Part shown: piece by piece, positions 1 through 64,000 of the stretch
Numbering within the stretch: the stretch's first letter is position 1
Layout: each line of letters begins with the position of its first letter
Source of the DNA: Flectobacillus major DSM 103
GTDB taxonomy: Bacteria; Bacteroidota; Bacteroidia; Cytophagales; Spirosomataceae
DNA length: 64,000 nucleotides
Assembly: GCF_000427405.1 (NCBI RefSeq)
Contig: NZ_ATXY01000005.1
Coordinates: 1 to 64,000, forward strand
Direction of reading: 5' to 3'
Position numbers and translations under genes: made by a program
The notes under the pieces: model-generated
What the model was told of the DNA's origin: nothing
Database searches by the model: none
The model's input: only the letters and a program-made list of their open reading frames with translations

Positions 1-1
1 G

Positions 2-44
2 TTGAAATTCAAAACACTTTACAGTAAAGTGTTTTGAATTTCAA
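2..44. repeat. Perfect 21-bp palindrome, terminator-like
   Basis: Positions 2-22 and 24-44 are exact reverse complements around a single central A at 23. The arms are AT-rich with an internal AACACTTT/AAAGTGTT core. It lies just downstream of the decayed minus-strand ATPase gene that ends at 76, so it could be that gene's terminator, or a shared terminator with a convergent gene outside the window. There is no long T tract on either side, so a cruciform or protein-binding role is also possible. Confidence 0.6.
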
Positions 45-75
45 TAAGAGTATTGAACTTTTATATATTCTTAGT

Positions 76-405
76 TCAGCCTATTTTCACAGAAATAGAC
101 TGGAAAACTTCGCAATTATAGGGTATTCTATCCGCCAACGATTCAGAGGGTTGTTTGAGTAATGCCAAGCCCAAAATAAAAAATTGGGCTGTTCTAAATC
201 CATGCCTAGGTTGAACCTCATCAAGCATAATAAGTTTGCCAGTATACAACTCAAAATAAGCTTCAGGATCGGTAAGTTTGGCTTAATCGCTTGGACTTTC
301 GAGATCAAGATAAATAACCGCTAGACTGATACTCTCGGCAATTGCTTCGGCCAAAGTTATTTTCCCAACCTAACGAGCCCTCAAAATACTCTCTGCGATT
401 TTCGT
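76..405 (-). pseudogene. Remnant of an AAA_14/DUF4143-type ATPase
   Basis: Reading the minus strand from 405 to the TGA at 76-78 in one frame gives a recognisable but broken ATPase of the AAA_14/DUF4143 kind, the family often encoded alone in Bacteroidota genomes. The Walker A region reads R-stop-VGKITLAEAIAE where intact members have GPRQVGKTTLA. It is followed by YLDLES, a second stop (TAA), then LTDPEAYFELYTGKLIMLDE with the Walker B DE. After DEVQPRHG the usual segment of roughly 15-20 residues is missing, and the frame resumes with FFILGLALLKQPSESLADRI, which corresponds to the sensor region of the family. The N-terminus before residue T405 and the entire C-terminal DUF4143 half are absent. 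Two in-frame stops, a deletion and double truncation show it is not functional. Family assignment is from memory of the motif pattern. Confidence 0.7.
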
Positions 406-583
406 TTAATCTACAAAACAATATTAGATTTACAAGAATGTAATTAGGTTAAATCTAGGATATTGATTTGTATCTTTTTGAATGATGAGTCCACAAATTA
501 TGATCTAGAAATTAAAATTGTTACTATCGTCACTAATTTAGTATTCACTCACAACTTTGCTTATTTCAACTATCCAATCAACT

Positions 584-2098
584 ATGAAAAAAAGTATTAA
601 CGTGGCTTTTTTATTGTGCTTATTTATCAATGCCTCTATTGTGATTGCACAAAAAACCTCGAAAAACACCGCACAAAGTCGTACTATTATTACTTCCGAC
701 GGAGAAATAGATGATGTTGATTCATTTATTCGAATGTTGCTCTATGCCAACGAGTTCAAAATAGAAGGGCTCGTATATAGTAGTTCGCAATGGCACTACA
801 AAGGCGATGGCAAAGGCACCTTATTTACTTCCGAAATGGAATATACAGCCAAAAGGTATGGGCAACGCACCGATTTAAGATGGCCAGGCACTTCTTGGAT
901 GCAAGAATTATTGGATGAATATGAAAAAATACAGCCCAATTTGCTGCTGCACGACTCCAAATACCCTTCTGCCGATGCCCTACGAAAACTGATAAAAGTA
1001 GGAAATATTGATTTTGAAGGCGAAATGGAAAAGGATACAGAAGGAGCAGCATTCATAAAACAAAAATTACTAGACAACGACCTAACTCCGCTTTATTTGC
1101 AAGTTTGGGGAGGTACCAATACCATTGCCAAAGCCTTGAAATCTATTGAAGATGACTATAAAAATACCAAACAATGGCAAAAGATTTATGATAAAGTAGG
1201 TAGAAAAGCTATTATTTATGCTGTTTTAGACCAAGATGCCACCTACAAAAAATATGTAGCTCCTCATTGGCCCAATATCAAGGTATTTTATAACTCCGAC
1301 CAATTTTGGTGTTTGGCTTATCCTTGGCCTAATGTTGTACCTAAAGAGTTACAACCATACTTGAGAGGCGAATTTATGGCCAACAATATCATCAAAAATC
1401 ATGGGCCATTATTAGCAAAATACTATGCTTGGGGCGATGGCCAAAAGCAAGCTGGCGACGAAGAACATACACATGGTACTAAAGAAGACATGGAAAAATA
1501 CAAAATGACTTCTTATGATTTTATTTCGGAAGGTGACTCGCCTGCTTATTTTCAGCTAATAGATGTTGGCCTGATGAGTAAAAATAACCCCGAATATGGT
1601 GGTTGGGGCGGTAGAATGGTACAGTCAAAAAATAACCCAAACCGTTGGGAAGACGGTAAAAGTATTACAGATTATAACCCTTTTACTCGCCAACAAGATG
1701 CCTCATTTCCTCAAACTCGTTGGATTGATGCCCTTCAGCTAGACTTTGCCGCCAGAGCCGACTGGTGTATTAAGCCTTATGCTCAAGCCAATCATGCTCC
1801 GTCTATTTCAATCAAAAATGGCAATGTCAGAATGGTAAAGGCGGGTGAAAAAATAACAATAGAAACCCAAACCTCTGACCCTGACCACAATACGGTATCA
1901 CTAAAATTCTGGCAATATCAAGAAGCTGGCACTTGTTTAGGTTCTGTAAAAATAGAAAATAGTACTCCTGAAAAGGCTCAAATTACAATACCCGACAGTG
2001 TCTCTAAAGGACAAACCATTCATATTATTGTAGAAGGAAAAGATAATGGTGAGCCAGCTTTGATTCGTTATCAACGTGTTATTTTAAAAATTTCATAA
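584..2098 (+). CDS. DUF1593 (Sde182-like) nucleoside hydrolase-like secreted protein
   Basis: The 504-residue product begins with a signal peptide (residues 1-23, ending VIAQ), so it should be exported. Next comes a DUF1593 domain, a nucleoside hydrolase-like fold: RTIITSDGEIDDVDSF with acidic residues D39, D43, D44 and D46 resembles the calcium-binding Asp cluster of nucleoside hydrolases. Residues from about 415 onward form a beta-rich C-terminal domain like that of the cellulose-binding protein Sde182. Substrate is unknown for this family. I chose the ATG at 584; a TTG 27 bases upstream would put nine residues before the signal peptide. A weak -7 box (TATCTTTT) lies at 471-478. The gene stands alone between a pseudogene and a redoxin-like gene, with no obvious operon partner. 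Confidence 0.85.
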   Translation: MKKSINVAFLLCLFINASIVIAQKTSKNTAQSRTIITSDGEIDDVDSFIRMLLYANEFKIEGLVYSSSQWHYKGDGKGTLFTSEMEYTAKRYGQRTDLRWPGTSWMQELLDEYEKIQPNLLLHDSKYPSADALRKLIKVGNIDFEGEMEKDTEGAAFIKQKLLDNDLTPLYLQVWGGTNTIAKALKSIEDDYKNTKQWQKIYDKVGRKAIIYAVLDQDATYKKYVAPHWPNIKVFYNSDQFWCLAYPWPNVVPKELQPYLRGEFMANNIIKNHGPLLAKYYAWGDGQKQAGDEEHTHGTKEDMEKYKMTSYDFISEGDSPAYFQLIDVGLMSKNNPEYGGWGGRMVQSKNNPNRWEDGKSITDYNPFTRQQDASFPQTRWIDALQLDFAARADWCIKPYAQANHAPSISIKNGNVRMVKAGEKITIETQTSDPDHNTVSLKFWQYQEAGTCLGSVKIENSTPEKAQITIPDSVSKGQTIHIIVEGKDNGEPALIRYQRVILKIS

Positions 2099-2341
2099 AC
2101 ATAATGACTTATATCATTGATAATCAGACTCATAAAGCATAATATCGTCTATTGTTTTGATTATAAATAGTGTACTACACAGAATTATACCATATTTTTC
2201 AAGAAGATATACAAAGTATTTTTTCTATTTCACTTCAAAAAAATACTGGATAATTCTGTGTGCTTTTTCCTTTTTTTACAAATATATCTTTACACCAATA
2301 ATTCGCTTGATTAATGAGACAAAACTGAATTCAAGAATGCG
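2099..2341. other. Intergenic region with a long-range inverted repeat
   Basis: No convincing gene is present. Positions 2177-2188 and 2250-2261 are a perfect 12-bp inverted repeat (ACACAGAATTAT) separated by about 60 bases, followed by a T-rich stretch at 2263-2277. On the plus strand it could act as a weak terminator for the DUF1593 gene. A short open frame at 2157-2408 has low-complexity, Phe/Tyr/Ile-rich content and overlaps the next promoter, so I do not call it. Confidence 0.4.
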
Positions 2342-2376
2342 TTTGAACCAGTACATCTATTTTTTCACTATATTTG
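2342..2376 (+). promoter_or_regulatory. Bacteroidota-type promoter for the redoxin-like gene
   Basis: TTTG at 2342-2345, a 23-base spacer, then TATATTTG at 2369-2376, an exact match to the TAnnTTTG -7 consensus. The predicted transcript would start near 2382. This excludes the TTG at 2374, inside the -7 box, as a translation start for the following gene. Confidence 0.5.
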
Positions 2377-2451
2377 CCTACAAATATTATAGACTATATA
2401 TTCTTTAGTGTAATAATGGTCAAACCAATAACACATTATAACAAAACTACT

Positions 2452-3051
2452 ATGTTAGGCTCAGTCAACTTCATCAAACCCAATCTTAATAATTTTCAAG
2501 AATTCAGAAGCAAAGCTCTTTGTGCAGGATTAATTGCCCCCAACTTTTCTGTTCCGCAGCAAAATGGCTTATGGCAAAACCTTCCTGCCGATTTATTACT
2601 ACATCAGCCTATTTCTTTAGCTTACTTATCGCAGGATAATCCTATTTTGTTAAGTTTTTATTCTCCTTTGTGGGACGACTACGGCGATATCCAAATAGTA
2701 CTCATCCAAAAATCTTATAAAAAATTAATTGACCTTGGTATCGACATTTTAGTAGTTACGACGGTTCATCCCGACCAGTTACCAGATTTAGCCCGAAAAT
2801 TTAAGCTAACCCTCAATATTTGTTTTGATGAAGGCAACCATATTGCCCAACAATTTGGTGTTATCCGTGACGACTACCCAACTTGGCAGCATTTCTCGGG
2901 TATTTCTGAAAATATTCCGCTACCTGCTTCGTATTTAATTTTACCCAATGGGCGAATTATCCATGATTTTTTTGATGAAAATCTCAACACATTTTTGTCT
3001 TTTAAAGAGATTGAGGCGTTTGTGAATAATTATCGGCTTCATAAAAAATAA
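2452..3051 (+). CDS. Peroxiredoxin-fold (AhpC/TSA-like) protein lacking catalytic cysteines
   Basis: The 199-residue protein has the layout of an AhpC/TSA redoxin: APNFSVPQQNG (29-39), a central beta strand PILLSFYSP, and late motifs FGVIRDDYP and PASYLILPNGRI that match the redoxin C-terminal strands. Where active members have WCPYC, this one reads WDDYG (74-78), so the peroxidatic cysteine is Asp and the second cysteine is Gly. The only cysteines are C24 and the one in NICFDEGN, neither in the active-site position. It has no signal peptide, so a cytoplasmic location is likely. A redox-inactive binding or regulatory role is possible. Start choice: ATG 2452 or ATG 2416 (12 residues longer); both lie downstream of the promoter at 2369, and I prefer 2452 only because the upstream residues look unstructured. 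Confidence 0.75.
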   Translation: MLGSVNFIKPNLNNFQEFRSKALCAGLIAPNFSVPQQNGLWQNLPADLLLHQPISLAYLSQDNPILLSFYSPLWDDYGDIQIVLIQKSYKKLIDLGIDILVVTTVHPDQLPDLARKFKLTLNICFDEGNHIAQQFGVIRDDYPTWQHFSGISENIPLPASYLILPNGRIIHDFFDENLNTFLSFKEIEAFVNNYRLHKK

Positions 3052-3103
3052 ATAAAATCAGAATAAAGTCTACAAAGTATATGGATTTTATATTCTTTTG
3101 TTA

Positions 3104-3253
3104 TACCTTTGCATTACAAACTGACGTTTAACCTGTGGTAATCATAAAATTGACATTTGTTTTAGAAGTATCGACAGCTTGAACTAATGGTAGTCTATTT
3201 AATCAATCTAGTTTGGTAAGGGTGAAAGCGTTGCTTTCACTCTTATTTATTTT
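3104..3253 (+). ncRNA. Candidate small RNA with its own promoter and terminator
   Basis: A -7 box TACCTTTG lies at 3104-3111, giving a predicted start near 3117. About 100 bases later a 12-bp hairpin ends in a T-rich tail (3218-3253). No start codon with a credible frame lies between. The downstream exporter gene has a separate -7 box at 3305, after the terminator, so this looks like an independent short transcript rather than a plain 5' UTR. A leader with conditional termination is the alternative. I recognise no known RNA family. Confidence 0.35.
3218..3253 (+). terminator. Intrinsic terminator of the candidate small RNA
   Basis: Left arm 3218-3229 pairs with 3233-3244 (core GTGAAAGC/GCTTTCAC, 12 pairs including one G-T wobble) around a GTT loop, followed by ATTTATTTT. 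It lies 100 bases upstream of the TauE/SafE-like gene. Confidence 0.55.
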
Positions 3254-3304
3254 AAGGCAAAAATAAAACTCTATAAAAATGATAGGATATATAGTTTTAT
3301 ACTT

Positions 3305-3312
3305 TATATTTG
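3305..3312 (+). promoter_or_regulatory. TAnnTTTG -7 box for the TauE/SafE-like gene
   Basis: TATATTTG matches the Bacteroidota -7 consensus and lies 40 bases before the GTG start at 3353. No clear TTTG -33 element is seen at the usual distance, so strength is uncertain. Confidence 0.4.
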
Positions 3313-3352
3313 TGCAATATTTTTAATAACACTTAATCAAAATCTTATCAAA

Positions 3353-4267
3353 GTGCAAGTAGTAGATACACAAAATAAGACCATCAGTATTGCTGAAAAG
3401 CCCATACCTAGCAACTGGATATGGTATGTTATTCCGACAGTCTTACTCTTAGGCTGTTTGATTACACTCTATTTTAATGGTAAAATACCCATTTCATTAG
3501 ATACTATCCAAAATGGTTTCTCTGGCGATTTTTGGTTATATGTAATGGTTGGGCTAGGGGCACAACTGGTAGATGGTACTTTGGGTATGGCTTATGGTGT
3601 TACTTCAACCTCCTTTTTATTAGGCTTAGGTGTACCACCTGCTGTAAGTAGTACGAGTGTTCACGTTGCCGAAATGTTTACAACAGGAGCATCTGCAATC
3701 TCGCATTTCAAATTTAAGAATATCAATAAAAAGCTCTTCAAAAACCTACTTATTCCTGGGGTAATAGGCTCAGTTGTAGGGGCATATTTGCTATCAGATT
3801 TTATTAATGGCGATTTGATAAAGCCTTATATTTCTGTTTACATGGTATTTTTGGGAGTTATTATTATACGCAAAGGACTACAAAAAAATATTGTAAAACA
3901 AAGAACAAAACGCCTAGGTTTATTAGCTGTTTTTGGTGGATTTATGGATGCCATTGGCGGTGGTGGATGGGGCCCAATCGTGACTTCATCGTTGCTAGGC
4001 CGTGGCCGCGACCCCCGTTATACAATCGGCTCGGTAAATGCAGCCGAATTTGCTATCTCTTTTGCTAGTGGTATTACCTTTTTGATATTTCAGGGGGTAA
4101 ACTCTTGGCAAGTTGTACTTGGCCTTGTCGTGGGTGGAGTAATTGCCTCTCCTTTGGGTGCAATTTTAGTAAATAAAGTAAAACGTAAGCCATTGATGGT
4201 TTTGGTAGGAACTCTCGTAATACTAATCAGTATCAGAACTATCCTGAAGAGTTTACATATATTGTAA
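3353..4267 (+). CDS. TauE/SafE family sulfite or sulfonate exporter
   Basis: This 304-residue membrane protein has about eight hydrophobic segments and the two repeated halves of the TauE/SafE family. The first half contains GAQLVDGTLGMAYGVTSTS and VSSTSVHVAEMFTTGASAIS; the second repeats the theme with FGGFMDAIGGGGWGPI and GSVNAAEFAISFASG. Members are proposed to export sulfite, sulfoacetate or related anions across the inner membrane. Translation appears to start at GTG 3353, since no ATG lies between the promoter at 3305 and the first membrane segment. It is followed by a strong terminator at 4343. In this window it fits with the SsuD-like and SoxCD-like genes downstream as a possible sulfite outlet, but the substrate is an inference. 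Confidence 0.88.
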   Translation: MQVVDTQNKTISIAEKPIPSNWIWYVIPTVLLLGCLITLYFNGKIPISLDTIQNGFSGDFWLYVMVGLGAQLVDGTLGMAYGVTSTSFLLGLGVPPAVSSTSVHVAEMFTTGASAISHFKFKNINKKLFKNLLIPGVIGSVVGAYLLSDFINGDLIKPYISVYMVFLGVIIIRKGLQKNIVKQRTKRLGLLAVFGGFMDAIGGGGWGPIVTSSLLGRGRDPRYTIGSVNAAEFAISFASGITFLIFQGVNSWQVVLGLVVGGVIASPLGAILVNKVKRKPLMVLVGTLVILISIRTILKSLHIL

Positions 4268-4342
4268 AAAATAACAAGTGCAAAAGCTCAATTCTTGATT
4301 TCTTTTGTATTGAGAACAGACATTACAAATCGTTATTATTAT

Positions 4343-4379
4343 TCCCTTGGAAGAGTTTCTTTCAAGGGATTTTTTCTTT
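4343..4379 (+). terminator. Intrinsic terminator after the exporter gene
   Basis: Arms 4343-4354 (TCCCTTGGAAGA) and 4358-4369 (TCTTTCAAGGGA) form 12 pairs with one wobble around a GTT loop and are followed by TTTTTTCTTT. This is the clearest Rho-independent terminator on the plus strand. The rest of 4380-4750 shows no gene. Confidence 0.85.
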
Positions 4380-4750
4380 AGTCCAAATTTTTATACGCAA
4401 ATAAGTGTACCACCAAGATTAGATTACGAACAACTGAAATGTATTATACGTTTTAAAATAAAAATATGCAATAGATATTGTCTCAAAATGATATTTCCTT
4501 AATAAAAGAGCTATTACATTTTGTAAAAAGTATAATATATCTACAAATAATACTATTATTGATTTCTAAAAGCTTCTAACAAATCATATAATTAACCCAA
4601 CAAACCGTTCAGGTTTTGGCTAAAATACCTACAAATAATGCCATTTATTTTTACTACTATCTCATAAACAGACTGTTATATTTTACCCTCAAAAAAGCCT
4701 CGTTGTCATGCTTTATCGGGAGTCCCCCAAAAAGAATTTCATGAAAATAC

Positions 4751-4781
4751 TTGCTATTAATAAAATACAAATTTAATTTTG
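4751..4781 (+). promoter_or_regulatory. Promoter of the susC1 operon
   Basis: TTG at 4751-4753, a 20-base spacer and TAATTTTG at 4774-4781 fit the TTG-N19-23-TAnnTTTG arrangement closely. The predicted start near 4788 gives a leader of about 245 bases before susC1, long enough to include the conserved element at 4892-5034. Confidence 0.6.
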
Positions 4782-4891
4782 TCGACTTAATCTACAATTT
4801 ATATAGATTATATAGATTGTATTTCAATTCTATTGAGTACATCAAATTCTATTAATTACACTTGTTAAAACGATTTACAATGAGTACTTAA

Positions 4892-5034
4892 CTTATTGAT
4901 AAACGATAAAAAAAGCCACCCTTGCTGGCACAAGGATGGCTGGTCAAAAAAGGTTCATCGCGAAATGATTTTAGGAGATTGCATAGCAATCGTCCCAAGG
5001 CCTTATTTTTTTTAATTTAACCATTACAAAGTAA
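4892..5034 (+). promoter_or_regulatory. Conserved structured RNA leader of susC1
   Basis: The last 143 bases of the leader align with those upstream of susC3 (23098-23236). Shared order: CTTATT...AAACGA with an A-rich run, hairpin I (4915-4924 with 4931-4940, six-base loop CTGGCA), an A-rich linker, the strictly kept single-strand block GTTCATCGCGAAATGATT (4953-4970), hairpin II (4974-4982 with 4986-4995: GGA, GATTGC, loop ATA, GCAATC, bulged G, TCC), then AACCATTACAAAGTAA ending at the ATG. Both stems differ in sequence between copies but keep pairing. Hairpin I here has one C-A mismatch. I do not recognise a known riboswitch. It may bind a small RNA, a ligand or a protein. Confidence 0.65.
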
Positions 5035-8000
5035 ATGAAAAAAAGAATTTTACTACTAATCTGGATGAGTATTTTGTTGATTCCCGCAGGAATTTTTGCT
5101 CAAAATACTGGTGCAACAATCAATTCCAATCTTTCAGGAAGGATTTTAGATGATAAAACCAAAGAACCGCTTATTGGAGCAAGCGTTCGGATTAAAGGCA
5201 CAACCCATGGCGTAATTACTGATACCGAAGGTAAGTTTTATTTTGCTACAGGTCAGAAATTACCTTATACGCTCATTATCAACTACATTGGATATGAAAG
5301 CAAAGAAATCACTGCTTCAAAAAGCACTATAGAAATTACCCTTCGTGGCGATTCTAAAGAGCTTAATGAAATTGTAGTAGTGGGTTATGGCACACAAGAA
5401 CGCAAAAACTTGATAGGCTCAATTACCAAAGTAAACCCTTCAGAAGTTAGCTCGATTCCCGTAGGAAGTATTGATGCCCAATTGCAAGGAAAAGTGTCGG
5501 GTGTTCAGATTTCATCGGCTACTGGTGTTCCTGGCGAAGCAGTTAATGTAAGAGTACGTGGTGCTACTTCTATCAATGCCGACAACGACCCTCTGTATGT
5601 TGTAGATGGTGTTTTTATCAATAGCAATAGCCTTCAAACTATTGGTACTGGGGGTAAAGCTACGTCACCAATTGCAGACTTAAACCCTACTGATATTCAG
5701 AGCATTGAGGTATTGAAAGATGCCGAAGCAACTGCATTGTATGGGTCAAGAGGTGCTAATGGCGTAATTTTAATTACGACAAAAAGAGGAAATTTTGAGC
5801 AAGCCCCAAAAATAAATGTTAATGCAAGCTTTGGTCAGGCAAAAGCAACTAAGCTTTGGGAACTGACAACTGGCCCAGAACATGCTCAGCTAGTAAACGA
5901 ATGGTGGATTAATACAGGAAAAGATACGCCTTCACTCAACAGAACGGTAGCCAACAGACCATTCAGGCCAGTGTCGGAAGGTGGACGTGGTTTACCAGAA
6001 GAACAACAAACATACGACCGCCTTAGCGAGGCTTTCCGCACTGCTACCCTTCAGAGCTACGATGTGTCGTTGGCTGGTGGTACAAAAACTACTAAATATT
6101 ATATCGGAGGTGGTTTTAACTCGCAAGAGGCTATTTTAAAACCTATCACATTTAACCGTGCTAGTTTTAAAGTAAACCTAGACCAAAAGGTAAGCGACAA
6201 AGTTCAGGTGGGCGTAAGCAACTCTTTCTCAAGAACATACAGAAACCAAGCTCGTGCTGGCGATGGCCCTCAAGGTGGTTTGTTACAAGCAGCTTTGCAT
6301 ACGCCAACCTACTTGTCACCTTATAATGAACAAGGTGTTTTGGTGGGGCGTGCTGGTTTTGATAACCTAACTTTATTGTTAGAAAACTACGATGTACATT
6401 CTACTAGCTTGAGGTATATCGGAAACCTTTATGTGGATGCGTATTTATTGCCAAACCTAAAACTACGTTCTAGCTGGGGTGTTGATTATAATAATTACAA
6501 CGAATCAGAATACTGGAATACTTTCTTGTTATTGGGAGCTCAAGGTGGTTTGGCTACTTCTTCTATTTCTCAGTTTACTTCGTTATTGAATGAACAAACG
6601 CTTACTTATCGCCAAAAATTGGGAGACAAACACTCATTTGGTATTGTGGTAGGTAATACGCTTCAAAGTGATGTCTTGAACAGAACTTATGCTGAAGGAC
6701 GAGGCTTTGCCAACAATTCATTCAAGATTATCTCTTCTGCTGCTACAACAATCAGTTCTCAAAACTGGAGTAAAAGTAATTTGGCTTCGTTTTTTGCCAA
6801 AGCAGATTATAATTTTGACGGAAAATATTTATTTAATGTAAGTCTGAGAGCCGATGGTTCTTCTCGATTTGGTACAGACCGTAAATGGGGGTATTTCCCA
6901 GCTGTAGGTGCAGCTTGGCGACTAAAACAAGAAGATTTCTTGAAAAATAATACGGTTATTTCAGACCTAAAATTAAAAACTAGCTACGGTATTGTAGGTA
7001 ACCAAAATGGTATCGGAAATTTTGCTTCGCAAGGTTTATGGACAGGCGGTGCTTCTTACCAAGGAAGTGCAGGAACAGCTCCACAACAACTGGCAAACCC
7101 AGATTTGAGATGGGAAAAAACAAACCAATTTAATATAGGTATTGATGCAGCGTTATTGAACGGAAAAATCGCTTTTGAATTTAATTATTACACAAAATAT
7201 ACAAGAGACGGTTTGTTGCAATTAGCTTTACCAAGTACAACAGGCTTTGCTAATTATTGGAGCAACGCAGCCGAAATCAGCAACAAAGGTTTTGAGTTTA
7301 GTATTAATACAACCAATATTCAGCAAGGAGGTTTTACTTGGACTTCTAATTTGAATATTGCTCAAAACATCAATAATATCGAGAAATTAGAAAATCCGCT
7401 TCGTTATGGTAGCCGCGACTTGATTCTTCAACAGCAAGGCACTCCACTTTATTCTTTCTGGGTATATAAACAATTGTACGTAGACCCACAAACAGGTAAT
7501 GTAGTGTATGAAGATGTAAATAAAGATGGACAAATAACCGTAGCCGACCGTCAAATTGTAGGAAGTATCTGGCCAAAATTCTTTGGAGGATTCACCAACA
7601 ATTTCAGCTACAAAGGCTTTGAAGTATCTGCTTTCTTGGCATTCCAGTACGGAAACAAAATCTATAACCACAACAAGTTCTTTGGTGAAGGTGGTGGAGC
7701 TAGAGATGCCGCTCGTATTATTTTTGCTAGTAACTTGGCTCGTTGGCAAAAACCTGGCGATATTACCGATGTTCCTCGTCCAGACGGGGTAAACGTTAAT
7801 AACTACCGTGATGGTGGTAGCCGCTGGCTAGAAGACGGTTCTTTCCTTCGCTTACGTTCATTGAATGTAGGATATAATTTGCCAAAATCTGTTGCCAAAA
7901 AACTCGGAGCAGAGGGTATTAAAGTATTTGTGAATGGAACAAACCTTTTCTTGATTACCAAATACACAGGACTTGACCCAGAATCTAGTGCTAGTAGTGA

Positions 8001-8079
8001 CCAAAATGCACAAGGGATTGATTTGGGTACTCCACCACAGCCACGCAGTTTTCAAGCTGGTTTTAATTTGACATTCTAG
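5035..8079 (+). CDS. SusC/RagA TonB-linked outer membrane transporter 1
   Basis: This 1014-residue protein has a signal peptide (1-23, GIFAQ), a carboxypeptidase-regulatory-like domain (about 33-105, GRILDDKTKEPLIGASVRIK), a plug domain introduced by NEIVVVGYGTQE and carrying the SusC signature [20 protein letters not shown], and a 22-strand-type barrel ending in GFNLTF. SusC proteins import bound ligands across the outer membrane using TonB energy, working with a SusD lipoprotein lid. The partner susD1 follows after 60 bases. Downstream are two DoxX-like membrane proteins instead of glycan-degrading enzymes, so the ligand may not be a polysaccharide. Regulation: promoter at 4751-4781 and a conserved leader at 4892-5034. 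Its N-terminal module closely resembles those of SusC3 and of the TonB receptor at 50641-53205. Confidence 0.95.
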   Translation: MKKRILLLIWMSILLIPAGIFAQNTGATINSNLSGRILDDKTKEPLIGASVRIKGTTHGVITDTEGKFYFATGQKLPYTLIINYIGYESKEITASKSTIEITLRGDSKELNEIVVVGYGTQERKNLIGSITKVNPSEVSSIPVGSIDAQLQGKVSGVQISSATGVPGEAVNVRVRGATSINADNDPLYVVDGVFINSNSLQTIGTGGKATSPIADLNPTDIQSIEVLKDAEATALYGSRGANGVILITTKRGNFEQAPKINVNASFGQAKATKLWELTTGPEHAQLVNEWWINTGKDTPSLNRTVANRPFRPVSEGGRGLPEEQQTYDRLSEAFRTATLQSYDVSLAGGTKTTKYYIGGGFNSQEAILKPITFNRASFKVNLDQKVSDKVQVGVSNSFSRTYRNQARAGDGPQGGLLQAALHTPTYLSPYNEQGVLVGRAGFDNLTLLLENYDVHSTSLRYIGNLYVDAYLLPNLKLRSSWGVDYNNYNESEYWNTFLLLGAQGGLATSSISQFTSLLNEQTLTYRQKLGDKHSFGIVVGNTLQSDVLNRTYAEGRGFANNSFKIISSAATTISSQNWSKSNLASFFAKADYNFDGKYLFNVSLRADGSSRFGTDRKWGYFPAVGAAWRLKQEDFLKNNTVISDLKLKTSYGIVGNQNGIGNFASQGLWTGGASYQGSAGTAPQQLANPDLRWEKTNQFNIGIDAALLNGKIAFEFNYYTKYTRDGLLQLALPSTTGFANYWSNAAEISNKGFEFSINTTNIQQGGFTWTSNLNIAQNINNIEKLENPLRYGSRDLILQQQGTPLYSFWVYKQLYVDPQTGNVVYEDVNKDGQITVADRQIVGSIWPKFFGGFTNNFSYKGFEVSAFLAFQYGNKIYNHNKFFGEGGGARDAARIIFASNLARWQKPGDITDVPRPDGVNVNNYRDGGSRWLEDGSFLRLRSLNVGYNLPKSVAKKLGAEGIKVFVNGTNLFLITKYTGLDPESSASSDQNAQGIDLGTPPQPRSFQAGFNLTF

Positions 8080-8139
8080 TTACTGATTTGAATACTATCA
8101 AATTTCCCAATTCAGTACCCAAATTTTAAATTTTGAAAT

Positions 8140-9477
8140 ATGAGAGCTTTAAAACATATATATTCTATAGGACTAATAGCTTTACTTACATCATGTGCCA
8201 ATTATTTGGATGTAAAGCCATTGGAATCTATTTCAGATACCCAAACCATTTACGACAAAACATCCTCTGAAACAGCTATCAGAGGGGTCTATTCAGCCCT
8301 TGCCAGTGGTAATTATTATGGTACTACCTTCCAATCTATTGGCTATTTATCGGGCGATAATATTCAGTGGACTGGCTCGCAGTCGCAAGTACAGGAGTTT
8401 ATTAACAAAAAAGTAAACGCCGAAAACTCGACTATTTCAGGTGCATGGACAGCCATTTATGTTACTATCAACCGTGCCAACAATGTGTTGGCAAAAGTAC
8501 CAACAGTAACAGACCCACTTTTGACTGATGCCTTAAAAAACCAAATTATTGGTGAGGCATATTTTATCAGAGCTTTAGCATATTTTGACTTGGCTCGTAC
8601 TTGGGGAGGCGTACCCATTGTGACCAAACCAACGGCTAGCCCAACCGAAAATAGAGGTATCGGCAGAAGTACTCAAGCCGAAACCTATGCACAAGTATTA
8701 AAAGACTTAGAAGCTGCCGAGCCACTATTACCCGCTACAACCGACCGCTACCGAGCTACTCGCAAAACGGTTTGGGCTTTGCGTGCTCGTTATCATTTGT
8801 ACCAAAAAGAATGGGCAAAAGCAGAAGAATACGCAACTAAGTTGTTGACAGATACCAACTACCGTTTATTAAAGCCATTCAATGCGTTTTTTGCGAATGA
8901 TGCCAGAGGTACACAAGAATCAGTTTTTGAGATTTTCTATAGTGCCAACGAACCCAACGCTCACCGCAACCAATGGCAGCCTCAAACCAACGGTGGTACT
9001 CGCCAGTGGGCTCCTAACGATGCTATTGTAGCATTACTCAACGACCCAACGGTAGGTGGTACACGCAGTACTTTGGTAGCAAAAGATAACCAAAACCGTT
9101 GGTATGGCAATTTGTACTACCGTACACCTGCCACCGACCCAAGTTATGTAATTCGTATTGCAGAATTGTATTTGATTCGCTCGGAAGCTCGTGCTAATCA
9201 AGACAAAATAGCCGATGCCCTTGCCGACTTAAATGCAGTGCGTGACCGTGCTGGTATTGCCGCAAGTACCGCTTCGACAAAAGACAATGTACTCTTGGCC
9301 ATTGAAAATGAAAGAAGAGTAGAGTTTGCATTAGAACCACATCGTTGGTATGATATTGTAAGAACAGGCCGTGCCGCACAAGTATTTAATGTCACCGATG
9401 CCAACAGATTGGTATTACCGATTCCAGCAGGAGAATTATTGATTGACAAATCTTTGGTACAAAATAAAGGATATTAA
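8140..9477 (+). CDS. SusD/RagB family lipoprotein 1
   Basis: The 445-residue product has a lipoprotein signal with lipobox LLTSC (lipidated Cys at residue 19), so it is anchored to the outer membrane facing outward. The SusD fold is shown by ETAIRGVYSALASGNYYG near the N-terminus, the helical TPR-like core with GEAYFIRALAYFDLARTWGG, and the C-terminal signatures YVIRIAELYLIRSEARA and NERRVEFALEPHRWYDIVRT. SusD proteins capture ligand and close over the SusC barrel. It forms a pair with susC1 and is followed by a GNRA-loop hairpin (9488-9509) and two DoxX-like genes. Length is on the short side of the family, suggesting a compact ligand-binding face. Confidence 0.94.
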   Translation: MRALKHIYSIGLIALLTSCANYLDVKPLESISDTQTIYDKTSSETAIRGVYSALASGNYYGTTFQSIGYLSGDNIQWTGSQSQVQEFINKKVNAENSTISGAWTAIYVTINRANNVLAKVPTVTDPLLTDALKNQIIGEAYFIRALAYFDLARTWGGVPIVTKPTASPTENRGIGRSTQAETYAQVLKDLEAAEPLLPATTDRYRATRKTVWALRARYHLYQKEWAKAEEYATKLLTDTNYRLLKPFNAFFANDARGTQESVFEIFYSANEPNAHRNQWQPQTNGGTRQWAPNDAIVALLNDPTVGGTRSTLVAKDNQNRWYGNLYYRTPATDPSYVIRIAELYLIRSEARANQDKIADALADLNAVRDRAGIAASTASTKDNVLLAIENERRVEFALEPHRWYDIVRTGRAAQVFNVTDANRLVLPIPAGELLIDKSLVQNKGY

Positions 9478-9487
9478 TTTTTAGTCT

Positions 9488-9509
9488 ACAGGCTAGGCAA
9501 CTAGCCTGT
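9488..9509 (+). other. Intra-operon stem-loop with GCAA tetraloop
   Basis: ACAGGCTAG (9488-9496) and CTAGCCTGT (9501-9509) pair perfectly around GCAA, a GNRA tetraloop. It lies 10 bases after the susD1 stop and 21 before the next gene. With no T tract it is unlikely to be a full terminator; it could protect the 3' end of a susCD mRNA or tune downstream expression. Confidence 0.6.
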
Positions 9510-9529
9510 GGCTTAAACCCAATACTCAA

Positions 9530-10873
9530 ATGGCTAAATCTTTAGAAATTAACTCGCAAAGCGAATGGAGTAGCACCGAAAAACTCATTTTTAAGTTTTT
9601 TGGTATCTATTTCTTTTTGCAGGTGCTACCCCTCGACCTTAGGTTTTTCAAGCACCTTTTTTCTATCAATTGGTTGAATGTAGGCTATCGTGATATTTTT
9701 TATTTGTCAAAATACGCTCCAAGCTTTACAGGAAACGATAATTTTATCAATTGGTTTATTATTGCAGTTGTTGCAGGAATCGGAACATTTCTATGGGATA
9801 ACATTTACAAAAAAACTATCGATTACGATAAACTCTATTATTGGGTACGAGTACTAGTACGTTATCGTTTAGCCATTGGCGTTATTGCTTATGGGTTTCT
9901 TAAATTCTTTCCAATTCAATCACCAATTCCTTCTATCAGTAACCTCAATACCGAATATGGCGATTTTACTGCTTGGAAACTTTTCTCGCTCGGCTTAGGG
10001 GTTGTTCCTAGTTACCAGTCTTTTTTAGGATTGGTAGAAATTGTTGGAGGTTTATTACTCCTCAATAGAAAAACCACAACGATTGCTACTTTAATTATTC
10101 TACCATTTGCGGGCAATGTGGCCATTTCCAACATTGCTTACGAAGGTGGCGAATATGTTTATGCTTTTTATCTGATAGCTTTAGCACTTTACCTTTTTGC
10201 CTTCGATGCCATCCGATTATTCAATGTATTATCTTTAGAAAAACCTACTTTACCGAATCGTTTTCAGCCTGTATTTGACAAAAAATGGAATCAATTTAGA
10301 ATAGCCATCAAACTAGCCTACGTGATTTTCTTTATTGTATTTTATGGCGTAAAGACGTATGCAGGATACCAAAAAGGTAGTTATCATTTCCCAGCTCAAA
10401 AAGGCTTAGATAATACCGCTGGACTCTATAATGTAAGTGAGTTTAGATGGAATAACCAAAGTATTCCATATTCAAAAACAGATACTTTACGCTGGCAAAA
10501 TGTGGTATTTGAAAAATGGAATACCATCAGTATCAAGTCTAACAAACCAGTGTTTATAGAAAATTTACCAAGCGAAGAAATTTTTAAAGAAGACACCGCT
10601 CGTATTTATGAATTGTCGGGTTCGCAAGGTCGCCATTATTATCAGTATAGTGTAGATAGTTCAAAATCAACACTTTTGCTAAAAAACAAGAATATTAACC
10701 ATCAAAACGACAAGTTTACGTTATCGTTCAAAAAGCTAAATGATTCAACGATTGTTTTGTCGGGAGTAAATACCCAACACGATTCTGTTTATGCAGTTTT
10801 GAACAAAATCAACAAAAAGTACTTGACTTTTGAAGCCAAAAAACTAGGAAGAAGAAGTATCCTAAAGTTATAA
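9530..10873 (+). CDS. DoxX-like integral membrane protein with C-terminal beta domain (paralog A)
   Basis: This 447-residue protein has about seven membrane segments (roughly 20-40, 76-95, 110-130, 155-175, 180-200, 208-228, 262-280) and a soluble C-terminal domain from about 295. The middle helices resemble the DoxX/DoxD/MauE fold: VRYRLAIGVIAYGFLKFF, then FLGLVEIVGGLLLL with an intramembrane Glu. DoxD/DoxA of Acidianus is a thiosulfate:quinone oxidoreductase, but this protein is much larger. The C-terminal domain is beta-rich and carries YNVSEF, IPYSKTDTLRWQ and FEKWNT, conserved in paralogs B (10898-12565) and C (29656-30987). It follows susD1 after 52 bases and precedes paralog B by 24, so all are probably one transcript. 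No cofactor motif or cysteine is evident. Function unknown; an oxidoreductase or quinone-linked role is speculative. Confidence 0.7.
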   Translation: MAKSLEINSQSEWSSTEKLIFKFFGIYFFLQVLPLDLRFFKHLFSINWLNVGYRDIFYLSKYAPSFTGNDNFINWFIIAVVAGIGTFLWDNIYKKTIDYDKLYYWVRVLVRYRLAIGVIAYGFLKFFPIQSPIPSISNLNTEYGDFTAWKLFSLGLGVVPSYQSFLGLVEIVGGLLLLNRKTTTIATLIILPFAGNVAISNIAYEGGEYVYAFYLIALALYLFAFDAIRLFNVLSLEKPTLPNRFQPVFDKKWNQFRIAIKLAYVIFFIVFYGVKTYAGYQKGSYHFPAQKGLDNTAGLYNVSEFRWNNQSIPYSKTDTLRWQNVVFEKWNTISIKSNKPVFIENLPSEEIFKEDTARIYELSGSQGRHYYQYSVDSSKSTLLLKNKNINHQNDKFTLSFKKLNDSTIVLSGVNTQHDSVYAVLNKINKKYLTFEAKKLGRRSILKL

Positions 10874-10897
10874 TTCATACCATAAATTCTAATAAAG

Positions 10898-12565
10898 ATG
10901 TCTATTTCAAATCTAAACATAACACAAGAGAATTTGGGTACTGAATTGCCTGAAAACTCAGCGGAAACACCTCAGACCACAGCACCAAGGGTGTGGGCAT
11001 CATGGGAAAAAATACTTTTTAGAATCGCTTTCGTATTCTTTATTGCTATGTCTTTTCCCAATAGTTGGGATTGGTATAAAGAAATATTTTCTTTCGACTG
11101 GCTACACCTACATTATCGTGATTTGTACGATATAGCTCGCTTTGGTTCAGGTCTCAATTTCTTTGGTAATAAAATTTTTGGGTCTTCGCTCAACGGTTAT
11201 GCTGTATGGGTTATTACCTTAATTTTTTCTGTGGTGGTTGGTCTTATCTGGTCAGCAATTGTATATTTCACAAAAAAAGACAAAACAGAATACAACCTTT
11301 TGTATTACTGGTTACGAGTATTGGTACGTTATCGTGCAGGAATCGGCATTATTGGTTTTGGCTTTACCAAACTCACACCAACACAATTGCCATATCCTTC
11401 GTGGGGCATTCTCAATACCAACTTTGGTGATTTGACTTTACAGAAAATTTATTGGCTTTCAATTGGTATTGTGCCGTGGTACGAAGTATTTACGGGCGTG
11501 GTAGAAGTAGCGGCCGGAGCATTATTGTTTTTCAGAGCCACTACTTTTTGGGGTTCAGTATTACTTTTCGGAGCATTGGCCGATATTGTGTATGTAAACT
11601 TTGCCTATGATGGTGGTGTTCATGTGTATAGCTCTTATTTCGTATTGTTTTCAGCCTTCTTATTGATCGACTACATTCCAGATTTGTACAAGCTTTTGAT
11701 TCAAGAAAAGTTGACAGTACCTTTTCATTATTACCCAAATTTTGACAAAACCTGGCAACGTATCACTCGCATTAGCCTAAAAACCCTTGTCATTATTTTA
11801 TTTTTGCCCGTATTTACTTATTTGGCCGTTATCAATTTCTTGTACGACCCATACAAGCAACCAGCCCAAAAAGGTATTGCTTCGTTGCGTGGCAATTATA
11901 ATGTTACCGAATTTAAAATTAATGGACAGGTTTTACCTTATAACCCTTTAGACACAACCCGTTGGCAACAAGCTACTTTTGAAAAATGGACAACCCTTAC
12001 TTTTAAAGTTAATAAGCCTGTCGAGCTAGATTTATCAAATGGAGGTGGAGCACCAATGAGAGACATCAACCGAACCTTTGAGCTAACAGGTGTAGCAGGC
12101 GGTCAACGGGTATTTTACTACCAAGCCGATACTGTTCATAAAGTGTTGTATTTACAAGATAAAAATCGTGGGTCAAGAAATGCTGAAAATCGTGAATTTT
12201 TAGGAAATAGAGGAGACTTCAATCTGAAAGGAAACGCGCCAGAAGTATTGGCAAAAAAGAAAGAAAAAGCAGACAAAGAGGCCGAAAATTGGATTCCAAA
12301 AGAAGCTCTCGCAGTGATAGGTAACGAAGACAGTAAGATAGAACCCATTGCACGCTCTGCTCGTAGAACGAAGGGAATCAAGTCTGAAAGTAAACCTGTA
12401 GAACGTAATAAAATGATTTTGACATATACTGTTTTAGATGGTGGCAATAAGGTATTACTTTCGGGTATCAACGAAAACAAAGATTCTATTCATGTTACCT
12501 TAGAGCGATATACCAAAAAATATGCACTTTCAAGAAGCACCTTGGAGGCAGGAAAATACAATTAG
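10898..12565 (+). CDS. DoxX-like integral membrane protein with C-terminal beta domain (paralog B)
   Basis: This 555-residue paralog of the preceding gene has a longer polar N-terminus (1-34), the same membrane core (YYWLRVLVRYRAGIGIIGFG, then VVEVAAGALLFFRATT) and the same C-terminal motifs (YNVTEFKINGQ, LPYNPLDTTRWQ, FEKWTT). It differs by an inserted charged segment of about 80 residues near 425-505, rich in Lys, Arg and Glu (for example KKKEKADKEAE), placed inside the C-terminal beta domain before LLSGINENKDS. Such an insert is probably disordered and may be a docking element. The two genes are tandem duplicates that diverged well before the present, since identity is restricted to the core motifs. 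It ends the susCD1 operon, followed by a three-way junction and T tract at 12608-12688. Confidence 0.7.
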   Translation: MSISNLNITQENLGTELPENSAETPQTTAPRVWASWEKILFRIAFVFFIAMSFPNSWDWYKEIFSFDWLHLHYRDLYDIARFGSGLNFFGNKIFGSSLNGYAVWVITLIFSVVVGLIWSAIVYFTKKDKTEYNLLYYWLRVLVRYRAGIGIIGFGFTKLTPTQLPYPSWGILNTNFGDLTLQKIYWLSIGIVPWYEVFTGVVEVAAGALLFFRATTFWGSVLLFGALADIVYVNFAYDGGVHVYSSYFVLFSAFLLIDYIPDLYKLLIQEKLTVPFHYYPNFDKTWQRITRISLKTLVIILFLPVFTYLAVINFLYDPYKQPAQKGIASLRGNYNVTEFKINGQVLPYNPLDTTRWQQATFEKWTTLTFKVNKPVELDLSNGGGAPMRDINRTFELTGVAGGQRVFYYQADTVHKVLYLQDKNRGSRNAENREFLGNRGDFNLKGNAPEVLAKKKEKADKEAENWIPKEALAVIGNEDSKIEPIARSARRTKGIKSESKPVERNKMILTYTVLDGGNKVLLSGINENKDSIHVTLERYTKKYALSRSTLEAGKYN

Positions 12566-12607
12566 ACAATACCCTAAAAATCAAATAATTACATTATCAT
12601 AAACTTT

Positions 12608-12688
12608 AGGACAAAGGTATATCTATCAGGTACAATTTACTAGCATAGCTACCTTGCCAATAGGCATCCTTTGTCCTTTTTGTCTTTT
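12608..12688 (+). terminator. Branched terminator-like RNA (predicted three-way junction)
   Basis: The outer stem is perfect: AGGACAAAGG (12608-12617) with CCTTTGTCCT (12668-12677), followed by TTTTTGTCTTTT. Inside are two further helices: AGGTA (12628-12632) with TACCT (12650-12654), and TGCC (12655-12658), loop AATA, GGCA (12663-12666). This makes a compact three-way junction ending in a T tract, 42 bases after paralog B. It most simply terminates the susCD1 operon. The branched interior is more elaborate than a terminator needs, so a structured RNA with its own role is possible. Confidence 0.6.
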
Positions 12689-12873
12689 ACCTTGTATTTA
12701 TATTGAAGACATTGAAACCTATTGCAGGCTAGTATCTTCAATAGCTATTTTCTTATTTAGTTGGCTAATAAATTCGCCAGTTAGCTTTTTTTAACTTTTT
12801 CAATTACTTGGCTATTTCTCTGTCAGAAACCACAACAAAGAAAAGCTTTTCAATCAAATCGTTTCATTAAACA
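12689..12873 (+). other. Leader region of susC2 with hairpins
   Basis: No gene. TATTGAAGA (12701-12709) and TCTTCAATA (12735-12743) form a perfect 9-bp stem over a 25-base loop. Near 12768-12797 there is a TGGC/GCCA stem followed by a run of seven T, which could be an attenuator. No exact TAnnTTTG box is visible, and the leader conserved between susC1 and susC3 is absent here. Confidence 0.4.
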
Positions 12874-15800
12874 ATGACGTTTATGCAAATTAGAAAATTA
12901 CACATCATCACATTGTTATTTTTGAGCATATCCACCTCGATATTGGCTCAAATAAAAACAGTTACAGGAACAGTCAAAGACAAAGATACTGGAGAACCCC
13001 TTCCAGGAGTTACTGTTATTGTAAAGGGAACAAGCACAGGAACTGTTGCTGACCAAAAAGGGAATTACAAAATAAATGCTTCTGAAAAATCTATTCTGTC
13101 CTTTTCTTTTATTGGTTATAGTACAATTGAAAAACTTGTGGGCAATCAGTCTACTATATCTATAGATTTAGTATCAGACAACAAACAATTGGCCGAAGTA
13201 CGCGTGGTAGGTTATGGAACACAAACGAAAGCCGAATTTACGGGTTCAGCGGTAAGGGTTTCGGGCGATGTTATCAAAGAGCAACCCATTCAGAGTTTTG
13301 ACCAAGCTCTTTCGGGGCGTGCAGCTGGGGTAAATATTGCTCAGCCCAATGGAGTACTCAACAACCCTCCTGTTATTCGTATTCGTGGGGTCAATTCTAT
13401 TTCATTGAGTTCGTATCCATTGGTAGTAGTAGACGGTATACCTATCAACACTGGTAACGTTTCGACAAGTACGGCTGTACCCAACAACCCCCTTGGCGAC
13501 ATCAACCCTGCCGATATTGAGTCGATAGATGTACTCAAAGATGCTGCATCTACTTCTATTTATGGGTCAAGAGCCGCAGCGGGTGTATTGCTTATTACAA
13601 CCAAACGCGGAAAAGCAGGAAAAGCCCGCATCAGCTACGAAGCATGGACTGGTGTATCGGAGGTAACACGCTTGCCTAAATTATTGAATGCCGAACAATT
13701 TATTGCTATTAAGAACGAGGCTGTTTTAAACGCCAAAATTTTGGGTGGCAATGCCAACAACAGTAACGTAGCATCGGCATTATTTTTTCCAAATTACGAT
13801 GCCAACAATAACCCTATTGATACTCGTTGGTACGACTATATTTACCAAACTGGTACATCCCAAAACCACAATATCAGTGTATCGGGAGGAACAAATGCTA
13901 CATCCTATTACCTTTCGGCCAACTATACCGACCAAAAAGGCTTTTTGGTAACGAACGAATTCAAGAGAAAATCAATCCGTTTTAATATCGACCAAGAAGT
14001 AACCAGCTGGCTAAAACTTAAAGGAGGGCTTTCGTACAATAATAGCTTCAACCAGTCGCCTTACTCTGGTTCGTTGGCCAACTCCAACTTTTTCTTGGTA
14101 GGAGCAGCTCGTTTGGCCATTGCGTTACCTCCAAACGTACCTGCTTATAATGCCGACGGCTCTTACAATATCAACCCTAATAGCCCCAATACCATTGGCG
14201 TAGGCAACAACCAATTTGTAAGTAACTGGGGAAACCCCGTAGCCCTACTCAACGAAAACCGTTATACCTCTGAAAACGACCGTGTTATTGGGAGTATTTC
14301 GGCTGTAGCTAAGCTGTTAAAAAACTTAGATTTTACAACTACTTATGCTATTGACCGCCTCAGAACCGACACCTACAGCTATGATAGCCCTATTCAAGGC
14401 AACGGGTTTTCGAGCAGAGGTAACGCTACCAACGTAGCCGCCATTAGAGATAATTGGAACTGGACCAATACCCTTAATTATAGTACTGTTATTGCCGACA
14501 AACACAGTATTTCGGCCTTATTGGGTTATGATTTACAAAAGTTTAACTACAATTCTTGGGGTGCCTCAAGAACACAAAGCTCAGACCCTTTCTTTGAAAA
14601 CTATCAAGGTAACTGGGGAGCTATTTCGGCCACTGGCAACGATATTAGCGAAAGAGCATTCTTGTCGTTTTTCTCACGCTTGAGCTACGACTGGAAAAAG
14701 AAATACTTCCTTACTTTCAACTTCCGTCGTGATGGTAACTCGGCTTTAGGATCGGGCAAAAAGTACGGTAATTTTGGAGGTGTGTCTGGTGGATGGTCTT
14801 TATCTGAGGAAGAATTTTACAAAACAACGCAATTAGCCACTATTTTAAACAATGTAAAATTAAGAGCTAGCTGGGGACGTGTAGGAAATGGTAACTTGAG
14901 CGATGCCTTCAGCTCGTTAGAGTTATACAGCGGCTCGTTGTATGGTAGTGCCTCAACATGGGCTATTTCACAAGCTGGTAATGCTAATTTGGGTTGGGAA
15001 ACCAGTAACCAAACCAATATCGGTGCTGATTTAGGGCTTTGGAACGACCGTGTACAAGTAGAGCTTACCTATTTCAACAACGACGTAAACGGTTTGATTC
15101 TTAGTGCCCCACAGGCGGTATCAAAGGGTATTCCGGGCAATGCCATTTTGGGTAACGTAGGCTCTATGTACAACCGTGGTATTGAACTAGGTATTACTGC
15201 CAATGTAATTCGCAAAGGTAATTTCTCGTGGAATACCTCATTGAATTTCACAAAATTAGAAAATAAAGTAACGGCACTAGCAGAAGGTAACACCGATATT
15301 ATTGGAACAACACACGTATCGTACGAAACTACCAATATTACGCGTGTGGGGCATTCGGTGGGTAGCCTCTATGGAGCCAAAACGGCAGGTGTTAACCCCG
15401 CCAATGGTCAACGTATTTTTATCAATGCCAAAGGCGAACAAGTACAATATAGCCAAGTGGTATTGCCAGGCCAAAGCCAATGGACTTACCTAAATGGCGA
15501 AAAAGCCCCAGCTATTACAGGTGCCGACTATTACCTTATTGGTAACGCTTTACCGACATGGTATGGTGGTTTGAGCAATAACTTCAAATATCAAAACTTT
15601 GATTTGGGAGTCAACTTGTCGTTTTCGGGTGGCAACTATATCATGAACGGTACACGTGCTACTTTGCTCGACCAACGGGCTTACAACAACTCTGTCGAAA
15701 TTTTGAATCGCTGGCAAAAACCGGGAGATATTACTGATATTCCACGATTGGTCTACAACGACCAGTTATCTAGTGGTTCATCATTCCCTGTGTCTACTAA

Positions 15801-16056
15801 TGCCGAAAAAGCAGATTTCTTACGTTTACAAAATCTATCATTGGGCTACCGTATTCCTACTGCTTTGTTTGGCAAAAGCGGTATTACATCGGCTCGTGTA
15901 TATGTACAAGGATCAAACCTTTTCTTGATAACAAAATATACAGGTACTGACCCTGAATCGTCGGTAAATGGTAACTCAAACACCACCCCGGGTGTTGAGA
16001 AAAACTCGGTAGGACAAGCCCGTACATTCACTTTTGGTATCAATGTAGGATTTTAA
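12874..16056 (+). CDS. SusC/RagA TonB-linked outer membrane transporter 2
   Basis: This 1060-residue transporter has a signal peptide ending ILAQ, a carboxypeptidase-regulatory-like domain (VTGTVKDKDTGEPLPGVTVI), a plug starting at RVVGYGTQTKAEFTGSAV with IDVLKDAASTSIYGSRAAAG, and a long barrel ending GINVGF. Its plug and barrel are the closest relatives in the window to SusC3 (shared [21 protein letters not shown] and SAPQAVSKGIPGN against SAPQSLSQGIPGN), while the N-terminal domain is of a different type. ATG 12874 is used; ATG 12883 three codons later is equally plausible before the signal peptide. The partner susD2 follows after 44 bases. Ligand unknown; neighbouring TPR and DUF1684 genes give no clear substrate. 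Confidence 0.95.
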   Translation: MTFMQIRKLHIITLLFLSISTSILAQIKTVTGTVKDKDTGEPLPGVTVIVKGTSTGTVADQKGNYKINASEKSILSFSFIGYSTIEKLVGNQSTISIDLVSDNKQLAEVRVVGYGTQTKAEFTGSAVRVSGDVIKEQPIQSFDQALSGRAAGVNIAQPNGVLNNPPVIRIRGVNSISLSSYPLVVVDGIPINTGNVSTSTAVPNNPLGDINPADIESIDVLKDAASTSIYGSRAAAGVLLITTKRGKAGKARISYEAWTGVSEVTRLPKLLNAEQFIAIKNEAVLNAKILGGNANNSNVASALFFPNYDANNNPIDTRWYDYIYQTGTSQNHNISVSGGTNATSYYLSANYTDQKGFLVTNEFKRKSIRFNIDQEVTSWLKLKGGLSYNNSFNQSPYSGSLANSNFFLVGAARLAIALPPNVPAYNADGSYNINPNSPNTIGVGNNQFVSNWGNPVALLNENRYTSENDRVIGSISAVAKLLKNLDFTTTYAIDRLRTDTYSYDSPIQGNGFSSRGNATNVAAIRDNWNWTNTLNYSTVIADKHSISALLGYDLQKFNYNSWGASRTQSSDPFFENYQGNWGAISATGNDISERAFLSFFSRLSYDWKKKYFLTFNFRRDGNSALGSGKKYGNFGGVSGGWSLSEEEFYKTTQLATILNNVKLRASWGRVGNGNLSDAFSSLELYSGSLYGSASTWAISQAGNANLGWETSNQTNIGADLGLWNDRVQVELTYFNNDVNGLILSAPQAVSKGIPGNAILGNVGSMYNRGIELGITANVIRKGNFSWNTSLNFTKLENKVTALAEGNTDIIGTTHVSYETTNITRVGHSVGSLYGAKTAGVNPANGQRIFINAKGEQVQYSQVVLPGQSQWTYLNGEKAPAITGADYYLIGNALPTWYGGLSNNFKYQNFDLGVNLSFSGGNYIMNGTRATLLDQRAYNNSVEILNRWQKPGDITDIPRLVYNDQLSSGSSFPVSTNAEKADFLRLQNLSLGYRIPTALFGKSGITSARVYVQGSNLFLITKYTGTDPESSVNGNSNTTPGVEKNSVGQARTFTFGINVGF

Positions 16057-16100
16057 CCAAGCGACTTTATAGGCATCAAGAAACTTTAATTTAATTCAGC

Positions 16101-17561
16101 ATGAAAAAATTCATAAAACATACTTCTATTTCTCGTATCAGCACTGCCATGTGCTTAGGACTACTTTTAGTGGCTTCGGGGTGTGACGAAGATAAATACC
16201 TCAATCCAAAGCCAGCAACTTCTATTTCTGGAGCAAACGCCTTTGACACGCCCGAAAGAGTATTGGGCTTGGTGAATGGCATTTATAAAGCAGTAAAAAG
16301 CGGTAACTTCTATGGAGGCAACTATTATACCTATTCGGAGGCTCGTGGCGAGGAGTTTATCAACCGTACCAGTAATACCTTTACAGCCTACGAAGCTTGG
16401 AACCAAACACTAAATTCTGGCTCAAACTTTGTGGCAGGTTTTTGGGCTGCTGGCTATGGAGCTATCAATAACGCCAATATTGTAATAAAAGGCTTAACCG
16501 ACAATCCAACTGTTGTTAATGCAACTCTTAGCAAGCAGTATATTGCTGAAGCCAAATTTTTGAGAGCTCTCAGCTATTTTAGTCTTGTTACCTTGTATGC
16601 TCGTCCTTACAACGAAAACAAAGGGACATCGCCAGGTTTACCTTTGCGTTTACAGGCCGAAACTACTACAGCTAATAATGGGTTGAAAAGAAGCTCGGTA
16701 GCCGAAGTATATGCCCAAATTATCAAAGACTTGGACGAAGCTGAGGCCGACTTACCCAATAGCTATTCAAGCAACCTGTTGAATACTACCCGTGCTCACA
16801 AAAATACGGCTATTGCCCTCAAAACCAGGGTATATCTCAACGCTGGCAATTATGCCAAAGTAATAGATGAAGCCAAGAAAATTGTGTCTAATGCTGCTCC
16901 TTTTGCCGCAACAACGGGTGTAAACCACAAGCTTCAGAATATCATTGAAATTTTTACGACTAATTATACTTCTACCGAATCTATTCTGTCTGTACCTATG
17001 ACCGAGCTCGACAACGTCACAGGGCAGTCGTCGTTTCCTTATGTATTCAATGCCAACTCAGAGTATAACCTCAATCCAAATGGTATTTGGGGCGATACAG
17101 AATGGAAATCTACCGACTTGAGAAGAACATTTGCTCGTACAGCATCTGGGGTGCAATTCCTAACCAAGTACAACAAACCTTCTCCATTCCTAGACTATCT
17201 GCCTATTATTAGGTATTCGGAGGTATTGCTCAACTACGCAGAAGCGGCTGCTCGTACAGGAGATTTAACCAAATCGCTCGAACTATTAAAGGCTGTACGC
17301 AACCGCTCTGATGCTAGCTATGTATTCCCAACAAGTAATGTTGCTACTCAAACGGCGTTGATCAATACTATCTTGAAAGAAAGACGTATCGAGCTCTTGG
17401 GTGAAGGTTTCCGTTCAAACGACCTTGTTCGCAACTTGCTACCACTACCAGCCAAAGCTAGCAGCTCGTTGAGTGCCCCTGCCGTTGAACCCTCACAAGC
17501 CAACTATGTTTTTCCATTACCAAACGTAGAAATTGTAAGCAATAAATTATTACTCGAATAA
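16101..17561 (+). CDS. SusD/RagB family lipoprotein 2
   Basis: The 486-residue protein carries a lipoprotein signal with lipobox VASGC (Cys28). SusD hallmarks include RVLGLVNGIYKAVKSGNFYGG near the N-terminus (first 20 residues of the motif), KFLRALSYFSLVTLYARPY in the helical core, YSEVLLNYAEAAARTGD and LKERRIELLGEGFRSNDLVR at the C-terminus. It would sit on the cell surface and hand ligand to SusC2. It is a close paralog of SusD3 (26441-27910), sharing the RGEEF/RGDEF, YAKPY-like and KAVRNRSDA motifs, so the whole susCD2 and susCD3 units appear related by duplication. A hairpin at 17573 follows its stop. Confidence 0.92.
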   Translation: MKKFIKHTSISRISTAMCLGLLLVASGCDEDKYLNPKPATSISGANAFDTPERVLGLVNGIYKAVKSGNFYGGNYYTYSEARGEEFINRTSNTFTAYEAWNQTLNSGSNFVAGFWAAGYGAINNANIVIKGLTDNPTVVNATLSKQYIAEAKFLRALSYFSLVTLYARPYNENKGTSPGLPLRLQAETTTANNGLKRSSVAEVYAQIIKDLDEAEADLPNSYSSNLLNTTRAHKNTAIALKTRVYLNAGNYAKVIDEAKKIVSNAAPFAATTGVNHKLQNIIEIFTTNYTSTESILSVPMTELDNVTGQSSFPYVFNANSEYNLNPNGIWGDTEWKSTDLRRTFARTASGVQFLTKYNKPSPFLDYLPIIRYSEVLLNYAEAAARTGDLTKSLELLKAVRNRSDASYVFPTSNVATQTALINTILKERRIELLGEGFRSNDLVRNLLPLPAKASSSLSAPAVEPSQANYVFPLPNVEIVSNKLLLE

Positions 17562-17572
17562 GCATTTCACTT

Positions 17573-17605
17573 GCCCCAATAGCAGTTTCAGCTATTGGGG
17601 CTTTA
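17573..17605 (+). terminator. Hairpin after susD2, probable weak terminator
   Basis: GCCCCAATAGC (17573-17583) and GCTATTGGGGC (17591-17601) form a perfect 11-bp stem with a seven-base loop, followed only by TTTAT. The tail is short, so partial termination or 3' end protection of the susCD2 message is more likely than complete termination before the TPR gene at 17621. Confidence 0.6.
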
Positions 17606-17620
17606 TAAAATACCCTATCA

Positions 17621-19363
17621 ATGAAGTATTTACCCTTATTGTTATGCCTACTATCTTTCGGAATAACGGCTCAACGAGTTCGTCAGCCCGAAAACCAACA
17701 CGCTCAGCATAATAATACACAGCACGAAGTACACGATGGTGAAAGCCATGATAGCCATAGTCACCTCGAACATATTTTAGATTATCGAAAAGAAACCGTT
17801 TATGTTCCTAACCTACCTCCTGCCCAAATTTTGCAGGGGATTGGTCAGGTAGATTTCAAAATCACAACCAAATCTCCCAAAACACAAACTTTCTTCAATC
17901 AAGGAATTGCCTTATTACATTGCTTTTGGGACTTTGAAGCCTATCGGGCTTTCAAAGAAGCCATTCGTTATGACTCTACCGCTATTATGCCTTATTATGG
18001 CCTATACAGTGCGATTGGTGCAATTGAGGGCGATGAGTTTAAATACGACCAAAAATTAGCGGTTCAAAAGCTTAAACAACTTAAAGCTAAAGCCTCAGAA
18101 CGAGAAAAAATTTATGCCGAAGCTATTTTGGCTCGCGACTCGGAAGCCGACGGGGGGAAAGCAGCGTATCAGAAAAAATTAGAAATCATTATCGATAAAT
18201 ATCCCGACGACCTCGATACAAAGCTATTTTTGGCACTTAGCAAAATGGGAGGATATGATTCAAAAATGGTGCCTCGTGAAGGACAACTCTATGCCGAATA
18301 TTTACTAAAAGATATTCTCAGAACAAATCCTGATAACGCTGCTGCACACCATTATTGGATTCATCTAAAAGAGAATTGTTGCCCAGAACAAGCCTTAGAA
18401 AGTTCAGAAAAACTGCCCAAATTGGCTAATAACTCTGGCCACATGGTACACATGCCTGGGCACGTGTATTATAAATTGGGCAACTACAAAAAGGCTTTTG
18501 ATGCCTTTGTAGCAGCTGTAAAGGTAGATTCTATTTACATGAAGCAATTCAACATGCCCGAAGTGGATACATGGAATTATATTCACAATATCAATTACTT
18601 ACTTTCTAATTGTGCTGAAGATGGTCGTTATTCAACAGCTTTATATTATGCCGAAAAGCTAAAAAATATGCCTGCTACCAAGGAAAGAAAACGCAAATAT
18701 GAAGGGCGTTTTTTCTATCAGGGCATTATTGCTCCTGCCAAAATGGAACTCTGCTTTGGTTTCTACAAAAAAGCAGCCGACCGCCTTGGAGCTATTCAGC
18801 TCGATAAAGACAGCCTTTTTACCCAAAAAGCCATTGCCTACAAAGACGGCCTTTATTACTTTGCCTTGGGAATGGATGCCGTAAAAAACAACAGAATAGA
18901 AGAAGCCAAACATTTTGTAGATGCTCTCGACGCTTCTTTATGGCGGAATGGTAATCAAAATAATCCTAGTGAGGCTATCTCGACACGCCGTTTAGCCGAT
19001 TTGAATGTGGCTTCTTTAGAATTACAAGGGGTTATCAAAAGTGCCGAAAATAAACATAAAGAGGCTATTGCTTTATTGGAAAAAGCCCAACAAAAAGAGG
19101 AAGATTTGGGCTATAGCGAACCTCCAACATACGCCCGTCCGGTATTGATTAGTTTGGCTGAAGCTCAACTAAAAGCTGGAAATTATACCAAAGCTATAAC
19201 GGCTTATCAGGAGCTATTGAAGCGTCATCCCAATACGGCCAATGCCTATTGGGGTTTATACAAAGTTTACAAACAAAAAGGCGATACCGCTAAGGCTCAA
19301 GAAAACGCCCAAAAATTAGCAGAAGTAGCACAATTTGCCGATAAATTTTTGTTTCCATTATAA
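17621..19363 (+). CDS. Secreted tetratricopeptide-repeat protein with His-rich N-terminus
   Basis: The 580-residue product starts with a signal peptide (1-18, GITAQ). Residues 24-50 are strikingly His-rich (for example HDSHSHLEH), a likely metal-binding or flexible segment. The body is made of TPR-like helices: FFNQGIALLHCFWDFEAYRA near 88-107 is typical of a family where the first repeat reads 'N/D-x-G-L-x-LL-x-x-F'. Later repeats include YYKLGNYKKAFDAFVAAV and AQLKAGNYTKAITAYQELL. A CC pair occurs in LKENCCPEQAL. TPR proteins scaffold protein complexes; partners are unknown. It lies 60 bases after susD2 and before DUF1684 by 87, so it may be in the same operon after partial read-through. 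Function not assignable. Confidence 0.8.
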   Translation: MKYLPLLLCLLSFGITAQRVRQPENQHAQHNNTQHEVHDGESHDSHSHLEHILDYRKETVYVPNLPPAQILQGIGQVDFKITTKSPKTQTFFNQGIALLHCFWDFEAYRAFKEAIRYDSTAIMPYYGLYSAIGAIEGDEFKYDQKLAVQKLKQLKAKASEREKIYAEAILARDSEADGGKAAYQKKLEIIIDKYPDDLDTKLFLALSKMGGYDSKMVPREGQLYAEYLLKDILRTNPDNAAAHHYWIHLKENCCPEQALESSEKLPKLANNSGHMVHMPGHVYYKLGNYKKAFDAFVAAVKVDSIYMKQFNMPEVDTWNYIHNINYLLSNCAEDGRYSTALYYAEKLKNMPATKERKRKYEGRFFYQGIIAPAKMELCFGFYKKAADRLGAIQLDKDSLFTQKAIAYKDGLYYFALGMDAVKNNRIEEAKHFVDALDASLWRNGNQNNPSEAISTRRLADLNVASLELQGVIKSAENKHKEAIALLEKAQQKEEDLGYSEPPTYARPVLISLAEAQLKAGNYTKAITAYQELLKRHPNTANAYWGLYKVYKQKGDTAKAQENAQKLAEVAQFADKFLFPL

Positions 19364-19449
19364 AACACAGTGTATCAGCTATATACCTCTTAGCACTTTT
19401 ATTTTTCTAATTTGATATTTTTCACATTTACACAAAACCTTTATATCAC

Positions 19450-20331
19450 ATGAAAAAATACGCAACATACATCGGAATACTTTTGCTAGCAGGGGTGATT
19501 TCGTCGTTTGAACTCGACCCCCAATATGAATCTGAGATAAAATCTTGGCACCAAAAACGTGTTGATGAACTCAAAAAAGAAGAAGGCTGGCTCAATTTAG
19601 CAGGGCTATTTTGGCTTAATGAAGGCGATAATACAATTGGTGGAAACGAAAAAAATACAATTGTTTTTCCAGCCGAGCATAGCGATGCTTCACTAGGAAA
19701 AGTTATTCTAAAAAATGGAAAGGTTTCTTTTGAAGCCGCCAAAAATTCGGCTGTATACAACGGAGACGAATTAATAACCAAAGCCGAGCTATTTCCTTAT
19801 ACAGGCAAGCCTACTGTGCTAAAACATCAATCGCTCAGGTGGTTTATTATTCAACGTGGCGACAAATACGCCATTCGTTTACGTGATTTGGAAGGCCCCT
19901 TTGTCAAAGCTTTCAAAGGCATCGAAACCTTTCCTATTAGTCAAGACTGGCGAATTAAAGCCAAGTTTATTCCTACTGTCGGTAAAAAATTAACCATTCT
20001 CGACATTACAGGCCGCTCATATCAACAAGACTCGCCAGGAAAATTAGTTTTTAATATCGACGGCAAAGAATATAGCCTCGAAGCTGTTGGCACAAAAGAA
20101 AGACTACATTTTGTATTCGGCGATTTAACCAATAAACACGAAAGCTATGGCGGTGGCAGGTTTTTGGATGTACCAGGTCCAGATGCCGAAGGTATTACTT
20201 ATATAGATTTCAACAAATCGTACAATCCGCCTTGTGCATTTACGCCTTATGCTACTTGCCCTTTGCCTACCAAGGAAAACAAATTGGCTGTAGCCATTAC
20301 TGCAGGTGAAAAACGCTATGGCGACCATTGA
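19450..20331 (+). CDS. DUF1684 domain protein
   Basis: This 293-residue protein has a short N-terminal hydrophobic segment (about 5-18) that could be a signal or an anchor. The DUF1684 pattern is clear: SWHQKRVDELKKEEGWLNLA followed by GLFWLNEGDNTIGG at the N-terminus, and at the C-terminus YGGGRFLDVP followed by the highly conserved stretch YNPPCAFTPYATCPLPTKEN and LAVAITAGEK. The paired cysteines in CAFTPYATC are typical of the family. The biochemical function is not established. It lies after the TPR gene and is followed by a strong 15-bp hairpin (20352-20389). Confidence 0.85.
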   Translation: MKKYATYIGILLLAGVISSFELDPQYESEIKSWHQKRVDELKKEEGWLNLAGLFWLNEGDNTIGGNEKNTIVFPAEHSDASLGKVILKNGKVSFEAAKNSAVYNGDELITKAELFPYTGKPTVLKHQSLRWFIIQRGDKYAIRLRDLEGPFVKAFKGIETFPISQDWRIKAKFIPTVGKKLTILDITGRSYQQDSPGKLVFNIDGKEYSLEAVGTKERLHFVFGDLTNKHESYGGGRFLDVPGPDAEGITYIDFNKSYNPPCAFTPYATCPLPTKENKLAVAITAGEKRYGDH

Positions 20332-20351
20332 TTTTTAACCAAAGCTTAGCT

Positions 20352-20389
20352 CTAAATCATGTCTATACTGTAAAATAGACATGATTTAG
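20352..20389. repeat. Perfect 15-bp hairpin between DUF1684 and M19-like genes
   Basis: CTAAATCATGTCTAT (20352-20366) and its exact complement (20375-20389) flank an eight-base loop. It sits 20 bases after the DUF1684 stop and 23 before the next ATG. No T tract follows, so it may be a 3' end structure, an operator or a translational block on the next gene. Confidence 0.6.
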
Positions 20390-20412
20390 GCATATATTAA
20401 CCTTCGATTCGT

Positions 20413-21621
20413 ATGGCTAATGCTCTTTTTGAAATAAAGTCTTCAGGACTTGACTATAAAACCCTACACAATGTAGTCATTACGTTTGACGCTCATGCAG
20501 ATGTTCGGGATAATTTTAATACCCAAGAGAATAATCCCAATCTGGACACAGCCGACCAAGTGGATTTGCCCAAACTCGAAAAGGGAAATCTTGATATTAT
20601 CAATCTTACGCTTTATGCCAGAACCTTACCGCCAACCAAAGACAACTTTGCAGAAGCCGAAAGGATTGTTGACCAAAAACTAAAAGCGATTAAAAAATGG
20701 GTAAAAGACAATCCAGAAAAGCTGGAATTTGTCTATAATTCTCCTGATTTTGAAAGAGCTGGCTTTAGCAAACGTCATGGTATTCTTTTGAGTTTTCAAA
20801 ATGCTTACTGGTTCAACGACCTGAAAGTGATTGATAAATTATACCAAGAAGGCGTAAGGATTTTTGCCTTTAACCATGTCGGAAACAATGCTTTTGCAGG
20901 TTCTTCTCGTCCTGTTCCTGCACATGGCGACAACCCCAACGAAGAACTTGGACTTACGCCACTTGGTTATGAAGCCGTAAAAAAACTCAATGATTTAGGG
21001 GTGATTATTGATGTTTCGCAATCTTCCAAGAAAGCAACTTTGCAAATCATAGAAGCCAGCCGCCACCCTGTGATTGCCTCCAATTCTGCCGTAAAAGGCA
21101 AAGTAAACAATAGCCGAAACCTGAGCGATGAAGAACTAAAAGCCATTGCCAATAAGGGCGGAATTGTACACATTGTGGCTTTTGCTGCTTATTTGAATAA
21201 TAATCCTCAACAAAAAGAAGATTCGTATCAGCAAGTATATAAACCTTTTGGACTAAAACCAGAAGACGGCAATCCAATTGATAAACTCAGCAAAGAGGAT
21301 TACCAGAAATTTAATGAAGCGTACCAAAAATTCTCGAAAAGTGCATGGAAATACGCCAGCCTCGACGATTATCTGGACGCAGTGGATTATGCTGTAAAAC
21401 TCATAGGCATCGACCACGTTGGGCTAAGTTCCGACTTTAATCATGGTGGTGGAGTAGCAGGATATTCAAATGTAGGAGAAGCTGAAAACATTACCAGAGC
21501 ATTGCTGAAACGTGGTTATTCAGAAGCTGACATCCGAAAACTATGGGGCAGAAATTTCTATTTCTTGCTGGATAAAGTAGAAAGAGATTCAAAAAATAGT
21601 CCTTGGGGAGTATCAAAATAA
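20413..21621 (+). CDS. Peptidase M19 (membrane dipeptidase)-like protein with altered metal site
   Basis: The 402-residue protein follows the M19 dipeptidase pattern: FDAHADVRDNF (HxD, H28 and D30), GVRIFAFNHVGNNAFAGSSR, GVIIDVSQSSKKA, SRNLSDEELKAIA and IGIDHVGLSSDFN. Intact M19 enzymes hold two zinc ions with HxD, a bridging Glu and two His. Here the Glu position is Gln129 (LSFQNA), the first later His is Gln203 (DVSQSS) and the second is Asn224 (ASNSAV). Gln at the first His position occurs in some M19 subfamilies as I recall, but all three changes together suggest lost or altered catalysis. No signal peptide is present although relatives usually have one; the sequence begins close to where a mature form would begin. 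It ends 14 bases before the dioxygenase-like gene, so the two are likely co-expressed. Confidence 0.82.
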   Translation: MANALFEIKSSGLDYKTLHNVVITFDAHADVRDNFNTQENNPNLDTADQVDLPKLEKGNLDIINLTLYARTLPPTKDNFAEAERIVDQKLKAIKKWVKDNPEKLEFVYNSPDFERAGFSKRHGILLSFQNAYWFNDLKVIDKLYQEGVRIFAFNHVGNNAFAGSSRPVPAHGDNPNEELGLTPLGYEAVKKLNDLGVIIDVSQSSKKATLQIIEASRHPVIASNSAVKGKVNNSRNLSDEELKAIANKGGIVHIVAFAAYLNNNPQQKEDSYQQVYKPFGLKPEDGNPIDKLSKEDYQKFNEAYQKFSKSAWKYASLDDYLDAVDYAVKLIGIDHVGLSSDFNHGGGVAGYSNVGEAENITRALLKRGYSEADIRKLWGRNFYFLLDKVERDSKNSPWGVSK

Positions 21622-21635
21622 AAATCCAATGTGTT

Positions 21636-22505
21636 ATGAAAAGAAGTGATTTTCTCAAAACCCTTTCGCTTTTGCCATTTGCAGGCTATGCCGCAGAGGC
21701 AAGTGTATTGAAAAAATTGAATAATGCTCCATCATCCGACCGCACGCCTTTGCTATTTCTGGGTCATGGTAGCCCAATGAATGGCATCAACGACAATGTT
21801 TACAGCAATGCTTGGAAAGAATTAGGACAACAATTAGAAGCACCCAAAGCGATTATTTGTGTGTCGGCTCACTGGCTTACCAAAGGAACTTTTGTAACAG
21901 CATTGGAAGAACAAAGAACGATTCATTCTTTCAGTAATTTTCCAAAAGAGCTTTTCGATGTACAGTATAATCCTAAAGGCAATGTACCATTAGCCAAAGA
22001 AACCCGTGATTTAATAAAAACTACGCAGGTAGGGTTGAGCCACGATTGGGGTTTAGACCACGGAGCTTGGACGGTCATCAGACGTTTGTATCCAGAAGCC
22101 AATATTCCTGTAATTCAGTTGAGTGTCGATTATTCAAAATCCGCAGAACACCATTATAATTTAGGGAAACAGCTTTCGGCTCTTAGAAAAAAAGGCGTAT
22201 TGATTTTGAGCAGTGGCAACATTATTCACAACCTATACACCACCACAGCCAATGGAAAACCGTATGATTGGGCCTTGGAAGCAAAGGAAAAATTCAACCA
22301 ATTTATCGTTGATAAGAATCATAAACCCTTGTTGAAATATCAGTCTTTGGGCGAATATGCCAACAATGCCATTCCAACGCCCGACCATTTTTTCCCTTTA
22401 CTCTATGTTTTAGGATTACAAGAAAAAGATGAAAATGTAAGAATTTTCAACGACGATATATTGTCGGGTAGCCTTTCTATGACTTCGCTTCATATTCAAA
22501 AGTAG
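21636..22505 (+). CDS. LigB/YgiD-type extradiol dioxygenase-like protein
   Basis: This 289-residue protein matches the class III extradiol ring-cleavage dioxygenases related to E. coli YgiD (4,5-DOPA extradiol dioxygenase). Visible active-site features are FLGHGSPMNG (H44), CVSAHWLT (H79), DHGAWT (H142), SGNIIHNL (H198) and PTPDHFFPLL (H251); H44, H79 and H251 are the likely metal ligands. The N-terminus MKRSDFLKTLSLLPFAGYAA resembles a Tat-type leader that has lost one Arg (KRSDFLK in place of RRDFLK), common for this family in Bacteroidota, so export is possible. Start is ATG 21636; an upstream in-frame start overlaps the preceding stop codon. It would act on catechol-like substrates; the physiological one is unknown. 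Confidence 0.88.
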   Translation: MKRSDFLKTLSLLPFAGYAAEASVLKKLNNAPSSDRTPLLFLGHGSPMNGINDNVYSNAWKELGQQLEAPKAIICVSAHWLTKGTFVTALEEQRTIHSFSNFPKELFDVQYNPKGNVPLAKETRDLIKTTQVGLSHDWGLDHGAWTVIRRLYPEANIPVIQLSVDYSKSAEHHYNLGKQLSALRKKGVLILSSGNIIHNLYTTTANGKPYDWALEAKEKFNQFIVDKNHKPLLKYQSLGEYANNAIPTPDHFFPLLYVLGLQEKDENVRIFNDDILSGSLSMTSLHIQK

Positions 22506-22527
22506 CTGTAAGGCTAGCATTTTTGAT

Positions 22528-22648
22528 GTAGGGGCAACTCTTGCGGTTGTCATTCCAAACATAACAAACCCATATCATTGCCATTCCGAACACAATAAAC
22601 TCATACCATTGCTATTCTGAATATGGCAACTGCAAGAGTTGCCCCTAC
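22528..22648. repeat. REP-like inverted-repeat element, copy 1
   Basis: A 26-base arm starting GTAGGGGCAACTCTTGCGG at 22528 pairs with its near-complement ending GAGTTGCCCCTAC at 22648, two mismatches, with internal short repeats of the type CATATCATTGCCATTC. The flanking sequence ATCAATTTTATATTTAA follows both this and copy 2, so the two are a tandem duplication with flank. Similar elements lie at 31107-31165 and 46730-46876. All are intergenic. Confidence 0.8.
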
Positions 22649-22760
22649 ATCAATTTTATATTTAAGACAATTTTAAACCTGCATACACTACCAATTCCGA
22701 ATTTTAGAATATTTTTGAATCCTATTTCATAACAAGGAGTTCGCACAATTAACATTTTTT

Positions 22761-22850
22761 GTAGGGGCAACCCTTGCGGTTGCTATTTTGAATACAACAA
22801 ACCCATATCATTGCCATTCTGAATACGGCAACTGCAAGAGTTGCCACTAC
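22761..22850. repeat. REP-like inverted-repeat element, copy 2
   Basis: Begins GTAGGGGCAACCCTTGCGG at 22761 and ends GAGTTGCCACTAC at 22850, followed by the same ATCAATTTTATATTTAA flank as copy 1. It is about 30 bases shorter than copy 1, having lost one internal repeat unit. The segment 22651-22760 between the copies and 22868-23000 after them show no gene. Confidence 0.8.
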
Positions 22851-23006
22851 ATCAATTTTATATTTAAAGGAATGATTATAAATATATAAATTCTAGTTTT
22901 GGAGGAAATTGCATTTCAATAACTTCCAAAAGAAACATTTAACCCATAACTCTGTCATCAAATAGCAAGCAGTAATTAACAGCCACAAACATATTTAATC
23001 TATAGA

Positions 23007-23040
23007 TTTGATATATTTATAAATTTATCAATTATATTTG
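23007..23040 (+). promoter_or_regulatory. Promoter of the susC3 operon
   Basis: TTTG (23007-23010), a 22-base spacer and TATATTTG (23033-23040) match the Bacteroidota promoter pattern. The predicted start near 23046 gives a leader of about 190 bases that includes the conserved element at 23098-23236. Confidence 0.6.
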
Positions 23041-23097
23041 TCCCATCAAAACTTTACGAATAAACAGCGGCTGATAAGTAATGTTGATTCGTAGAAC

Positions 23098-23236
23098 CTT
23101 ATTAAACGACAAAAGCCAATTTGGCTGCAACCAAATTGGCAAAAGTCTAAATAAAAACGTTCATCGCTAAATGACTCCGGCAGGTAAAGTTTTACCTGTC
23201 CAGATTTCCTATTTTACATTAAACCATTACAAAGTA
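23098..23236 (+). promoter_or_regulatory. Conserved structured RNA leader of susC3
   Basis: Second copy of the element at 4892-5034. CTTATT then AAACGA and an A-rich run lead into hairpin I (GCCAATTTGG 23115-23124 with 23131-23140, perfect 10 bp, loop CTGCAA). The kept block GTTCATCGCTAAATGACT (23159-23176) follows, then hairpin II (GG 23179-23180, CAGGTAAA, loop GT, TTTACCTG, bulged T, CC to 23201) and AACCATTACAAAGTA at 23222-23236 directly before ATG. Hairpin II is 8 bp here against 6 bp plus 3 in copy 1, with entirely different bases but the same GG...bulge...CC frame: this is covariation. A misleading in-frame ATG at 23171 lies inside the kept block. Confidence 0.65.
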
Positions 23237-26200
23237 ATGAAAAAAAACAACTACCTGTTTATTTGGATATGTATTTTGTTATTCCCGCTGGCTCTTTACG
23301 CCCAAAGTACACAACCAACCATCAATGCCAAACTGAATGGTAGAATACTCGACCAACGAACCAAAGATCCTCTTATAGGTGCATCGGTTCAGATAAAGGG
23401 AACTACCAATGGCTCAACAACTAATCAAGAAGGGGCTTTTTATATTCAAACGGGTCAGAGATTTCCTTTTATTCTGGTGGTAAGTTCTATTGGGTTTAAG
23501 CCCAAAGAAATAACCGTAGAGTCTAGTCCTATTGTAATTGACCTTGAAGAAGATACCAAACAATTATCAGAAATAGTGGTAACTGGCTATGGTAGCGAAA
23601 GCAAAAAAGCCTTTACGGGTTCGGCCGTAAAAGTTTCGGCCTCGCAATTAGAAAATCGTCCAGCACAGAGTTTGGACCAACTATTGGGCGGACAAGCCGC
23701 TGGTGTAAATATTGTTCAGCCAAGTGGGGCATTGAACAACACGCCTGTTTTCCGAATTCGAGGAATCAACTCTATCACTTCGTCGGTATATCCACTTATT
23801 ATTGTAGACGGCATTACAGTATTTACGGGTTCGGCGGGGGGCTCGGTCGGAAACAACCCCCTTTCTGACATCAACCCTAGTGATATAGAATCAATAGATG
23901 TACTAAAAGATGCCTCAGCAGCAGCCATTTATGGTTCAAGAGCCGCCAATGGTGTTGTGGTAATTACAACGAAAAAAGGTAAAAAGGGCAAAACAAAAGT
24001 AAATTATGATACTTGGGTAAGCTGGAGCAAACCGTTCAATTTGCCTGAAATATTGAGTGCTCAAGATTATGTAGCTATCAAAAACGAAGCCCGTGCCAAT
24101 GCTGGTTTATCACAAGGTTTTGTTTTAGGAAAAAATGCCGACGGTTCAAATATAGAAACCAATTGGTACGATGTGGCTTATCAAACTGGTGTTTCTCAAA
24201 ACCACACTTTGAATATTTCGGGAGCAAATGATGCTACAAATTATTACGTCTCGGTCAACTATTCAAAACAAAATGGTATTCTAAAAACCAATACCTTCGA
24301 CCGTAAAACCGCTCGTTTAAATATTGAACATAAGCTTCACCGTTCTATTTCAATCGGAACAAACTTCTCGTTTAGTAACTCTCTCAACGCAGGGCCTAAC
24401 TCAGGAGCTATTGGGCCCAACTCGGTTGGTGCGTCGTCGGGGAATAGTGTCAATACCCAATACATTGGTTTACAACCTTTGGCTCGTATGACCTACATTT
24501 TACCTCCTAACGTACCTGTATACAATACCGATGGCACATACAATATCAACCTTGCCAATGGCAATATTGGCTATGGCCCCAACAGTTCGGCCTTAGGGGT
24601 TTTTAATGCGTATAACTTACAAACGGTATTAGACCTTGACAAAAATACCTCAGAAAATAATACTTTATTGAGTAGTGTTTTTGGAGAAATTGAACTTATA
24701 AAAGGATTAAAGTTCAAAACCGTATATGGTATCAACAACTTTATTGTTGAAAATAAGGAATTTAGAAATTTACAAAGTGGTGACGGCTTTGCAACTAAAG
24801 GAACAGCTACTAACTCTAATACTACATATTTCCGTTCAAGCTGGACAAATACGCTTACTTTTAATACAACTTTTTCGGATGTACATAACTTAAAAGTATT
24901 GTTAGGACACGAAGAAATCTATCGGAAAGTAGATGGCTGGGGAGCAAGCCGCACGGGGTTATCCGACCCATTCTTTACCAGTTATCAAGGAGGTTTTACC
25001 AATATTACACCTTCTTCTACTGTTCAGTCTGAAAACGGCTTACTTTCATTTTTCAGTAGCGTTAGCTATGATTTTAACCGCAAATATTTAGTAAGCTTTA
25101 ATTTCCGTCGTGATGGACTTTCTGCTTTAGCCGCAGGAAACAAATGGGGTAATTTTGGCGGTGGCTCGGCAGGTTGGAATATTTCGGAAGAATCATTTTT
25201 CCAACAATCTTCTTTATATAAATACATCAACGCTCTCAAAATCAAGGCAAGTTATGGTGTTGTAGGTAATAGCAGCTTGAGCGACTACGCTGCACTATCA
25301 CAATATAGCTCAAGTACTTATGCTGGTGTTCCTACGCTATATTTTGGTCAGGCAGGCAACGCTGCTTTGCGTTGGGAATCGAGCAAGAAAACAGATATCG
25401 GCCTCAGTGTTGGAATACTCAACAACCGCTTTACCCTTGAAGCCGATTATTATAAAAACACCATTGACGACTTGATTTTGTCGGCACCACAATCGCTTTC
25501 ACAGGGTATTCCAGGCAATTCCATTGCAGCAAACGTTGGCTCGTTGTACAACGAAGGTATCGAATTGGGCTTAACTGCCAATATTATCAATACCCAAAAG
25601 TTTCAATGGAATGCTAATTTCAACATCGCAACCCTCAAAAACCGTGTAACATCACTGGGTACTGGAGGCGATATTTACCCTACTGTATTAAGTACTTTTG
25701 GTATTCAGAACATTACACGTGAAGGGTATTCTGTGGGTTCTATTTTTGCTGTGCCTACATTAGGCATCAATCCTGCCAACGGGAATAGAATTTATCTCAA
25801 CGCCAACAACCAGCAAGTACAATATGATGCCCTGAAAAGAACCTTTACAACACTCGATGGAGCTACAGCACCAGCTATCGACAACTATCGTGATGGACGT
25901 ATCCAGGGGCCGTCGTTACCTACTTACTATGGTGGTTTGAACAATAACTTTACTTATGGCAATTTTGACCTTGCTATTGGGTTTATCTTCTCGGGTGGCA
26001 ACAAATTGTACAACGGTACAAAAGGTACACTTTCTGACCAACGCTATTTCAACAACGGTACATTTATCAAAGACCGCTGGACAACCCCAGGACAAATTAC
26101 AGATGTACCAAAACTTGTTTGGGGCGATAGCTTTAGTGGTGGCTTTTCTTCAACCAATACCGCTTTTGTGGAAGATGGCTCTTTTATTAAGCTAAAAAAC

Positions 26201-26422
26201 ATTGCTTTGAGCTACAATATTCCCATTAAAAAAGGTGGATTATCACAATATATTTCGTCGGCCAAAATTTATGCACAAGCCTCTAATATCCTGACATTCA
26301 CCAAGTATACAGGTGCCGACCCAGAGATTTCAATCAACGGTAACTCTGTCAATTCGGGGAAAGACCAAAACGTACCAGCCAATGCTTCGGTATTTACTTT
26401 GGGCTTAAATGTGGGGTTCTAA
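23237..26422 (+). CDS. SusC/RagA TonB-linked outer membrane transporter 3
   Basis: This 1061-residue transporter has a signal peptide (1-23, ALYAQ), a carboxypeptidase-regulatory-like domain (NGRILDQRTKDPLIGASVQI), a plug ([40 protein letters not shown]) and a barrel ending GLNVGF. The front module and RNA leader match SusC1, whereas plug and barrel match SusC2, so the gene appears mosaic. I start at ATG 23237, which fits the signal peptide and the conserved AACCATTACAAAGTA context also seen before susC1; an in-frame ATG at 23171 lies in the leader and would add 22 residues ahead of the signal peptide. It pairs with susD3 18 bases downstream and is followed by an amidohydrolase and DoxX-like paralog C. 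Confidence 0.94.
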   Translation: MKKNNYLFIWICILLFPLALYAQSTQPTINAKLNGRILDQRTKDPLIGASVQIKGTTNGSTTNQEGAFYIQTGQRFPFILVVSSIGFKPKEITVESSPIVIDLEEDTKQLSEIVVTGYGSESKKAFTGSAVKVSASQLENRPAQSLDQLLGGQAAGVNIVQPSGALNNTPVFRIRGINSITSSVYPLIIVDGITVFTGSAGGSVGNNPLSDINPSDIESIDVLKDASAAAIYGSRAANGVVVITTKKGKKGKTKVNYDTWVSWSKPFNLPEILSAQDYVAIKNEARANAGLSQGFVLGKNADGSNIETNWYDVAYQTGVSQNHTLNISGANDATNYYVSVNYSKQNGILKTNTFDRKTARLNIEHKLHRSISIGTNFSFSNSLNAGPNSGAIGPNSVGASSGNSVNTQYIGLQPLARMTYILPPNVPVYNTDGTYNINLANGNIGYGPNSSALGVFNAYNLQTVLDLDKNTSENNTLLSSVFGEIELIKGLKFKTVYGINNFIVENKEFRNLQSGDGFATKGTATNSNTTYFRSSWTNTLTFNTTFSDVHNLKVLLGHEEIYRKVDGWGASRTGLSDPFFTSYQGGFTNITPSSTVQSENGLLSFFSSVSYDFNRKYLVSFNFRRDGLSALAAGNKWGNFGGGSAGWNISEESFFQQSSLYKYINALKIKASYGVVGNSSLSDYAALSQYSSSTYAGVPTLYFGQAGNAALRWESSKKTDIGLSVGILNNRFTLEADYYKNTIDDLILSAPQSLSQGIPGNSIAANVGSLYNEGIELGLTANIINTQKFQWNANFNIATLKNRVTSLGTGGDIYPTVLSTFGIQNITREGYSVGSIFAVPTLGINPANGNRIYLNANNQQVQYDALKRTFTTLDGATAPAIDNYRDGRIQGPSLPTYYGGLNNNFTYGNFDLAIGFIFSGGNKLYNGTKGTLSDQRYFNNGTFIKDRWTTPGQITDVPKLVWGDSFSGGFSSTNTAFVEDGSFIKLKNIALSYNIPIKKGGLSQYISSAKIYAQASNILTFTKYTGADPEISINGNSVNSGKDQNVPANASVFTLGLNVGF

Positions 26423-26440
26423 AAAAATAATCAGCTAAAA

Positions 26441-27910
26441 ATGGAAAATATCTTTAATCATAAAAATAGCTTTCGCCGTTCATTGCTTGTTTCGGTAAGC
26501 CTTCTTGGTTTGCTTTCAAGCTGTCGAGATAATATTCTGGACACAGTGCCTATCACAAGTATTTCGACAGAAGCGGCCTATAGTACGCCTGCCAAAATAC
26601 TGGCACAAGTCAACGGACTTTATTCTCAATTTGGTAGTCAAGCCTATTTTGGCGGTCGTCATATTATTTTTAATGAACAACGTGGCGACGAATTTAGCCA
26701 AAACGATGGTAATAACTCTACAGGTGCAAACGTCTGGAATCAGTCGATTACTTCATCGGGCGATTTTGTCAATGCCGTTTGGGGAGCAGCTTATACCACC
26801 ATCAACTCGGCCAATATTCTCATTGACAATTTGAGTACATCTACAGTTTTATCCGATGAATTACGCAAAAATTATATTGCCGAAGCTAAGTTTTTAAGAG
26901 CCTTTGCTTATTTCAGTTTGGTACAAACGTATGCAAAACCTTATCAACAAAATAGTGCTGCACCAGCGTTGCCATTGAGGCTAAAACCTGAAACATCGGG
27001 CGGAAACAATGACTTTGCTTTCAGCACAGTAGCCGAGGTTTATACCCAGATTTTGAAAGATTTGAACGAAGCAGAAATAGATTTACCTGTCACTTACGCA
27101 AGTTCCTTATTGGTAGCTTCAAGAGCTCATAAGGCAACCGCTATTGCCCTCAAAACAAGAGTGAATTTGGTAAAAGGCGACTATGCTGCCGTTGTCACTG
27201 AAGCCAAAAAAATAGTTTCTGATACGGCTCCATTTCAGTATGTATCAGGTACATTGACACATAAATTAGAGGCCAATATTGCTACTGTTTTTGGTGGGTC
27301 TTATGTCGGAAATGAACTTTTGCTTACTATTCCTTATATCAATGCCACCGAAGCTCCGGGCCTGCAAAGTGCCTTGGCTGCTAATTATTTAACGCCTGTT
27401 GTTTACCTTAATCCATCAGGAATTGTTGCCGACCCAGCTTTGGATGCGGCTACTTCAAACGATGCACGCAAAGGCTTAATTACTACCAATACCACAGGGC
27501 AGAAATTACTGAGAAAGTTCCCTAAAAATTCTGCTCCATTTAGCGACTATGTACCTATTATTCGCTACGCAGAAGTGTTGTTGAACTATGCAGAAGCGGC
27601 TGCTCAAAACAATGACTTGACTACTGCTACAGCCTTATTAAAGGCCGTTCGCAATCGCTCAGATGCTAATTATGTATTCTCGCAAGGGCTTGCATCAAAA
27701 GCTGAATTGGTAGAAACCATTCTCAATGAACGTAGAATAGAATTATTGGGCGAAGGTTTAAGAACCCCAGATTTATTGAGAAGAGTACAAAAGCTTCCTT
27801 CCAAAATAGGTAATGCAGGTGTTGCACCAGAGGTTTTACCAACAGCCAGCAACTATGTTTGGGCAATACCAAGTAATGAATTGGCTTATAATAAACTTGC
27901 TCCAAAATAA
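26441..27910 (+). CDS. SusD/RagB family lipoprotein 3
   Basis: The 489-residue product has a lipoprotein signal with lipobox LLSSC (Cys28). SusD motifs are KILAQVNGLYSQFGSQAYFG, KFLRAFAYFSLVQTYAKPY, VPIIRYAEVLLNYAEAAAQ and NERRIELLGEGLRTPDLLRR. It is a paralog of SusD2, with shared order HKATAIALKTRVNLVKGDYA against HKNTAIALKTRVYLNAGNYA. It would form the surface lid for SusC3. It lies in a tight run susC3-susD3-amidohydrolase-DoxX-like C with gaps of 18, 23 and 12 bases, clearly one operon. Confidence 0.93.
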   Translation: MENIFNHKNSFRRSLLVSVSLLGLLSSCRDNILDTVPITSISTEAAYSTPAKILAQVNGLYSQFGSQAYFGGRHIIFNEQRGDEFSQNDGNNSTGANVWNQSITSSGDFVNAVWGAAYTTINSANILIDNLSTSTVLSDELRKNYIAEAKFLRAFAYFSLVQTYAKPYQQNSAAPALPLRLKPETSGGNNDFAFSTVAEVYTQILKDLNEAEIDLPVTYASSLLVASRAHKATAIALKTRVNLVKGDYAAVVTEAKKIVSDTAPFQYVSGTLTHKLEANIATVFGGSYVGNELLLTIPYINATEAPGLQSALAANYLTPVVYLNPSGIVADPALDAATSNDARKGLITTNTTGQKLLRKFPKNSAPFSDYVPIIRYAEVLLNYAEAAAQNNDLTTATALLKAVRNRSDANYVFSQGLASKAELVETILNERRIELLGEGLRTPDLLRRVQKLPSKIGNAGVAPEVLPTASNYVWAIPSNELAYNKLAPK

Positions 27911-27933
27911 CATCGTATTCTATCTAATTTATC

Positions 27934-29643
27934 ATGAAAAAAACACTTTTGATATTATCATTACTTTGTGCAGAAACAACTGTTTTTGCACAAAGTAATA
28001 AGCAAGCCGATAAGATTTTTATCAATGGAAAAATCATTACGGTCGATGCCAAAAATACCATTGCTCAGGCTGTAGCCGTACAAAATGGCAAAATTTTGGC
28101 GGTTGGCAATAACAAACAAATCGAAAAGCTCAAAGGCAAAAATACCCAAATAGTAGATTTGGGAGGAAAAACGGTAACACCTGGGTTTATAGATGGGCAT
28201 AGCCATTTTATGAGCTTCGGAAGAGCCAATTTGGCCAACCTCAACCCACCTCCAGTCGGAAATATTCGTAAAATAGCTGATATAGTAGCAGAATTACAAA
28301 AATTTAAAGCTCAGAAAGGATTCAAAGATGGCGATTGGATTAGCGGTTTTGGCTACGATGTCGACCAGTTGGAGGAAAAACGCCACCCTCGCAAAGAGGA
28401 TTTCGACGCAGCTTTTCCCAATAACCCTGTAGTAATTACCCACGTGTCTGGACACATGTCGGTAGCTAATTCTGCTGCTTTAAAAGTAGCAGGTGTAACC
28501 GCCAATACGCCAGACCCCGAAGGAGGTATTATTGAACGCAAGGACAATTCAAATGAGCCTACGGGTTTATTCCAAGAAAGAGCCCAAGGGTTGGTACGGG
28601 TTAATCTGAGCGGAGCAAGCAAAGGAACATTGGACGAACGTTTGGCACAACTGAAAGAGCAACAGGCGTATTATGCCAGCTTTGGCGTAACTACAGCTCA
28701 GGATGGTAGTAGTAGCTTTGAGTCGTTGGAGCTACTTCGAGAAGCCTCAAAACGTGGTGAATTATTCATCGATATTGAATCATTACCAGCATATCCTATT
28801 GTAGATAAAGTATTAAACAACCCTGATTATGAGTATGGTGTATTAAAAAACCATTTTAAAATCAATGGTTTTAAGTTCTTTTCTGATGGATCGCCACAAG
28901 GTAAAACTGCATTTTTTGGCAAAGCGTATCTAACTAAAGTGCCGGGCTGTAACGATGCCATCTGTCGAGGGTTTCCTGTGGTTACACAAACCGAATTCAA
29001 TGAGGCTATTATTAAAGCTTTCAAAAACAATATCCAACCCTATGTACACTGTAATGGCGATGCTGCTATTGACATGTATATCACAGCCGTTGAAAATGCC
29101 AATAAACTACTGGAAGCCAGTAGTTTAAATCGTCGCCCTGTGGTAATTCACTCACAGTTTGTTCGCCCAGACCAACTGGATAAATACAAAGAATTAGGTT
29201 TTTTACCATCATTATTTAGTAATCACGCTTTCTTTTGGGGCGATGTTCACGAAACAAACTTGGGTTACGAGCGTGCCAAGTTTTTAAGTCCTTTAAAATC
29301 TTCAATCAAAAAAGGGATTATCGCTACCAACCATACCGACTTTGGGGTAACACCAATCAATCAATTGTTTTTATTGTGGACATCGGTAGAACGCAAATCT
29401 CGTTCGGGCAAAGTGATTGGCCCCGAAGAACGCCTAACACCTTTGGAAGGACTTAAAGCTATTACTATCAACGGTGCTTATGAGTACTTTGAAGAAAAAA
29501 CAAAGGGTTCTATCGAAAATGGTAAACTGGCTGATTTGGTAATACTCTCCGACGATATTCTCACGATTGAACCTTCAAAAATCAAAGAAGTAGAAGTATT
29601 AGAGACTATCAAAGAAGGAAAAACAGTGTATAAAAAGCTCTAA
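27934..29643 (+). CDS. Exported metal-dependent amidohydrolase (YtcJ/AepA-like)
   Basis: This 569-residue enzyme has a signal peptide (1-20, VFAQ), then the amidohydrolase-3 layout: beta-rich NGKIITVDAKNTIAQAVAV, VTPGFIDGHSHFMSFGRANL with the metal pair H89 and H91, later VIHSQFVRPDQLDKY and ATNHTDFGVTPINQ, and ITINGAYEYFEEKTKGSIE near the end. The family hydrolyses amide or carbamate-type C-N bonds; natural substrates are mostly unknown. Export to the periplasm and position directly after susD3 suggest that it processes what SusC3 imports, perhaps an N-acyl or amide compound. Four further genes on the same strand include an SsuD-like enzyme, which makes an amide-linked organosulfur ligand one possibility. 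That is an inference. Confidence 0.88.
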   Translation: MKKTLLILSLLCAETTVFAQSNKQADKIFINGKIITVDAKNTIAQAVAVQNGKILAVGNNKQIEKLKGKNTQIVDLGGKTVTPGFIDGHSHFMSFGRANLANLNPPPVGNIRKIADIVAELQKFKAQKGFKDGDWISGFGYDVDQLEEKRHPRKEDFDAAFPNNPVVITHVSGHMSVANSAALKVAGVTANTPDPEGGIIERKDNSNEPTGLFQERAQGLVRVNLSGASKGTLDERLAQLKEQQAYYASFGVTTAQDGSSSFESLELLREASKRGELFIDIESLPAYPIVDKVLNNPDYEYGVLKNHFKINGFKFFSDGSPQGKTAFFGKAYLTKVPGCNDAICRGFPVVTQTEFNEAIIKAFKNNIQPYVHCNGDAAIDMYITAVENANKLLEASSLNRRPVVIHSQFVRPDQLDKYKELGFLPSLFSNHAFFWGDVHETNLGYERAKFLSPLKSSIKKGIIATNHTDFGVTPINQLFLLWTSVERKSRSGKVIGPEERLTPLEGLKAITINGAYEYFEEKTKGSIENGKLADLVILSDDILTIEPSKIKEVEVLETIKEGKTVYKKL

Positions 29644-29655
29644 ATAGCATTAAAA

Positions 29656-30987
29656 ATGTCGAACGAATCTGTTCATATACCAGAAAATAGGATACGTTTA
29701 CAACGTATCCTACTAAGGGGGGGCTCTTTATTTGCATTGATTACCACAGTCCCTTTTTTACCCGATTTTTACCTGAGAGATTATAGCGAAAGTTTCCAAA
29801 CTAAATCGCATCCGTTCAGGATTATAGATGTAGTTAGCCAAAATAGTCCTTGGTTTTTCAATAATGCTGGCGGTAAAAACTACCTTGGTTGGTTAATTAC
29901 GCTATTGGTAAGTTTGGTTATTGGCTTCATTTGGAACGTATTAGACAAAAAGAACCGAAATGACAGTACGCTATCTTATTGGTTTTATGTGATAGTACGT
30001 TATGGGTTGGCTTTGCGGATGTCGTGGTTTGCTATTGCCAAAGTATTTCCTGTACAAATGCCTTTCCCAACCATTAGCCAACTCAATACCAATTTGGGAG
30101 AGTTTACACCTGGAAAGCTCTATTGGCTTACCACGGGCGTATCGCCCTTATTTGAGGTGTTTGCAGGAGTGTTTGAGCTAATCGCAACGGTATTGATTCT
30201 TTTTAGAAGAACTACCACGCTTGGGGCATTGATGATGGTGGCAATTTTAGTACCAATCTGGTTTGTCAATATTGGTTACGATGCTGGCGTAGAACTCACC
30301 AGTTTGCATATTCTTACTTTTGCCCTCATCTTGTTGGCAAAAGATGTAACCCATTTTTGGGATTTGCTGATTTTGCATAAGCCTTCGGTGATTCCTACTT
30401 TTTCGGCACCCACCTTTTCGGCAAAGTGGTTGACATCAACTCGTATCGTTCTAAAGTCGGCTTTTATTTTGGTTTTCTTGGTTTATCGTGGCGTTGAATA
30501 TGGCAAAGTGTATGCAGCAGAAAAAACCTTCAAACTACCGTTAACCGATGGTATTGAAGAGTTTAAGGGCTTGTATGATGTAGCAGAATTTAAGGTAAAT
30601 AATCAGCTTATTCCTTACAGTCCTATCGACACTACTCGTTGGCAAAATGTGGTTTTTGAAAAATTCAATACATTCAGTATCAAAGTAGCCAGCGAAACCA
30701 ACCTGAATACCGACAATAAAGTAAGAACAACCGAATATTACGGAAACGTTGGACGCTTGTATTATGGCTATGAAGCCGATACCGTAAAACATACCCTTTT
30801 GCTCAAAAACCGAGCTGATACTACCCGAAAAATTCGGCTGAATTATGAACATCCAAATGCCCAAACTTTTGTATTAAAAGGTGTACTCGAAAATAAGGAT
30901 TCTGTGTATGTGGTTCTCAAAAAAATCGAAAAGAAGTATCCATTAGTAGAGAAAAAAGTAAGTTTTTTCGGTAAAATAGATAGGTAA
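29656..30987 (+). CDS. DoxX-like integral membrane protein with C-terminal beta domain (paralog C)
   Basis: Third member (443 residues) of the family at 9530-12565. The membrane core reads LSYWFYVIVRYGLALRMSWF and FAGVFELIATVLILFRRTTT with the intramembrane Glu, and the C-terminal domain has YDVAEFKVNNQLIPYSPIDT, RWQNVVFEKFNT and LENKDSVYVVLKKIEKKY. Here the DoxX-like G-x-x-K helix is altered (LALRMSWFAIAKVFP), so any cofactor or quinone site may differ from paralogs A and B. It begins 12 bases after the amidohydrolase and closes the susCD3 operon. The recurrence of this protein behind two separate SusC/SusD pairs, but not behind pairs 2 or 4, argues for a functional link to the imported ligand. 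Activity unknown. Confidence 0.68.
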   Translation: MSNESVHIPENRIRLQRILLRGGSLFALITTVPFLPDFYLRDYSESFQTKSHPFRIIDVVSQNSPWFFNNAGGKNYLGWLITLLVSLVIGFIWNVLDKKNRNDSTLSYWFYVIVRYGLALRMSWFAIAKVFPVQMPFPTISQLNTNLGEFTPGKLYWLTTGVSPLFEVFAGVFELIATVLILFRRTTTLGALMMVAILVPIWFVNIGYDAGVELTSLHILTFALILLAKDVTHFWDLLILHKPSVIPTFSAPTFSAKWLTSTRIVLKSAFILVFLVYRGVEYGKVYAAEKTFKLPLTDGIEEFKGLYDVAEFKVNNQLIPYSPIDTTRWQNVVFEKFNTFSIKVASETNLNTDNKVRTTEYYGNVGRLYYGYEADTVKHTLLLKNRADTTRKIRLNYEHPNAQTFVLKGVLENKDSVYVVLKKIEKKYPLVEKKVSFFGKIDR

Positions 30988-31065
30988 TCAAGCAAATTTA
31001 ATTTTGATTAAACTTAATCATAAGTTACTGAAAATCAAAATACTAATTCGCAATTGACAATTAGA

Positions 31066-31222
31066 ACTGTACGAAGGATTAGTTTTATCTTTCAAATAAA
31101 ATTGCAGTAGTGGCAACCCTTGCGGTTGCCATGTTGAGTGTGGCAACTGCAAGAGTTGCCGCTACACCAAAAAATGCGAATAATAAGAACGCTTTTGAAC
31201 AAAAGAAAATCCTTCGTACAGT
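31066..31222. mobile_element. MITE-like element with 15-bp terminal inverted repeats enclosing a REP copy
   Basis: ACTGTACGAAGGATT at 31066-31080 is exactly complemented at 31208-31222. Inside lies a third copy of the GTAG...GGCAACCCTTGCGG inverted repeat (31107-31165). The 157-base unit has no coding capacity and fills the gap between the DoxX-like C gene and the SsuD-like gene. No target duplication is obvious at the edges, so it could also be a large hairpin terminator. Confidence 0.5.
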
Positions 31223-31258
31223 AATAATTTACAACTTTGTATTGACACTTAATAATAA

Positions 31259-32422
31259 ATGACTATTAAACGCATCAAAACAGCCGACATCCGAACCACC
31301 CAGCGTGTCGCTGAAATATCATGGTTCAATGATATTATTGGTGGTGATACCGAATATTTAGGTATTTTAGATAATACTCGTAGAAGTAATTTTGAGCATT
31401 GTCGTGACATTACCCTCGAAGCCGAAAAGCTCGGCTTTAGCAACATTTTATACCCAACGGCCTATACCGTTGGGCAAGATGTTTGGACAATCACTTCGGC
31501 ACTTGCCCCTTTAACAGAGAAAATAACGTTTTTGGCGGCAGTCAGAACAGGCGAGGTGCATCCACCAATGTTGGCAAGAGCGATTGCTTCGCTCGACCAC
31601 GCTTTAAAAGGTCGATTGATTCTTAATATTATCAATTCCGACTTGCCGGGTACTCGTGAAAACCCAGATTTTCGTTATCAGCGATGTACCGAAGTGATTG
31701 AAATTTTGAAACAAGGCTGGACACAAGACCGAATCCAACATAGAGGCGAAATTTATCAATTCGATATGCCTTCCGACCCCGTAAAACCCTACCAAAACGG
31801 TGGCCCGCTTTTATATTTTGGCGGAACGTCCGACGGTTCACGAGAGGTTTGTGCCAAACATTGCGATGTGTTTTTGATGTGGCCAGAATCGGAAGAAGCC
31901 ATGTACGCAACCATGCAAGACATGACCGCCAGAGCAGCAAAATATGGAAGAAAAATTGATTTTGGACTAAGAATACACGTAGTAGCCAGAGAAACGCAAG
32001 CAGAAGCAAGGGCTTATGCCAAAAAACTTATTTCAAAATTTGATGAAAAACGAGCAGCCGAAATCAGAGCAAGAGGCGAAGATTCACGCTCTTTGGGTGT
32101 GATTCGTCAAGATGAATTTAGAAAAACCTCGGATGATGAAGGCTATGCAGAAGAAATTCTCTGGACTACCATCGGCAAAGTATTTTCTGGTTGTGGAAGT
32201 GGATTGGTTGGTAGTGCCGACCAAATCGTAGCCAAGCTTAATCGCTATATGGATATGGGTTTTCGAGCTTTTGTCTTTTCGGGTTTTCCCTTGATTGAAG
32301 AAGCGAACTATTTTGCCAAATTGGTATTACCGCATTTACCCAATGTTTCGATGCCAAGATTGAATAATCGAATTCCTGAAGAAACACCTGTAACACCCCT
32401 AACAACAGCCGAATTGGTGTAA
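31259..32422 (+). CDS. LLM-class flavin monooxygenase, alkanesulfonate monooxygenase (SsuD)-like
   Basis: This 387-residue protein has the luciferase-like TIM-barrel of the SsuD group: ISWFNDIIGGDTEYLG at the N-terminus, EKLGFSNILYPTAYTVGQDVW, PLTEKITFLAAVRTGEVHPP, GRLILNIINSDLPGTRENPD, FGLRIHVVARETQAEARAYA, and GSGLVGSADQIVAKLNRYMD followed by FVFSGFPLIEEA. SsuD uses FMNH2 and O2 to cleave alkanesulfonates to an aldehyde plus sulfite in the cytoplasm. No flavin reductase (SsuE) and no SsuABC transporter are present in the window, so a reductase elsewhere and an unusual import route would be required. No signal peptide. It is preceded by a MITE-like element and followed by an APC permease on the same strand. 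Substrate could also be another LLM substrate such as a sulfone or dimethyl sulfide-type compound. Confidence 0.85.
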   Translation: MTIKRIKTADIRTTQRVAEISWFNDIIGGDTEYLGILDNTRRSNFEHCRDITLEAEKLGFSNILYPTAYTVGQDVWTITSALAPLTEKITFLAAVRTGEVHPPMLARAIASLDHALKGRLILNIINSDLPGTRENPDFRYQRCTEVIEILKQGWTQDRIQHRGEIYQFDMPSDPVKPYQNGGPLLYFGGTSDGSREVCAKHCDVFLMWPESEEAMYATMQDMTARAAKYGRKIDFGLRIHVVARETQAEARAYAKKLISKFDEKRAAEIRARGEDSRSLGVIRQDEFRKTSDDEGYAEEILWTTIGKVFSGCGSGLVGSADQIVAKLNRYMDMGFRAFVFSGFPLIEEANYFAKLVLPHLPNVSMPRLNNRIPEETPVTPLTTAELV

Positions 32423-32536
32423 TAATGACCATTTCAATTCATTGAAATACAATATATTACCTTACAAAGGTATATCCAAAACCAATTACGAGACAGCTCA
32501 AAAAGGGATATATTTTAGGACAAAAACACATTAAGA

Positions 32537-33955
32537 ATGTCTGAACACGAACAACCGACAGAGTTTAAAAGAGAATTAGGGTTAATTGATGCCGCTTTGC
32601 TTGCTGCAAGCGGCATGATTGGCTCAGGAATATTTATTGTTAGTGCCGATGTTGCCCGCAATGTTGGTTCGGCAGGCTGGCTCATTGTGGTGTGGGTAAT
32701 TGGTGGTTTTATGACCCTAACTGCTGCCGTAAGTTACGGCGAACTCAGCGGAATGTATCCTAAAGCTGGCGGACAATACGTTTACCTCAAAGAAGCTTAT
32801 GGAAGTTTGGTAGCTTTTGTCTATGGTTGGAGCCTTTTTACAGTTATCCAAACAGGCACTATTGCAGCCGTTTGCGTGTCATTTTTTAAGTTTTTGGCTT
32901 ACTTTTTCCCAATTTTCAGCGAAGATTTAGTGGCATTTAGCATCGGCGACTCCTTCAAGGTATCCCCAGCACAATTATCGTCGATAGTACTACTTTTTAT
33001 TTTGACATATCTTAATACACAAGGCGTTAAATTAGGAAAAATCGTTCAGAATATCTTCACAAGTACCAAACTCCTTAGTTTATTAGGACTAATACTTTTT
33101 GGATTTATTTACCTCAAACCCGAAATCTGGCAAGCCAACTGGACTAATCCTTTTCATTTACAAAAATTGACTAAAACAGGCGAATTTATACAATATGCCG
33201 ATACACCAGCACTTGGGGGAGCTATTGCTTCGGCTTTGGTAGGCACAGTTATTAGCTACGACGCATGGAATAATGTCACTTTTGTAGCTGGCGAAATCAA
33301 AAATCCCAAACGAAATATTGGCCTTAGTTTACTACTCGGCACAGCCGTTGTAACATTTATTTATGTTGCCCTCAATATCATGTTTACGGCCGTTTTGCCT
33401 ATCGAAGCACTCGGCACTCCCGAAAAAGACCGTGTAGGTATTGTAGCAGCACAGGCAATTTTTGGAGCAAACGGCACAGCCGTCATAGCCATATTGATTC
33501 TAATCGCTTCTTTTGGTTGTGCCAATGGAATGATTTTGGCGGGTGCAAGGGTTTATTATAGTATGGCCAAAGATGGTCTATTTTTCAAAAAAACAGGCAA
33601 CTTAAACAAAAATTCTGTACCCGAATATGCCCTTTGGTTTCAGTTTGTAGTGGCAGTTATATTAAGTTTGAGCGGTCGTTATGGCGATTTGTTAGATATG
33701 ATTTCATTTGTTGTCGTTATATTTTATGTATTAACTATTGCGGCTATCTATATTCTAAGAATCAAACAGCCCAATCAGGAACGCCCTTATAAAGCATTTG
33801 GCTATCCTTTTCTTCCTGCCATCTACATTATCATGGGTTTGGCATTTTGTGTATTGTTGATTATTTACAAACCTACTTACACTTGGCCAGGGCTAATCAT
33901 CGCAGGCTTAGGTATTCCAGTGTATTTCTTAACCAAGAATATCAATAAAGTATAG
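32537..33955 (+). CDS. APC superfamily amino acid permease
   Basis: The 472-residue protein has about 12 membrane segments and the APC signatures GLIDAALLAASGMIGSGIFI (TM1, unwound glycine helix GSGIF), YGELSGMYPKAGGQYVYLKE (TM2-3 loop) and AWNNVTFVAGEIKNPKRNIG (TM6-loop). It would carry amino acids or analogues across the inner membrane. It begins 115 bases after the SsuD-like gene, with a weak -7-like TATATTTTAG at about 32505, and is closed by a strong terminator at 33975-34019. If co-expressed with the SsuD-like enzyme it might import an amino acid-like sulfonate such as taurine or cysteate, but nothing in the sequence fixes the substrate. Confidence 0.9.
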   Translation: MSEHEQPTEFKRELGLIDAALLAASGMIGSGIFIVSADVARNVGSAGWLIVVWVIGGFMTLTAAVSYGELSGMYPKAGGQYVYLKEAYGSLVAFVYGWSLFTVIQTGTIAAVCVSFFKFLAYFFPIFSEDLVAFSIGDSFKVSPAQLSSIVLLFILTYLNTQGVKLGKIVQNIFTSTKLLSLLGLILFGFIYLKPEIWQANWTNPFHLQKLTKTGEFIQYADTPALGGAIASALVGTVISYDAWNNVTFVAGEIKNPKRNIGLSLLLGTAVVTFIYVALNIMFTAVLPIEALGTPEKDRVGIVAAQAIFGANGTAVIAILILIASFGCANGMILAGARVYYSMAKDGLFFKKTGNLNKNSVPEYALWFQFVVAVILSLSGRYGDLLDMISFVVVIFYVLTIAAIYILRIKQPNQERPYKAFGYPFLPAIYIIMGLAFCVLLIIYKPTYTWPGLIIAGLGIPVYFLTKNINKV

Positions 33956-33974
33956 TAATCAAAAGCATTGTACT

Positions 33975-34019
33975 TTTCATAAAAACGGCAATAAATTACC
34001 TATTTCCGTTTTTATGAAA
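33975..34019 (+). terminator. Terminator hairpin after the APC permease
   Basis: TTTCATAAAAACGG (33975-33988) and CCGTTTTTATGAAA (34006-34019) form a perfect 14-bp stem, 19 bases after the stop codon. The 17-base loop is long and the T run is inside the stem, but position and stability support a terminator role. Confidence 0.65.
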
Positions 34020-34310
34020 TATTTAGCATATAAAATTTATAGATTATATAGATTTAAAATCTATTTTTGCAATTCCAAATCATTCTCAAACTTATGCTTG
34101 AATAAGTCCTTGAGATAAAACAACGATTATACAGTTAAGCAAAAAGAAGTATTTAAAGGCAGCAAGTCATGAAACCTTATCATTTCAATGATTCCTTTTT
34201 AAGCCTAAATCACTAAATATTAGACCATTAAAACTAATAATTCATTGCTATTGTGTAAAATATTTGTTCAACAGAACAATACAGACTATTCATCCACATA
34301 TTAAAACACT
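34020..34310 (+). promoter_or_regulatory. Promoter and leader of the cyanophycinase-like/SoxCD genes
   Basis: A -7 box TATTTTTG lies at 34062-34069; no clear -33 element. It predicts a leader of about 240 bases. A 15-codon frame beginning ATG at 34168 lies inside the leader but has no supporting feature. Otherwise I see no gene. Confidence 0.35.
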
Positions 34311-35213
34311 ATGAAAAAGAAACATCTCTTCCTTACTTTTTTTACCTTATTAAGTATTCACTTAGCCTTGGGCCAAATACCAATTAAAGTCAATGAAAAG
34401 TCACCAACCCGTCATGGGCCCGAAAAAGGCACATTGATTATTATAGGTGGCGGAACGGTTACACCCGAAATATGGAACAAGTTTGTAGAATTAGCTGGCG
34501 GAAAAGAAAAGGCTAAATTGGTAGTAGTAACAGCCGCAGCTGGCGATTCGGCAGCATTAAGTCTATCGGCAGTAGAGTCATTAAAGAAAAATACTGGAGT
34601 AACCAAGGTAACTTTATTACATACCAAAAACCTAAAAGAAGCCAATAGCGAAGCATTTATAGCTCCACTTCGTGAAGCTACTGGCGTATATTTTATCGGA
34701 GGTCGCCAATGGCGAATTGCTGATTCGTACTTGAACACCCTTACTCATCAAGCTTTTCAGGAGGTGCTAGAACGAGGGGGAGTTATTGCAGGGTCGTCGG
34801 CAGGAGCAAGTATTCAAGGGTCATTTCTTTGGCGTGGCGATACAAAAGGCCCTCATATTCTGGTAGGAGACCATACTCAGGGCTTGGGCTTCTTAAAAAA
34901 TTCGGCAATCGACCAGCATCTGCTTCGCCGAAATCGTCAATTTGATTTGGTAGATTTTATCAAACACTCTCCAGAATTAATTGGTATTGGCTTAGATGAA
35001 TCGACCGCAGTAATTGTTCAGAAAGATATTCTGGAAGTTCTGGGTAAATCATACGTAGCCATTTATGACTATAATACCATTATTGGCAATGGAGAAAAAC
35101 ATACCGTAAACCAACAGGAAGTAAATACCGCCTCAAATGGTTCGTTCTTTTTTTTGAGCAATGGCCAAAAGTACGATTTACAAAACCGAAAAGTAATAAA
35201 AACCAATGAGTGA
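34311..35213 (+). CDS. Exported cyanophycinase-like serine hydrolase (peptidase S51)
   Basis: The 300-residue protein has a signal peptide (1-21, ALGQ) and the S51 cyanophycinase layout: GTLIIIGGGTVTPEIWNKF, VYFIGGRQWR (129-135), the nucleophile elbow GVIAGSSAGAS with Ser163, DQHLLRRNRQFDLVDF and GIGLDESTAVIV. Cyanophycinases cleave beta-Asp-Arg dipeptides from cyanophycin; in bacteria that do not make the polymer the exported forms probably act on isoaspartyl peptides or related compounds. It starts a plus-strand group that continues with the cytochrome c and SoxC-like genes, but the 143-base gap leaves operon membership open. There is no cyanophycin synthetase in the window. Confidence 0.87.
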   Translation: MKKKHLFLTFFTLLSIHLALGQIPIKVNEKSPTRHGPEKGTLIIIGGGTVTPEIWNKFVELAGGKEKAKLVVVTAAAGDSAALSLSAVESLKKNTGVTKVTLLHTKNLKEANSEAFIAPLREATGVYFIGGRQWRIADSYLNTLTHQAFQEVLERGGVIAGSSAGASIQGSFLWRGDTKGPHILVGDHTQGLGFLKNSAIDQHLLRRNRQFDLVDFIKHSPELIGIGLDESTAVIVQKDILEVLGKSYVAIYDYNTIIGNGEKHTVNQQEVNTASNGSFFFLSNGQKYDLQNRKVIKTNE

Positions 35214-35356
35214 GCTGTGAAGTAGTGAATGAAATTTTGGTTCCTCAAATATTTACTTGAACTAATAGCCCAATACAAAAGTTTTTGGTAGCAATCTATA
35301 AACAAGAACACTCCATTAACCCACAACTCACTAAATCACTCAATTATTAGACAAAA

Positions 35357-35986
35357 ATGTACAAAAAGCAATACATATTAGGTTTAGGCAGCTTATTTAT
35401 TGCTATAACCACCTTACAAGCTTGTTATCAGGCAGTTAGTAAAGAACAAGGTATTTCAGTTGGCCCTAATATTCGTATCTCGAAAAAACAAAGTCTTTTA
35501 TCAGATACCCTTCCACCCTCATTTGGGTTTGGTAGACAAGCTACCCAAGCCGAAATCGCCCGATTAGATATAGATGTCCGTCCTGATGGAAAAGGATTAC
35601 CAGCAGGAAATGGTATTGCTTCAAAAGGAAAAGTCATTTTTGAAACCAAATGCGTGGCGTGTCATGGTGTTGGAGGCATTGGAGGAATCAACGGTTCTTT
35701 GGTAACCAACAAAAAAGCTACAGATAAAAGAAAAGAAAAAACCATTGGCAATTATTGGCCTTATGCTACTACGGTTTTTGATTATATCCGTCGAGCCATG
35801 CCCTTCAATCAGCCTGGTTCATTGAGCAACGAAGAAGTGTATAACTTAACCGCTTATTTATTGCACGCCAACGAAATTATTGATGACAAAACCGTAATCA
35901 ATGCCCAAACACTACCCAAAGTAGAAATGCCAGCAAAAAATTTATTTGTACCTGATGACCGCAAAGGAGGGCCAGAAATCAAATGA
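35357..35986 (+). CDS. SoxD/SorB-like c-type cytochrome lipoprotein
   Basis: The 209-residue product has a lipoprotein-type signal (TLQAC, Cys23), so the cytochrome is probably membrane-tethered in the periplasm. A single heme c site is CVACH (C99, C102, H103), with Met148 in RRAMPFNQPG as the likely sixth ligand. The sequence FGFGRQATQAEIARLDIDVR with DGKGLPAGNG is characteristic of the cytochrome partner of SoxC-type sulfite dehydrogenases. It would accept electrons from the molybdenum subunit and pass them to the respiratory chain. The stop codon overlaps the start of the SoxC-like gene by 4 bases (ATGA), which implies translational coupling. Typical SoxD proteins can carry two hemes; only one is present here, closer to SorB. 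Confidence 0.88.
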   Translation: MYKKQYILGLGSLFIAITTLQACYQAVSKEQGISVGPNIRISKKQSLLSDTLPPSFGFGRQATQAEIARLDIDVRPDGKGLPAGNGIASKGKVIFETKCVACHGVGGIGGINGSLVTNKKATDKRKEKTIGNYWPYATTVFDYIRRAMPFNQPGSLSNEEVYNLTAYLLHANEIIDDKTVINAQTLPKVEMPAKNLFVPDDRKGGPEIK

Positions 35987-37236
35987 AAATTCATAAAATC
36001 ATAGAAATAACACAGCAGTTTCCTCAAAAATTATCTCGCCGCAAACTGCTAGGCGGAGCAGCCACTGCCGCCGTTGCAATTGTTCAAACTACCAATGGAC
36101 AAGCCGTTCAGAAGGGTATTTCTCAAAATGCAATTGACGACGACCCAACCAAGAAATTTGGTACACCTGCGGGCGAAATCGGAACTCGGTCTCCTTTTGT
36201 GAAGTCTGTAAAAAAACCTTCTGATATTTCTTCGAGGTCGCCTTTACAAGATTTTTACGGCATAATCACTCCCTCAGACCTCCATTTTGAACGCCATCAT
36301 GCAGGTGTTCCCGAAATAAACCCTACCAAACACGAATTACTGATTCATGGCTTAGTAGAAAAACCGATGGTTTTTACCTTGGCCGATTTAAAGCGTTTTC
36401 CCTCGGTTTCTCGTATTACATTTCTAGAATGTTCAGGAAATTTTAGAGGTGGAAAAGAAAACCTTACACCTCAAGAAATCTGTGGACTAACTAGCCAAAG
36501 TGAATGGACGGGGGTAAAACTTTCAACCTTGTTTAGAGAAGTGGGCGTAAAACCCAATGCCTCATGGTTTTTGGCAGAAGGTGGCGATGCCGCCGTCATG
36601 ACCCGCAGTATTCCTGTACAAAAAGGCTGGGACGATGCCATTATCGCTTATGCCCAAAATGGCGAACCTCTTCGGCCAGAACAAGGCTTTCCGATTAGGC
36701 TATTTAATCCTGGTTGGGAAGGCAATACCAGTGTAAAGTGGCTTCGTAGGTTAGAATTATCAGATGCTCCTTATTATACCCGAGAAGAAACCTCTAAATA
36801 CACTGAGCCTATCAAAGATGGAAAATTTAGAATTTTCAGTTTTGATATTGATGCTCGTTCTATCATTACTTTTCCTTCTTTTCCACAGCAAGTAGAAAAA
36901 GGTTGGATAGAAATTCGTGGTTTGGCGTGGTCTGGACGAGGTAAGGTTGTAAAAGTAGAAGTTAGTACCGATGCAGGAAAAAGCTGGCAAATTGCCCAAC
37001 TCAACGAACCGATTTTGGATAAAGCTCATGTACAATTTAGGTATTTGTGGCAATGGCGAGGCGATGAAACCGAAATCATGAGTCGAGTAACTGACGAAAC
37101 AGGCTATACGCAACCAACACTCAAACAGCTATTTGATGCTCGTGGCAGCGAAGGAGGCTACCACATGAACCCTATTACGGCTTGGCAAATCAAAAAAGAT
37201 GGACGAGTATTATTCAAACCCGAAACTCCTCGATAG
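35983..37236 (+). CDS. SoxC/sulfite oxidase family molybdenum sulfite dehydrogenase
   Basis: This 417-residue enzyme begins with a twin-arginine-like leader (LSRRKLLGGAATAAVAIVQ, RR at 19-20), expected because the molybdenum cofactor is inserted before export. The sulfite oxidase domain shows HFERHHAGVPEINP, the cofactor-binding cysteine C150 in RITFLECSGN, LFREVGVKPNASWFLAEG, and FNPGWEGNTSVKWLRRLEL. The C-terminal dimerisation domain has RGLAWSGRGKVVKVEVSTD. It oxidises sulfite (or sulfur-bound intermediates in Sox systems) to sulfate in the periplasm and passes electrons to the overlapping cytochrome. No soxXAYZB genes are in the window, so a stand-alone sulfite oxidation role is more likely than a full Sox pathway. 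It could detoxify sulfite made by the SsuD-like enzyme. Confidence 0.92.
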   Translation: MKIHKIIEITQQFPQKLSRRKLLGGAATAAVAIVQTTNGQAVQKGISQNAIDDDPTKKFGTPAGEIGTRSPFVKSVKKPSDISSRSPLQDFYGIITPSDLHFERHHAGVPEINPTKHELLIHGLVEKPMVFTLADLKRFPSVSRITFLECSGNFRGGKENLTPQEICGLTSQSEWTGVKLSTLFREVGVKPNASWFLAEGGDAAVMTRSIPVQKGWDDAIIAYAQNGEPLRPEQGFPIRLFNPGWEGNTSVKWLRRLELSDAPYYTREETSKYTEPIKDGKFRIFSFDIDARSIITFPSFPQQVEKGWIEIRGLAWSGRGKVVKVEVSTDAGKSWQIAQLNEPILDKAHVQFRYLWQWRGDETEIMSRVTDETGYTQPTLKQLFDARGSEGGYHMNPITAWQIKKDGRVLFKPETPR

Positions 37237-37406
37237 GTCGCCAAACAAATGTATCAACGATTATTCCCTTGTAATTAGGTTACTTAACCACAAAATTATG
37301 GGGTATTGCTAAGACTCCATAAGCAGATAAATCTATCCTTAAATATTACTTGACAAAACTCTTTTATAGCTTAATCGCTTAAAATAGTTGGCAAATTTGA
37401 AATAAT

Positions 37407-38834
37407 ATGGCAAAACATGAATACGATGCAATTGTTGTGGGTTCTGGCCCCAACGGATTGGCGGCAGCCATTTTTTTACAACAAAAAGGGCTTTCTGTAC
37501 TCATTGTTGAAGGGAAAAAAACAATTGGAGGGGGCCTCCGAACAGCCGAATTAACGTTATCAGGTTTCAAACATGATATTTGTTCGGCTATTCACCCATT
37601 AGCAGCGGCATCGCCCTTTTTCCAGTCTTTGCCTCTCGAAAAATATGGCCTAAATTTCATCAAACCCAATATTGCAGCCGCCCACCCGCTCGACGATGGT
37701 ACGTCGGTTATTTTGTCGGAGTCGATTGAGCAAACTGCTAGCTACTTGGGTATAGACCAACAGCATTATCTCAAGCTCATAGCTCCTATTGTACAGCAAT
37801 GGGATAGCCTTTTGCCCGAACTACTAGCTCCTTTGCATTTTCCTAAAAACCCATTTCAATTAGCCAATTTTGGCATAAATGCCTTATTGCCAGCCAATTT
37901 ACTAGCCAACAAATTTGATACCCAAGAAGCAAAAGCCCTGTGGGCAGGTATGGCAGCTCATTCGATTCAGCCCCTGAGCAACCTTACTACCTCTGCAATA
38001 GGACTTGTACTCATGACAGCAGGACATAAAAATGGATGGCCTATTCCTCAAGGTGGTTCGCAGTCGTTGGCTGATGCTCTGGCTGCTTATTTTATTGCTA
38101 TTGGAGGGCGTATCGAAACCGATTTTTGGGTAAATTCTCTTCAGCAATTGCCTTCGGCCAAAGCTATTTTATTTGATATTACGCCAAAGCAAATTTTACA
38201 AATTGCAGGACATACTTTTTCTAATTTGTATAAATGGCAACTTGAAAAATATCGTTATGGTATGGGTGTATTTAAGCTCGATTGGGCATTAGACAGCCCT
38301 ATTCCGTTTACTTCCTATAAAGCTCGTGAAGCTGGAACGGTACATATAGGCAATACACTTGCCGAAATAGCCGCCTCAGAGCTATCGACCTCGCAGGGGA
38401 TTCATCCCGAAAAACCCTTTGTTTTATTGGCCCAACAAAGTGTTTTTGACAACACCCGTGCCCCCAAAGGCAAGCATGTAGCTTGGGGGTACTGTCATGT
38501 ACCTAATGGCTCGACCAAAGACATGACCAATGCTATTGAAAAACAAGTAGAGCGGTTTGCCCCTGGCTTTCGTGATACCATTCTAGCAAGACATACCTTT
38601 AATACAATAGAGCTAGAGGAATATAACCCCAATTATATTGGGGGCGATATCAACGGAGGAATTATTGATTTAGGCCAGTTGTTTACCCGACCAGCCCTCA
38701 GGTATTCTCCTTATCGAACCTCTACCAAAGGCTTATATATATGCTCGTCGTCGACTCCTCCTGGTGGCGGGGTACATGGTATGTGTGGTTATCATGCAGC
38801 ACAACGAGCTTGGAAAGATATATTTGAAAAATAG
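37407..38834 (+). CDS. FAD-dependent oxidoreductase (phytoene desaturase/PYROXD2-like)
   Basis: The 475-residue protein has an N-terminal FAD-binding Rossmann motif, DAIVVGSGPNGLAAAIFLQQ with GxGxxG at about 12-17, the second dinucleotide contact LIVEGKKTIGGGLRT, and the C-terminal FAD signature region LYICSSSTPPGGGVHGMCGY. This fits the crtI/PYROXD2 group of flavin oxidoreductases; the true substrate is unknown. It has no signal peptide and no carotenoid genes are nearby. A 170-base gap from the SoxC-like gene contains no clear promoter, so it may be read from the same transcript. Confidence 0.85.
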   Translation: MAKHEYDAIVVGSGPNGLAAAIFLQQKGLSVLIVEGKKTIGGGLRTAELTLSGFKHDICSAIHPLAAASPFFQSLPLEKYGLNFIKPNIAAAHPLDDGTSVILSESIEQTASYLGIDQQHYLKLIAPIVQQWDSLLPELLAPLHFPKNPFQLANFGINALLPANLLANKFDTQEAKALWAGMAAHSIQPLSNLTTSAIGLVLMTAGHKNGWPIPQGGSQSLADALAAYFIAIGGRIETDFWVNSLQQLPSAKAILFDITPKQILQIAGHTFSNLYKWQLEKYRYGMGVFKLDWALDSPIPFTSYKAREAGTVHIGNTLAEIAASELSTSQGIHPEKPFVLLAQQSVFDNTRAPKGKHVAWGYCHVPNGSTKDMTNAIEKQVERFAPGFRDTILARHTFNTIELEEYNPNYIGGDINGGIIDLGQLFTRPALRYSPYRTSTKGLYICSSSTPPGGGVHGMCGYHAAQRAWKDIFEK

Positions 38835-38933
38835 AAACGTGCTTATTTAAGTATCAATGTAAAATTGTGAATTGTTAATTAGAATACTAATTTTCAGCAA
38901 CTTACAATACACTTTGATTGAGTTTAATTACTT

Positions 38934-40376
38934 ATGAAATATCATTTACAAAAATATATTCCACTTATTCTTGGCCCTCTTTGCTTTGTTGGTTTGGTCT
39001 ATTTGCCTATCATTCATTTAGACGAAAAGATCGTTAAAGTTATTGGTATTACTTCGTGGATGCTTATTTGGTGGATTTCGGAAGTTGTGGCTTTGCCCGT
39101 AACGGCTTTTTTACCTGTAGTACTTTTTCCTGCATTAGGTATTTTAGATTTGCCCACTACTTCTGCCAATTACACCAATCCTACGGTATTACTTTTTTTA
39201 TCTGGATTTGTCTTTGCTTTGAGCATAGAAAAACACCGTTTGCACGAACGAATCGCCTTGCATATTATTCATTGGGTAGGTACGTCTATCCAGAAAATTG
39301 TATTGGGCTTTATGCTTGCCACGGCTTTTATCAGTATGTGGGTCAATAATACCGCCACTACGCTACTGATGTTTCCGATTGCCAACTCGGTATTGAGTTT
39401 GCTGCAAGAAAGTTTTGTAGCACAAAAACAGCAGGAGGCATTCAACAAATTATCGAAAAGCCTTTTGCTTGGATTAGCCTTTGGTGCTTGTATTGGAGGC
39501 ATAGCTACACCTATTGGAACGCCCACCAATGCTGTGTTGATTGCCTATTTTAAAGATAATTTTCAAACAGACATTGCTTTTTTAGCATGGTTTGCCATTG
39601 GTTTTCCTTTAGCTATTGTAATGCTTTCGTTTGCCTATTTTGTACTTGTCAAATGGCTTTTTGTTATAGAAATTGACGATTTACCTTCAGCAAAGCAAAT
39701 TGTAGAAGGTAAAATAGCTCATTTAGGAGCAATTACATATCAGGAATATGCTGTTAGTGGTGTCTTTTTGCTTACTACATTTACATGGATTTTTAGGGTA
39801 TTTCTTATCAAAATACCTGCTCTTGCTTTCCTAAACGACACCATTATTGGCATGGCAGGAGCTTTGCTTTTGTTTATTATTCCTAATCCTACTGAAAAAG
39901 ACTCCTTTATTTTTGAATGGAAAAATATGGAAAAACTTCCTTGGGGAATTTTATTTATGATTGGCGGTGGGCTAGCCTTAGCCAAAACACTCGAAACCTC
40001 TGGCTTGGTACAGTTGATTGGAAGCAGTATCAAAAATCTGGGTATTAGCCACTTTGCTTTGCTTTTAGCCATTGTTGTTTTAGTAACGCTATTATTAAAA
40101 ATTATGATTGCCAATACCGCTTTGGCCACAATACTTGTGCCAATGGTAGCTGGTATTGCAGTAGCTTCGGGTATTGAACCTATTTTGTTGGCTGCACCTA
40201 CCACTTTTGCGGCAAGTTTTGCCTTTATCTTACCGATGTCCACACCGCCCAATGCCATTGTTTTAAGTACTGGATTTGTACATGTAAAAGACATGATAAA
40301 GGCTGGTTCATGGATTGCTATTTTCGGCTTTTTGCTTCTGATAAGTGTATACAAATGCTATATTTTTATGATATAG
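38934..40376 (+). CDS. SLC13/DASS family sodium:anion symporter
   Basis: This 480-residue membrane protein has the two-fold repeated DASS pattern: the first SNT-type motif MWVNNTATTLLMFPIA, GIATPIGTPTNAVLIAYFKD, and in the second half MIANTALATILVPMVAG and FILPMSTPPNAIVLSTGFVH. The early ITSWMLIWWISEVVALPVTA is the typical N-terminal signature. DASS carriers move sulfate, dicarboxylates or tricarboxylates with sodium. Position close to SoxCD-like genes is compatible with sulfate handling, but dicarboxylate transport is at least equally likely from sequence alone. The gene ends a plus-strand run; the next gene is convergent. Confidence 0.9.
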   Translation: MKYHLQKYIPLILGPLCFVGLVYLPIIHLDEKIVKVIGITSWMLIWWISEVVALPVTAFLPVVLFPALGILDLPTTSANYTNPTVLLFLSGFVFALSIEKHRLHERIALHIIHWVGTSIQKIVLGFMLATAFISMWVNNTATTLLMFPIANSVLSLLQESFVAQKQQEAFNKLSKSLLLGLAFGACIGGIATPIGTPTNAVLIAYFKDNFQTDIAFLAWFAIGFPLAIVMLSFAYFVLVKWLFVIEIDDLPSAKQIVEGKIAHLGAITYQEYAVSGVFLLTTFTWIFRVFLIKIPALAFLNDTIIGMAGALLLFIIPNPTEKDSFIFEWKNMEKLPWGILFMIGGGLALAKTLETSGLVQLIGSSIKNLGISHFALLLAIVVLVTLLLKIMIANTALATILVPMVAGIAVASGIEPILLAAPTTFAASFAFILPMSTPPNAIVLSTGFVHVKDMIKAGSWIAIFGFLLLISVYKCYIFMI

Positions 40377-40833
40377 CCTTGATCGAAACAACTACATTGC
40401 TGTATTTACGAAAAGTAAATAATTGTATAAAATGATTGCAAAAATCTACTTTGGGTAATAGCAAAGAGTACTGAAAAAATAAAAAGCTCTCTTACTAAGC
40501 TGAAATAATATTAAAGAGTAAGGAAAATTCAACACAACAATCAAAATTTTCGGATTTGTTTAACAAAAACCGCTTTATGCTTTCTTGATTGCTCAACTGT
40601 TTAAAATTTTCATTACTTTATTGATAGCATATTTGTTATTTGATAAATAAACGATGGGCTTGGGATGTCATTTGTGCAAGTGTTTTATTGATAAAGGCAC
40701 AAAGTAATAATAAAATAGGACTGAAAGCCTAAATCTGATAATCAGCAACTTAACTTCAGTATCGGCACTATTCCTTATCACTTTGTGCCTGCCATAAAAA
40801 ACGCTATCAATTTCCAATGGCTTAAAATAGGCT
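40377..40833. other. Convergent intergenic region with a long inverted repeat
   Basis: No gene is supported. A 16-bp inverted repeat with one mismatch (40695-40710 and 40775-40790, core GGCACAAAGT/ACTTTGTGCC) spans 96 bases between the convergent SLC13-like and NmrA-like genes. It could be a bidirectional terminator or a small non-autonomous element. A run of six A at 40796-40801 gives T residues upstream of it on the minus strand, so it is not a classical terminator for that strand. Confidence 0.5.
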
Positions 40834-41586
40834 TTATTTGATATTTTCGACAATCCAATCTTTATAACATATTTCGCCAATAAATACAGCGTTATCGCCA
40901 GTTACCAGAGTGTCGTCTGTAATAGCATAGCCAGAATACAAGGCATTAGAATCGCCAACAATATCAAGTTTTTGATTGGTACTTTTTGCATATTGAGCAA
41001 TCCAATCATTCATTCTAAATTTCTCAGGCCCTCCGATTTCGATGGCAGCATTAGCAGGCTCTGCTAAAACCGTTTTTGCTAAAAAGCCTGCCACTTCTTT
41101 ACTGGCAATAGGTTGTATATATGCTGTTGGTAAATATACTTTCTCATTGAGTGTACTCATATAGGCAATGCCACCTGCAAATTCAAAAAATTGAGTTGCC
41201 TGTACAATTGTAAAACCAATTCCTGAATTACGTATTAGGTCTTCTTGAACTTGTTTTGCTTTGAAGTAGCCACTTCCATGCAATTTTTGTGTACCCACTA
41301 TCGATAAGGCAATCAGATGCTGGACACCTGCTTTTTGAGCCGCCGCAACAATATGTTCTGTCGAGGTTTTGAAGAAATTCAAAACATAATCACTCTCAAA
41401 AGAAGGCGAATTCGTAACATCTACGACCACCTGTGCATCTTGAAAAACCTCATCTAATCCTTTTCCTGTAATGGTATCAACTCCTGTTGAGGGAGAAGCT
41501 GCTATTACTTGATGTTGGGTTGGGTCTAAAAAACTTATAAGCTGACTGCCAATTAGGCCAGTACCTCCAATAACTACAATTTTCAT
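40834..41586 (-). CDS. NmrA-like NAD(P)-binding SDR protein
   Basis: The 250-residue protein is an atypical short-chain dehydrogenase: nucleotide-binding MKIVVIGGTGLIGSQLISFL (GGTGxxG at 7-13), DVTNSP, and HLIALSIVGTQKLHGSGYFK, in which the catalytic Tyr context is degraded as in NmrA-type sensors and reductases. The end contains IEIGGPEKFRMNDWIAQYAK, typical of the family. It probably senses redox state or reduces a small molecule in the cytoplasm. It stands alone on the minus strand, with a 238-base gap before the YdeI-like gene and no TAnnTTTG box visible upstream. Not linked to the sulfur genes by operon. Confidence 0.88.
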   Translation of the reverse strand: MKIVVIGGTGLIGSQLISFLDPTQHQVIAASPSTGVDTITGKGLDEVFQDAQVVVDVTNSPSFESDYVLNFFKTSTEHIVAAAQKAGVQHLIALSIVGTQKLHGSGYFKAKQVQEDLIRNSGIGFTIVQATQFFEFAGGIAYMSTLNEKVYLPTAYIQPIASKEVAGFLAKTVLAEPANAAIEIGGPEKFRMNDWIAQYAKSTNQKLDIVGDSNALYSGYAITDDTLVTGDNAVFIGEICYKDWIVENIK

Positions 41587-41824
41587 GGTTGTTTTTGTTT
41601 AATGTTAAATGATATGTCAAAGTTCCGACTTTCATTTCTCAAAAAACTTCAACCAGTTTAAGAAAGCATTTAACCCTCCTTAAATGGTACAGTTTATACT
41701 ATTATATATATATGGTATTTTGGGGCAAAATATTTGTACCAATTTATTATACCTTTTTCAAAATACCTTTTATTAAAAATAATTGAGTAAATGGTAATAT
41801 TATTGTATCTGTTTATGCAATAGC

Positions 41825-42406
41825 TTATCTAAACTGTTGGGGTAACTGTCCTTGACTAGCCTGCTGTACTATTTCGGTAATTCTTCCTTGTCGGGTTTCT
41901 GGCTTTTTGGCTAAGACAAGCCATTGCAAAATACTTTTTCTAAGGGATGTACTTAAATTTATAAAATACTCTCTTGAATAGGGATAACTGTCAAAAGCAT
42001 TTGATAAGTCTTCGGGGATGACCAGTGCTTCTGCTTGATCCAGCATTGTCCAAGATCCATTTTGTTTGGCAATGGCTATGCTTCTGTGGCCTGCTTCAGA
42101 CATGAGTCCTTTTTCGATAAGTTGTTCTACCTTTTCTTTATTTATCTTCGACCACATACTTTTAGCTTTTCGTTTGCTAAAAAATTGGATAAACCTTTCA
42201 TGGTCGATGGTTTTTCGAGTACTATCAATCCAACCAAAACACAGTGCCTCTTCTACAGCCACTTCCCAGCTAATGGTTGGTTTATTAGATTGTTTTTTAT
42301 ACAGAACAAGCCAAATGGATGATTCTGATATATGATTTTCTTGCAACCATTGCCGCCAAGCTGTTCTACTTATGGGATAAAAGGTTGTTATCTCTTTTTG
42401 CTGCAT
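41825..42406 (-). CDS. YdeI/OmpD-associated family protein
   Basis: The 193-residue product matches the YdeI/OmdA family: WRQWLQENHISESSIWLVLY, KKQSNKPTISWEVAVEEALC, FGWIDSTRKTID and the C-terminal LRKSILQWLVLAKKPETRQG, with RITEIVQ. In this group a DUF1801-like fold is followed by a bacteriocin-protection (OmdA) tail. The function is uncertain; relatives have been tied to resistance to cationic peptides. I start at ATG 42406 rather than an in-frame TTG two codons earlier. The DUF1761 gene stops 7 bases upstream, so both genes form one operon from the promoter near 42860. Confidence 0.88.
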   Translation of the reverse strand: MQQKEITTFYPISRTAWRQWLQENHISESSIWLVLYKKQSNKPTISWEVAVEEALCFGWIDSTRKTIDHERFIQFFSKRKAKSMWSKINKEKVEQLIEKGLMSEAGHRSIAIAKQNGSWTMLDQAEALVIPEDLSNAFDSYPYSREYFINLSTSLRKSILQWLVLAKKPETRQGRITEIVQQASQGQLPQQFR

Positions 42407-42413
42407 AACCAAT

Positions 42414-42827
42414 TTATTTCATCGTTACAAGAATAATACTCACTATCAGAATACCTACTAAATGGTATCCGCCACTAATAATACCATAATAAATAGGATG
42501 TGGAATATTGGGATTAATGGCAATATTAAGGGTATTGGCAACCAACAACCCTACACCAATTAGCCATGTAAATTCTACGATTTCGCCCAAAGTAGAAATA
42601 TGCAAGGTATTAATCAATATGGCACATGTTAGTGTAATCACAAGCGAACAAACTGCTGGGCCTATTATAAAAATAGGCTTTGAGGCTAGCGTTTCATTTT
42701 CTCGACCCAATGAAACCCGGTAAGGCTTACTAAAGAATACCGTAAACCACAATGCTCCGAGTACAAAGTATCCTACAAAGGCCAGTAATACACTCATCCA
42801 ATTCAGATGGACTATTTGATTTATCAT
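42414..42827 (-). CDS. DUF1761 membrane protein
   Basis: This 137-residue protein has four hydrophobic helices and fits DUF1761: NWMSVLLAFVGYFVLGALWF near the N-terminus, TVFFSKPY, a central IIGPAVCSLVITLTCAILIN, and the final YYGIISGGYHLVGILIVSII. The family is small, integral to the inner membrane and without known function. It is the first gene of a two-gene operon with the YdeI-like protein, driven by the TAGATTTG box at 42856-42863. Unrelated to the sulfur theme as far as the sequence shows. Confidence 0.88.
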   Translation of the reverse strand: MINQIVHLNWMSVLLAFVGYFVLGALWFTVFFSKPYRVSLGRENETLASKPIFIIGPAVCSLVITLTCAILINTLHISTLGEIVEFTWLIGVGLLVANTLNIAINPNIPHPIYYGIISGGYHLVGILIVSIILVTMK

Positions 42828-42855
42828 ATAAATTTGTGTTTAAAATTTGATACAA

Positions 42856-42863
42856 CAAATCTA
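42856..42863 (-). promoter_or_regulatory. TAnnTTTG -7 box for the DUF1761-YdeI operon
   Basis: On the minus strand the sequence reads TAGATTTG, 29 bases before the DUF1761 start codon. No clear -33 TTG at the normal spacing. Confidence 0.4.
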
Positions 42864-42906
42864 AATACCATCAATGACAGCCTTATGTCAGTAGCAAAAC
42901 ATCAGC

Positions 42907-43569
42907 TTATAATTCTTGTCTAAACGTTTCTATTTCCTTATAAAAATCTATGGCTTCCATAACAGACTTGCCCCCAGAACCAGCAATGAGGCGTTGATAC
43001 CATTTTTTGTCCAGATTTTCGAGGGTTTGATTTTTATAAAGCCAATAAGCCAAATAGGTAAATGCTCCTGTCAAAACCACTTGAAATATTATATAGGCTA
43101 GCCCTACATCTTGCGGAAACCAGCGATTACTCAAATAAAAGGTTGTCCAAAAAGGAAACTGCAATACCATAACTTTGGTATGTTTGATTATCGACAACTG
43201 AAGACGAGATAGTTGTTGTTGAGTTGCGATGATATTACCATCATAATTAATGCTATTAGCCCAAACAAGATGTCGGATATAATCAGAAAAGCCTTTGAGA
43301 TTGATAAGTGTAATAGCCAACATCGACCCAATAAAGTAATTCGCCGCTGAAGTATAGTTTGAAATGGCGTAATACAACAGGTTACCCAAAATAATTAGAT
43401 AGACAACAAAGGCAATAATACCTATTATTTTTATTCGCTTCAACGACCCCAATGACGTTTGGGCTTTTTGATTGATGGCTTCAATCAATAGTCTTTTATT
43501 GATTGAAAGCGATTGCTCAATTTTCTCATTTTGAGCTTTCCACAAATTAATAATTTCTATATCTTCCAT
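42907..43569 (-). CDS. Membrane protein coupled to ECF sigma factor, possible anti-sigma factor
   Basis: The 220-residue product has a cytoplasmic N-terminus (MEDIEIINLWKAQNEKIEQS), two close helices at about 48-98, and two more at about 135-180, followed by a short C-terminal tail. I recognise the layout as one that often follows an ECF sigma gene in Bacteroidota, but not a named family. It starts one base after the sigma factor stop codon, a sign of tight translational coupling, so a role as its anti-sigma or membrane partner is likely. It lacks the zinc-binding HxxxCxxC motif of ZAS-type anti-sigma factors. Confidence 0.75.
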   Translation of the reverse strand: MEDIEIINLWKAQNEKIEQSLSINKRLLIEAINQKAQTSLGSLKRIKIIGIIAFVVYLIILGNLLYYAISNYTSAANYFIGSMLAITLINLKGFSDYIRHLVWANSINYDGNIIATQQQLSRLQLSIIKHTKVMVLQFPFWTTFYLSNRWFPQDVGLAYIIFQVVLTGAFTYLAYWLYKNQTLENLDKKWYQRLIAGSGGKSVMEAIDFYKEIETFRQEL

Positions 43570-43570
43570 A

Positions 43571-44074
43571 TTATTGGCTTTTAAAATTTTCCATTTTTTC
43601 TTTTAAAATCTTTTTGATTCGTCCAATTTTAGTAGCAACATTACTTTCCGAAATACCCATAATTTGAGCGATTTCTTTATGACTTTTTTCTTCTAAATAC
43701 AACAATATTAGTGCTTTATCTAAGTCTGCTAGTTGTAAAATCATTCTTTGTAATATGCCCAAGTTCGTTTCCTTATCGTCGTATCCATCATCTGTAAACT
43801 CAATAATACTTTCGGTGAGTGGACTGGCGATTTGTTTTCTAGTATTTTCTTTTCGGTAAAAAGAAATAGCTACATTCAAGGCAATCTGATACATCCATGT
43901 TGAATATTTGACTTCCTTATTATACTTATCAAATGATTTCCACAGCTGAATGATAATCTCTTGAACAAGGTCTTCACGGTCTTCAATGCTTTTGCAATAA
44001 GAATTTACCACCTTATAAATGATACCTTTATTGGCCTGAACAACAGAGAGGAATATGTCGGTTTTATCGTTCAT
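43571..44074 (-). CDS. ECF-type RNA polymerase sigma factor
   Basis: The 167-residue protein has both ECF domains: sigma region 2 with IYKVVNSYCKSIEDREDLVQ, EIIIQLWKSFDKYN and STWMYQIALNVAISFYRKE, and region 4 with the helix-turn-helix SHKEIAQIMGISESNVATKI. It has no extended C-terminal domain. It directs RNA polymerase to a stress or envelope regulon; the target promoter is unknown. The gene is followed after one base by the membrane protein at 42907-43569. Its start region overlaps the end of a possible 64-residue reading frame (44064-44258), which may couple their translation. Confidence 0.93.
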   Translation of the reverse strand: MNDKTDIFLSVVQANKGIIYKVVNSYCKSIEDREDLVQEIIIQLWKSFDKYNKEVKYSTWMYQIALNVAISFYRKENTRKQIASPLTESIIEFTDDGYDDKETNLGILQRMILQLADLDKALILLYLEEKSHKEIAQIMGISESNVATKIGRIKKILKEKMENFKSQ

Positions 44075-44258
44075 ACTTGGAATTATTCAGCATGTCAGTT
44101 AAATAATATTGTTCATTTTGTTGGTTACAGCCTAGGTTGGGCTGATTACGTCGGTAGCTGTAGTCATTATACCGATGATTAATGAACGCTTTTGCATATT
44201 CTATTGCCAGTAATAACATTGGGACAAACAAAATAGCCCAGATTGAATTGTTTCTCAT
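44064..44258 (-). CDS. Possible small single-pass membrane protein ahead of the sigma factor
   Basis: A 64-codon frame begins at ATG 44258 with MRNNSIWAILFVPMLLLAIE, a single hydrophobic helix, followed by a polar Asn/Tyr-rich tail. Its stop overlaps the sigma factor start by 11 bases in another frame, an arrangement typical of coupled genes. No homologue comes to mind. A degenerate -7 box (TATTTTC on the minus strand, around 44317-44323) lies about 60 bases upstream. It may be a real small protein of the sigma module, or simply leader sequence. Confidence 0.35.
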   Translation of the reverse strand: MRNNSIWAILFVPMLLLAIEYAKAFINHRYNDYSYRRNQPNLGCNQQNEQYYLTDMLNNSKYER

Positions 44259-44441
44259 TTTATGAAATAATTAAGTATTGATTTTTTGTTTTCCTAATTA
44301 TTCGCACGAAGGGAGAAAATATCACAGCCTAACAGATTTTTTTTACAAAATAATGGCACACTATCTAATAGAACAGGAAATTATATAGTGTAAAAGATTG
44401 AAAATTAGATACATAGACAACAAGGACAGGGCAATTGAAGA

Positions 44442-44477
44442 TTGTTTATAGCTAAATATAATTAGCTATAAACAATA
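44442..44477. terminator. Perfect 15-bp hairpin downstream of the PrcB-like gene
   Basis: ATTGTTTATAGCTAA (44442-44456) and its exact complement (44463-44477) flank a six-base loop. It lies 16 bases after the minus-strand stop at 44494. No T run follows on the minus strand, but the placement suggests transcript-end formation. Confidence 0.6.
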
Positions 44478-44493
44478 ATATATTTTGGGATAA

Positions 44494-44985
44494 CTATAGC
44501 TTTTGTATTTGAACGCTGCCTTGATACTGCTTGTCGACAATAAGCAATACAAATGGCCGAATAATATACGTTTGTTTTTGGGCTTCTGCCAAATGATAAG
44601 CTAGCGTTATGGTATTACCTATTTTTTTCAAGCTTTTTATCTCAATATTAGCATCTCTGTCGTTTTTTTGTTCGATAAGTGCAATTACATATTGTTTAGA
44701 AAAGTCGATTGGAGTAGGTTTTCCATTTTCGCCCATGGTTGTAGCCATTCCAAAAATCATATCAAAATCAGCTTGGGTTGTAATTTTTGGATTCGATAGC
44801 CCCCCATCTTCATAGGTATTGTTTACAAAATAATTTTTGGCTTCCAAAAATGGCACATCACTCTCGGTTGATTTCATGGTTTGGGATAAAGATTCTTGTT
44901 TTTTTTCGTCTGTAGTTTTACTTGAACTATAGGCATTGAAAAATAGTAATACAGTAATTGTGAGTGGTAGGATTGTTTTTGTCAT
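44494..44985 (-). CDS. Exported PrcB-like domain protein
   Basis: This 163-residue protein starts with a hydrophobic signal (about 1-19) and ends with a beta-rich domain: PIDFSKQYVIALIEQKNDRD, then IEIKSLKKIGNTITLAYHLA and FVLLIVDKQYQGSVQIQKL resemble the C-terminal domain of the protease complex subunit PrcB family. Many such Bacteroidota proteins are lipoproteins with a Cys just after a FFNA-type h-region; here the position reads LLFFNAYSSS, with Tyr where Cys would be expected, so it is likely soluble or signal-anchored. The function is unknown. It is a single gene, transcribed away from the sulfatase operon. Confidence 0.6.
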   Translation of the reverse strand: MTKTILPLTITVLLFFNAYSSSKTTDEKKQESLSQTMKSTESDVPFLEAKNYFVNNTYEDGGLSNPKITTQADFDMIFGMATTMGENGKPTPIDFSKQYVIALIEQKNDRDANIEIKSLKKIGNTITLAYHLAEAQKQTYIIRPFVLLIVDKQYQGSVQIQKL

Positions 44986-45167
44986 CGTTTAAATGTTCTT
45001 AGGTAATATTGTATTGCCGTACAATGTAGCAAAGTGTTGTGGATATTAGAACAAAAAGTAGTTTTTTATGACAAAAAAATCAAAAATAAAGTTATCATTA
45101 TAGATAGTTAGGTAAGCACCAATAGGCCATTTATCAACGGCTTATGGATATAATTTGATGGGAGAAA

Positions 45168-45191
45168 AGACTAAATCTAATTGTTTAGTCT
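45168..45191 (-). terminator. Terminator of the TonB receptor/sulfatase operon
   Basis: On the minus strand AGACTAAA, an eight-base loop and TTTAGTCT (45168-45175 with 45184-45191) are followed by TTTCTCCC. It lies 42 bases past the stop of the last sulfatase gene. Confidence 0.65.
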
Positions 45192-45232
45192 CTTAAACCC
45201 TTTTATTTCATGTATTAGCTTTTATAGAACAC

Positions 45233-46684
45233 TTATTTATATCCTTCCCAAAACGAGCTAAAAGTATCGTTAAATTCAAAGCGAAGTTTTAGTAGTTCGG
45301 CTTTGAGAGCTTCCTTTTTAGCTTTAAAAGCGGGTTTATCAGCCAAATTATTGATTTCCCAAGGGTCTTCTTTTAGGTTAAATAGTTGCGTATGTCGCTC
45401 GCCATTTACGTGATACTCCAACAACTTGAAACCGTCTTTTTTTACACCTCTTTGAAAATGTTTAAAAGCAAAATACAAGGCTGGCCTCAAAGGTGCTTTA
45501 GGGTTTTGGAAAGCTTTTACCAAACTAATGCCTTGTACCGAAGCAGGATTTCTTACACCAGATTTTTCTGTTAAAGTAGCATAAATATCTGAAAGATAAC
45601 AATAGCCTTCAACCTTTTGGTTTTTAGGAATACCCGGCCCAGCAAATACCAATGGTACTCGGTTGCTGTGTTCATAAATACTTTGCTTGCCAAACAAACC
45701 ATGCTGACCAATGGCCAAACCGTTGTCGCCTGCAAAAACAATCAGAGTGTTTTCTGCCAAGCCATTGTCTTGAACGGCCTTCACAATACGTCCAACTTGT
45801 GCGTCTAAATGGGAAATTGTTGCATAATATTCTTTTAGCTGACGAATGGTATCTTCTTCTGTTCTTGGGAATGGAGCTAGTAATTCATCTCTAACATTCA
45901 ATTCACCATTATCGAAAGGATGTTTGGGTAAAAAATTGGGAGGCAAACTTATTTTTTTGTCAGAATACCAAGCTTTGTATTCGTCTGGAGCTATTCTTGG
46001 GTCGTGTGGTGTTGTAAAGGCTGTGTAAATCAAAAAGGGTTCTTTTTGGTACTTCTCAATAAAGAGAATTGTTTCGTCTGCAAAGATTTCAGAACTATGT
46101 TTGCCTTTTGTGATGGCTTTGTCGGGCGAATAACTATTGTCTTTTGCTCCCCCGTAGTTGTTGTCGCTTCTGTAATCTTGCACAGGAATATTATACTGAT
46201 CGCCCATGCCGCCAAAAAACACTTTCGCTCCGTCCGAAAATGCACGATTGTAAATCGTAGTGCCATTGTGCTGTTTGCCAATGCCTACCGTGACATAATT
46301 GTTTTTTCTTAACAACTCAGGAAAAGTGACGAAATTATTAAAAATGTCAAAGCTAAATTCTTGGTTGTCTCTGGCTTGTCGGTCGATATTAAACAAAGTT
46401 CTGCCAGTAAGCAACATAGCTCTGCTGGGCTGACAAATCGCTCCTGACAATCCACCAAAAACGTGAGCTTGTGTGAAAGCCGTTCCATTTTTGACCAATG
46501 CGTCTAAATTGGGCGTAATAATATCTTTGTTACCCAAAGCCGCAATGGTATCATGGCGTTGGTCGTCTGATAATAAAACGATGATATTGAGTTTTTTCTC
46601 TTCGGCAAATGCTTTTAAGAAAGGATGCAATGCCAGAGATGCTCCGAACAAGGAGCTATTTTGGATGAAATTTCTACGGTTCAT
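45233..46684 (-). CDS. Exported sulfatase (type I, Cys-type) 1
   Basis: This 483-residue alkaline phosphatase-superfamily sulfatase has the formylglycine motif CQPSRAMLLTGR (C84), the metal pair D40-D41 (IIVLLSDDQRHD), GIGKQHNG with the active-site Lys, and the second metal site FAGDNGLAIGQHG. The N-terminus MNRRNFIQNSSLFGASLALH looks like a Tat leader (NRRNF), so a folded protein may be exported. Sulfatases hydrolyse sulfate esters to an alcohol and sulfate. Cys84 must be converted to formylglycine by an FGE or anaerobic maturase, not present in this window. It is the last gene of the operon, separated from sulfatase 2 by the REP-like region at 46730-46876. Substrate unknown. Confidence 0.93.
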   Translation of the reverse strand: MNRRNFIQNSSLFGASLALHPFLKAFAEEKKLNIIVLLSDDQRHDTIAALGNKDIITPNLDALVKNGTAFTQAHVFGGLSGAICQPSRAMLLTGRTLFNIDRQARDNQEFSFDIFNNFVTFPELLRKNNYVTVGIGKQHNGTTIYNRAFSDGAKVFFGGMGDQYNIPVQDYRSDNNYGGAKDNSYSPDKAITKGKHSSEIFADETILFIEKYQKEPFLIYTAFTTPHDPRIAPDEYKAWYSDKKISLPPNFLPKHPFDNGELNVRDELLAPFPRTEEDTIRQLKEYYATISHLDAQVGRIVKAVQDNGLAENTLIVFAGDNGLAIGQHGLFGKQSIYEHSNRVPLVFAGPGIPKNQKVEGYCYLSDIYATLTEKSGVRNPASVQGISLVKAFQNPKAPLRPALYFAFKHFQRGVKKDGFKLLEYHVNGERHTQLFNLKEDPWEINNLADKPAFKAKKEALKAELLKLRFEFNDTFSSFWEGYK

Positions 46685-46729
46685 GAGTAAGATTTATGAA
46701 TTTTGAATAAAAAACATTGTAAATCAATT

Positions 46730-46876
46730 GTAGGGGCATCCGACATGGTTGCCGTTTTGGATGTAACAATCCTTTTAGATATGGCAACAACCCTCGCGCT
46801 TGCCATTTTAGATTAGGTACATCAACCCACCCATTATCGTTTTAGATGTAGGGGCAACCGCAAGGGTTGCCCCTAC
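46730..46876. repeat. REP-like inverted-repeat element, copy 4, degenerate
   Basis: Starts GTAGGGGCATCCGACATGG at 46730 and ends with a tight palindrome GTAGGGGCAACCG/CAAGGGTTGCCCCTAC at 46848-46876. The middle contains repeats of the kind TTTTAGAT and GGCAAC. It sits between two sulfatase genes of one operon (46685-46925), where the hairpin could lower expression of the distal gene. Confidence 0.75.
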
Positions 46877-46925
46877 AATAAATCAACATAGATTATTTCA
46901 ATAATCATTTTGTCTTTAACATATC

Positions 46926-48497
46926 CTACTTAATTTTATTCCAATCTTGAACACCTACTTTTTTCGACCAGACTTCGTGTTCTGTGATGAGTTTTTGTAA
47001 TATTTCGGGATGATTGTTTGCCAAATTTTTGGTTTCTGTTCTGTCATCTGCCAGATTGTATAATTCCCAGACTTGGTTATTTTCGGCAACGGCTTTCCAA
47101 TTTCCTTTTCTAATGGCTCGACTGCCTTCGTGTTCCCAAAAGAGTGCTTGGTGGGGTTTACTTTGTTTGCCTTCTAATTCATTTTTCAAACTGATTCCCT
47201 CTAATGGCGTAAGTTTTTTGTCATTAAAAGTATGAGGATATTGAACACCTGCATAATCTAACAGCGTTGGAAAAATATCAATCAAATGGCTCGGGCGATT
47301 ACTTTTGCTTCCTGCCTTAATATGGTTTGGAAAATAAGCGATAAAAGGGGAAGCAATACCACCTTCATGAGTATTCTTTTTAAATAACCTAAAAGGTGTG
47401 TTACTGGCATTTCCCCAAGGACTTTCATAACTGTCTATCGACTCAACCGAACCTGCTTTGCCATTTTTCTGGGTTACATAATTCCAGTTTTTTACATCAT
47501 CGGCACTTCCTCCGTTGTCCGAAAGGAAAAAGATAAGGGTATTGCTTTCTTCACCAAGTGCTTTGATTTTCTCTAAAACTTCACCAATTCCAGCATCCAT
47601 GCGGTCAATCATTGCGGCATAAATTGCCATGCGAGTATCCCATTTTTCTTTTTCTTCTGTACTGAGTTTGTTCCAGTCGGGTACATTTTCAAAGCGATTA
47701 GATAGCTCCCAATTTTTATCAATAATACCTGAGGCTCGTAGTTTTTTCAAGCGATTGGCTCTTAAATCATCCCAACCTTTCAAGTATTTTCCTTTGTATT
47801 TGGCAATATCTTCGGGCAAAGCTTGAATAGGCCAATGAGGAGCATTATAAGCCAAATACAGAAAAAAGGGCTTTTGGTTTTTATGTTGTTTGTCTAAAGC
47901 ATTGATTGCAAAATCGGTAATGGCTTGCGTAAGGTATTTAGAAGTATCGCTCCGAATGATTTCTTTATTTCCTTCCAAAAAAGTAACCGTTCTGCCATCG
48001 TTGTACAAAGGCTGTGAATTAAAATAACTACTTCCGTTGTTTTGTAAAGTAAAAGATTCGTCAAAACCACGATTCACCGCCCAAGCAGAAGGCACTAAAC
48101 CAACGTGCCATTTGCCCGAAACAATGGTAGAATAACCAGCTTGTTTGAGAGCTTGTCCGATGGTAATACAGTTTTCGTTGAGATAACCTTGATAAGCAGG
48201 AAAACCTTTGTCTTGTACCATATCGCCAATACCAGCTTGGTGCGAATACAAACCCGTAAGCAAAGAAGCACGTGAAGGACAGCAACGACCTGCATTATAA
48301 AACTGTTTGATAATGAGTCCGTTCTGAGCTAATTTATCCAAATTGGGCGTTTTGATTTCAGAGCCAAAAGCTCCAATATCCGAAAATCCCAAATCATCAG
48401 CCAAGATAACAACAATATTGGGTTGCTTTCTTTGTGCCAAAACTGGCTGAAAAGTAAAGGCTAACACAAGCCCTACGCTTAGTATTTTCTTGAGCAT
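46926..48497 (-). CDS. Exported arylsulfatase (Cys-type) 2
   Basis: The 523-residue protein has a signal peptide (1-22, VLAQ), metal-binding D34-D35 in IVVILADDLGFSDIGAFGSE, the maturation motif CCPSRASLLTG (C72 as the CxPSR cysteine), SGKWHVG and ALGEESNTLIFFLSDNGGSA. The pattern, including KNTHEGGIASPFIAYFPN and the C-terminal GNWKAVAENNQVWELYNLAD, is that of arylsulfatase A/AtsA-type enzymes that act in the periplasm. It starts one base after the rhodanese stop codon, so the two are translationally coupled. Activity needs a formylglycine-generating enzyme not in the window. Substrate unknown. Confidence 0.94.
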   Translation of the reverse strand: MLKKILSVGLVLAFTFQPVLAQRKQPNIVVILADDLGFSDIGAFGSEIKTPNLDKLAQNGLIIKQFYNAGRCCPSRASLLTGLYSHQAGIGDMVQDKGFPAYQGYLNENCITIGQALKQAGYSTIVSGKWHVGLVPSAWAVNRGFDESFTLQNNGSSYFNSQPLYNDGRTVTFLEGNKEIIRSDTSKYLTQAITDFAINALDKQHKNQKPFFLYLAYNAPHWPIQALPEDIAKYKGKYLKGWDDLRANRLKKLRASGIIDKNWELSNRFENVPDWNKLSTEEKEKWDTRMAIYAAMIDRMDAGIGEVLEKIKALGEESNTLIFFLSDNGGSADDVKNWNYVTQKNGKAGSVESIDSYESPWGNASNTPFRLFKKNTHEGGIASPFIAYFPNHIKAGSKSNRPSHLIDIFPTLLDYAGVQYPHTFNDKKLTPLEGISLKNELEGKQSKPHQALFWEHEGSRAIRKGNWKAVAENNQVWELYNLADDRTETKNLANNHPEILQKLITEHEVWSKKVGVQDWNKIK

Positions 48498-48498
48498 T

Positions 48499-48918
48499 TT
48501 ATTGGTCTGCTGGTAATCCTTTTGTGAGAAGACTGTCTAAACCTCCGATATTATAGCCCAACTGATAGCCAAATGTTTGTAAAGTATCAGCCGCTTTGCC
48601 GCTTCTATTGCCTGAGCGACAGTACAAATAGATTTTTTTAGAAGGGTCTAATTTCTTAATTTCTTCTGCAAATTTTTCAGAACGAATATTGATGTTTTGG
48701 GCATATTTCAAATGCTTTGTGCCGTACTCTTCGGGCGTGCGGACATCTACTAAATAAGCTTTTCCTTTCTGAATTTCTTTCAGAATTTTCTTGCTCAATT
48801 TTGTATCAATAGCAATTTTGTTGGCTGTTTTTTGCGTATAAGCTTGATGACTTGCCGCTTGTGCATTGGCAAAAATAGCAGAAAACATAAGGACAAAAGT
48901 GAAGAGGTATTTTTTCAT
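48499..48918 (-). CDS. Exported single-domain rhodanese-like protein
   Basis: The 139-residue product has a signal peptide (1-20, IFANAQ) and one rhodanese domain: KAYLVDVRTPEEYGTKHL, the active-site loop YLYCRSGNRSG with Cys100, and IGGLDSLLTKGLP. The active-site cysteine is present, so it should be able to carry a persulfide, transferring sulfane sulfur from thiosulfate or a similar donor to an acceptor in the periplasm. It sits between sulfatases 3 and 2, with gaps of 13 bases and 1 base, so it is expressed with them. Why a sulfane-sulfur carrier belongs with sulfate ester hydrolases is not obvious. Confidence 0.92.
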   Translation of the reverse strand: MKKYLFTFVLMFSAIFANAQAASHQAYTQKTANKIAIDTKLSKKILKEIQKGKAYLVDVRTPEEYGTKHLKYAQNINIRSEKFAEEIKKLDPSKKIYLYCRSGNRSGKAADTLQTFGYQLGYNIGGLDSLLTKGLPADQ

Positions 48919-48931
48919 GTTGATTATTGGT

Positions 48932-50554
48932 TTACTTTATTTTAACAATTTTACTAGCACTATAGCCAATCCTATGGGCAACTACGTACAAAGAATCGCC
49001 TTGTTGGATAGAGAACGGCTTGGTATATACTTGCCATTCTTTCTCTTTTTCGTGTTTTTTATAAGCAATGGAAGCTCCTTTGGTAGCTGAAATAATGTGT
49101 GCTTTTCCATCTTTTAGCGTAATTTCTGGTGAAGCCGTTTCTGGAGCTTTATCTTTTCCTTGCCACCACGAAGTCACTAATTCTTTTTCAGGGATTGCCC
49201 CCAAATCACCAAATTGCTTCATCCATTCCAAATGCTTTTGGCGTAATTCTATAAGTTTTGCTTTGTAAGCAGGATTATCAGCCAAATTTTTAAACTCATA
49301 AGGGTCGCTTTGGGTATCAAAAAGCTCTTCTTCTGGTTTTGAATTTCTGAACCAATACGCTTGTTGCTCGTTGAGTTGCCCTGCTTCTTTCAAGCGAAGG
49401 ATTTCTTGCATACTCTTTTGGCTCAATCGGTATTTAATATCCTGATAATAAGGCTTTTCAGGTTGATAATTTTTCAAATACTTAAATCTACCATCACTTA
49501 CAGCACGCACTCGGTCGTATTCGCTATCCATTCTGTCACGAGCGGCATAAATGTATTTTCGAGTAGTTTTACTTTTTTGTTTTCCCAGAAAAGCCTGTCC
49601 TTGAATATATTTCGGAATAGGTATATTCGCCAAAGACAAAACCGTTAGAGCAAAATCAACAAAGCTAAGCAATTGATTATCAACTACTCCTGCATTCTGA
49701 GCATTCGGAAAACGAATAAGCATCGGTACTTTTAAACCTCTGTCGTACAATTCTCTTTTCACAAAAGGCAATCCGTCGCCGTGGTCGCTATAAAAGAAAA
49801 TTATGGTATTGTCGTACAACTCATCGTCTTTGAGTTTTTGTAAAATCTCGCCTACTTGCCTATCCATAATTTCAACATTGGTGAGAAAGCGAGCAATATC
49901 TTTTCTAATAATCGCATTGTCAGGATAATACGGTGGAACAATGACCGAATCTGGATTTACCGTAATGGGTTCTTTATCGCGAGCAAATACTTGTGATTCG
50001 TGAGTAATCATTAAATTAATTACAGAGAAAAAAGGTTGATTTTTGTCTTGCCTTCCTTGCCAATTTGCTGTTTTGCTATTCTCATTCCAAACTGTCAGAG
50101 GAGCTTCAAACTGATAATCTTGTTTTTCGTTGTTGGTACAGTAATAACCTGCTTTTCTTAAATACTCAGGAAAGCATTTTACTTGTTCTGGCAGTAATGC
50201 TGAATAAGATGGTAATGGAGAAGACTTCTGTGTAACGGGCATTTGTAAAGTACGCATATTATGAGTACCAATAGAAGTTTGGTACATCCCCGTAATCAAA
50301 GAAGAACGACTTGGTGCACAAACGCCCGCCGTAGAAAATACATTAGTATAACGTACTGCCTCTTTGGCGAGTTTATCTAAATTAGGCGTTTTAGCTACTT
50401 TTTCACCAAAACTTCCTAAATGTGGTGACATATCCTCGCAAGTAATCCAAAGAATATTGGGCTGTTTTTGTGGCGTTTTTTGCTGGAAAGCAAAAGTATT
50501 TTGTAGGTTGATGGCTAATGACAAGCCCAGAAGTAAGATTTTTCGGATAGCCAT
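48932..50554 (-). CDS. Exported sulfatase (Cys-type, CEDMSP subgroup) 3
   Basis: This 540-residue sulfatase has a signal peptide (1-22, TFAF), NILWITCEDMSPHLGSFGEK where Glu40-Asp41 replace the usual Asp-Asp metal pair in a way typical of heparan sulfatase-like subfamilies, the maturation motif VCAPSRSSLITG (C79), LMITHESQVF, and IIFFYSDHGDGLPFVKRELY with the Asp-His metal site. A C-terminal beta-rich segment follows the catalytic domain (about 455-540, GAIPEKELVTSWWQGKDKAP). It would act on a sulfated sugar or similar ester in the periplasm. It follows the TonB receptor gene across a terminator-like hairpin (50573-50622), so its expression may be lower than that of the receptor. Confidence 0.93.
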   Translation of the reverse strand: MAIRKILLLGLSLAINLQNTFAFQQKTPQKQPNILWITCEDMSPHLGSFGEKVAKTPNLDKLAKEAVRYTNVFSTAGVCAPSRSSLITGMYQTSIGTHNMRTLQMPVTQKSSPLPSYSALLPEQVKCFPEYLRKAGYYCTNNEKQDYQFEAPLTVWNENSKTANWQGRQDKNQPFFSVINLMITHESQVFARDKEPITVNPDSVIVPPYYPDNAIIRKDIARFLTNVEIMDRQVGEILQKLKDDELYDNTIIFFYSDHGDGLPFVKRELYDRGLKVPMLIRFPNAQNAGVVDNQLLSFVDFALTVLSLANIPIPKYIQGQAFLGKQKSKTTRKYIYAARDRMDSEYDRVRAVSDGRFKYLKNYQPEKPYYQDIKYRLSQKSMQEILRLKEAGQLNEQQAYWFRNSKPEEELFDTQSDPYEFKNLADNPAYKAKLIELRQKHLEWMKQFGDLGAIPEKELVTSWWQGKDKAPETASPEITLKDGKAHIISATKGASIAYKKHEKEKEWQVYTKPFSIQQGDSLYVVAHRIGYSASKIVKIK

Positions 50555-50572
50555 TTTGTTGGTTTAGCATAA

Positions 50573-50622
50573 AAAAACAGATGAGTTTTTTAGCATTTCG
50601 GCTTCAAATCTCATCTGTTTTT
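50573..50622 (-). terminator. Terminator-like hairpin between TonB receptor and sulfatase 3
   Basis: AAAAACAGATGAG (50573-50585) and CTCATCTGTTTTT (50610-50622) are exact complements, 13 bp, loop 24 bases. On the minus strand it begins 18 bases after the receptor stop and is followed by a T run, so partial termination within the operon is likely. Confidence 0.75.
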
Positions 50623-50640
50623 GATAGGGTTAAATTGAAA

Positions 50641-53205
50641 TTAGAATGAATATCTCAATGTTACGCCATAAGTGCGTGGGTCGCCCACAATACCAGCGTA
50701 TTGACCAGCACTACCAGGAGCCGCTAATAATTGTTCGTAATAATTAGTGTTGGCAAGGTTTCTTCCCCAAATATAGATAGATACACCATTAGATGCTCTG
50801 AAACCTAAACGACCATTCAATAATGAATAACCTTCGATATTCAAGTACTGAGAAGGTGATGGACTAGAAGAGAACTTCGAGCGGAAATAAATATCTGCAG
50901 CTACGAAATAGTTACCTTTCAAACCGAAGAATCCCCCTTTGTGAGTAGCCTCAGCACCAAATGAACCTGACCATTTTGAAATACCCGGCAAATCGCCCCC
51001 CGATACATCTTTGAATGCTTGTGTACCACCAACTTCTTCTAAAGGTACTGGAGCGTTTGTGAATGATACATATTTACCATCTGTATAAGCAACCGAACCA
51101 TTAAAAGTAAAGTTTGTTAATCTTACATTACCTTCTACTTCTACGCCTCTTACACGTACTTTTTCGGCGTTGGCCAAATAACCTCTGTTTACACCTGGTT
51201 CTGGAGTTTGTACCTGAGTTTGATAATCCTTAATATCGTCGTTGAATAAAACAACGTTCAAGAATGAATTTGAAGTTGGTCTTGTTTTAACACCCAATTC
51301 ATAGTGCGTTACACCCTCTGGTTTTACTTTAGCTAGGTCGATAAGTACTTGTCCATTGGCTGTTGGAAGTCCACCAATATTTACCCCAATTGGTTTGTAA
51401 CTGATAGCATAAGTACCATAAGCATTTATATTTTTTGAAGCTTTATATTGTAAAGTTAATTGACCCGACAAATTACTTTCACTTACTTCAGTATCAAATG
51501 CTTGGTTGGTATATACTGCGTTTTTCAATGCTATAAGAGCAGGGTCGGTAGTTTGTAAGCCACCATAAGTGACTCTACTATAGTTGGCAGTTTTCTTGTC
51601 GTAGTTATAACGAAGACCTGGCAAAACGTGGATTTTTTCATTAACAGCCCAGTCAACTTGAGCAAATGCCGCTAAACTTGTGCTTTGGATTCTGTTAGTT
51701 GTACGAATACCAAAGTTATCAAACAAGCCTGGGGTTTTCCATAAAGCACTTGTTGAGCTTTGAGCAAAACGCCATTGTGCCGAACCAGCTTCCTCTGTTT
51801 GAACGGGGTCTGATTTCAAATCTTGCCACAAACCAAACAAGCCAATTACACCACTCAAATTAGAAGATACTTTACCTGAATAGCGAAGTTCTTGTGACCA
51901 TTGGTCGTGTACTGAGTTTCCTGACGAAATCGTAAAGATAGGTAAGCCAGTATAGTCACGGTCATTGAGAGGAGTCCATTTCCAAAAACGCCAAGCTGAA
52001 GTTGAAGTCAAAGTTCCGTTACCAATTTTGATGTCGGCATTGGCAGAAACACCACCCAATGAGTTATCAGCTTTTGAAGGTGTATCTAAGTCCAAAACTC
52101 TGTCAAATGCACTGTTATAAGGAATTTTATAACCTAAATCTGCAATAATTGCATTGAACTGACGATAAGCAGCCCGTTTTGTAGGCACAACACCAGCTAC
52201 TGGCCAGCCATATCCATTGGGTTTTTGGTCAGAAAAATCACCAATGATGGTTACCTTGACATTGTCTGATGGCGTGTAGAGTAATTGACCTCTCAATCCT
52301 AAGTTATTAATATCGTTGATACGTTGTTGAGTTGTTACGTTATAAAACAATCCATCTCTTTGAGTACCTGAAAATGAAACTCTTGCAGCCAAGTGCTTAT
52401 TGATTGGCCCCGAAAGAGACCCCTTTGCCTGAATATAGCCGTAGTTACCATAGCTTAATTCAAAGCTTGCTGTAGGCGTAAAGCTAGCTTCACGAGTTGT
52501 AATGTTGAATGCACCAGCCGTTGTGTTTTTACCAAACAATGTTCCTTGTGGGCCACGCAATACTTCTACACGTTCAATATCTACAAAGTCAAGTGCTGTA
52601 GCAGCAGGACGAGCATAGTATACACCGTCTACATAAAAACCTACTCCTGGGTCGATACCATCGTTTGTCAAACCAAATGTTGAACCTAAACCTCTGATAT
52701 TCAAAGTAGTATTACGAGCATTTGAAGCATAAAGCTGTACTGTTGGTACTAATTCTTTCAGACGGTTTACATTAAATGCTCCTGCATCTTCGGCAGCAGT
52801 ACCACGAATTACAGCAATTGGAATAGGAATATCTTGTACAGCTTCCTGACGACGACGAGAAGACACTACCACGTCGGCTAATTGACTTACGTCTTCATCT
52901 AGCGAGATAACCGCCTTGTCTGTTCTGATTACCACTTCTTTTTTGATATAACCTACAAACGAGATGATTACACTAAATGGAAGTTTTTGACCTGTAATTA
53001 ATGAAAACTCCCCATTTACATCTGTAGTAGAGCCGTTGGTAGTTCCCTTGATTTGAATAGCAGCACCAATAAGCGGTTCGTTTGTCTTTGAGTCTATTAT
53101 TTTACCTGAAACAGTTGCATTGATAATGGGTTTATCTTGGGCTAATGTTACTATAGGTAAGGCTATTGCCCATATTAAAAAGGTTAATTTGAAAAAATGT
53201 TTCAT
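50641..53205 (-). CDS. TonB-dependent receptor without SusD partner
   Basis: The 854-residue receptor has a signal peptide (1-23, TLAQ), a carboxypeptidase-regulatory-like domain (SGKIIDSKTNEPLIGAAIQI) highly similar to those of SusC1 and SusC3, a plug with DIPIPIAVIRGT and VEVLRGPQGTLFGKNTTAGA, and a barrel ending with GVTLRYSF. The plug and barrel are of the classic siderophore/substrate type (RGPQGTLFG) rather than SusC type (LKDA), and the length is much shorter than SusC. No susD follows; three sulfatases and a rhodanese do. It would import a small organosulfur or sulfate-ester compound. This is an inference from operon order. Confidence 0.93.
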   Translation of the reverse strand: MKHFFKLTFLIWAIALPIVTLAQDKPIINATVSGKIIDSKTNEPLIGAAIQIKGTTNGSTTDVNGEFSLITGQKLPFSVIISFVGYIKKEVVIRTDKAVISLDEDVSQLADVVVSSRRRQEAVQDIPIPIAVIRGTAAEDAGAFNVNRLKELVPTVQLYASNARNTTLNIRGLGSTFGLTNDGIDPGVGFYVDGVYYARPAATALDFVDIERVEVLRGPQGTLFGKNTTAGAFNITTREASFTPTASFELSYGNYGYIQAKGSLSGPINKHLAARVSFSGTQRDGLFYNVTTQQRINDINNLGLRGQLLYTPSDNVKVTIIGDFSDQKPNGYGWPVAGVVPTKRAAYRQFNAIIADLGYKIPYNSAFDRVLDLDTPSKADNSLGGVSANADIKIGNGTLTSTSAWRFWKWTPLNDRDYTGLPIFTISSGNSVHDQWSQELRYSGKVSSNLSGVIGLFGLWQDLKSDPVQTEEAGSAQWRFAQSSTSALWKTPGLFDNFGIRTTNRIQSTSLAAFAQVDWAVNEKIHVLPGLRYNYDKKTANYSRVTYGGLQTTDPALIALKNAVYTNQAFDTEVSESNLSGQLTLQYKASKNINAYGTYAISYKPIGVNIGGLPTANGQVLIDLAKVKPEGVTHYELGVKTRPTSNSFLNVVLFNDDIKDYQTQVQTPEPGVNRGYLANAEKVRVRGVEVEGNVRLTNFTFNGSVAYTDGKYVSFTNAPVPLEEVGGTQAFKDVSGGDLPGISKWSGSFGAEATHKGGFFGLKGNYFVAADIYFRSKFSSSPSPSQYLNIEGYSLLNGRLGFRASNGVSIYIWGRNLANTNYYEQLLAAPGSAGQYAGIVGDPRTYGVTLRYSF

Positions 53206-53836
53206 CCGATTATAGATATTTAAGTTTTAAAACAATGGCTCAAAAAAAGAATTAATTCTATATACTTAATAGACTATTTGTTTCTAAAAAAATCCTAGAA
53301 TAATTTTTCTAAGACCCTACTGCTAGTGTTTTCTGAGATTTTGTGCAAGTTAAGTATTTTATTCTATATAGTATATAATTTTAGTATACTAATTATTCAT
53401 TTTCTTTATTTATTAAAACAAAATACACAAATAGTACCAACAATTTCTATTATTAGAAAAATACTATTATGGTTTTGCATAAAAATATATGCTTCTTACA
53501 CTATTTGCATGAGATAAGACCGCCAACGCCAATACCAAAAGCATAATGATTGCTAATATTAGTATTCATAGTTGTATGTAAATTTATTAGGTTAAACATA
53601 AACTGTCATTAGTATTTGCCATCTGGTATCGTTGCCCCAAAAAACTGATAGACCGCTAGCAAGGGTATGTCATAGATTTGAACTATAACCATTTTCACGG
53701 AAAAATCTTATAACTTTTTGAGTACACTTGATAGGTTAGCTATAATCAAGATAAATAAAATGAGGAGTATTGCCTTTTAAAATATTTATTACTAATAAAA
53801 CTCATTTAACAAAACAACACTCCCACTTAAATCGCA
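53206..53836. other. Intergenic region between two minus-strand operons
   Basis: No gene is supported; short frames here are AT-rich and lack family features. A hairpin-like pair 53764-53772 and 53815-53823 (nine positions with one wobble, loop about 42 bases) lies just downstream of the DUF1254/1214 gene and may end that operon. The upstream region of the TonB receptor shows no exact TAnnTTTG box on the minus strand. Confidence 0.4.
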
Positions 53837-55267
53837 TTAGCCATTCACAATTACTTTCTTTATCGGTGGTTTTTTCCAGTTGCCTGTTTTGAGGTATTCG
53901 TCGCTTGCCCAGTAAATTCTTACAGATAAATTAAACGCTTCTTTGGGGGCAGGAAGCCAGTTGTTTTCTTGGGCTTTGCTTGGAGCTTCGTGCTGGATAT
54001 AGATATCTAATGAGCCATCAGCATTGTAATGGAGGTTGCTTCTATCACCAATGGCGTAGCGACGAATGGCATTTTCTGCCAAATATCCAGCTTTATCGTA
54101 CAAGGTAATCGACCAAAAAGCTCGTGCAGGTGGTGTTTTATTCGGCTCGAAATGAATGACATACTTGTTGTCTCCGTGCAATGGTTGCCCTTGTTCATCT
54201 TGTCGATAGCCTAAATAAACGGCATCTTCTGGCCCCAAAGCTCCCAAACCAAAATACGCAACGGCGGCTCTTTTCTGGTAATTTGTACCATAATGCCCAA
54301 TCGTAACGTCTGGCTTGCGGTCGTTGTCGTTGGTAAGAATGGTTCTTGCTTTGTCTAAGGCTGCAATAATTTCGGTAGGTAGTTTTTGTAAAGCGGTTTG
54401 GGTAGGTGTATCGAAGGCATTCAAACTGAATTTTTCGCCTGCTTTGATACCAATATTGGCAAATTTTTCTAAGGCTGCTTTATCAGCTTCAAAAGCAGGA
54501 TTTTTTACTAAAAGCTCATTCAAATAGGTAAAATATTCCTCAAGACTTAATTTTTTGAGGGCTTCTACTACGTTTCTTTTGCTTTTTAATACTTGTGCCG
54601 CTTCAGTAGATTCAACCGTGTAGGTGACAGAAACAGTATTGGACGCAACAGGTTCTTTTTTCCCTAATTGACTCAGAGGTGTCAATTTCAAACCGTCTTG
54701 CAGTTTGCTGACAAAGTTTTTGCCGTCTTCGGGGCTATTCACTTGGATACGTCCGATAATCCAAACCAAATCGGTTGGGGCTTTTACTTCTTCAATGCCT
54801 TTGGGTAATTTTCCTTGCCATTTTGGCCCCGTAATTACGTAGCGTTGGGCTTTTGTACCCGTGGTTCTTTTGCCGAAAGAAGCAAAAATATTTGTCCAAG
54901 CATCTTCCAAAGGAAAAACAGCGTAGCGGTCTTGGGTATCTGGAATATCCAAAATGATAGGTTCTGCTCCTAAATCCAAGAATGCCGATGAGTAAAAAGT
55001 ATCGTTATTGGGACGAACCACCGCCTTGAATGTATGGTCTGGAAAAGCCTTGCTATGGTTAAATTGGTTGGATGTTCTTGTGCCGAACGTACCTACAAGT
55101 CGGGTTAAATCGGTAAGAACCAAGGGCAAACCAAAAATATAAGCCTCTTTTGCTGTGGCAATTACCGAGTCGTCGTTGCTGTGCAAACCTTGGGCTTTCA
55201 ACAAAGAAACCGCCGAAAGGACAAGAGAGCTGGAGATGAATGTTCTTCTATTGATGGCTAAATTCAT
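53837..55267 (-). CDS. Exported DUF1254/DUF1214 protein
   Basis: The 476-residue protein has an N-terminal leader (MNLAINRRTFISSSLVLSAV, with RR at 7-8 resembling a Tat signal). The DUF1254 domain covers roughly 30-180 (AKEAYIFGLPLVLTDLTRLV, VVRPNNDTFYSSAFLDLGAE, PIILDIPDTQDRYAVFPLED) and the DUF1214 domain the C-terminal part (PPARAFWSITLYDKAGYLAE, IYWASDEYLKTGNWKKPPIK). No activity is firmly established for the pair, though relatives are repeatedly found in catabolic clusters. It is the last gene after sulfatases 5 and 4 and starts 24 bases after the stop of sulfatase 4, so it is probably co-transcribed. Confidence 0.88.
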   Translation of the reverse strand: MNLAINRRTFISSSLVLSAVSLLKAQGLHSNDDSVIATAKEAYIFGLPLVLTDLTRLVGTFGTRTSNQFNHSKAFPDHTFKAVVRPNNDTFYSSAFLDLGAEPIILDIPDTQDRYAVFPLEDAWTNIFASFGKRTTGTKAQRYVITGPKWQGKLPKGIEEVKAPTDLVWIIGRIQVNSPEDGKNFVSKLQDGLKLTPLSQLGKKEPVASNTVSVTYTVESTEAAQVLKSKRNVVEALKKLSLEEYFTYLNELLVKNPAFEADKAALEKFANIGIKAGEKFSLNAFDTPTQTALQKLPTEIIAALDKARTILTNDNDRKPDVTIGHYGTNYQKRAAVAYFGLGALGPEDAVYLGYRQDEQGQPLHGDNKYVIHFEPNKTPPARAFWSITLYDKAGYLAENAIRRYAIGDRSNLHYNADGSLDIYIQHEAPSKAQENNWLPAPKEAFNLSVRIYWASDEYLKTGNWKKPPIKKVIVNG

Positions 55268-55291
55268 ATTTTTATACTTGTTTACAAAATC

Positions 55292-57166
55292 TTATTTATG
55301 GATTGCTGTATTGGGTTGAGCTTGAGGATTCAGGAGACGAGCTTTAAAAGCTCTTTGAATCACAAATTCGGCATCTATTAATGGATAGATGTGATATTTG
55401 TCGGCCTCTGCATCGAACAAAGCCTTTAATTCTTTCAGCTTTTCAGGATACTTGTCGGCAAGGTTTACTCTTTCGTTGAAATCCTCGTTGATATTGTACA
55501 ACTCCCAAGTTTCGTTGGCAGGGTCGTTTACATATTTTTTTAGTGGTTCGCCATCATAGCCAAAAAGGTCAAACAAATTGGGGTGATGTGCAGCTCCAGC
55601 TTTCCAGCCATCTTTATAAATCGCTCTGTTGCCAAGAATAGTATAATACTGTTGAGTGTGTCGTGAAGGAGCGTTTTTGTCTTTGATAGAAAAAACAAGA
55701 CTGTTTCCCTGCAAAGGATTTTGTTTTACACCACGAATTGTCTCTAATTCCTTCGCACCAATTAATTCTAAAACCGAAGGAAATAAATCAATCAAGTGCG
55801 TGTATTGCCCTCTGATTCCTCCTTGTTCTTTCAATAATTTTGGATAACTAAAAATCAGCGGATTGTGCGTTGCCCCTTCGGCATTGGCATCTTGTTTCCA
55901 AAGTTTGAATGGTGTATTGGCAGCCTGAGCCCAACCAAGCGGATAATTGGCTTCGGTTGTTACTTCTTTTCCACCAATTTTGTCGATTTGTGCCAATAAC
56001 GATTGCTTATAATCTTCCCTTTTGATTTTGGCAATACCCAAGCCCGCTCTATTAATTACACCATATTCGCTACCTTCTTTACTAGCACCATTGTCGCCAA
56101 TAATGGCAAAAATGGCTGTGTTTTCATATTGTCCCTTTTTTTTCAAATGTTGAATTAAACGACCAATTTCATAATCTGTATATTCCAAAAAGCCCGCATA
56201 TACTTCAAAGAAACGAGCAGAAAGTTTTTTCTCATCGGCTGGTAAATCTTTCCAAGCCTTAATCAATTCATTTCTTTCAGGCAATTGAGCATCGGCTGGT
56301 ATAAGCCCCAATTTCTTCTGATTGGCTAATACTTTTTCTCGGTACACGTCCCAGCCTTCGTCAAATTTGCCTCTGTATTTATCGCTCCATTCTTTATCTA
56401 CTTGATGCGGTGCATGGGTTGCCCCAGGAGCATAATACAAAAAGAAAGGCTTATCGGGCGAAATACTTCTGTGTTTGGTCAAATAACTAATGGCTTTATC
56501 AGTTATCAGTTTGTTTAAATGACTTCCATCGGGTTTGATGTGAACATTGTCTTCCACCAAATCAGGTTTGTATTGGTCGGTTGCTCCACCCAAGAAGCCA
56601 AAATTATGGTCAAAACCTTTCCCTGAAGGCCATCTATCAAAAGGCCCGAGGTCGGTTATTTCTTCATCAGGGGTCAAATGCCATTTACCCAACTGGTAAG
56701 TACTATATCCATTTTCTCTTAATGTTTCCGCAATTGTTCCATTTTCAGGCTGAATAAAACCATGATACCCTGGATATTCAGCACGAGCCGCAACATGAGG
56801 GAATAAACCCATGCCTGCAGTATGTTGGTTTCTGCCTGTCAACAAAGCCGTACGCGTAGGCGAGCAAATGCCCGTAGTATGAAAATTGGTATATCGTAAA
56901 CCTCTATTAGCTAATGAATCTAAATTGGGAGTATGAATTAATCCTCCAAAAGCACTTGCTGCTCCAAAACCAATATCGTCTATCAGAATCCAAATAATAT
57001 TGGGAGCATCCTTTGGGGCTTTTTTTAAATAATTGATGTTTTGCAAAGGAGCATTTTTCCAAGACTGATCCACTTTGGTTTGAGAAAATGTACTTGTAGC
57101 TATTCCCATTGATAGGGATAACAAGGAAAGTTTTTTCAGAGAATAAATAAGTTCATTTGTTTTCAT
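55292..57166 (-). CDS. Exported arylsulfatase (Cys-type) 4
   Basis: This 624-residue enzyme has a signal peptide (about 1-29, STFSQ), the metal pair D63-D64 in IIWILIDDIGFGAASAFGGL, the maturation motif GICSPTRTALLTGRNQHTAG (C101), QLGKWHLTPDEE and FAIIGDNGASKEGSEYG. It resembles the large Pseudomonas-type arylsulfatases (PAS/AtsA with CSPTR and NxHTxGMG), which cleave aryl or alkyl sulfates. It is the largest of the five sulfatases, in line with that subgroup. The N-terminal leader precedes PKDAPNIIWI, so it acts in the periplasm. It lies 81 bases after sulfatase 5. Physiological substrate unknown. Confidence 0.94.
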   Translation of the reverse strand: MKTNELIYSLKKLSLLSLSMGIATSTFSQTKVDQSWKNAPLQNINYLKKAPKDAPNIIWILIDDIGFGAASAFGGLIHTPNLDSLANRGLRYTNFHTTGICSPTRTALLTGRNQHTAGMGLFPHVAARAEYPGYHGFIQPENGTIAETLRENGYSTYQLGKWHLTPDEEITDLGPFDRWPSGKGFDHNFGFLGGATDQYKPDLVEDNVHIKPDGSHLNKLITDKAISYLTKHRSISPDKPFFLYYAPGATHAPHQVDKEWSDKYRGKFDEGWDVYREKVLANQKKLGLIPADAQLPERNELIKAWKDLPADEKKLSARFFEVYAGFLEYTDYEIGRLIQHLKKKGQYENTAIFAIIGDNGASKEGSEYGVINRAGLGIAKIKREDYKQSLLAQIDKIGGKEVTTEANYPLGWAQAANTPFKLWKQDANAEGATHNPLIFSYPKLLKEQGGIRGQYTHLIDLFPSVLELIGAKELETIRGVKQNPLQGNSLVFSIKDKNAPSRHTQQYYTILGNRAIYKDGWKAGAAHHPNLFDLFGYDGEPLKKYVNDPANETWELYNINEDFNERVNLADKYPEKLKELKALFDAEADKYHIYPLIDAEFVIQRAFKARLLNPQAQPNTAIHK

Positions 57167-57247
57167 GTTCGATATATTTTGATGTTTTTAAAATCTTAGA
57201 GCAAATATTGCTTGGCCGAGGGCTGATAAATGGAAGCCCATCGCTAT

Positions 57248-58864
57248 TTATAAATCAACCAAATATTTTTCGTCGCCAAAGTTGAATTCATAGTGCATTA
57301 TGCTTGGCCACAAGGGTTTTAGTAATTCTTTTTCCCACTGCTCTAAGGCTTTACTTAATTCTTTTAATTTAGCAGGGTTTTCGCCTGATAAGTCATTCGT
57401 TTCGGCTTTGTCTTTTTTGAGATTATAGAGCCAGTGTTTCTGGTTTTTACCGCTAATCACCAATTTCCAATCGCCTTTTCTGATAGCTTTGGCATCGCCC
57501 GAACGCCAATACAAACTGGCGTGTGCTTCTTCGTTTTTGTTTACTTTATTGACCAAATCAACGCCATCGTAAGTACGGTCGCTGGGTAGTTTTGCACCAA
57601 TGACTGAAGCAATCGTACTAAATATATCCAACGTACTCACAGGCTGACTGTAAACTGTATGAGCTTTAACTTTGCCTTTCCAACGCAAGGCAAAAGGCAC
57701 ATTGATACCGCCTTCAAAATGAGAGAATTTTCCGCCTTTGAGGGGTGCGTTAGTTGTGGCGTGTGTGTAGGTAGCACCGCCATTGTCGCTGGCAAAAACG
57801 ATAAGGGTATTTTCTTCTAAACCTTCGTCTTTTACTTTTTTCAAAATCTGAGCAATGGCATCGTCTAAAGCCGAAATCATGGCATAATACACCCTTTTGT
57901 TTTCGTCTTTTATGTGGGCAAAACGGTCGTAATACTTTTTACGAACCTGAAAAGGCGTATGTGGTGCATTGAAAGGCACATACAAAAGGAAAGGCTTCTT
58001 TTTGTTTTTATCAATAAAAGCAGTGGCTTCTTCGGCAAATTTTTCTGTTAAAAATGCTTTTTCATCAATAATTGTCGTATCTCTACGGATGCGACCCGTG
58101 CCAACTCGACCATTGCCCCAAATCATTTTGTCGGTAAAATCGCTGTGGTGATGGTTGATAATATCGGGATTATCTTCATGGGCAAAAAGCGAAAATGCTT
58201 GATAAAAACCATAATGATAATCGAAACCACGCTCTAAAGGCGTAAAGCCCTTGGTATGTCCCAAATGCCATTTACCGATAATTCCTGTGGCATATCCTTG
58301 TTTTTTGGCTAAATCGGCAAACGTAATTTCAGATTGTGGCAAACCTTGCGAAGCAATCGACTTGGCACTTGGATAGGTAATTTTGGGATTTGGATGCCAG
58401 TCGTTGGTATTCATAAAATATTTTACCGCCAAGTATTCCAAGTTATTTTTAGGGTAACGGTCGCCAGGTTGTAGCTCATGCCCAAAACGCTGTTGGTATC
58501 TGCCCGTGAGCAAACCTGCCCGAGAAGGTGAACAAATCGGAGCAGACACATAGCCATCGGTGAACGTAACGCCCGAAGCCGCCAAGGAATCAATCGTTGG
58601 TGTGGGTGCGGCCTTGCCACCGTACAAAGAAATATCGTACTTGCCCAAATCATCAGCCAGCAGAATAATTACATTAGGTTTGGCGTGGTTTGGTGTTGAA
58701 TCAGGTTGAGCCAAGAAATCACGTTTTCCTTTTGCCAACACTTCGTCCACTTTTACCAAGGTATCATCTGTATTAATCGGGCGAAGCAAATACACCGCAG
58801 CAAGCCCCAATACGCCCAGTACGGGTAAGCCTATTTTTACGATTTTCTTCTTGAAAAATGCCAT
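57248..58864 (-). CDS. Membrane-anchored sulfatase (Cys-type) 5
   Basis: The 538-residue protein has a basic N-terminus and one hydrophobic segment (FKKKIVKIGLPVLGVLGLAA, about 4-27) without a clear cleavage site, so it may be a signal anchor. The sulfatase domain shows NVIILLADDLGKYDISLYGG (D71-D72), the maturation motif APICSPSRAGLLTGRYQQRF (C111), IGKWHLGHT and FASDNGGATYTHATTNAP. Start is ATG 58864; a longer frame from 58942 overlaps the end of the DUF2490 gene and adds a stretch unlike a leader. It follows DUF2490 after 37 bases. Probably a sulfate ester hydrolase tethered in the periplasm. Confidence 0.92.
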   Translation of the reverse strand: MAFFKKKIVKIGLPVLGVLGLAAVYLLRPINTDDTLVKVDEVLAKGKRDFLAQPDSTPNHAKPNVIILLADDLGKYDISLYGGKAAPTPTIDSLAASGVTFTDGYVSAPICSPSRAGLLTGRYQQRFGHELQPGDRYPKNNLEYLAVKYFMNTNDWHPNPKITYPSAKSIASQGLPQSEITFADLAKKQGYATGIIGKWHLGHTKGFTPLERGFDYHYGFYQAFSLFAHEDNPDIINHHHSDFTDKMIWGNGRVGTGRIRRDTTIIDEKAFLTEKFAEEATAFIDKNKKKPFLLYVPFNAPHTPFQVRKKYYDRFAHIKDENKRVYYAMISALDDAIAQILKKVKDEGLEENTLIVFASDNGGATYTHATTNAPLKGGKFSHFEGGINVPFALRWKGKVKAHTVYSQPVSTLDIFSTIASVIGAKLPSDRTYDGVDLVNKVNKNEEAHASLYWRSGDAKAIRKGDWKLVISGKNQKHWLYNLKKDKAETNDLSGENPAKLKELSKALEQWEKELLKPLWPSIMHYEFNFGDEKYLVDL

Positions 58865-58901
58865 TGTATTATTTAGTAATGAGTGGTTTAGTGATTGATT
58901 G

Positions 58902-59690
58902 TCAGACTCTTTTTTTCTTAAACTGACTAAAAAGATTATCAAAGGTCAATACGCCCCAAATGATGTTTGAATAATCGGTTTCTGTTCCAGAAGGTCGCTC
59001 TTGGATTCCCCAGATGTACCCAAGACTGGTTTTGATATTTTTGGTTATGGGGTAATTAAAACCTACATAAACCCTGTTTTGGTCGAAAATATTCGGATTT
59101 CCACGCACAGCTTTCCCGAATTGGATAAATATTTCATCATTGGCAACCAAGGTGATAGGTTTGGGAAGCCAAGATGGTTTAAGTGTTTTTTCAAAGCGTA
59201 ACATATAGCGAACCCTCCAATTGGGCTGAAAAACGCCATTGTTGAGTAAATCTCTTTGCCTATATTCAAGCCCATATCTATTTATCAGATTAAAATATTT
59301 TCCTTTTACTTCATTATCAACCCTCGCCGAAATACGCCATTCTGTGATTTCGGGTTTTTCTATGTCTGCTGGTTTAGCTACTAAAATCCAGCTTTTGAAA
59401 TATCCCAAAGGAGAAAATGAGAATTTTGTCGTTGATGAAACTGTATAATGTAACCAACCCCAATAACTCGTAAATTGACTGGCTTCGAATATATCAAAAT
59501 CCGATTGCTCAACATTTTGTCGCCTATGTTGCAAGTACAACTCCCATCTAAGCCTTTTATGGATGGTGTCGGTAAGGACTAACCTTCCCCAAGAAAGATT
59601 ATGATGATAGCTTTTTTGAGCTTGTATTTTTATTGAAAAAATAATGAAACTGAAAATGAGTACACTGAATATTCTGTAAAGTTGTTTCAT
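58902..59690 (-). CDS. DUF2490 outer membrane beta-barrel-like protein
   Basis: The 262-residue product has a signal peptide (about 1-24, IKIQAQ) and alternating hydrophobic beta strands, with the DUF2490 marks NLSWGRLVLTDTIHKRLRWE, RYGLEYRQRD, WRVRYMLRFEKTL, EIFIQFG, FDQNRVYVGFNYPITKNIKT and LGYIWGIQERPSGTETDYSN. The family is thought to be outer membrane barrels of unknown function. Its position between the SusC/SusD4 pair and the sulfatases suggests it contributes to substrate passage or surface assembly, though nothing direct shows that. The 206-base gap upstream has a small palindrome (59718-59748). Confidence 0.85.
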   Translation of the reverse strand: MKQLYRIFSVLIFSFIIFSIKIQAQKSYHHNLSWGRLVLTDTIHKRLRWELYLQHRRQNVEQSDFDIFEASQFTSYWGWLHYTVSSTTKFSFSPLGYFKSWILVAKPADIEKPEITEWRISARVDNEVKGKYFNLINRYGLEYRQRDLLNNGVFQPNWRVRYMLRFEKTLKPSWLPKPITLVANDEIFIQFGKAVRGNPNIFDQNRVYVGFNYPITKNIKTSLGYIWGIQERPSGTETDYSNIIWGVLTFDNLFSQFKKKRV

Positions 59691-59717
59691 TCATTTTTGG
59701 CTTAAATTTGTTTTAAT

Positions 59718-59748
59718 ACACATAAGGTTTCTCAAATGAATTATGTGT
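59718..59748. repeat. Small inverted repeat upstream of DUF2490
   Basis: ACACATAA (59718-59725) and TTATGTGT (59741-59748) pair over a 15-base loop in the 206-base gap between susD4 and the DUF2490 gene. It could be an operator or part of a weak terminator. No other feature is seen in this gap. Confidence 0.35.
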
Positions 59749-59896
59749 GTATGTAATTAAGAAATTGAGCAAATTAGTGAGTTGTGAATGAGGTATTTTT
59801 ATTTCTAAAAGAATGTAAACATATATTATCTAAATGCTTACTGGCTTAGAAGAATTTATACTTTTTAAAATCTCCCATTCACAATTCACTCAATAG

Positions 59897-61465
59897 TTAC
59901 TTCCAAAGCGTATTTTGCTCCAACTTAGGGTTATTGTCGATTTCTGATTGTGGAATCGGATATAAGCGGTGCTTGTCGGTAGCGTTGGTTTTACCTACTT
60001 TTTGGAGATTAGCCACAAATGTACTTTTGCCCGAAGCGTCTTTTTGACGAATCAAATCGAACCAACGTTGGTATTCAAATACCACTTCTAAACGACGGTC
60101 AAGATACACCGCTTCACGGAATTGGTCTTTGGTCAAGCCTGTTTGTAAATCTGGCAATCCTGCTCTACGACGAACACGGTTGAGCGATTTGTAAGCCTTG
60201 GCAGTTGGTCCATTCAGTTCGTTTTCGGCTTCGGCATGAATTAATAACACTTCGGCATAACGAATAATAGCAACATTAGCCGCTGACTCGTTTGTGACAG
60301 AAGTAGAGTTCGGGTCCCAAGTTTTGTTGAAAAATGGCGTTGAATCGTTTGGCACAGCCAGATTGGCAATAGGTAAGCCGTACTTTCTACCGTTGGTTGG
60401 GCTTGTAAAGCTGGTGACAAAGGTTACACGCTTGCGTTTGTCGGCAGGGTCATACAATTTGTATACGCTAAAAAACTTATCATTTCCTACCGTATAGAAA
60501 CGTACCATGTCGGCATATCCTCCAGACAAACCCGGAATACCAGTCAAAATAGAACGAGGGTTTTGGTTGTTTCCCTGTAGTTGAGCATTTGATTTAAACT
60601 GAGCCGAAAAGATATGTTCTTTACCATTTTTGGTAGCAGGCAAAAACACATCTGCAAAATTATCGAACAAATCATAGCCATAATTGCCTGTTCCGCCATC
60701 GGCAGGCGAAAGTACTTCTTCTGCTTTTTTTACGGCATCGGCATAATTTTGAGTAAGATTCAACGGTAATGAAGCTTTGGTCAAATACACTTTTGATAAC
60801 AATGCTTTGGCGGCACCCGAAGTAGCTCTACCTACATCGGGCGAGCTATAGGTAGTTGGTAATACAGCAGCGGCCTCTGTCAAATCCTTTTCAATTTGAG
60901 CATACACTTCTGTTGATGGCGATTTGGCAATGGCATAATCAGCCGCATTTACGTACTTTTGGTAAGATGTAATCAATGGTACATCACCATATAGACGCAC
61001 TAGATTGAAGTAATACAAGGCTCTTAAAAACTTGGTCTCACCCAGCAAACGAGCTTTAAGCGTTGCATCAATATTGATGGCTGGAATTTTTTCTAAAGCT
61101 ACGTTGGCTTTTTTGATGGCAGCATAGTGTTGTTGCCAAAGTTCATATACACGCAAATTTGATGAAGAATGAGCCAATACTGCCAATGAGCGTACATCGG
61201 GGTTGGTTGCTCCTGGCCCTGGGTCTTCGTCGTCGCCTGCAAAATTCATTCCCGTATTAAACAATGTATTGTAAGGTGTTTGCACCGACGGCCCACCCGA
61301 GTTTAATAAGAAATAAACCGCATTGACGGCATTGATAGCATCCGTTTGCGTTTTGTAATATTGGTCTTCTGAAATAATAGAAGCGGGGTTTTCTTTCAAA
61401 AATGATTCGCAAGAACTCGCCGTTAATCCGATACTTGCAAGAGCGATATATTTTAGTACTTTCAT
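59897..61465 (-). CDS. SusD/RagB family lipoprotein 4
   Basis: The 522-residue product has a lipoprotein signal with lipobox TASSC (Cys19). SusD features are QTDAINAVNAVYFLLNSGGP, ETKFLRALYYFNLVRLYGDV, NVAIIRYAEVLLIHAEAENE, LNRVRRRAGLPDL and DRRLEVVFEYQRWFDLIRQK. It differs from SusD1-3 in having the longer RagB-like C-terminus, so it belongs to a separate SusD branch. It pairs with the truncated SusC4 99 bases upstream and leads into DUF2490 and two sulfatases, making this the only SusC/SusD unit here with sulfatases directly attached. Confidence 0.94.
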   Translation of the reverse strand: MKVLKYIALASIGLTASSCESFLKENPASIISEDQYYKTQTDAINAVNAVYFLLNSGGPSVQTPYNTLFNTGMNFAGDDEDPGPGATNPDVRSLAVLAHSSSNLRVYELWQQHYAAIKKANVALEKIPAINIDATLKARLLGETKFLRALYYFNLVRLYGDVPLITSYQKYVNAADYAIAKSPSTEVYAQIEKDLTEAAAVLPTTYSSPDVGRATSGAAKALLSKVYLTKASLPLNLTQNYADAVKKAEEVLSPADGGTGNYGYDLFDNFADVFLPATKNGKEHIFSAQFKSNAQLQGNNQNPRSILTGIPGLSGGYADMVRFYTVGNDKFFSVYKLYDPADKRKRVTFVTSFTSPTNGRKYGLPIANLAVPNDSTPFFNKTWDPNSTSVTNESAANVAIIRYAEVLLIHAEAENELNGPTAKAYKSLNRVRRRAGLPDLQTGLTKDQFREAVYLDRRLEVVFEYQRWFDLIRQKDASGKSTFVANLQKVGKTNATDKHRLYPIPQSEIDNNPKLEQNTLWK

Positions 61466-61563
61466 GGTATTCCGAAATTAATTTTGATTTCATGGGGCTA
61501 TAAGCAATAGGCTTTAAGCAGTTTGGTTGTGCTTATTGCCTAATGCCATTTGCTTACAGCTTT

Positions 61564-64000
61564 TTAGAATGATACTGATAAACCTGCTTGGTAAGATTTG
61601 CTGTTGGGGTATACACCCGAGTCAACCCCTTTATTGATAAGCGATTGGCCGTTTAAGCTAACCTCTGGGTCAAAACCTGTGTATTTCGTCCAAGTAGCAG
61701 CATTCTGAGCCGAGATGTATAACCTAAGATTTTTCAAATGCGTTTTTTTCAAAAACTTCGCTGGGAAATTATATCCAAACGAAATGTTTTTTAAACGATA
61801 GTAAGTTGCATCTTCAATAAATCTGTCAGAAATAGTAACGGCTGGGTCTTGGAAAGCCGCTTTTACATCAGTATTGGTATTGGATGGTGTCCAACGGTTC
61901 AATAAATCACGAGTAGCGTTGGTATAACCTGTTCCCAATTCTAGGTTGGCACGGTTGGCATTATAGATTTTGCCACCTACGTTGGCTTGAAAGAAAATAG
62001 ACAAATCAAAACCTTTGTAACTAAAGGTGTTGGTTAAACCCGCTGTAAAATCTGGTTGATTAGCAATCACCACTCTGTCTCCTGCTTGTGTAATTACACC
62101 ATCGCCGTTAATATCTTTATATTTCTGTCCTCCAGGGCTTTTATTAGACTGTGGCGTTAATGGTGTTTCGCCGCTTTGAATTACACCATCGGTTTGGTAT
62201 ACAATAAATGAACCCACAGGATAGCCAACTTTAGCAATAGATGGCGACGAAATAGATGGAATAATTTGTGATACGCCATCGCCTAAGCTCAAGATTTCGT
62301 TGATATTTTTAGAATATACCAAGGTTGAATTCCACTTGAAACCTTTGATATCTACATTGTGTGAGTTAATATAAATTTCATATCCTTTGTTTGAAACAGC
62401 TCCAATATTTTGATAAATCGTAGAAGCCTGTCCATTATAGAAATCAGATAAACCCGATGTACCCGGAACAGTACGAGTCAATAACAAATCTGTTGTTTTT
62501 TTGTAGTAATAATCCGCCACTAAACTAATACGGTTGTTGAATAATCCTACATCAAAACCAGCATCGACTTGGAAGGTTTTCTCCCAGCCTAAGTTTGAGT
62601 TTGGTACTGTATTGGGGGCATAACCCGAAACTGTAGTATTAGAGAAGTTGTAACGGAAATAGGCCAATTGCGATAGCGATTGGTAGGCAGGAATACTTTG
62701 GTTACCTGTCGAACCTGCACTTAAACGAAATTTAAGTTGATTAATGGTATTTGACTGTTGCCAGAATTTTTCATTGCTGATATTCCAACCAAAAGCTGCC
62801 GAAGGGAAATACCCCCATTTGTTACCATCCCCAAATTTGGAAGAACCATCGGCTCTTAATGTCAAAGTCAATAAATAACGGTCATCATACGAGTAGTTGA
62901 CACGACCTAAATACGATGCCAAAGCCCAATCGTTTGCATAAGAACGAGGAGTACGGTTTGTAATACCAGTACCCAAGTTGTTATAGCCAAAAGCATCTGT
63001 TGCAAAACCAGCCGCTTCAGCAACAGTTCCTTCGGTTTTGGATTGTTGAGCTGTAAAACCAACAATAGCGTTTAATTTACCTTTTTGTCCGAGGGCTTTT
63101 TCATACGACAACGTATTTTCATTTAGCCAGTTGGTAGTAAACACAGAACCTACTGTTGCTAAGCCACTTAGGGCTTGCCCTTCAGCCGTTGTACTTGGCA
63201 GATAGCGGTTTTGTTTGTTGTCGAGGATATCAATACCAAACAAAACTTTCAATTTTAAGCCTTCAACCAATGTCAATTCTCCAGCTACATTACCTAATAT
63301 ACGATTGGTTTTTGTTTCGTTCAACTGGTTGTATAATGAGTTGATAGGGTTTTGTAAAGCAGACTCAAATGGACTTAATACCACAAAAGAACCATCTGCT
63401 CTATAAACCGGTAACGACGGAGGAGTTAGTAGTAAGTTACCAACAATAGCAGATGGAGCAACACTTGATTTAGTATAGCTCGTTACTAAACTTGAGGTAA
63501 TTTTAAAGTTTTTGCTATAATCATGGTCCAAAGCAAAACGACCAGAATAACGAACAAAATCAGTATTTTGTAAAATCCCGTCTTGTTTTAGATAGTTTCC
63601 AGAAACAGACAGACGAGTTTTATCGCTTCCTGATAAAATAGAAATACTGTGGCTTTGAATACTAGCTTTGCGAAAGGCTGCTGCTTGCCAGTCTGTACCA
63701 ACACCCGAAGTGTCTAATGTATAGCCCGAAACCGATGGTAATGTAGCTGTTTTGCCCGAGTTTTTGGCGGCATCTTTACGCAAAGCCCACCATTCGCCTG
63801 CATTCAAAAGCGGAATAGTACGGATTACTTCTTGTACACCATAATAGGCATCGTAATTGATAGATGATTTTCCTTTTGTACCATTTTTAGTAGTGATAAT
63901 CACTACACCATTTGCTCCACGAGAACCATAAATAGCTGTTGCTGAGGCATCTTTCAATACGTCTATAGATTCAATGTCTGCGGTATTAAGGGTTGATAAT
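61564..64000 (-). CDS. SusC/RagA TonB-linked outer membrane transporter 4 (5' end beyond window)
   Basis: Only the C-terminal part is present. The open frame continues to the last base with [20 protein letters not shown] and [20 protein letters not shown], the SusC plug signature, so the ATG at 63957 is not the start. What remains is about 812 residues: the end of the plug and the whole barrel, with [20 protein letters not shown] and the closing YQAGLSVSF. The missing part should contain the signal peptide, the carboxypeptidase-regulatory-like domain and most of the plug, about 200 residues. It works with SusD4. Its promoter, and whether it has the conserved leader seen at susC1 and susC3, cannot be seen. 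Confidence 0.94.

Follow-up and report, generated by a model that had tools for sequence, protein, structure and literature searches.

Does this locus encode a route by which a member of the Bacteroidota converts an organosulfonate to sulfate, and where do its units begin and end? A first-pass annotation of the window, the whole stretch of 64,000 nucleotides analyzed here, had placed a candidate sulfonate-to-sulfate route at 31259-40376, and the open reading frames named there are all real and lie on the plus strand at the positions given. The core of that route was supported but its unit boundaries were not: the window comprises a cassette (23171-33955) set between two parts of an older SoxC operon (Table 1), and the original list lacked an amidohydrolase (27934), an FAD oxidoreductase (37407), an S51 peptidase (34311) and the DoxX-like genes. 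Conservation counts across relatives show that the grouping of genes in the window exceeds chance. Judged by gene content, the window is probably a composite organosulfonate-utilization island, serving uptake, cleavage, import and desulfonation followed by reduction of sulfite or by its export and oxidation, with enzymes of known types set in an uptake arrangement that is new. At the Rfam gathering score, no riboswitch or other known RNA matched in the window or in loci L056, L054 and L066.

Table 1 Features of the cassette and the SoxC operon in the window, with positions counted from its first nucleotide
Feature	Position	Strand	Evidence
TauE/SafE, candidate sulfite/sulfate exporter, not constant	3353..4267	+	PF01925 134 bits
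SusC1-SusD1 pair, opens older SoxC operon	5035..9477	+	Pfam SusC/SusD
DoxX-like membrane proteins hyp447 and hyp555, typically just 5' of cytochrome c-SoxC	9530..12565	+	No family over cut-off
SusC2-SusD2-TPR-DUF1684 module	12874..20331	+	Pfam
SusC3, TonB-dependent outer-membrane transporter of cassette	23171..26422	+	Pfam plug and carboxypeptidase-regulatory domains
SusD3, surface lipoprotein of cassette	26441..27910	+	Pfam SusD
Amidohydro_3 hydrolase, probably periplasmic	27934..29643	+	PF07969 E=1e-102
Third DoxX-like paralogue	29656..30987	+	DoxX E=0.036, below cut-off
SMOC-type FMNH2-dependent monooxygenase, putative sulfite release from sulfonate	31259..32422	+	50% identity to 7olf; 7oh2 Z 51.0
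APC amino-acid-type permease, putative inner-membrane importer	32537..33955	+	PF13520 188 bits
S51 cyanophycinase-like peptidase	34311..35213	+	TIGR02069 130.9 vs cut-off 126.6
Monoheme c-type cytochrome, putative SoxC electron acceptor	35357..35986	+	PF00034; one CxxCH; lipoprotein-like N-terminus
SoxC-type molybdenum sulfite dehydrogenase, twin-arginine-like N-terminus	35983..37236	+	TIGR04555 483 vs 420
FAD-dependent oxidoreductase (CrtO-like)	37407..38834	+	NCBIfam CrtO 135 bits, far below cut-off 1000
DASS/SLC13 anion carrier, candidate sulfite/sulfate exporter, not constant	38934..40376	+	TIGR00785 258 vs 198.6

The cassette consists of SusC, SusD, amidohydrolase, monooxygenase and APC permease genes, and all five were found in each of the ten relatives fetched from the host's family and in 23 of the 26 named loci with a clade I monooxygenase. 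Within the flanks examined (up to 10 kb per named locus), the APC permease occurred in 26/26 loci, the amidohydrolase in 25/26, SusD3 in 24/26 and SusC3 in 23/26. The permease lay 3' of the monooxygenase throughout, with a short open reading frame between them in one locus, and this constancy agrees with its earlier nomination as candidate importer. Among 222 genomes of the family, the amidohydrolase was present in all 12 that carry a clade I monooxygenase and in none of the 210 others. The coupling of SusCD uptake with a monooxygenase likely to form sulfite, as first proposed, is a conserved unit. The cassette enzymes form a monophyletic group, with further members in Runella, Flavobacterium, Pedobacter and other genera, and the cassette appears to have been kept as a movable block across many relatives and to have moved laterally. 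Neighbor clusters at other loci were annotated in part, with one or two representatives scanned per Flavobacterium cluster, and one Hymenobacter locus (L084) encodes the enzyme but was omitted from the tree and from the Hymenobacter tally, the filter having kept a longer antisense open reading frame. A 598-residue neighbor in cyanobacterial loci was considered as an SSF symporter and rejected, since the one scanned (L110) is HflX, and the cyanobacterial loci therefore have no known transporter partner.

The amidohydrolase, which we take to be YtcJ-like, has an N-terminus resembling a signal peptide by eye, and H89, H91, H372, H406 and D469, which form an HxH motif and metal-ligand-type positions, were invariant in 17 rows. 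Its best structure matches were 3icj and 3igh, both uncharacterized, and the remainder were generic amidohydrolases; reading a substrate from the closest solved structures was therefore dropped, as it was for the APC permease, which matched generic amino-acid transporters only. The DoxX-like paralogue between hydrolase and monooxygenase is matched at 97% in G120 and, among fetched loci, belongs to the cassette in the window genome and G120 only.

The enzyme at 31259 had been called SsuD-like. It is a luciferase-family monooxygenase, the only protein that PF00296 matches in this genome of 6.22 Mb (183 bits), but SsuD identity was ruled out by the SsuD model TIGR03565 (249.5 bits, well below the 518.2 cut-off) and by the closest solved structures, which are sulfoquinovose (SQ) monooxygenases. 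The identity with 7olf extends across 373 residues, compared with 32% identity to SsuD, and the predicted model fitted 7oh2, whose title reads 'oxidative desulfurization of sulfoquinovose' (rmsd 1.5 over 355 residues), better than MsuD (Z 42.6) or SsuD 1m41 (Z 38.6). By resemblance the enzyme is SMOC-type, and every one of its closest structures (SMOC, MsuD, SsuD) is a sulfonate monooxygenase. The enzyme has N123, Y140, W208, R238 and H240 in common with SsuD and SMOC, whereas SGYPH has become SGFPL: Leu replaces the His of SsuD and SMOC across the monooxygenase group (80/80 rows), and clade I enzymes additionally have Phe in place of Tyr. Activity on any sulfonate is therefore not to be presumed. 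SsuE had been listed as a missing step, a gap we dropped, as the genome has five FMN_red-family genes over cut-off at other sites; SQ clusters may likewise be without SsuE, according to a section of PMC9594981.

As reconstructed from gene order, the older operon runs SusC-SusD-two DoxX-like genes-cytochrome c-SoxC-FAD oxidoreductase-exporter. In the 29 SoxC stretches examined, a c-type cytochrome accompanied SoxC in 28, SusD1 occurred in 21, SusC1 in 20, the FAD oxidoreductase lay 3' of SoxC in 18 and the S51 peptidase recurred in 7. hyp555, which returned no solved relative at E up to 1 and no NCBIfam match, lay within 1.5 kb of SoxC in 50 of 73 orthologue hits. The SusC2-SusD2-TPR-DUF1684 module also stands between hyp555 and cytochrome c-SoxC in L161, L162 (where the TPR gene was not called), L172, L174 and L175. 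Of the SoxCD-like pair first described, SoxC passes the curated cut-off (closest solved chain 2xts) and its partner is a c-type cytochrome whose gene shares 4 bases with that of SoxC. The SoxD of Sox-system SoxCD is diheme, whereas the cytochrome of the window is monoheme. The SoxZ model matched 0/222 genomes and also 0/14 control genomes, which leaves this result with no positive control and outside the evidence relied on here.

An association of SoxC with the monooxygenase unit, also claimed at first pass, holds in part of the family. Cytochrome c-SoxC follows the APC permease immediately in G102, G194 and G203, and after one intervening gene in the window genome and G120 (together 5/12 family genomes); the cassette is co-directional between hyp555 and cytochrome c-SoxC in the window genome, G120 and G102, and immediately 5' of cytochrome c-SoxC in G194 and G203. 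SoxC lay within 11 kb of the clade I enzyme in 7/12 family genomes, on another contig in G133, G070 and G096, and 83 kb away in G171; in G110, SoxC, a YeiH-type carrier, the APC permease and the monooxygenase form a single row. Among named clade I loci, by contrast, SoxC was found in the flanks of 1/26 (L052 only), and 60 of the 72 SoxC genomes of the family are without a clade I monooxygenase. In the family, SoxC predates the cassette and is mostly found without it.

The TauE/SafE and SLC13-type carriers were both present as annotated, but neither is a constant part of the route, TauE occurring in the flanks of 0/26 and DASS of 1/26 named cassette loci. Some relatives do carry one beside SoxC: TauE relatives lie 3.7 kb 3' of SoxC in G155 (L164, 72%) and near SoxC on the opposite strand in G171 (L165, 50%), and the DASS carrier lies 3' of SoxC in G120 (L032) and G214 (L173). 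In L033, L166, L167 and L170 a similar position is occupied by a carrier of PF03601/YeiH type; the first two of these exceed the PF03601 cut-off, and TIGR00698 stays under cut-off.

Other sulfur genes adjoin the cassette at some of its loci. All ten Flavobacterium loci have the shell gene of the sulfur-starvation encapsulin and its cysteine desulfurase cargo 3' of the cassette, with a serine acetyltransferase in eight and a cysteine-synthase-type PALP protein in five. The CysE-desulfurase-encapsulin set is also found in the window genome, 46 kb away and just past the window, and encapsulin occurs in 8/12 clade I genomes (no match in the remaining 4/12) compared with 31/210 others of the family. 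Neither SoxC nor the encapsulin set was found in the flanks of 15/26 named clade I loci. The more distant clade II monooxygenases have a different, SorA-like enzyme and a CxxCH protein 5' of them in 6/39 loci, the sole one scanned (L098) scoring 237 bits with the SorA model, below its cut-off of 600; no such neighbor occurred in the flanks of the other 33 loci, some of which end at contig ends.

From these gene families and their order we infer a route, including each of its reactions, transport directions and the class of its substrate. A sulfonated compound would cross the outer membrane via SusC3/SusD3 and be cut by the periplasmic amidohydrolase, most likely at an amide, going by the hydrolase family alone. 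The released amino-sulfonate-like part would then enter through the APC permease, and the cytoplasmic SMOC-type monooxygenase would break its C-S bond to yield sulfite, using FMNH2 from a flavin reductase encoded elsewhere. The sulfite could be reduced and incorporated into cysteine, or it could be exported by DASS and TauE, or by the YeiH-type carrier in relatives, and then undergo periplasmic oxidation to sulfate by SoxC and its cytochrome c. More tentatively, this may be a SusCD-based sulfonate locus new for Bacteroidota, combining uptake of an amide-linked amino-sulfonate, periplasmic deacylation, APC import, desulfonation by a SMOC-type enzyme with an altered pocket, sulfite export and SoxC-cytochrome c oxidation, with interchangeable SusCD modules on one sulfite-oxidation operon and a Flavobacterium cassette feeding an encapsulin sulfur store. 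N-acyl-taurine-like or sulfonolipid-derived compounds are candidates for such an amino-sulfonate.

The cassette might instead supply cysteine synthesis under sulfate limitation and nothing more, with SoxC belonging to a separate sulfite operon joined to it in some lineages only. The Flavobacterium context (CysE, PALP, encapsulin, desulfurase), the enrichment of encapsulin in clade I genomes, a nitrite/sulfite reductase family gene in the window genome and the single named locus with SoxC in its flanks all fit this account. We nevertheless think it rather unlikely, given that the cassette sits between hyp555 and cytochrome c-SoxC in three genomes and directly 5' of the latter in two more, and that six clade II enzymes are paired with another sulfite dehydrogenase. 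That unrelated genes share a strand by happenstance is scarcely credible: an M19 dipeptidase and a LigB dioxygenase between the core parts do accompany the cassette in 3/26 named loci only, but conservation already contradicts such a reading, given that amidohydrolase and monooxygenase coincide without exception across the genomes of the family and that SoxC lies close by in 7/12 genomes.

Two other accounts concern the substrate of the monooxygenase. With SQ monooxygenases as its closest characterized relatives, the enzyme could act on sulfoquinovose, and the other genes on sulfoquinovose glycosides, in a Bacteroidota version of the sulfo-SMO/ASMO route, and the 13 aldo-keto reductases encoded elsewhere in the genome could include the 6-dehydroglucose reductase (SmoB/SquF). 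We hold this improbable: the window proteins scanned included neither an aldo-keto reductase nor an ABC transporter of SQ type nor a GH31-type glycosidase, none of these kinds occurred among the neighbor clusters annotated at the 26 clade I loci, where part of the neighbors were scanned, the carrier and hydrolase are an APC permease and an amidohydrolase, and the His-to-Leu and Tyr-to-Phe changes set the enzyme apart from SMOC. Those same changes, the diversity of luciferase-family enzymes, the compatibility of an amine or amide with the amidohydrolase and permease, and the 15/26 loci with neither SoxC nor the encapsulin set nearby would suit a non-sulfonate substrate, such as an amine or sulfone, with the sulfur neighbors coincidental. 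To this we give a similarly low probability, as the cassette occurs in several kinds of sulfur-gene context and the closest structures all belong to sulfonate monooxygenases.

The organosulfonate route preferred here shares with sulfo-SMO and sulfo-ASMO (SmoC/SquD; Agrobacterium, Novosphingobium) C-S cleavage by a SMOC-type FMNH2-dependent monooxygenase and, putatively, sulfite as product. It differs in having SusCD, an amidohydrolase and an APC permease, whereas the window proteins scanned include neither a SmoB/SquF reductase nor a binding protein for SQ nor a glycosidase. The host differs as well: in the sections drawn on here, a 2026 review (PMC12890257) gives mainly alpha- and beta-proteobacteria and a second 2026 paper (PMC13372026) extends the range to Actinomycetota and Spirochaetota, naming Bacteroidetes only within a reference title. 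With SsuEADCB the window shares the enzyme superfamily and, likely, the chemistry, but its uptake would proceed by SusCD and APC instead of SsuABC. As anticipated at first pass, no SsuA-type binding protein exceeded the cut-off in the window genome, the one weak match scoring 40.9 vs 163.5 bits, in a search that gave matches in 13/14 control genomes and passed the cut-off in five.

SusCD systems are known chiefly for glycan and peptide uptake. The adjacent SusC and SusD of the window follow the usual arrangement of a SusCD utilization locus, and no glycoside hydrolase or lyase family of a glycan locus was found among the proteins scanned in 20413-40376. We found no description of a cassette joining SusCD to a sulfonate monooxygenase in the literature covered, which excludes most subscription journals. 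The desulfurase-encapsulin genes 3' of the Flavobacterium cassette, and those just past the window, correspond to the family 2A encapsulin-cysteine desulfurase (SrpI) operon; the main texts of PMC8049743 and PMC8346489 contain 'sulfonate' 0 times and do not mention a link to the cassette, and PMC8049743, in the part used, describes the physiological role of this encapsulin as still open. If the proposed route is true, a conserved SusCD sulfonate cassette that appears to move laterally would add a large Bacteroidota group to the organosulfonate users and offer a testable sulfur source for family 2A encapsulin. Named genomes of Flavobacterium, Runella and Pedobacter carry the cassette, which allows direct growth and mutant work.

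The sulfatases and SusC/SusD pairs reported around the route fared unevenly. All five sulfatases were recovered by Pfam, but they lie on the minus strand and are treated here as neighbors, their membership in the route not being supported. A sulfatase-like gene was also present in the flanks of 10/26 named clade I loci, nine of them Flavobacterium, and 5' of SusC3 and the cassette in 9/10 Flavobacterium loci, where it may take part in the route. Three of the four SusC/SusD pairs were supported by Pfam, as was the fourth SusD, but the fourth SusC reading frame (61564-63957) had no Pfam match; the N-terminal part of this protein would fall beyond the end of the window.

The monooxygenase at the center of this region, the sole PF00296 match in the F. 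major genome, had been classed as SsuD-like in the first-pass annotation, a subtype that did not hold. It scored less than half the cut-off of the SsuD model, and its sequence identity was 50% with 7olf and 32% with E. coli SsuD. An AlphaFold model of the enzyme (mean pLDDT 90) was closest to 7oh2 (Z 51.0) and 7olf (Z 49.9), two entries whose titles describe a monooxygenase and the oxidative desulfurization of sulfoquinovose; MsuD (Z 42.6) and SsuD (1m41, Z 38.6) gave lower values. Residues common to SsuD and sulfoquinovose monooxygenase (SMOC) are retained (N123, Y140, W208, R238 and H240), while in the SGYPH motif His is replaced by Leu in 80/80 rows (window and 79 loci) and Tyr by Phe in clade I only, the close form defined by ≥74% identity.

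Profile searches bore out the gene families previously named at the monooxygenase, APC, SoxC, DASS and TauE genes, and Pfam placed three SusC/SusD pairs upstream of the monooxygenase region; a proposed fourth SusC (ORF 61564-63957) had no Pfam match and is unconfirmed. Between 557 and 40376, every ORF of at least 120 residues is on the plus strand, except three that overlap longer genes. The Amidohydro_3 protein upstream of the monooxygenase has an N-terminus resembling a signal peptide, as judged by eye.

Features of the window, with start or range, strand and basis of assignment
Feature	Position	Strand	Basis
TauE	3353	+	profile search
Luciferase-type monooxygenase	31259	+	profile search
APC permease	32537	+	profile search
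S51 cyanophycinase-like	34311	+	profile search
Cytochrome c	35357	+	profile search
SoxC	35983	+	profile search
FAD oxidoreductase	37407	+	profile search
DASS carrier	38934	+	profile search
Five sulfatases	beyond 45 kb	minus	Pfam

Monooxygenase matches of any kind occurred in 57 of the 222 family genomes and clade I in 12, including F. major itself and one fragment (G096). We found SusC3-SusD3-amidohydrolase-monooxygenase-APC in the same order in 10/10 fetched clade I relatives (ten of eleven, G096 left out; the G203 amidohydrolase, at the cut between two fetched stretches, was placed from the family-wide search), and this cassette replaces the monooxygenase-SoxCD-carrier unit proposed earlier. 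The amidohydrolase (E ≤ 1e-120) was present in 12/222 genomes, identical to the twelve with clade I (Fisher 4.5e-20, uncorrected for relatedness). Among named genomes, 80 loci were kept out of 91 relatives and 26 were clade I, seven of them also in the family set (e.g. L052 = G120), such that the two counts overlap. APC followed the monooxygenase in 26/26 (with a short ORF between in L052), and the amidohydrolase was found in 25, SusD3 in 24 and SusC3 in 23; L072 is truncated by the contig end, and L068 and L077 are without the SusC3/SusD3 pair, L077 carrying a different SusCD pair after APC. In L053 the amidohydrolase and monooxygenase touch, with APC within 5 bases.

In a tree, the 26 loci and the window formed a single clade (support 98/98); its ten rows from Flavobacterium branch among those from Spirosomataceae, a pattern that fits cassette transfer. 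Eight cyanobacterial monooxygenases (L106, L109, L110, L112, L113, L117, L119 and L120; Brasilonema, Scytonema, Tolypothrix and relatives) formed one clade inside Bacteroidota rows, making lateral transfer likely.

SoxC orthologues (threshold ≥66%) were present in 72/222 family genomes and 12/12 clade I genomes (Fisher 7e-7). Of these twelve, seven had SoxC within 11 kb of the monooxygenase, two had it farther away (30 kb and 83 kb) and three had it on another contig. SoxC was seen in the flanks (≤10 kb) of 1/26 named clade I loci (L052), a set that excludes G102, G194 and G203. Across 29 SoxC stretches, nine fetched earlier and twenty picked from the 60 genomes that have SoxC but lack the clade I monooxygenase, the usual order was SusC1-SusD1-hyp447-hyp555-cytochrome c-SoxC-FAD oxidoreductase, at times followed by S51, YeiH-type, DASS or TauE carriers; in 5/29 a SusC2-SusD2-TPR-DUF1684 module sits between hyp555 and cytochrome c-SoxC. 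The cassette occupies that same position in F. major, G120 and G102, immediately precedes cytochrome c-SoxC in G194 and G203 (hyp555 located elsewhere), lies ~10 kb past SoxC in G161 and G162, and is 27 kb ahead of hyp555 in G155. G110 (L166) has one row of SusC1-SusD1-hyp447-hyp555-cytochrome c-SoxC-YeiH-type carrier-APC-monooxygenase.

Three related membrane proteins, two at 9530-12565 and one at 29656-30987, have a C-terminal part that looks soluble by eye; no family scored above cut-off, and three matches were listed in the F. major genome. The 9530-12565 pair usually stands immediately 5' of cytochrome c-SoxC across the family. These proteins are possible electron-transfer partners of sulfite oxidation.

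Another sulfur context appeared in Flavobacterium, where a family 2A encapsulin shell and cysteine desulfurase cargo followed the cassette in 10/10 loci (shell 527 vs. cut-off 380 in L064; cargo 905 vs. 800 in L062), with neighbors grouped as sequence clusters and families assigned from scanned representatives. These loci also carried serine acetyltransferase (8/10), a PALP protein (5/10) and a sulfatase before the cassette (9/10). Sulfur starvation induces the family 2A encapsulin in Synechococcus, although growth there was unimpaired in the knockout (PMC8049743), and serine acetyltransferases and rhodaneses are enriched in family 2A encapsulin desulfurase operons (PMC8346489). In F. major, CysE, the cargo desulfurase and the shell (G000:C5:78871-79599) lie just beyond the window (L159 12960-16774; own contig C5, ~75.96-79.77 kb), the encapsulin 46 kb from the monooxygenase; two further sulfatases and a rhodanese are nearby. 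Encapsulin was found in 8/12 clade I genomes vs. 31/210 others (p = 1.4e-4, uncorrected for relatedness), within 50 kb of the monooxygenase in 5/12. Neither SoxC nor the encapsulin set was seen in the flanks of 15/26 named clade I loci.

Clade II monooxygenases (54–65%, 39 loci) had an SSF-type symporter within 7 ORFs in 21/39 loci (representatives scanned). In 6/39 (L098 scanned), the enzyme followed a SorA-like sulfite dehydrogenase that shares ~30% identity with the SoxC of the window; a protein bearing one CxxCH separates this dehydrogenase from the monooxygenase. In L098 (8767-9909) and L114 (8788-9933), the protein in this position fuses a CxxCH domain to an alpha/beta hydrolase domain (Pfam for L114 only). 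In Hymenobacter-type loci where the enzyme ORF was called, a different APC immediately preceded it in 14/14 (L084 left out).

The locus is best read as a chain, each reaction of which we infer, in which a substrate would be taken up by SusCD, hydrolyzed in the periplasm, imported by APC and desulfonated, with sulfite then assimilated, or exported and oxidized. Compartments were assigned because of N-termini (by eye) and family types, and both sulfite fates are possible since nitrite/sulfite reductase family genes were found in the genome. An amide-bearing amino-sulfonate would fit the hydrolase and carrier. The core of the earlier sulfonate-to-sulfate proposal stands with a different enzyme subtype and unit, and without the five sulfatases, which lie on the opposite strand beyond 45 kb. 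The enzymes are of known kinds. A review places the SMOC pathway mainly in alpha- and beta-proteobacteria (PMC12890257), to which a survey adds Actinomycetota and Spirochaetota (PMC13372026). We found no description linking SusCD or Bacteroidota to an SMOC-type enzyme in the literature covered, most subscription journals being outside it. Conservation of the cassette, together with its sulfur-gene contexts, makes a bench test of the sulfonate route worthwhile.

Upstream of SusC3, an M19 dipeptidase and a LigB-type dioxygenase (20413-22505; 4,5-DOPA dioxygenase model 297 vs. cut-off 233) form a pair also found before SusC3 in G120/L052 and two Runella genomes. Between the DoxX-like gene (29656-30987) and the monooxygenase, an imperfect inverted repeat (31045-31243; 36-base arms, 78% complementary, 127-base spacer), whose 14-base core is confined within the window to its two arms, looks like a small mobile element within the cassette.
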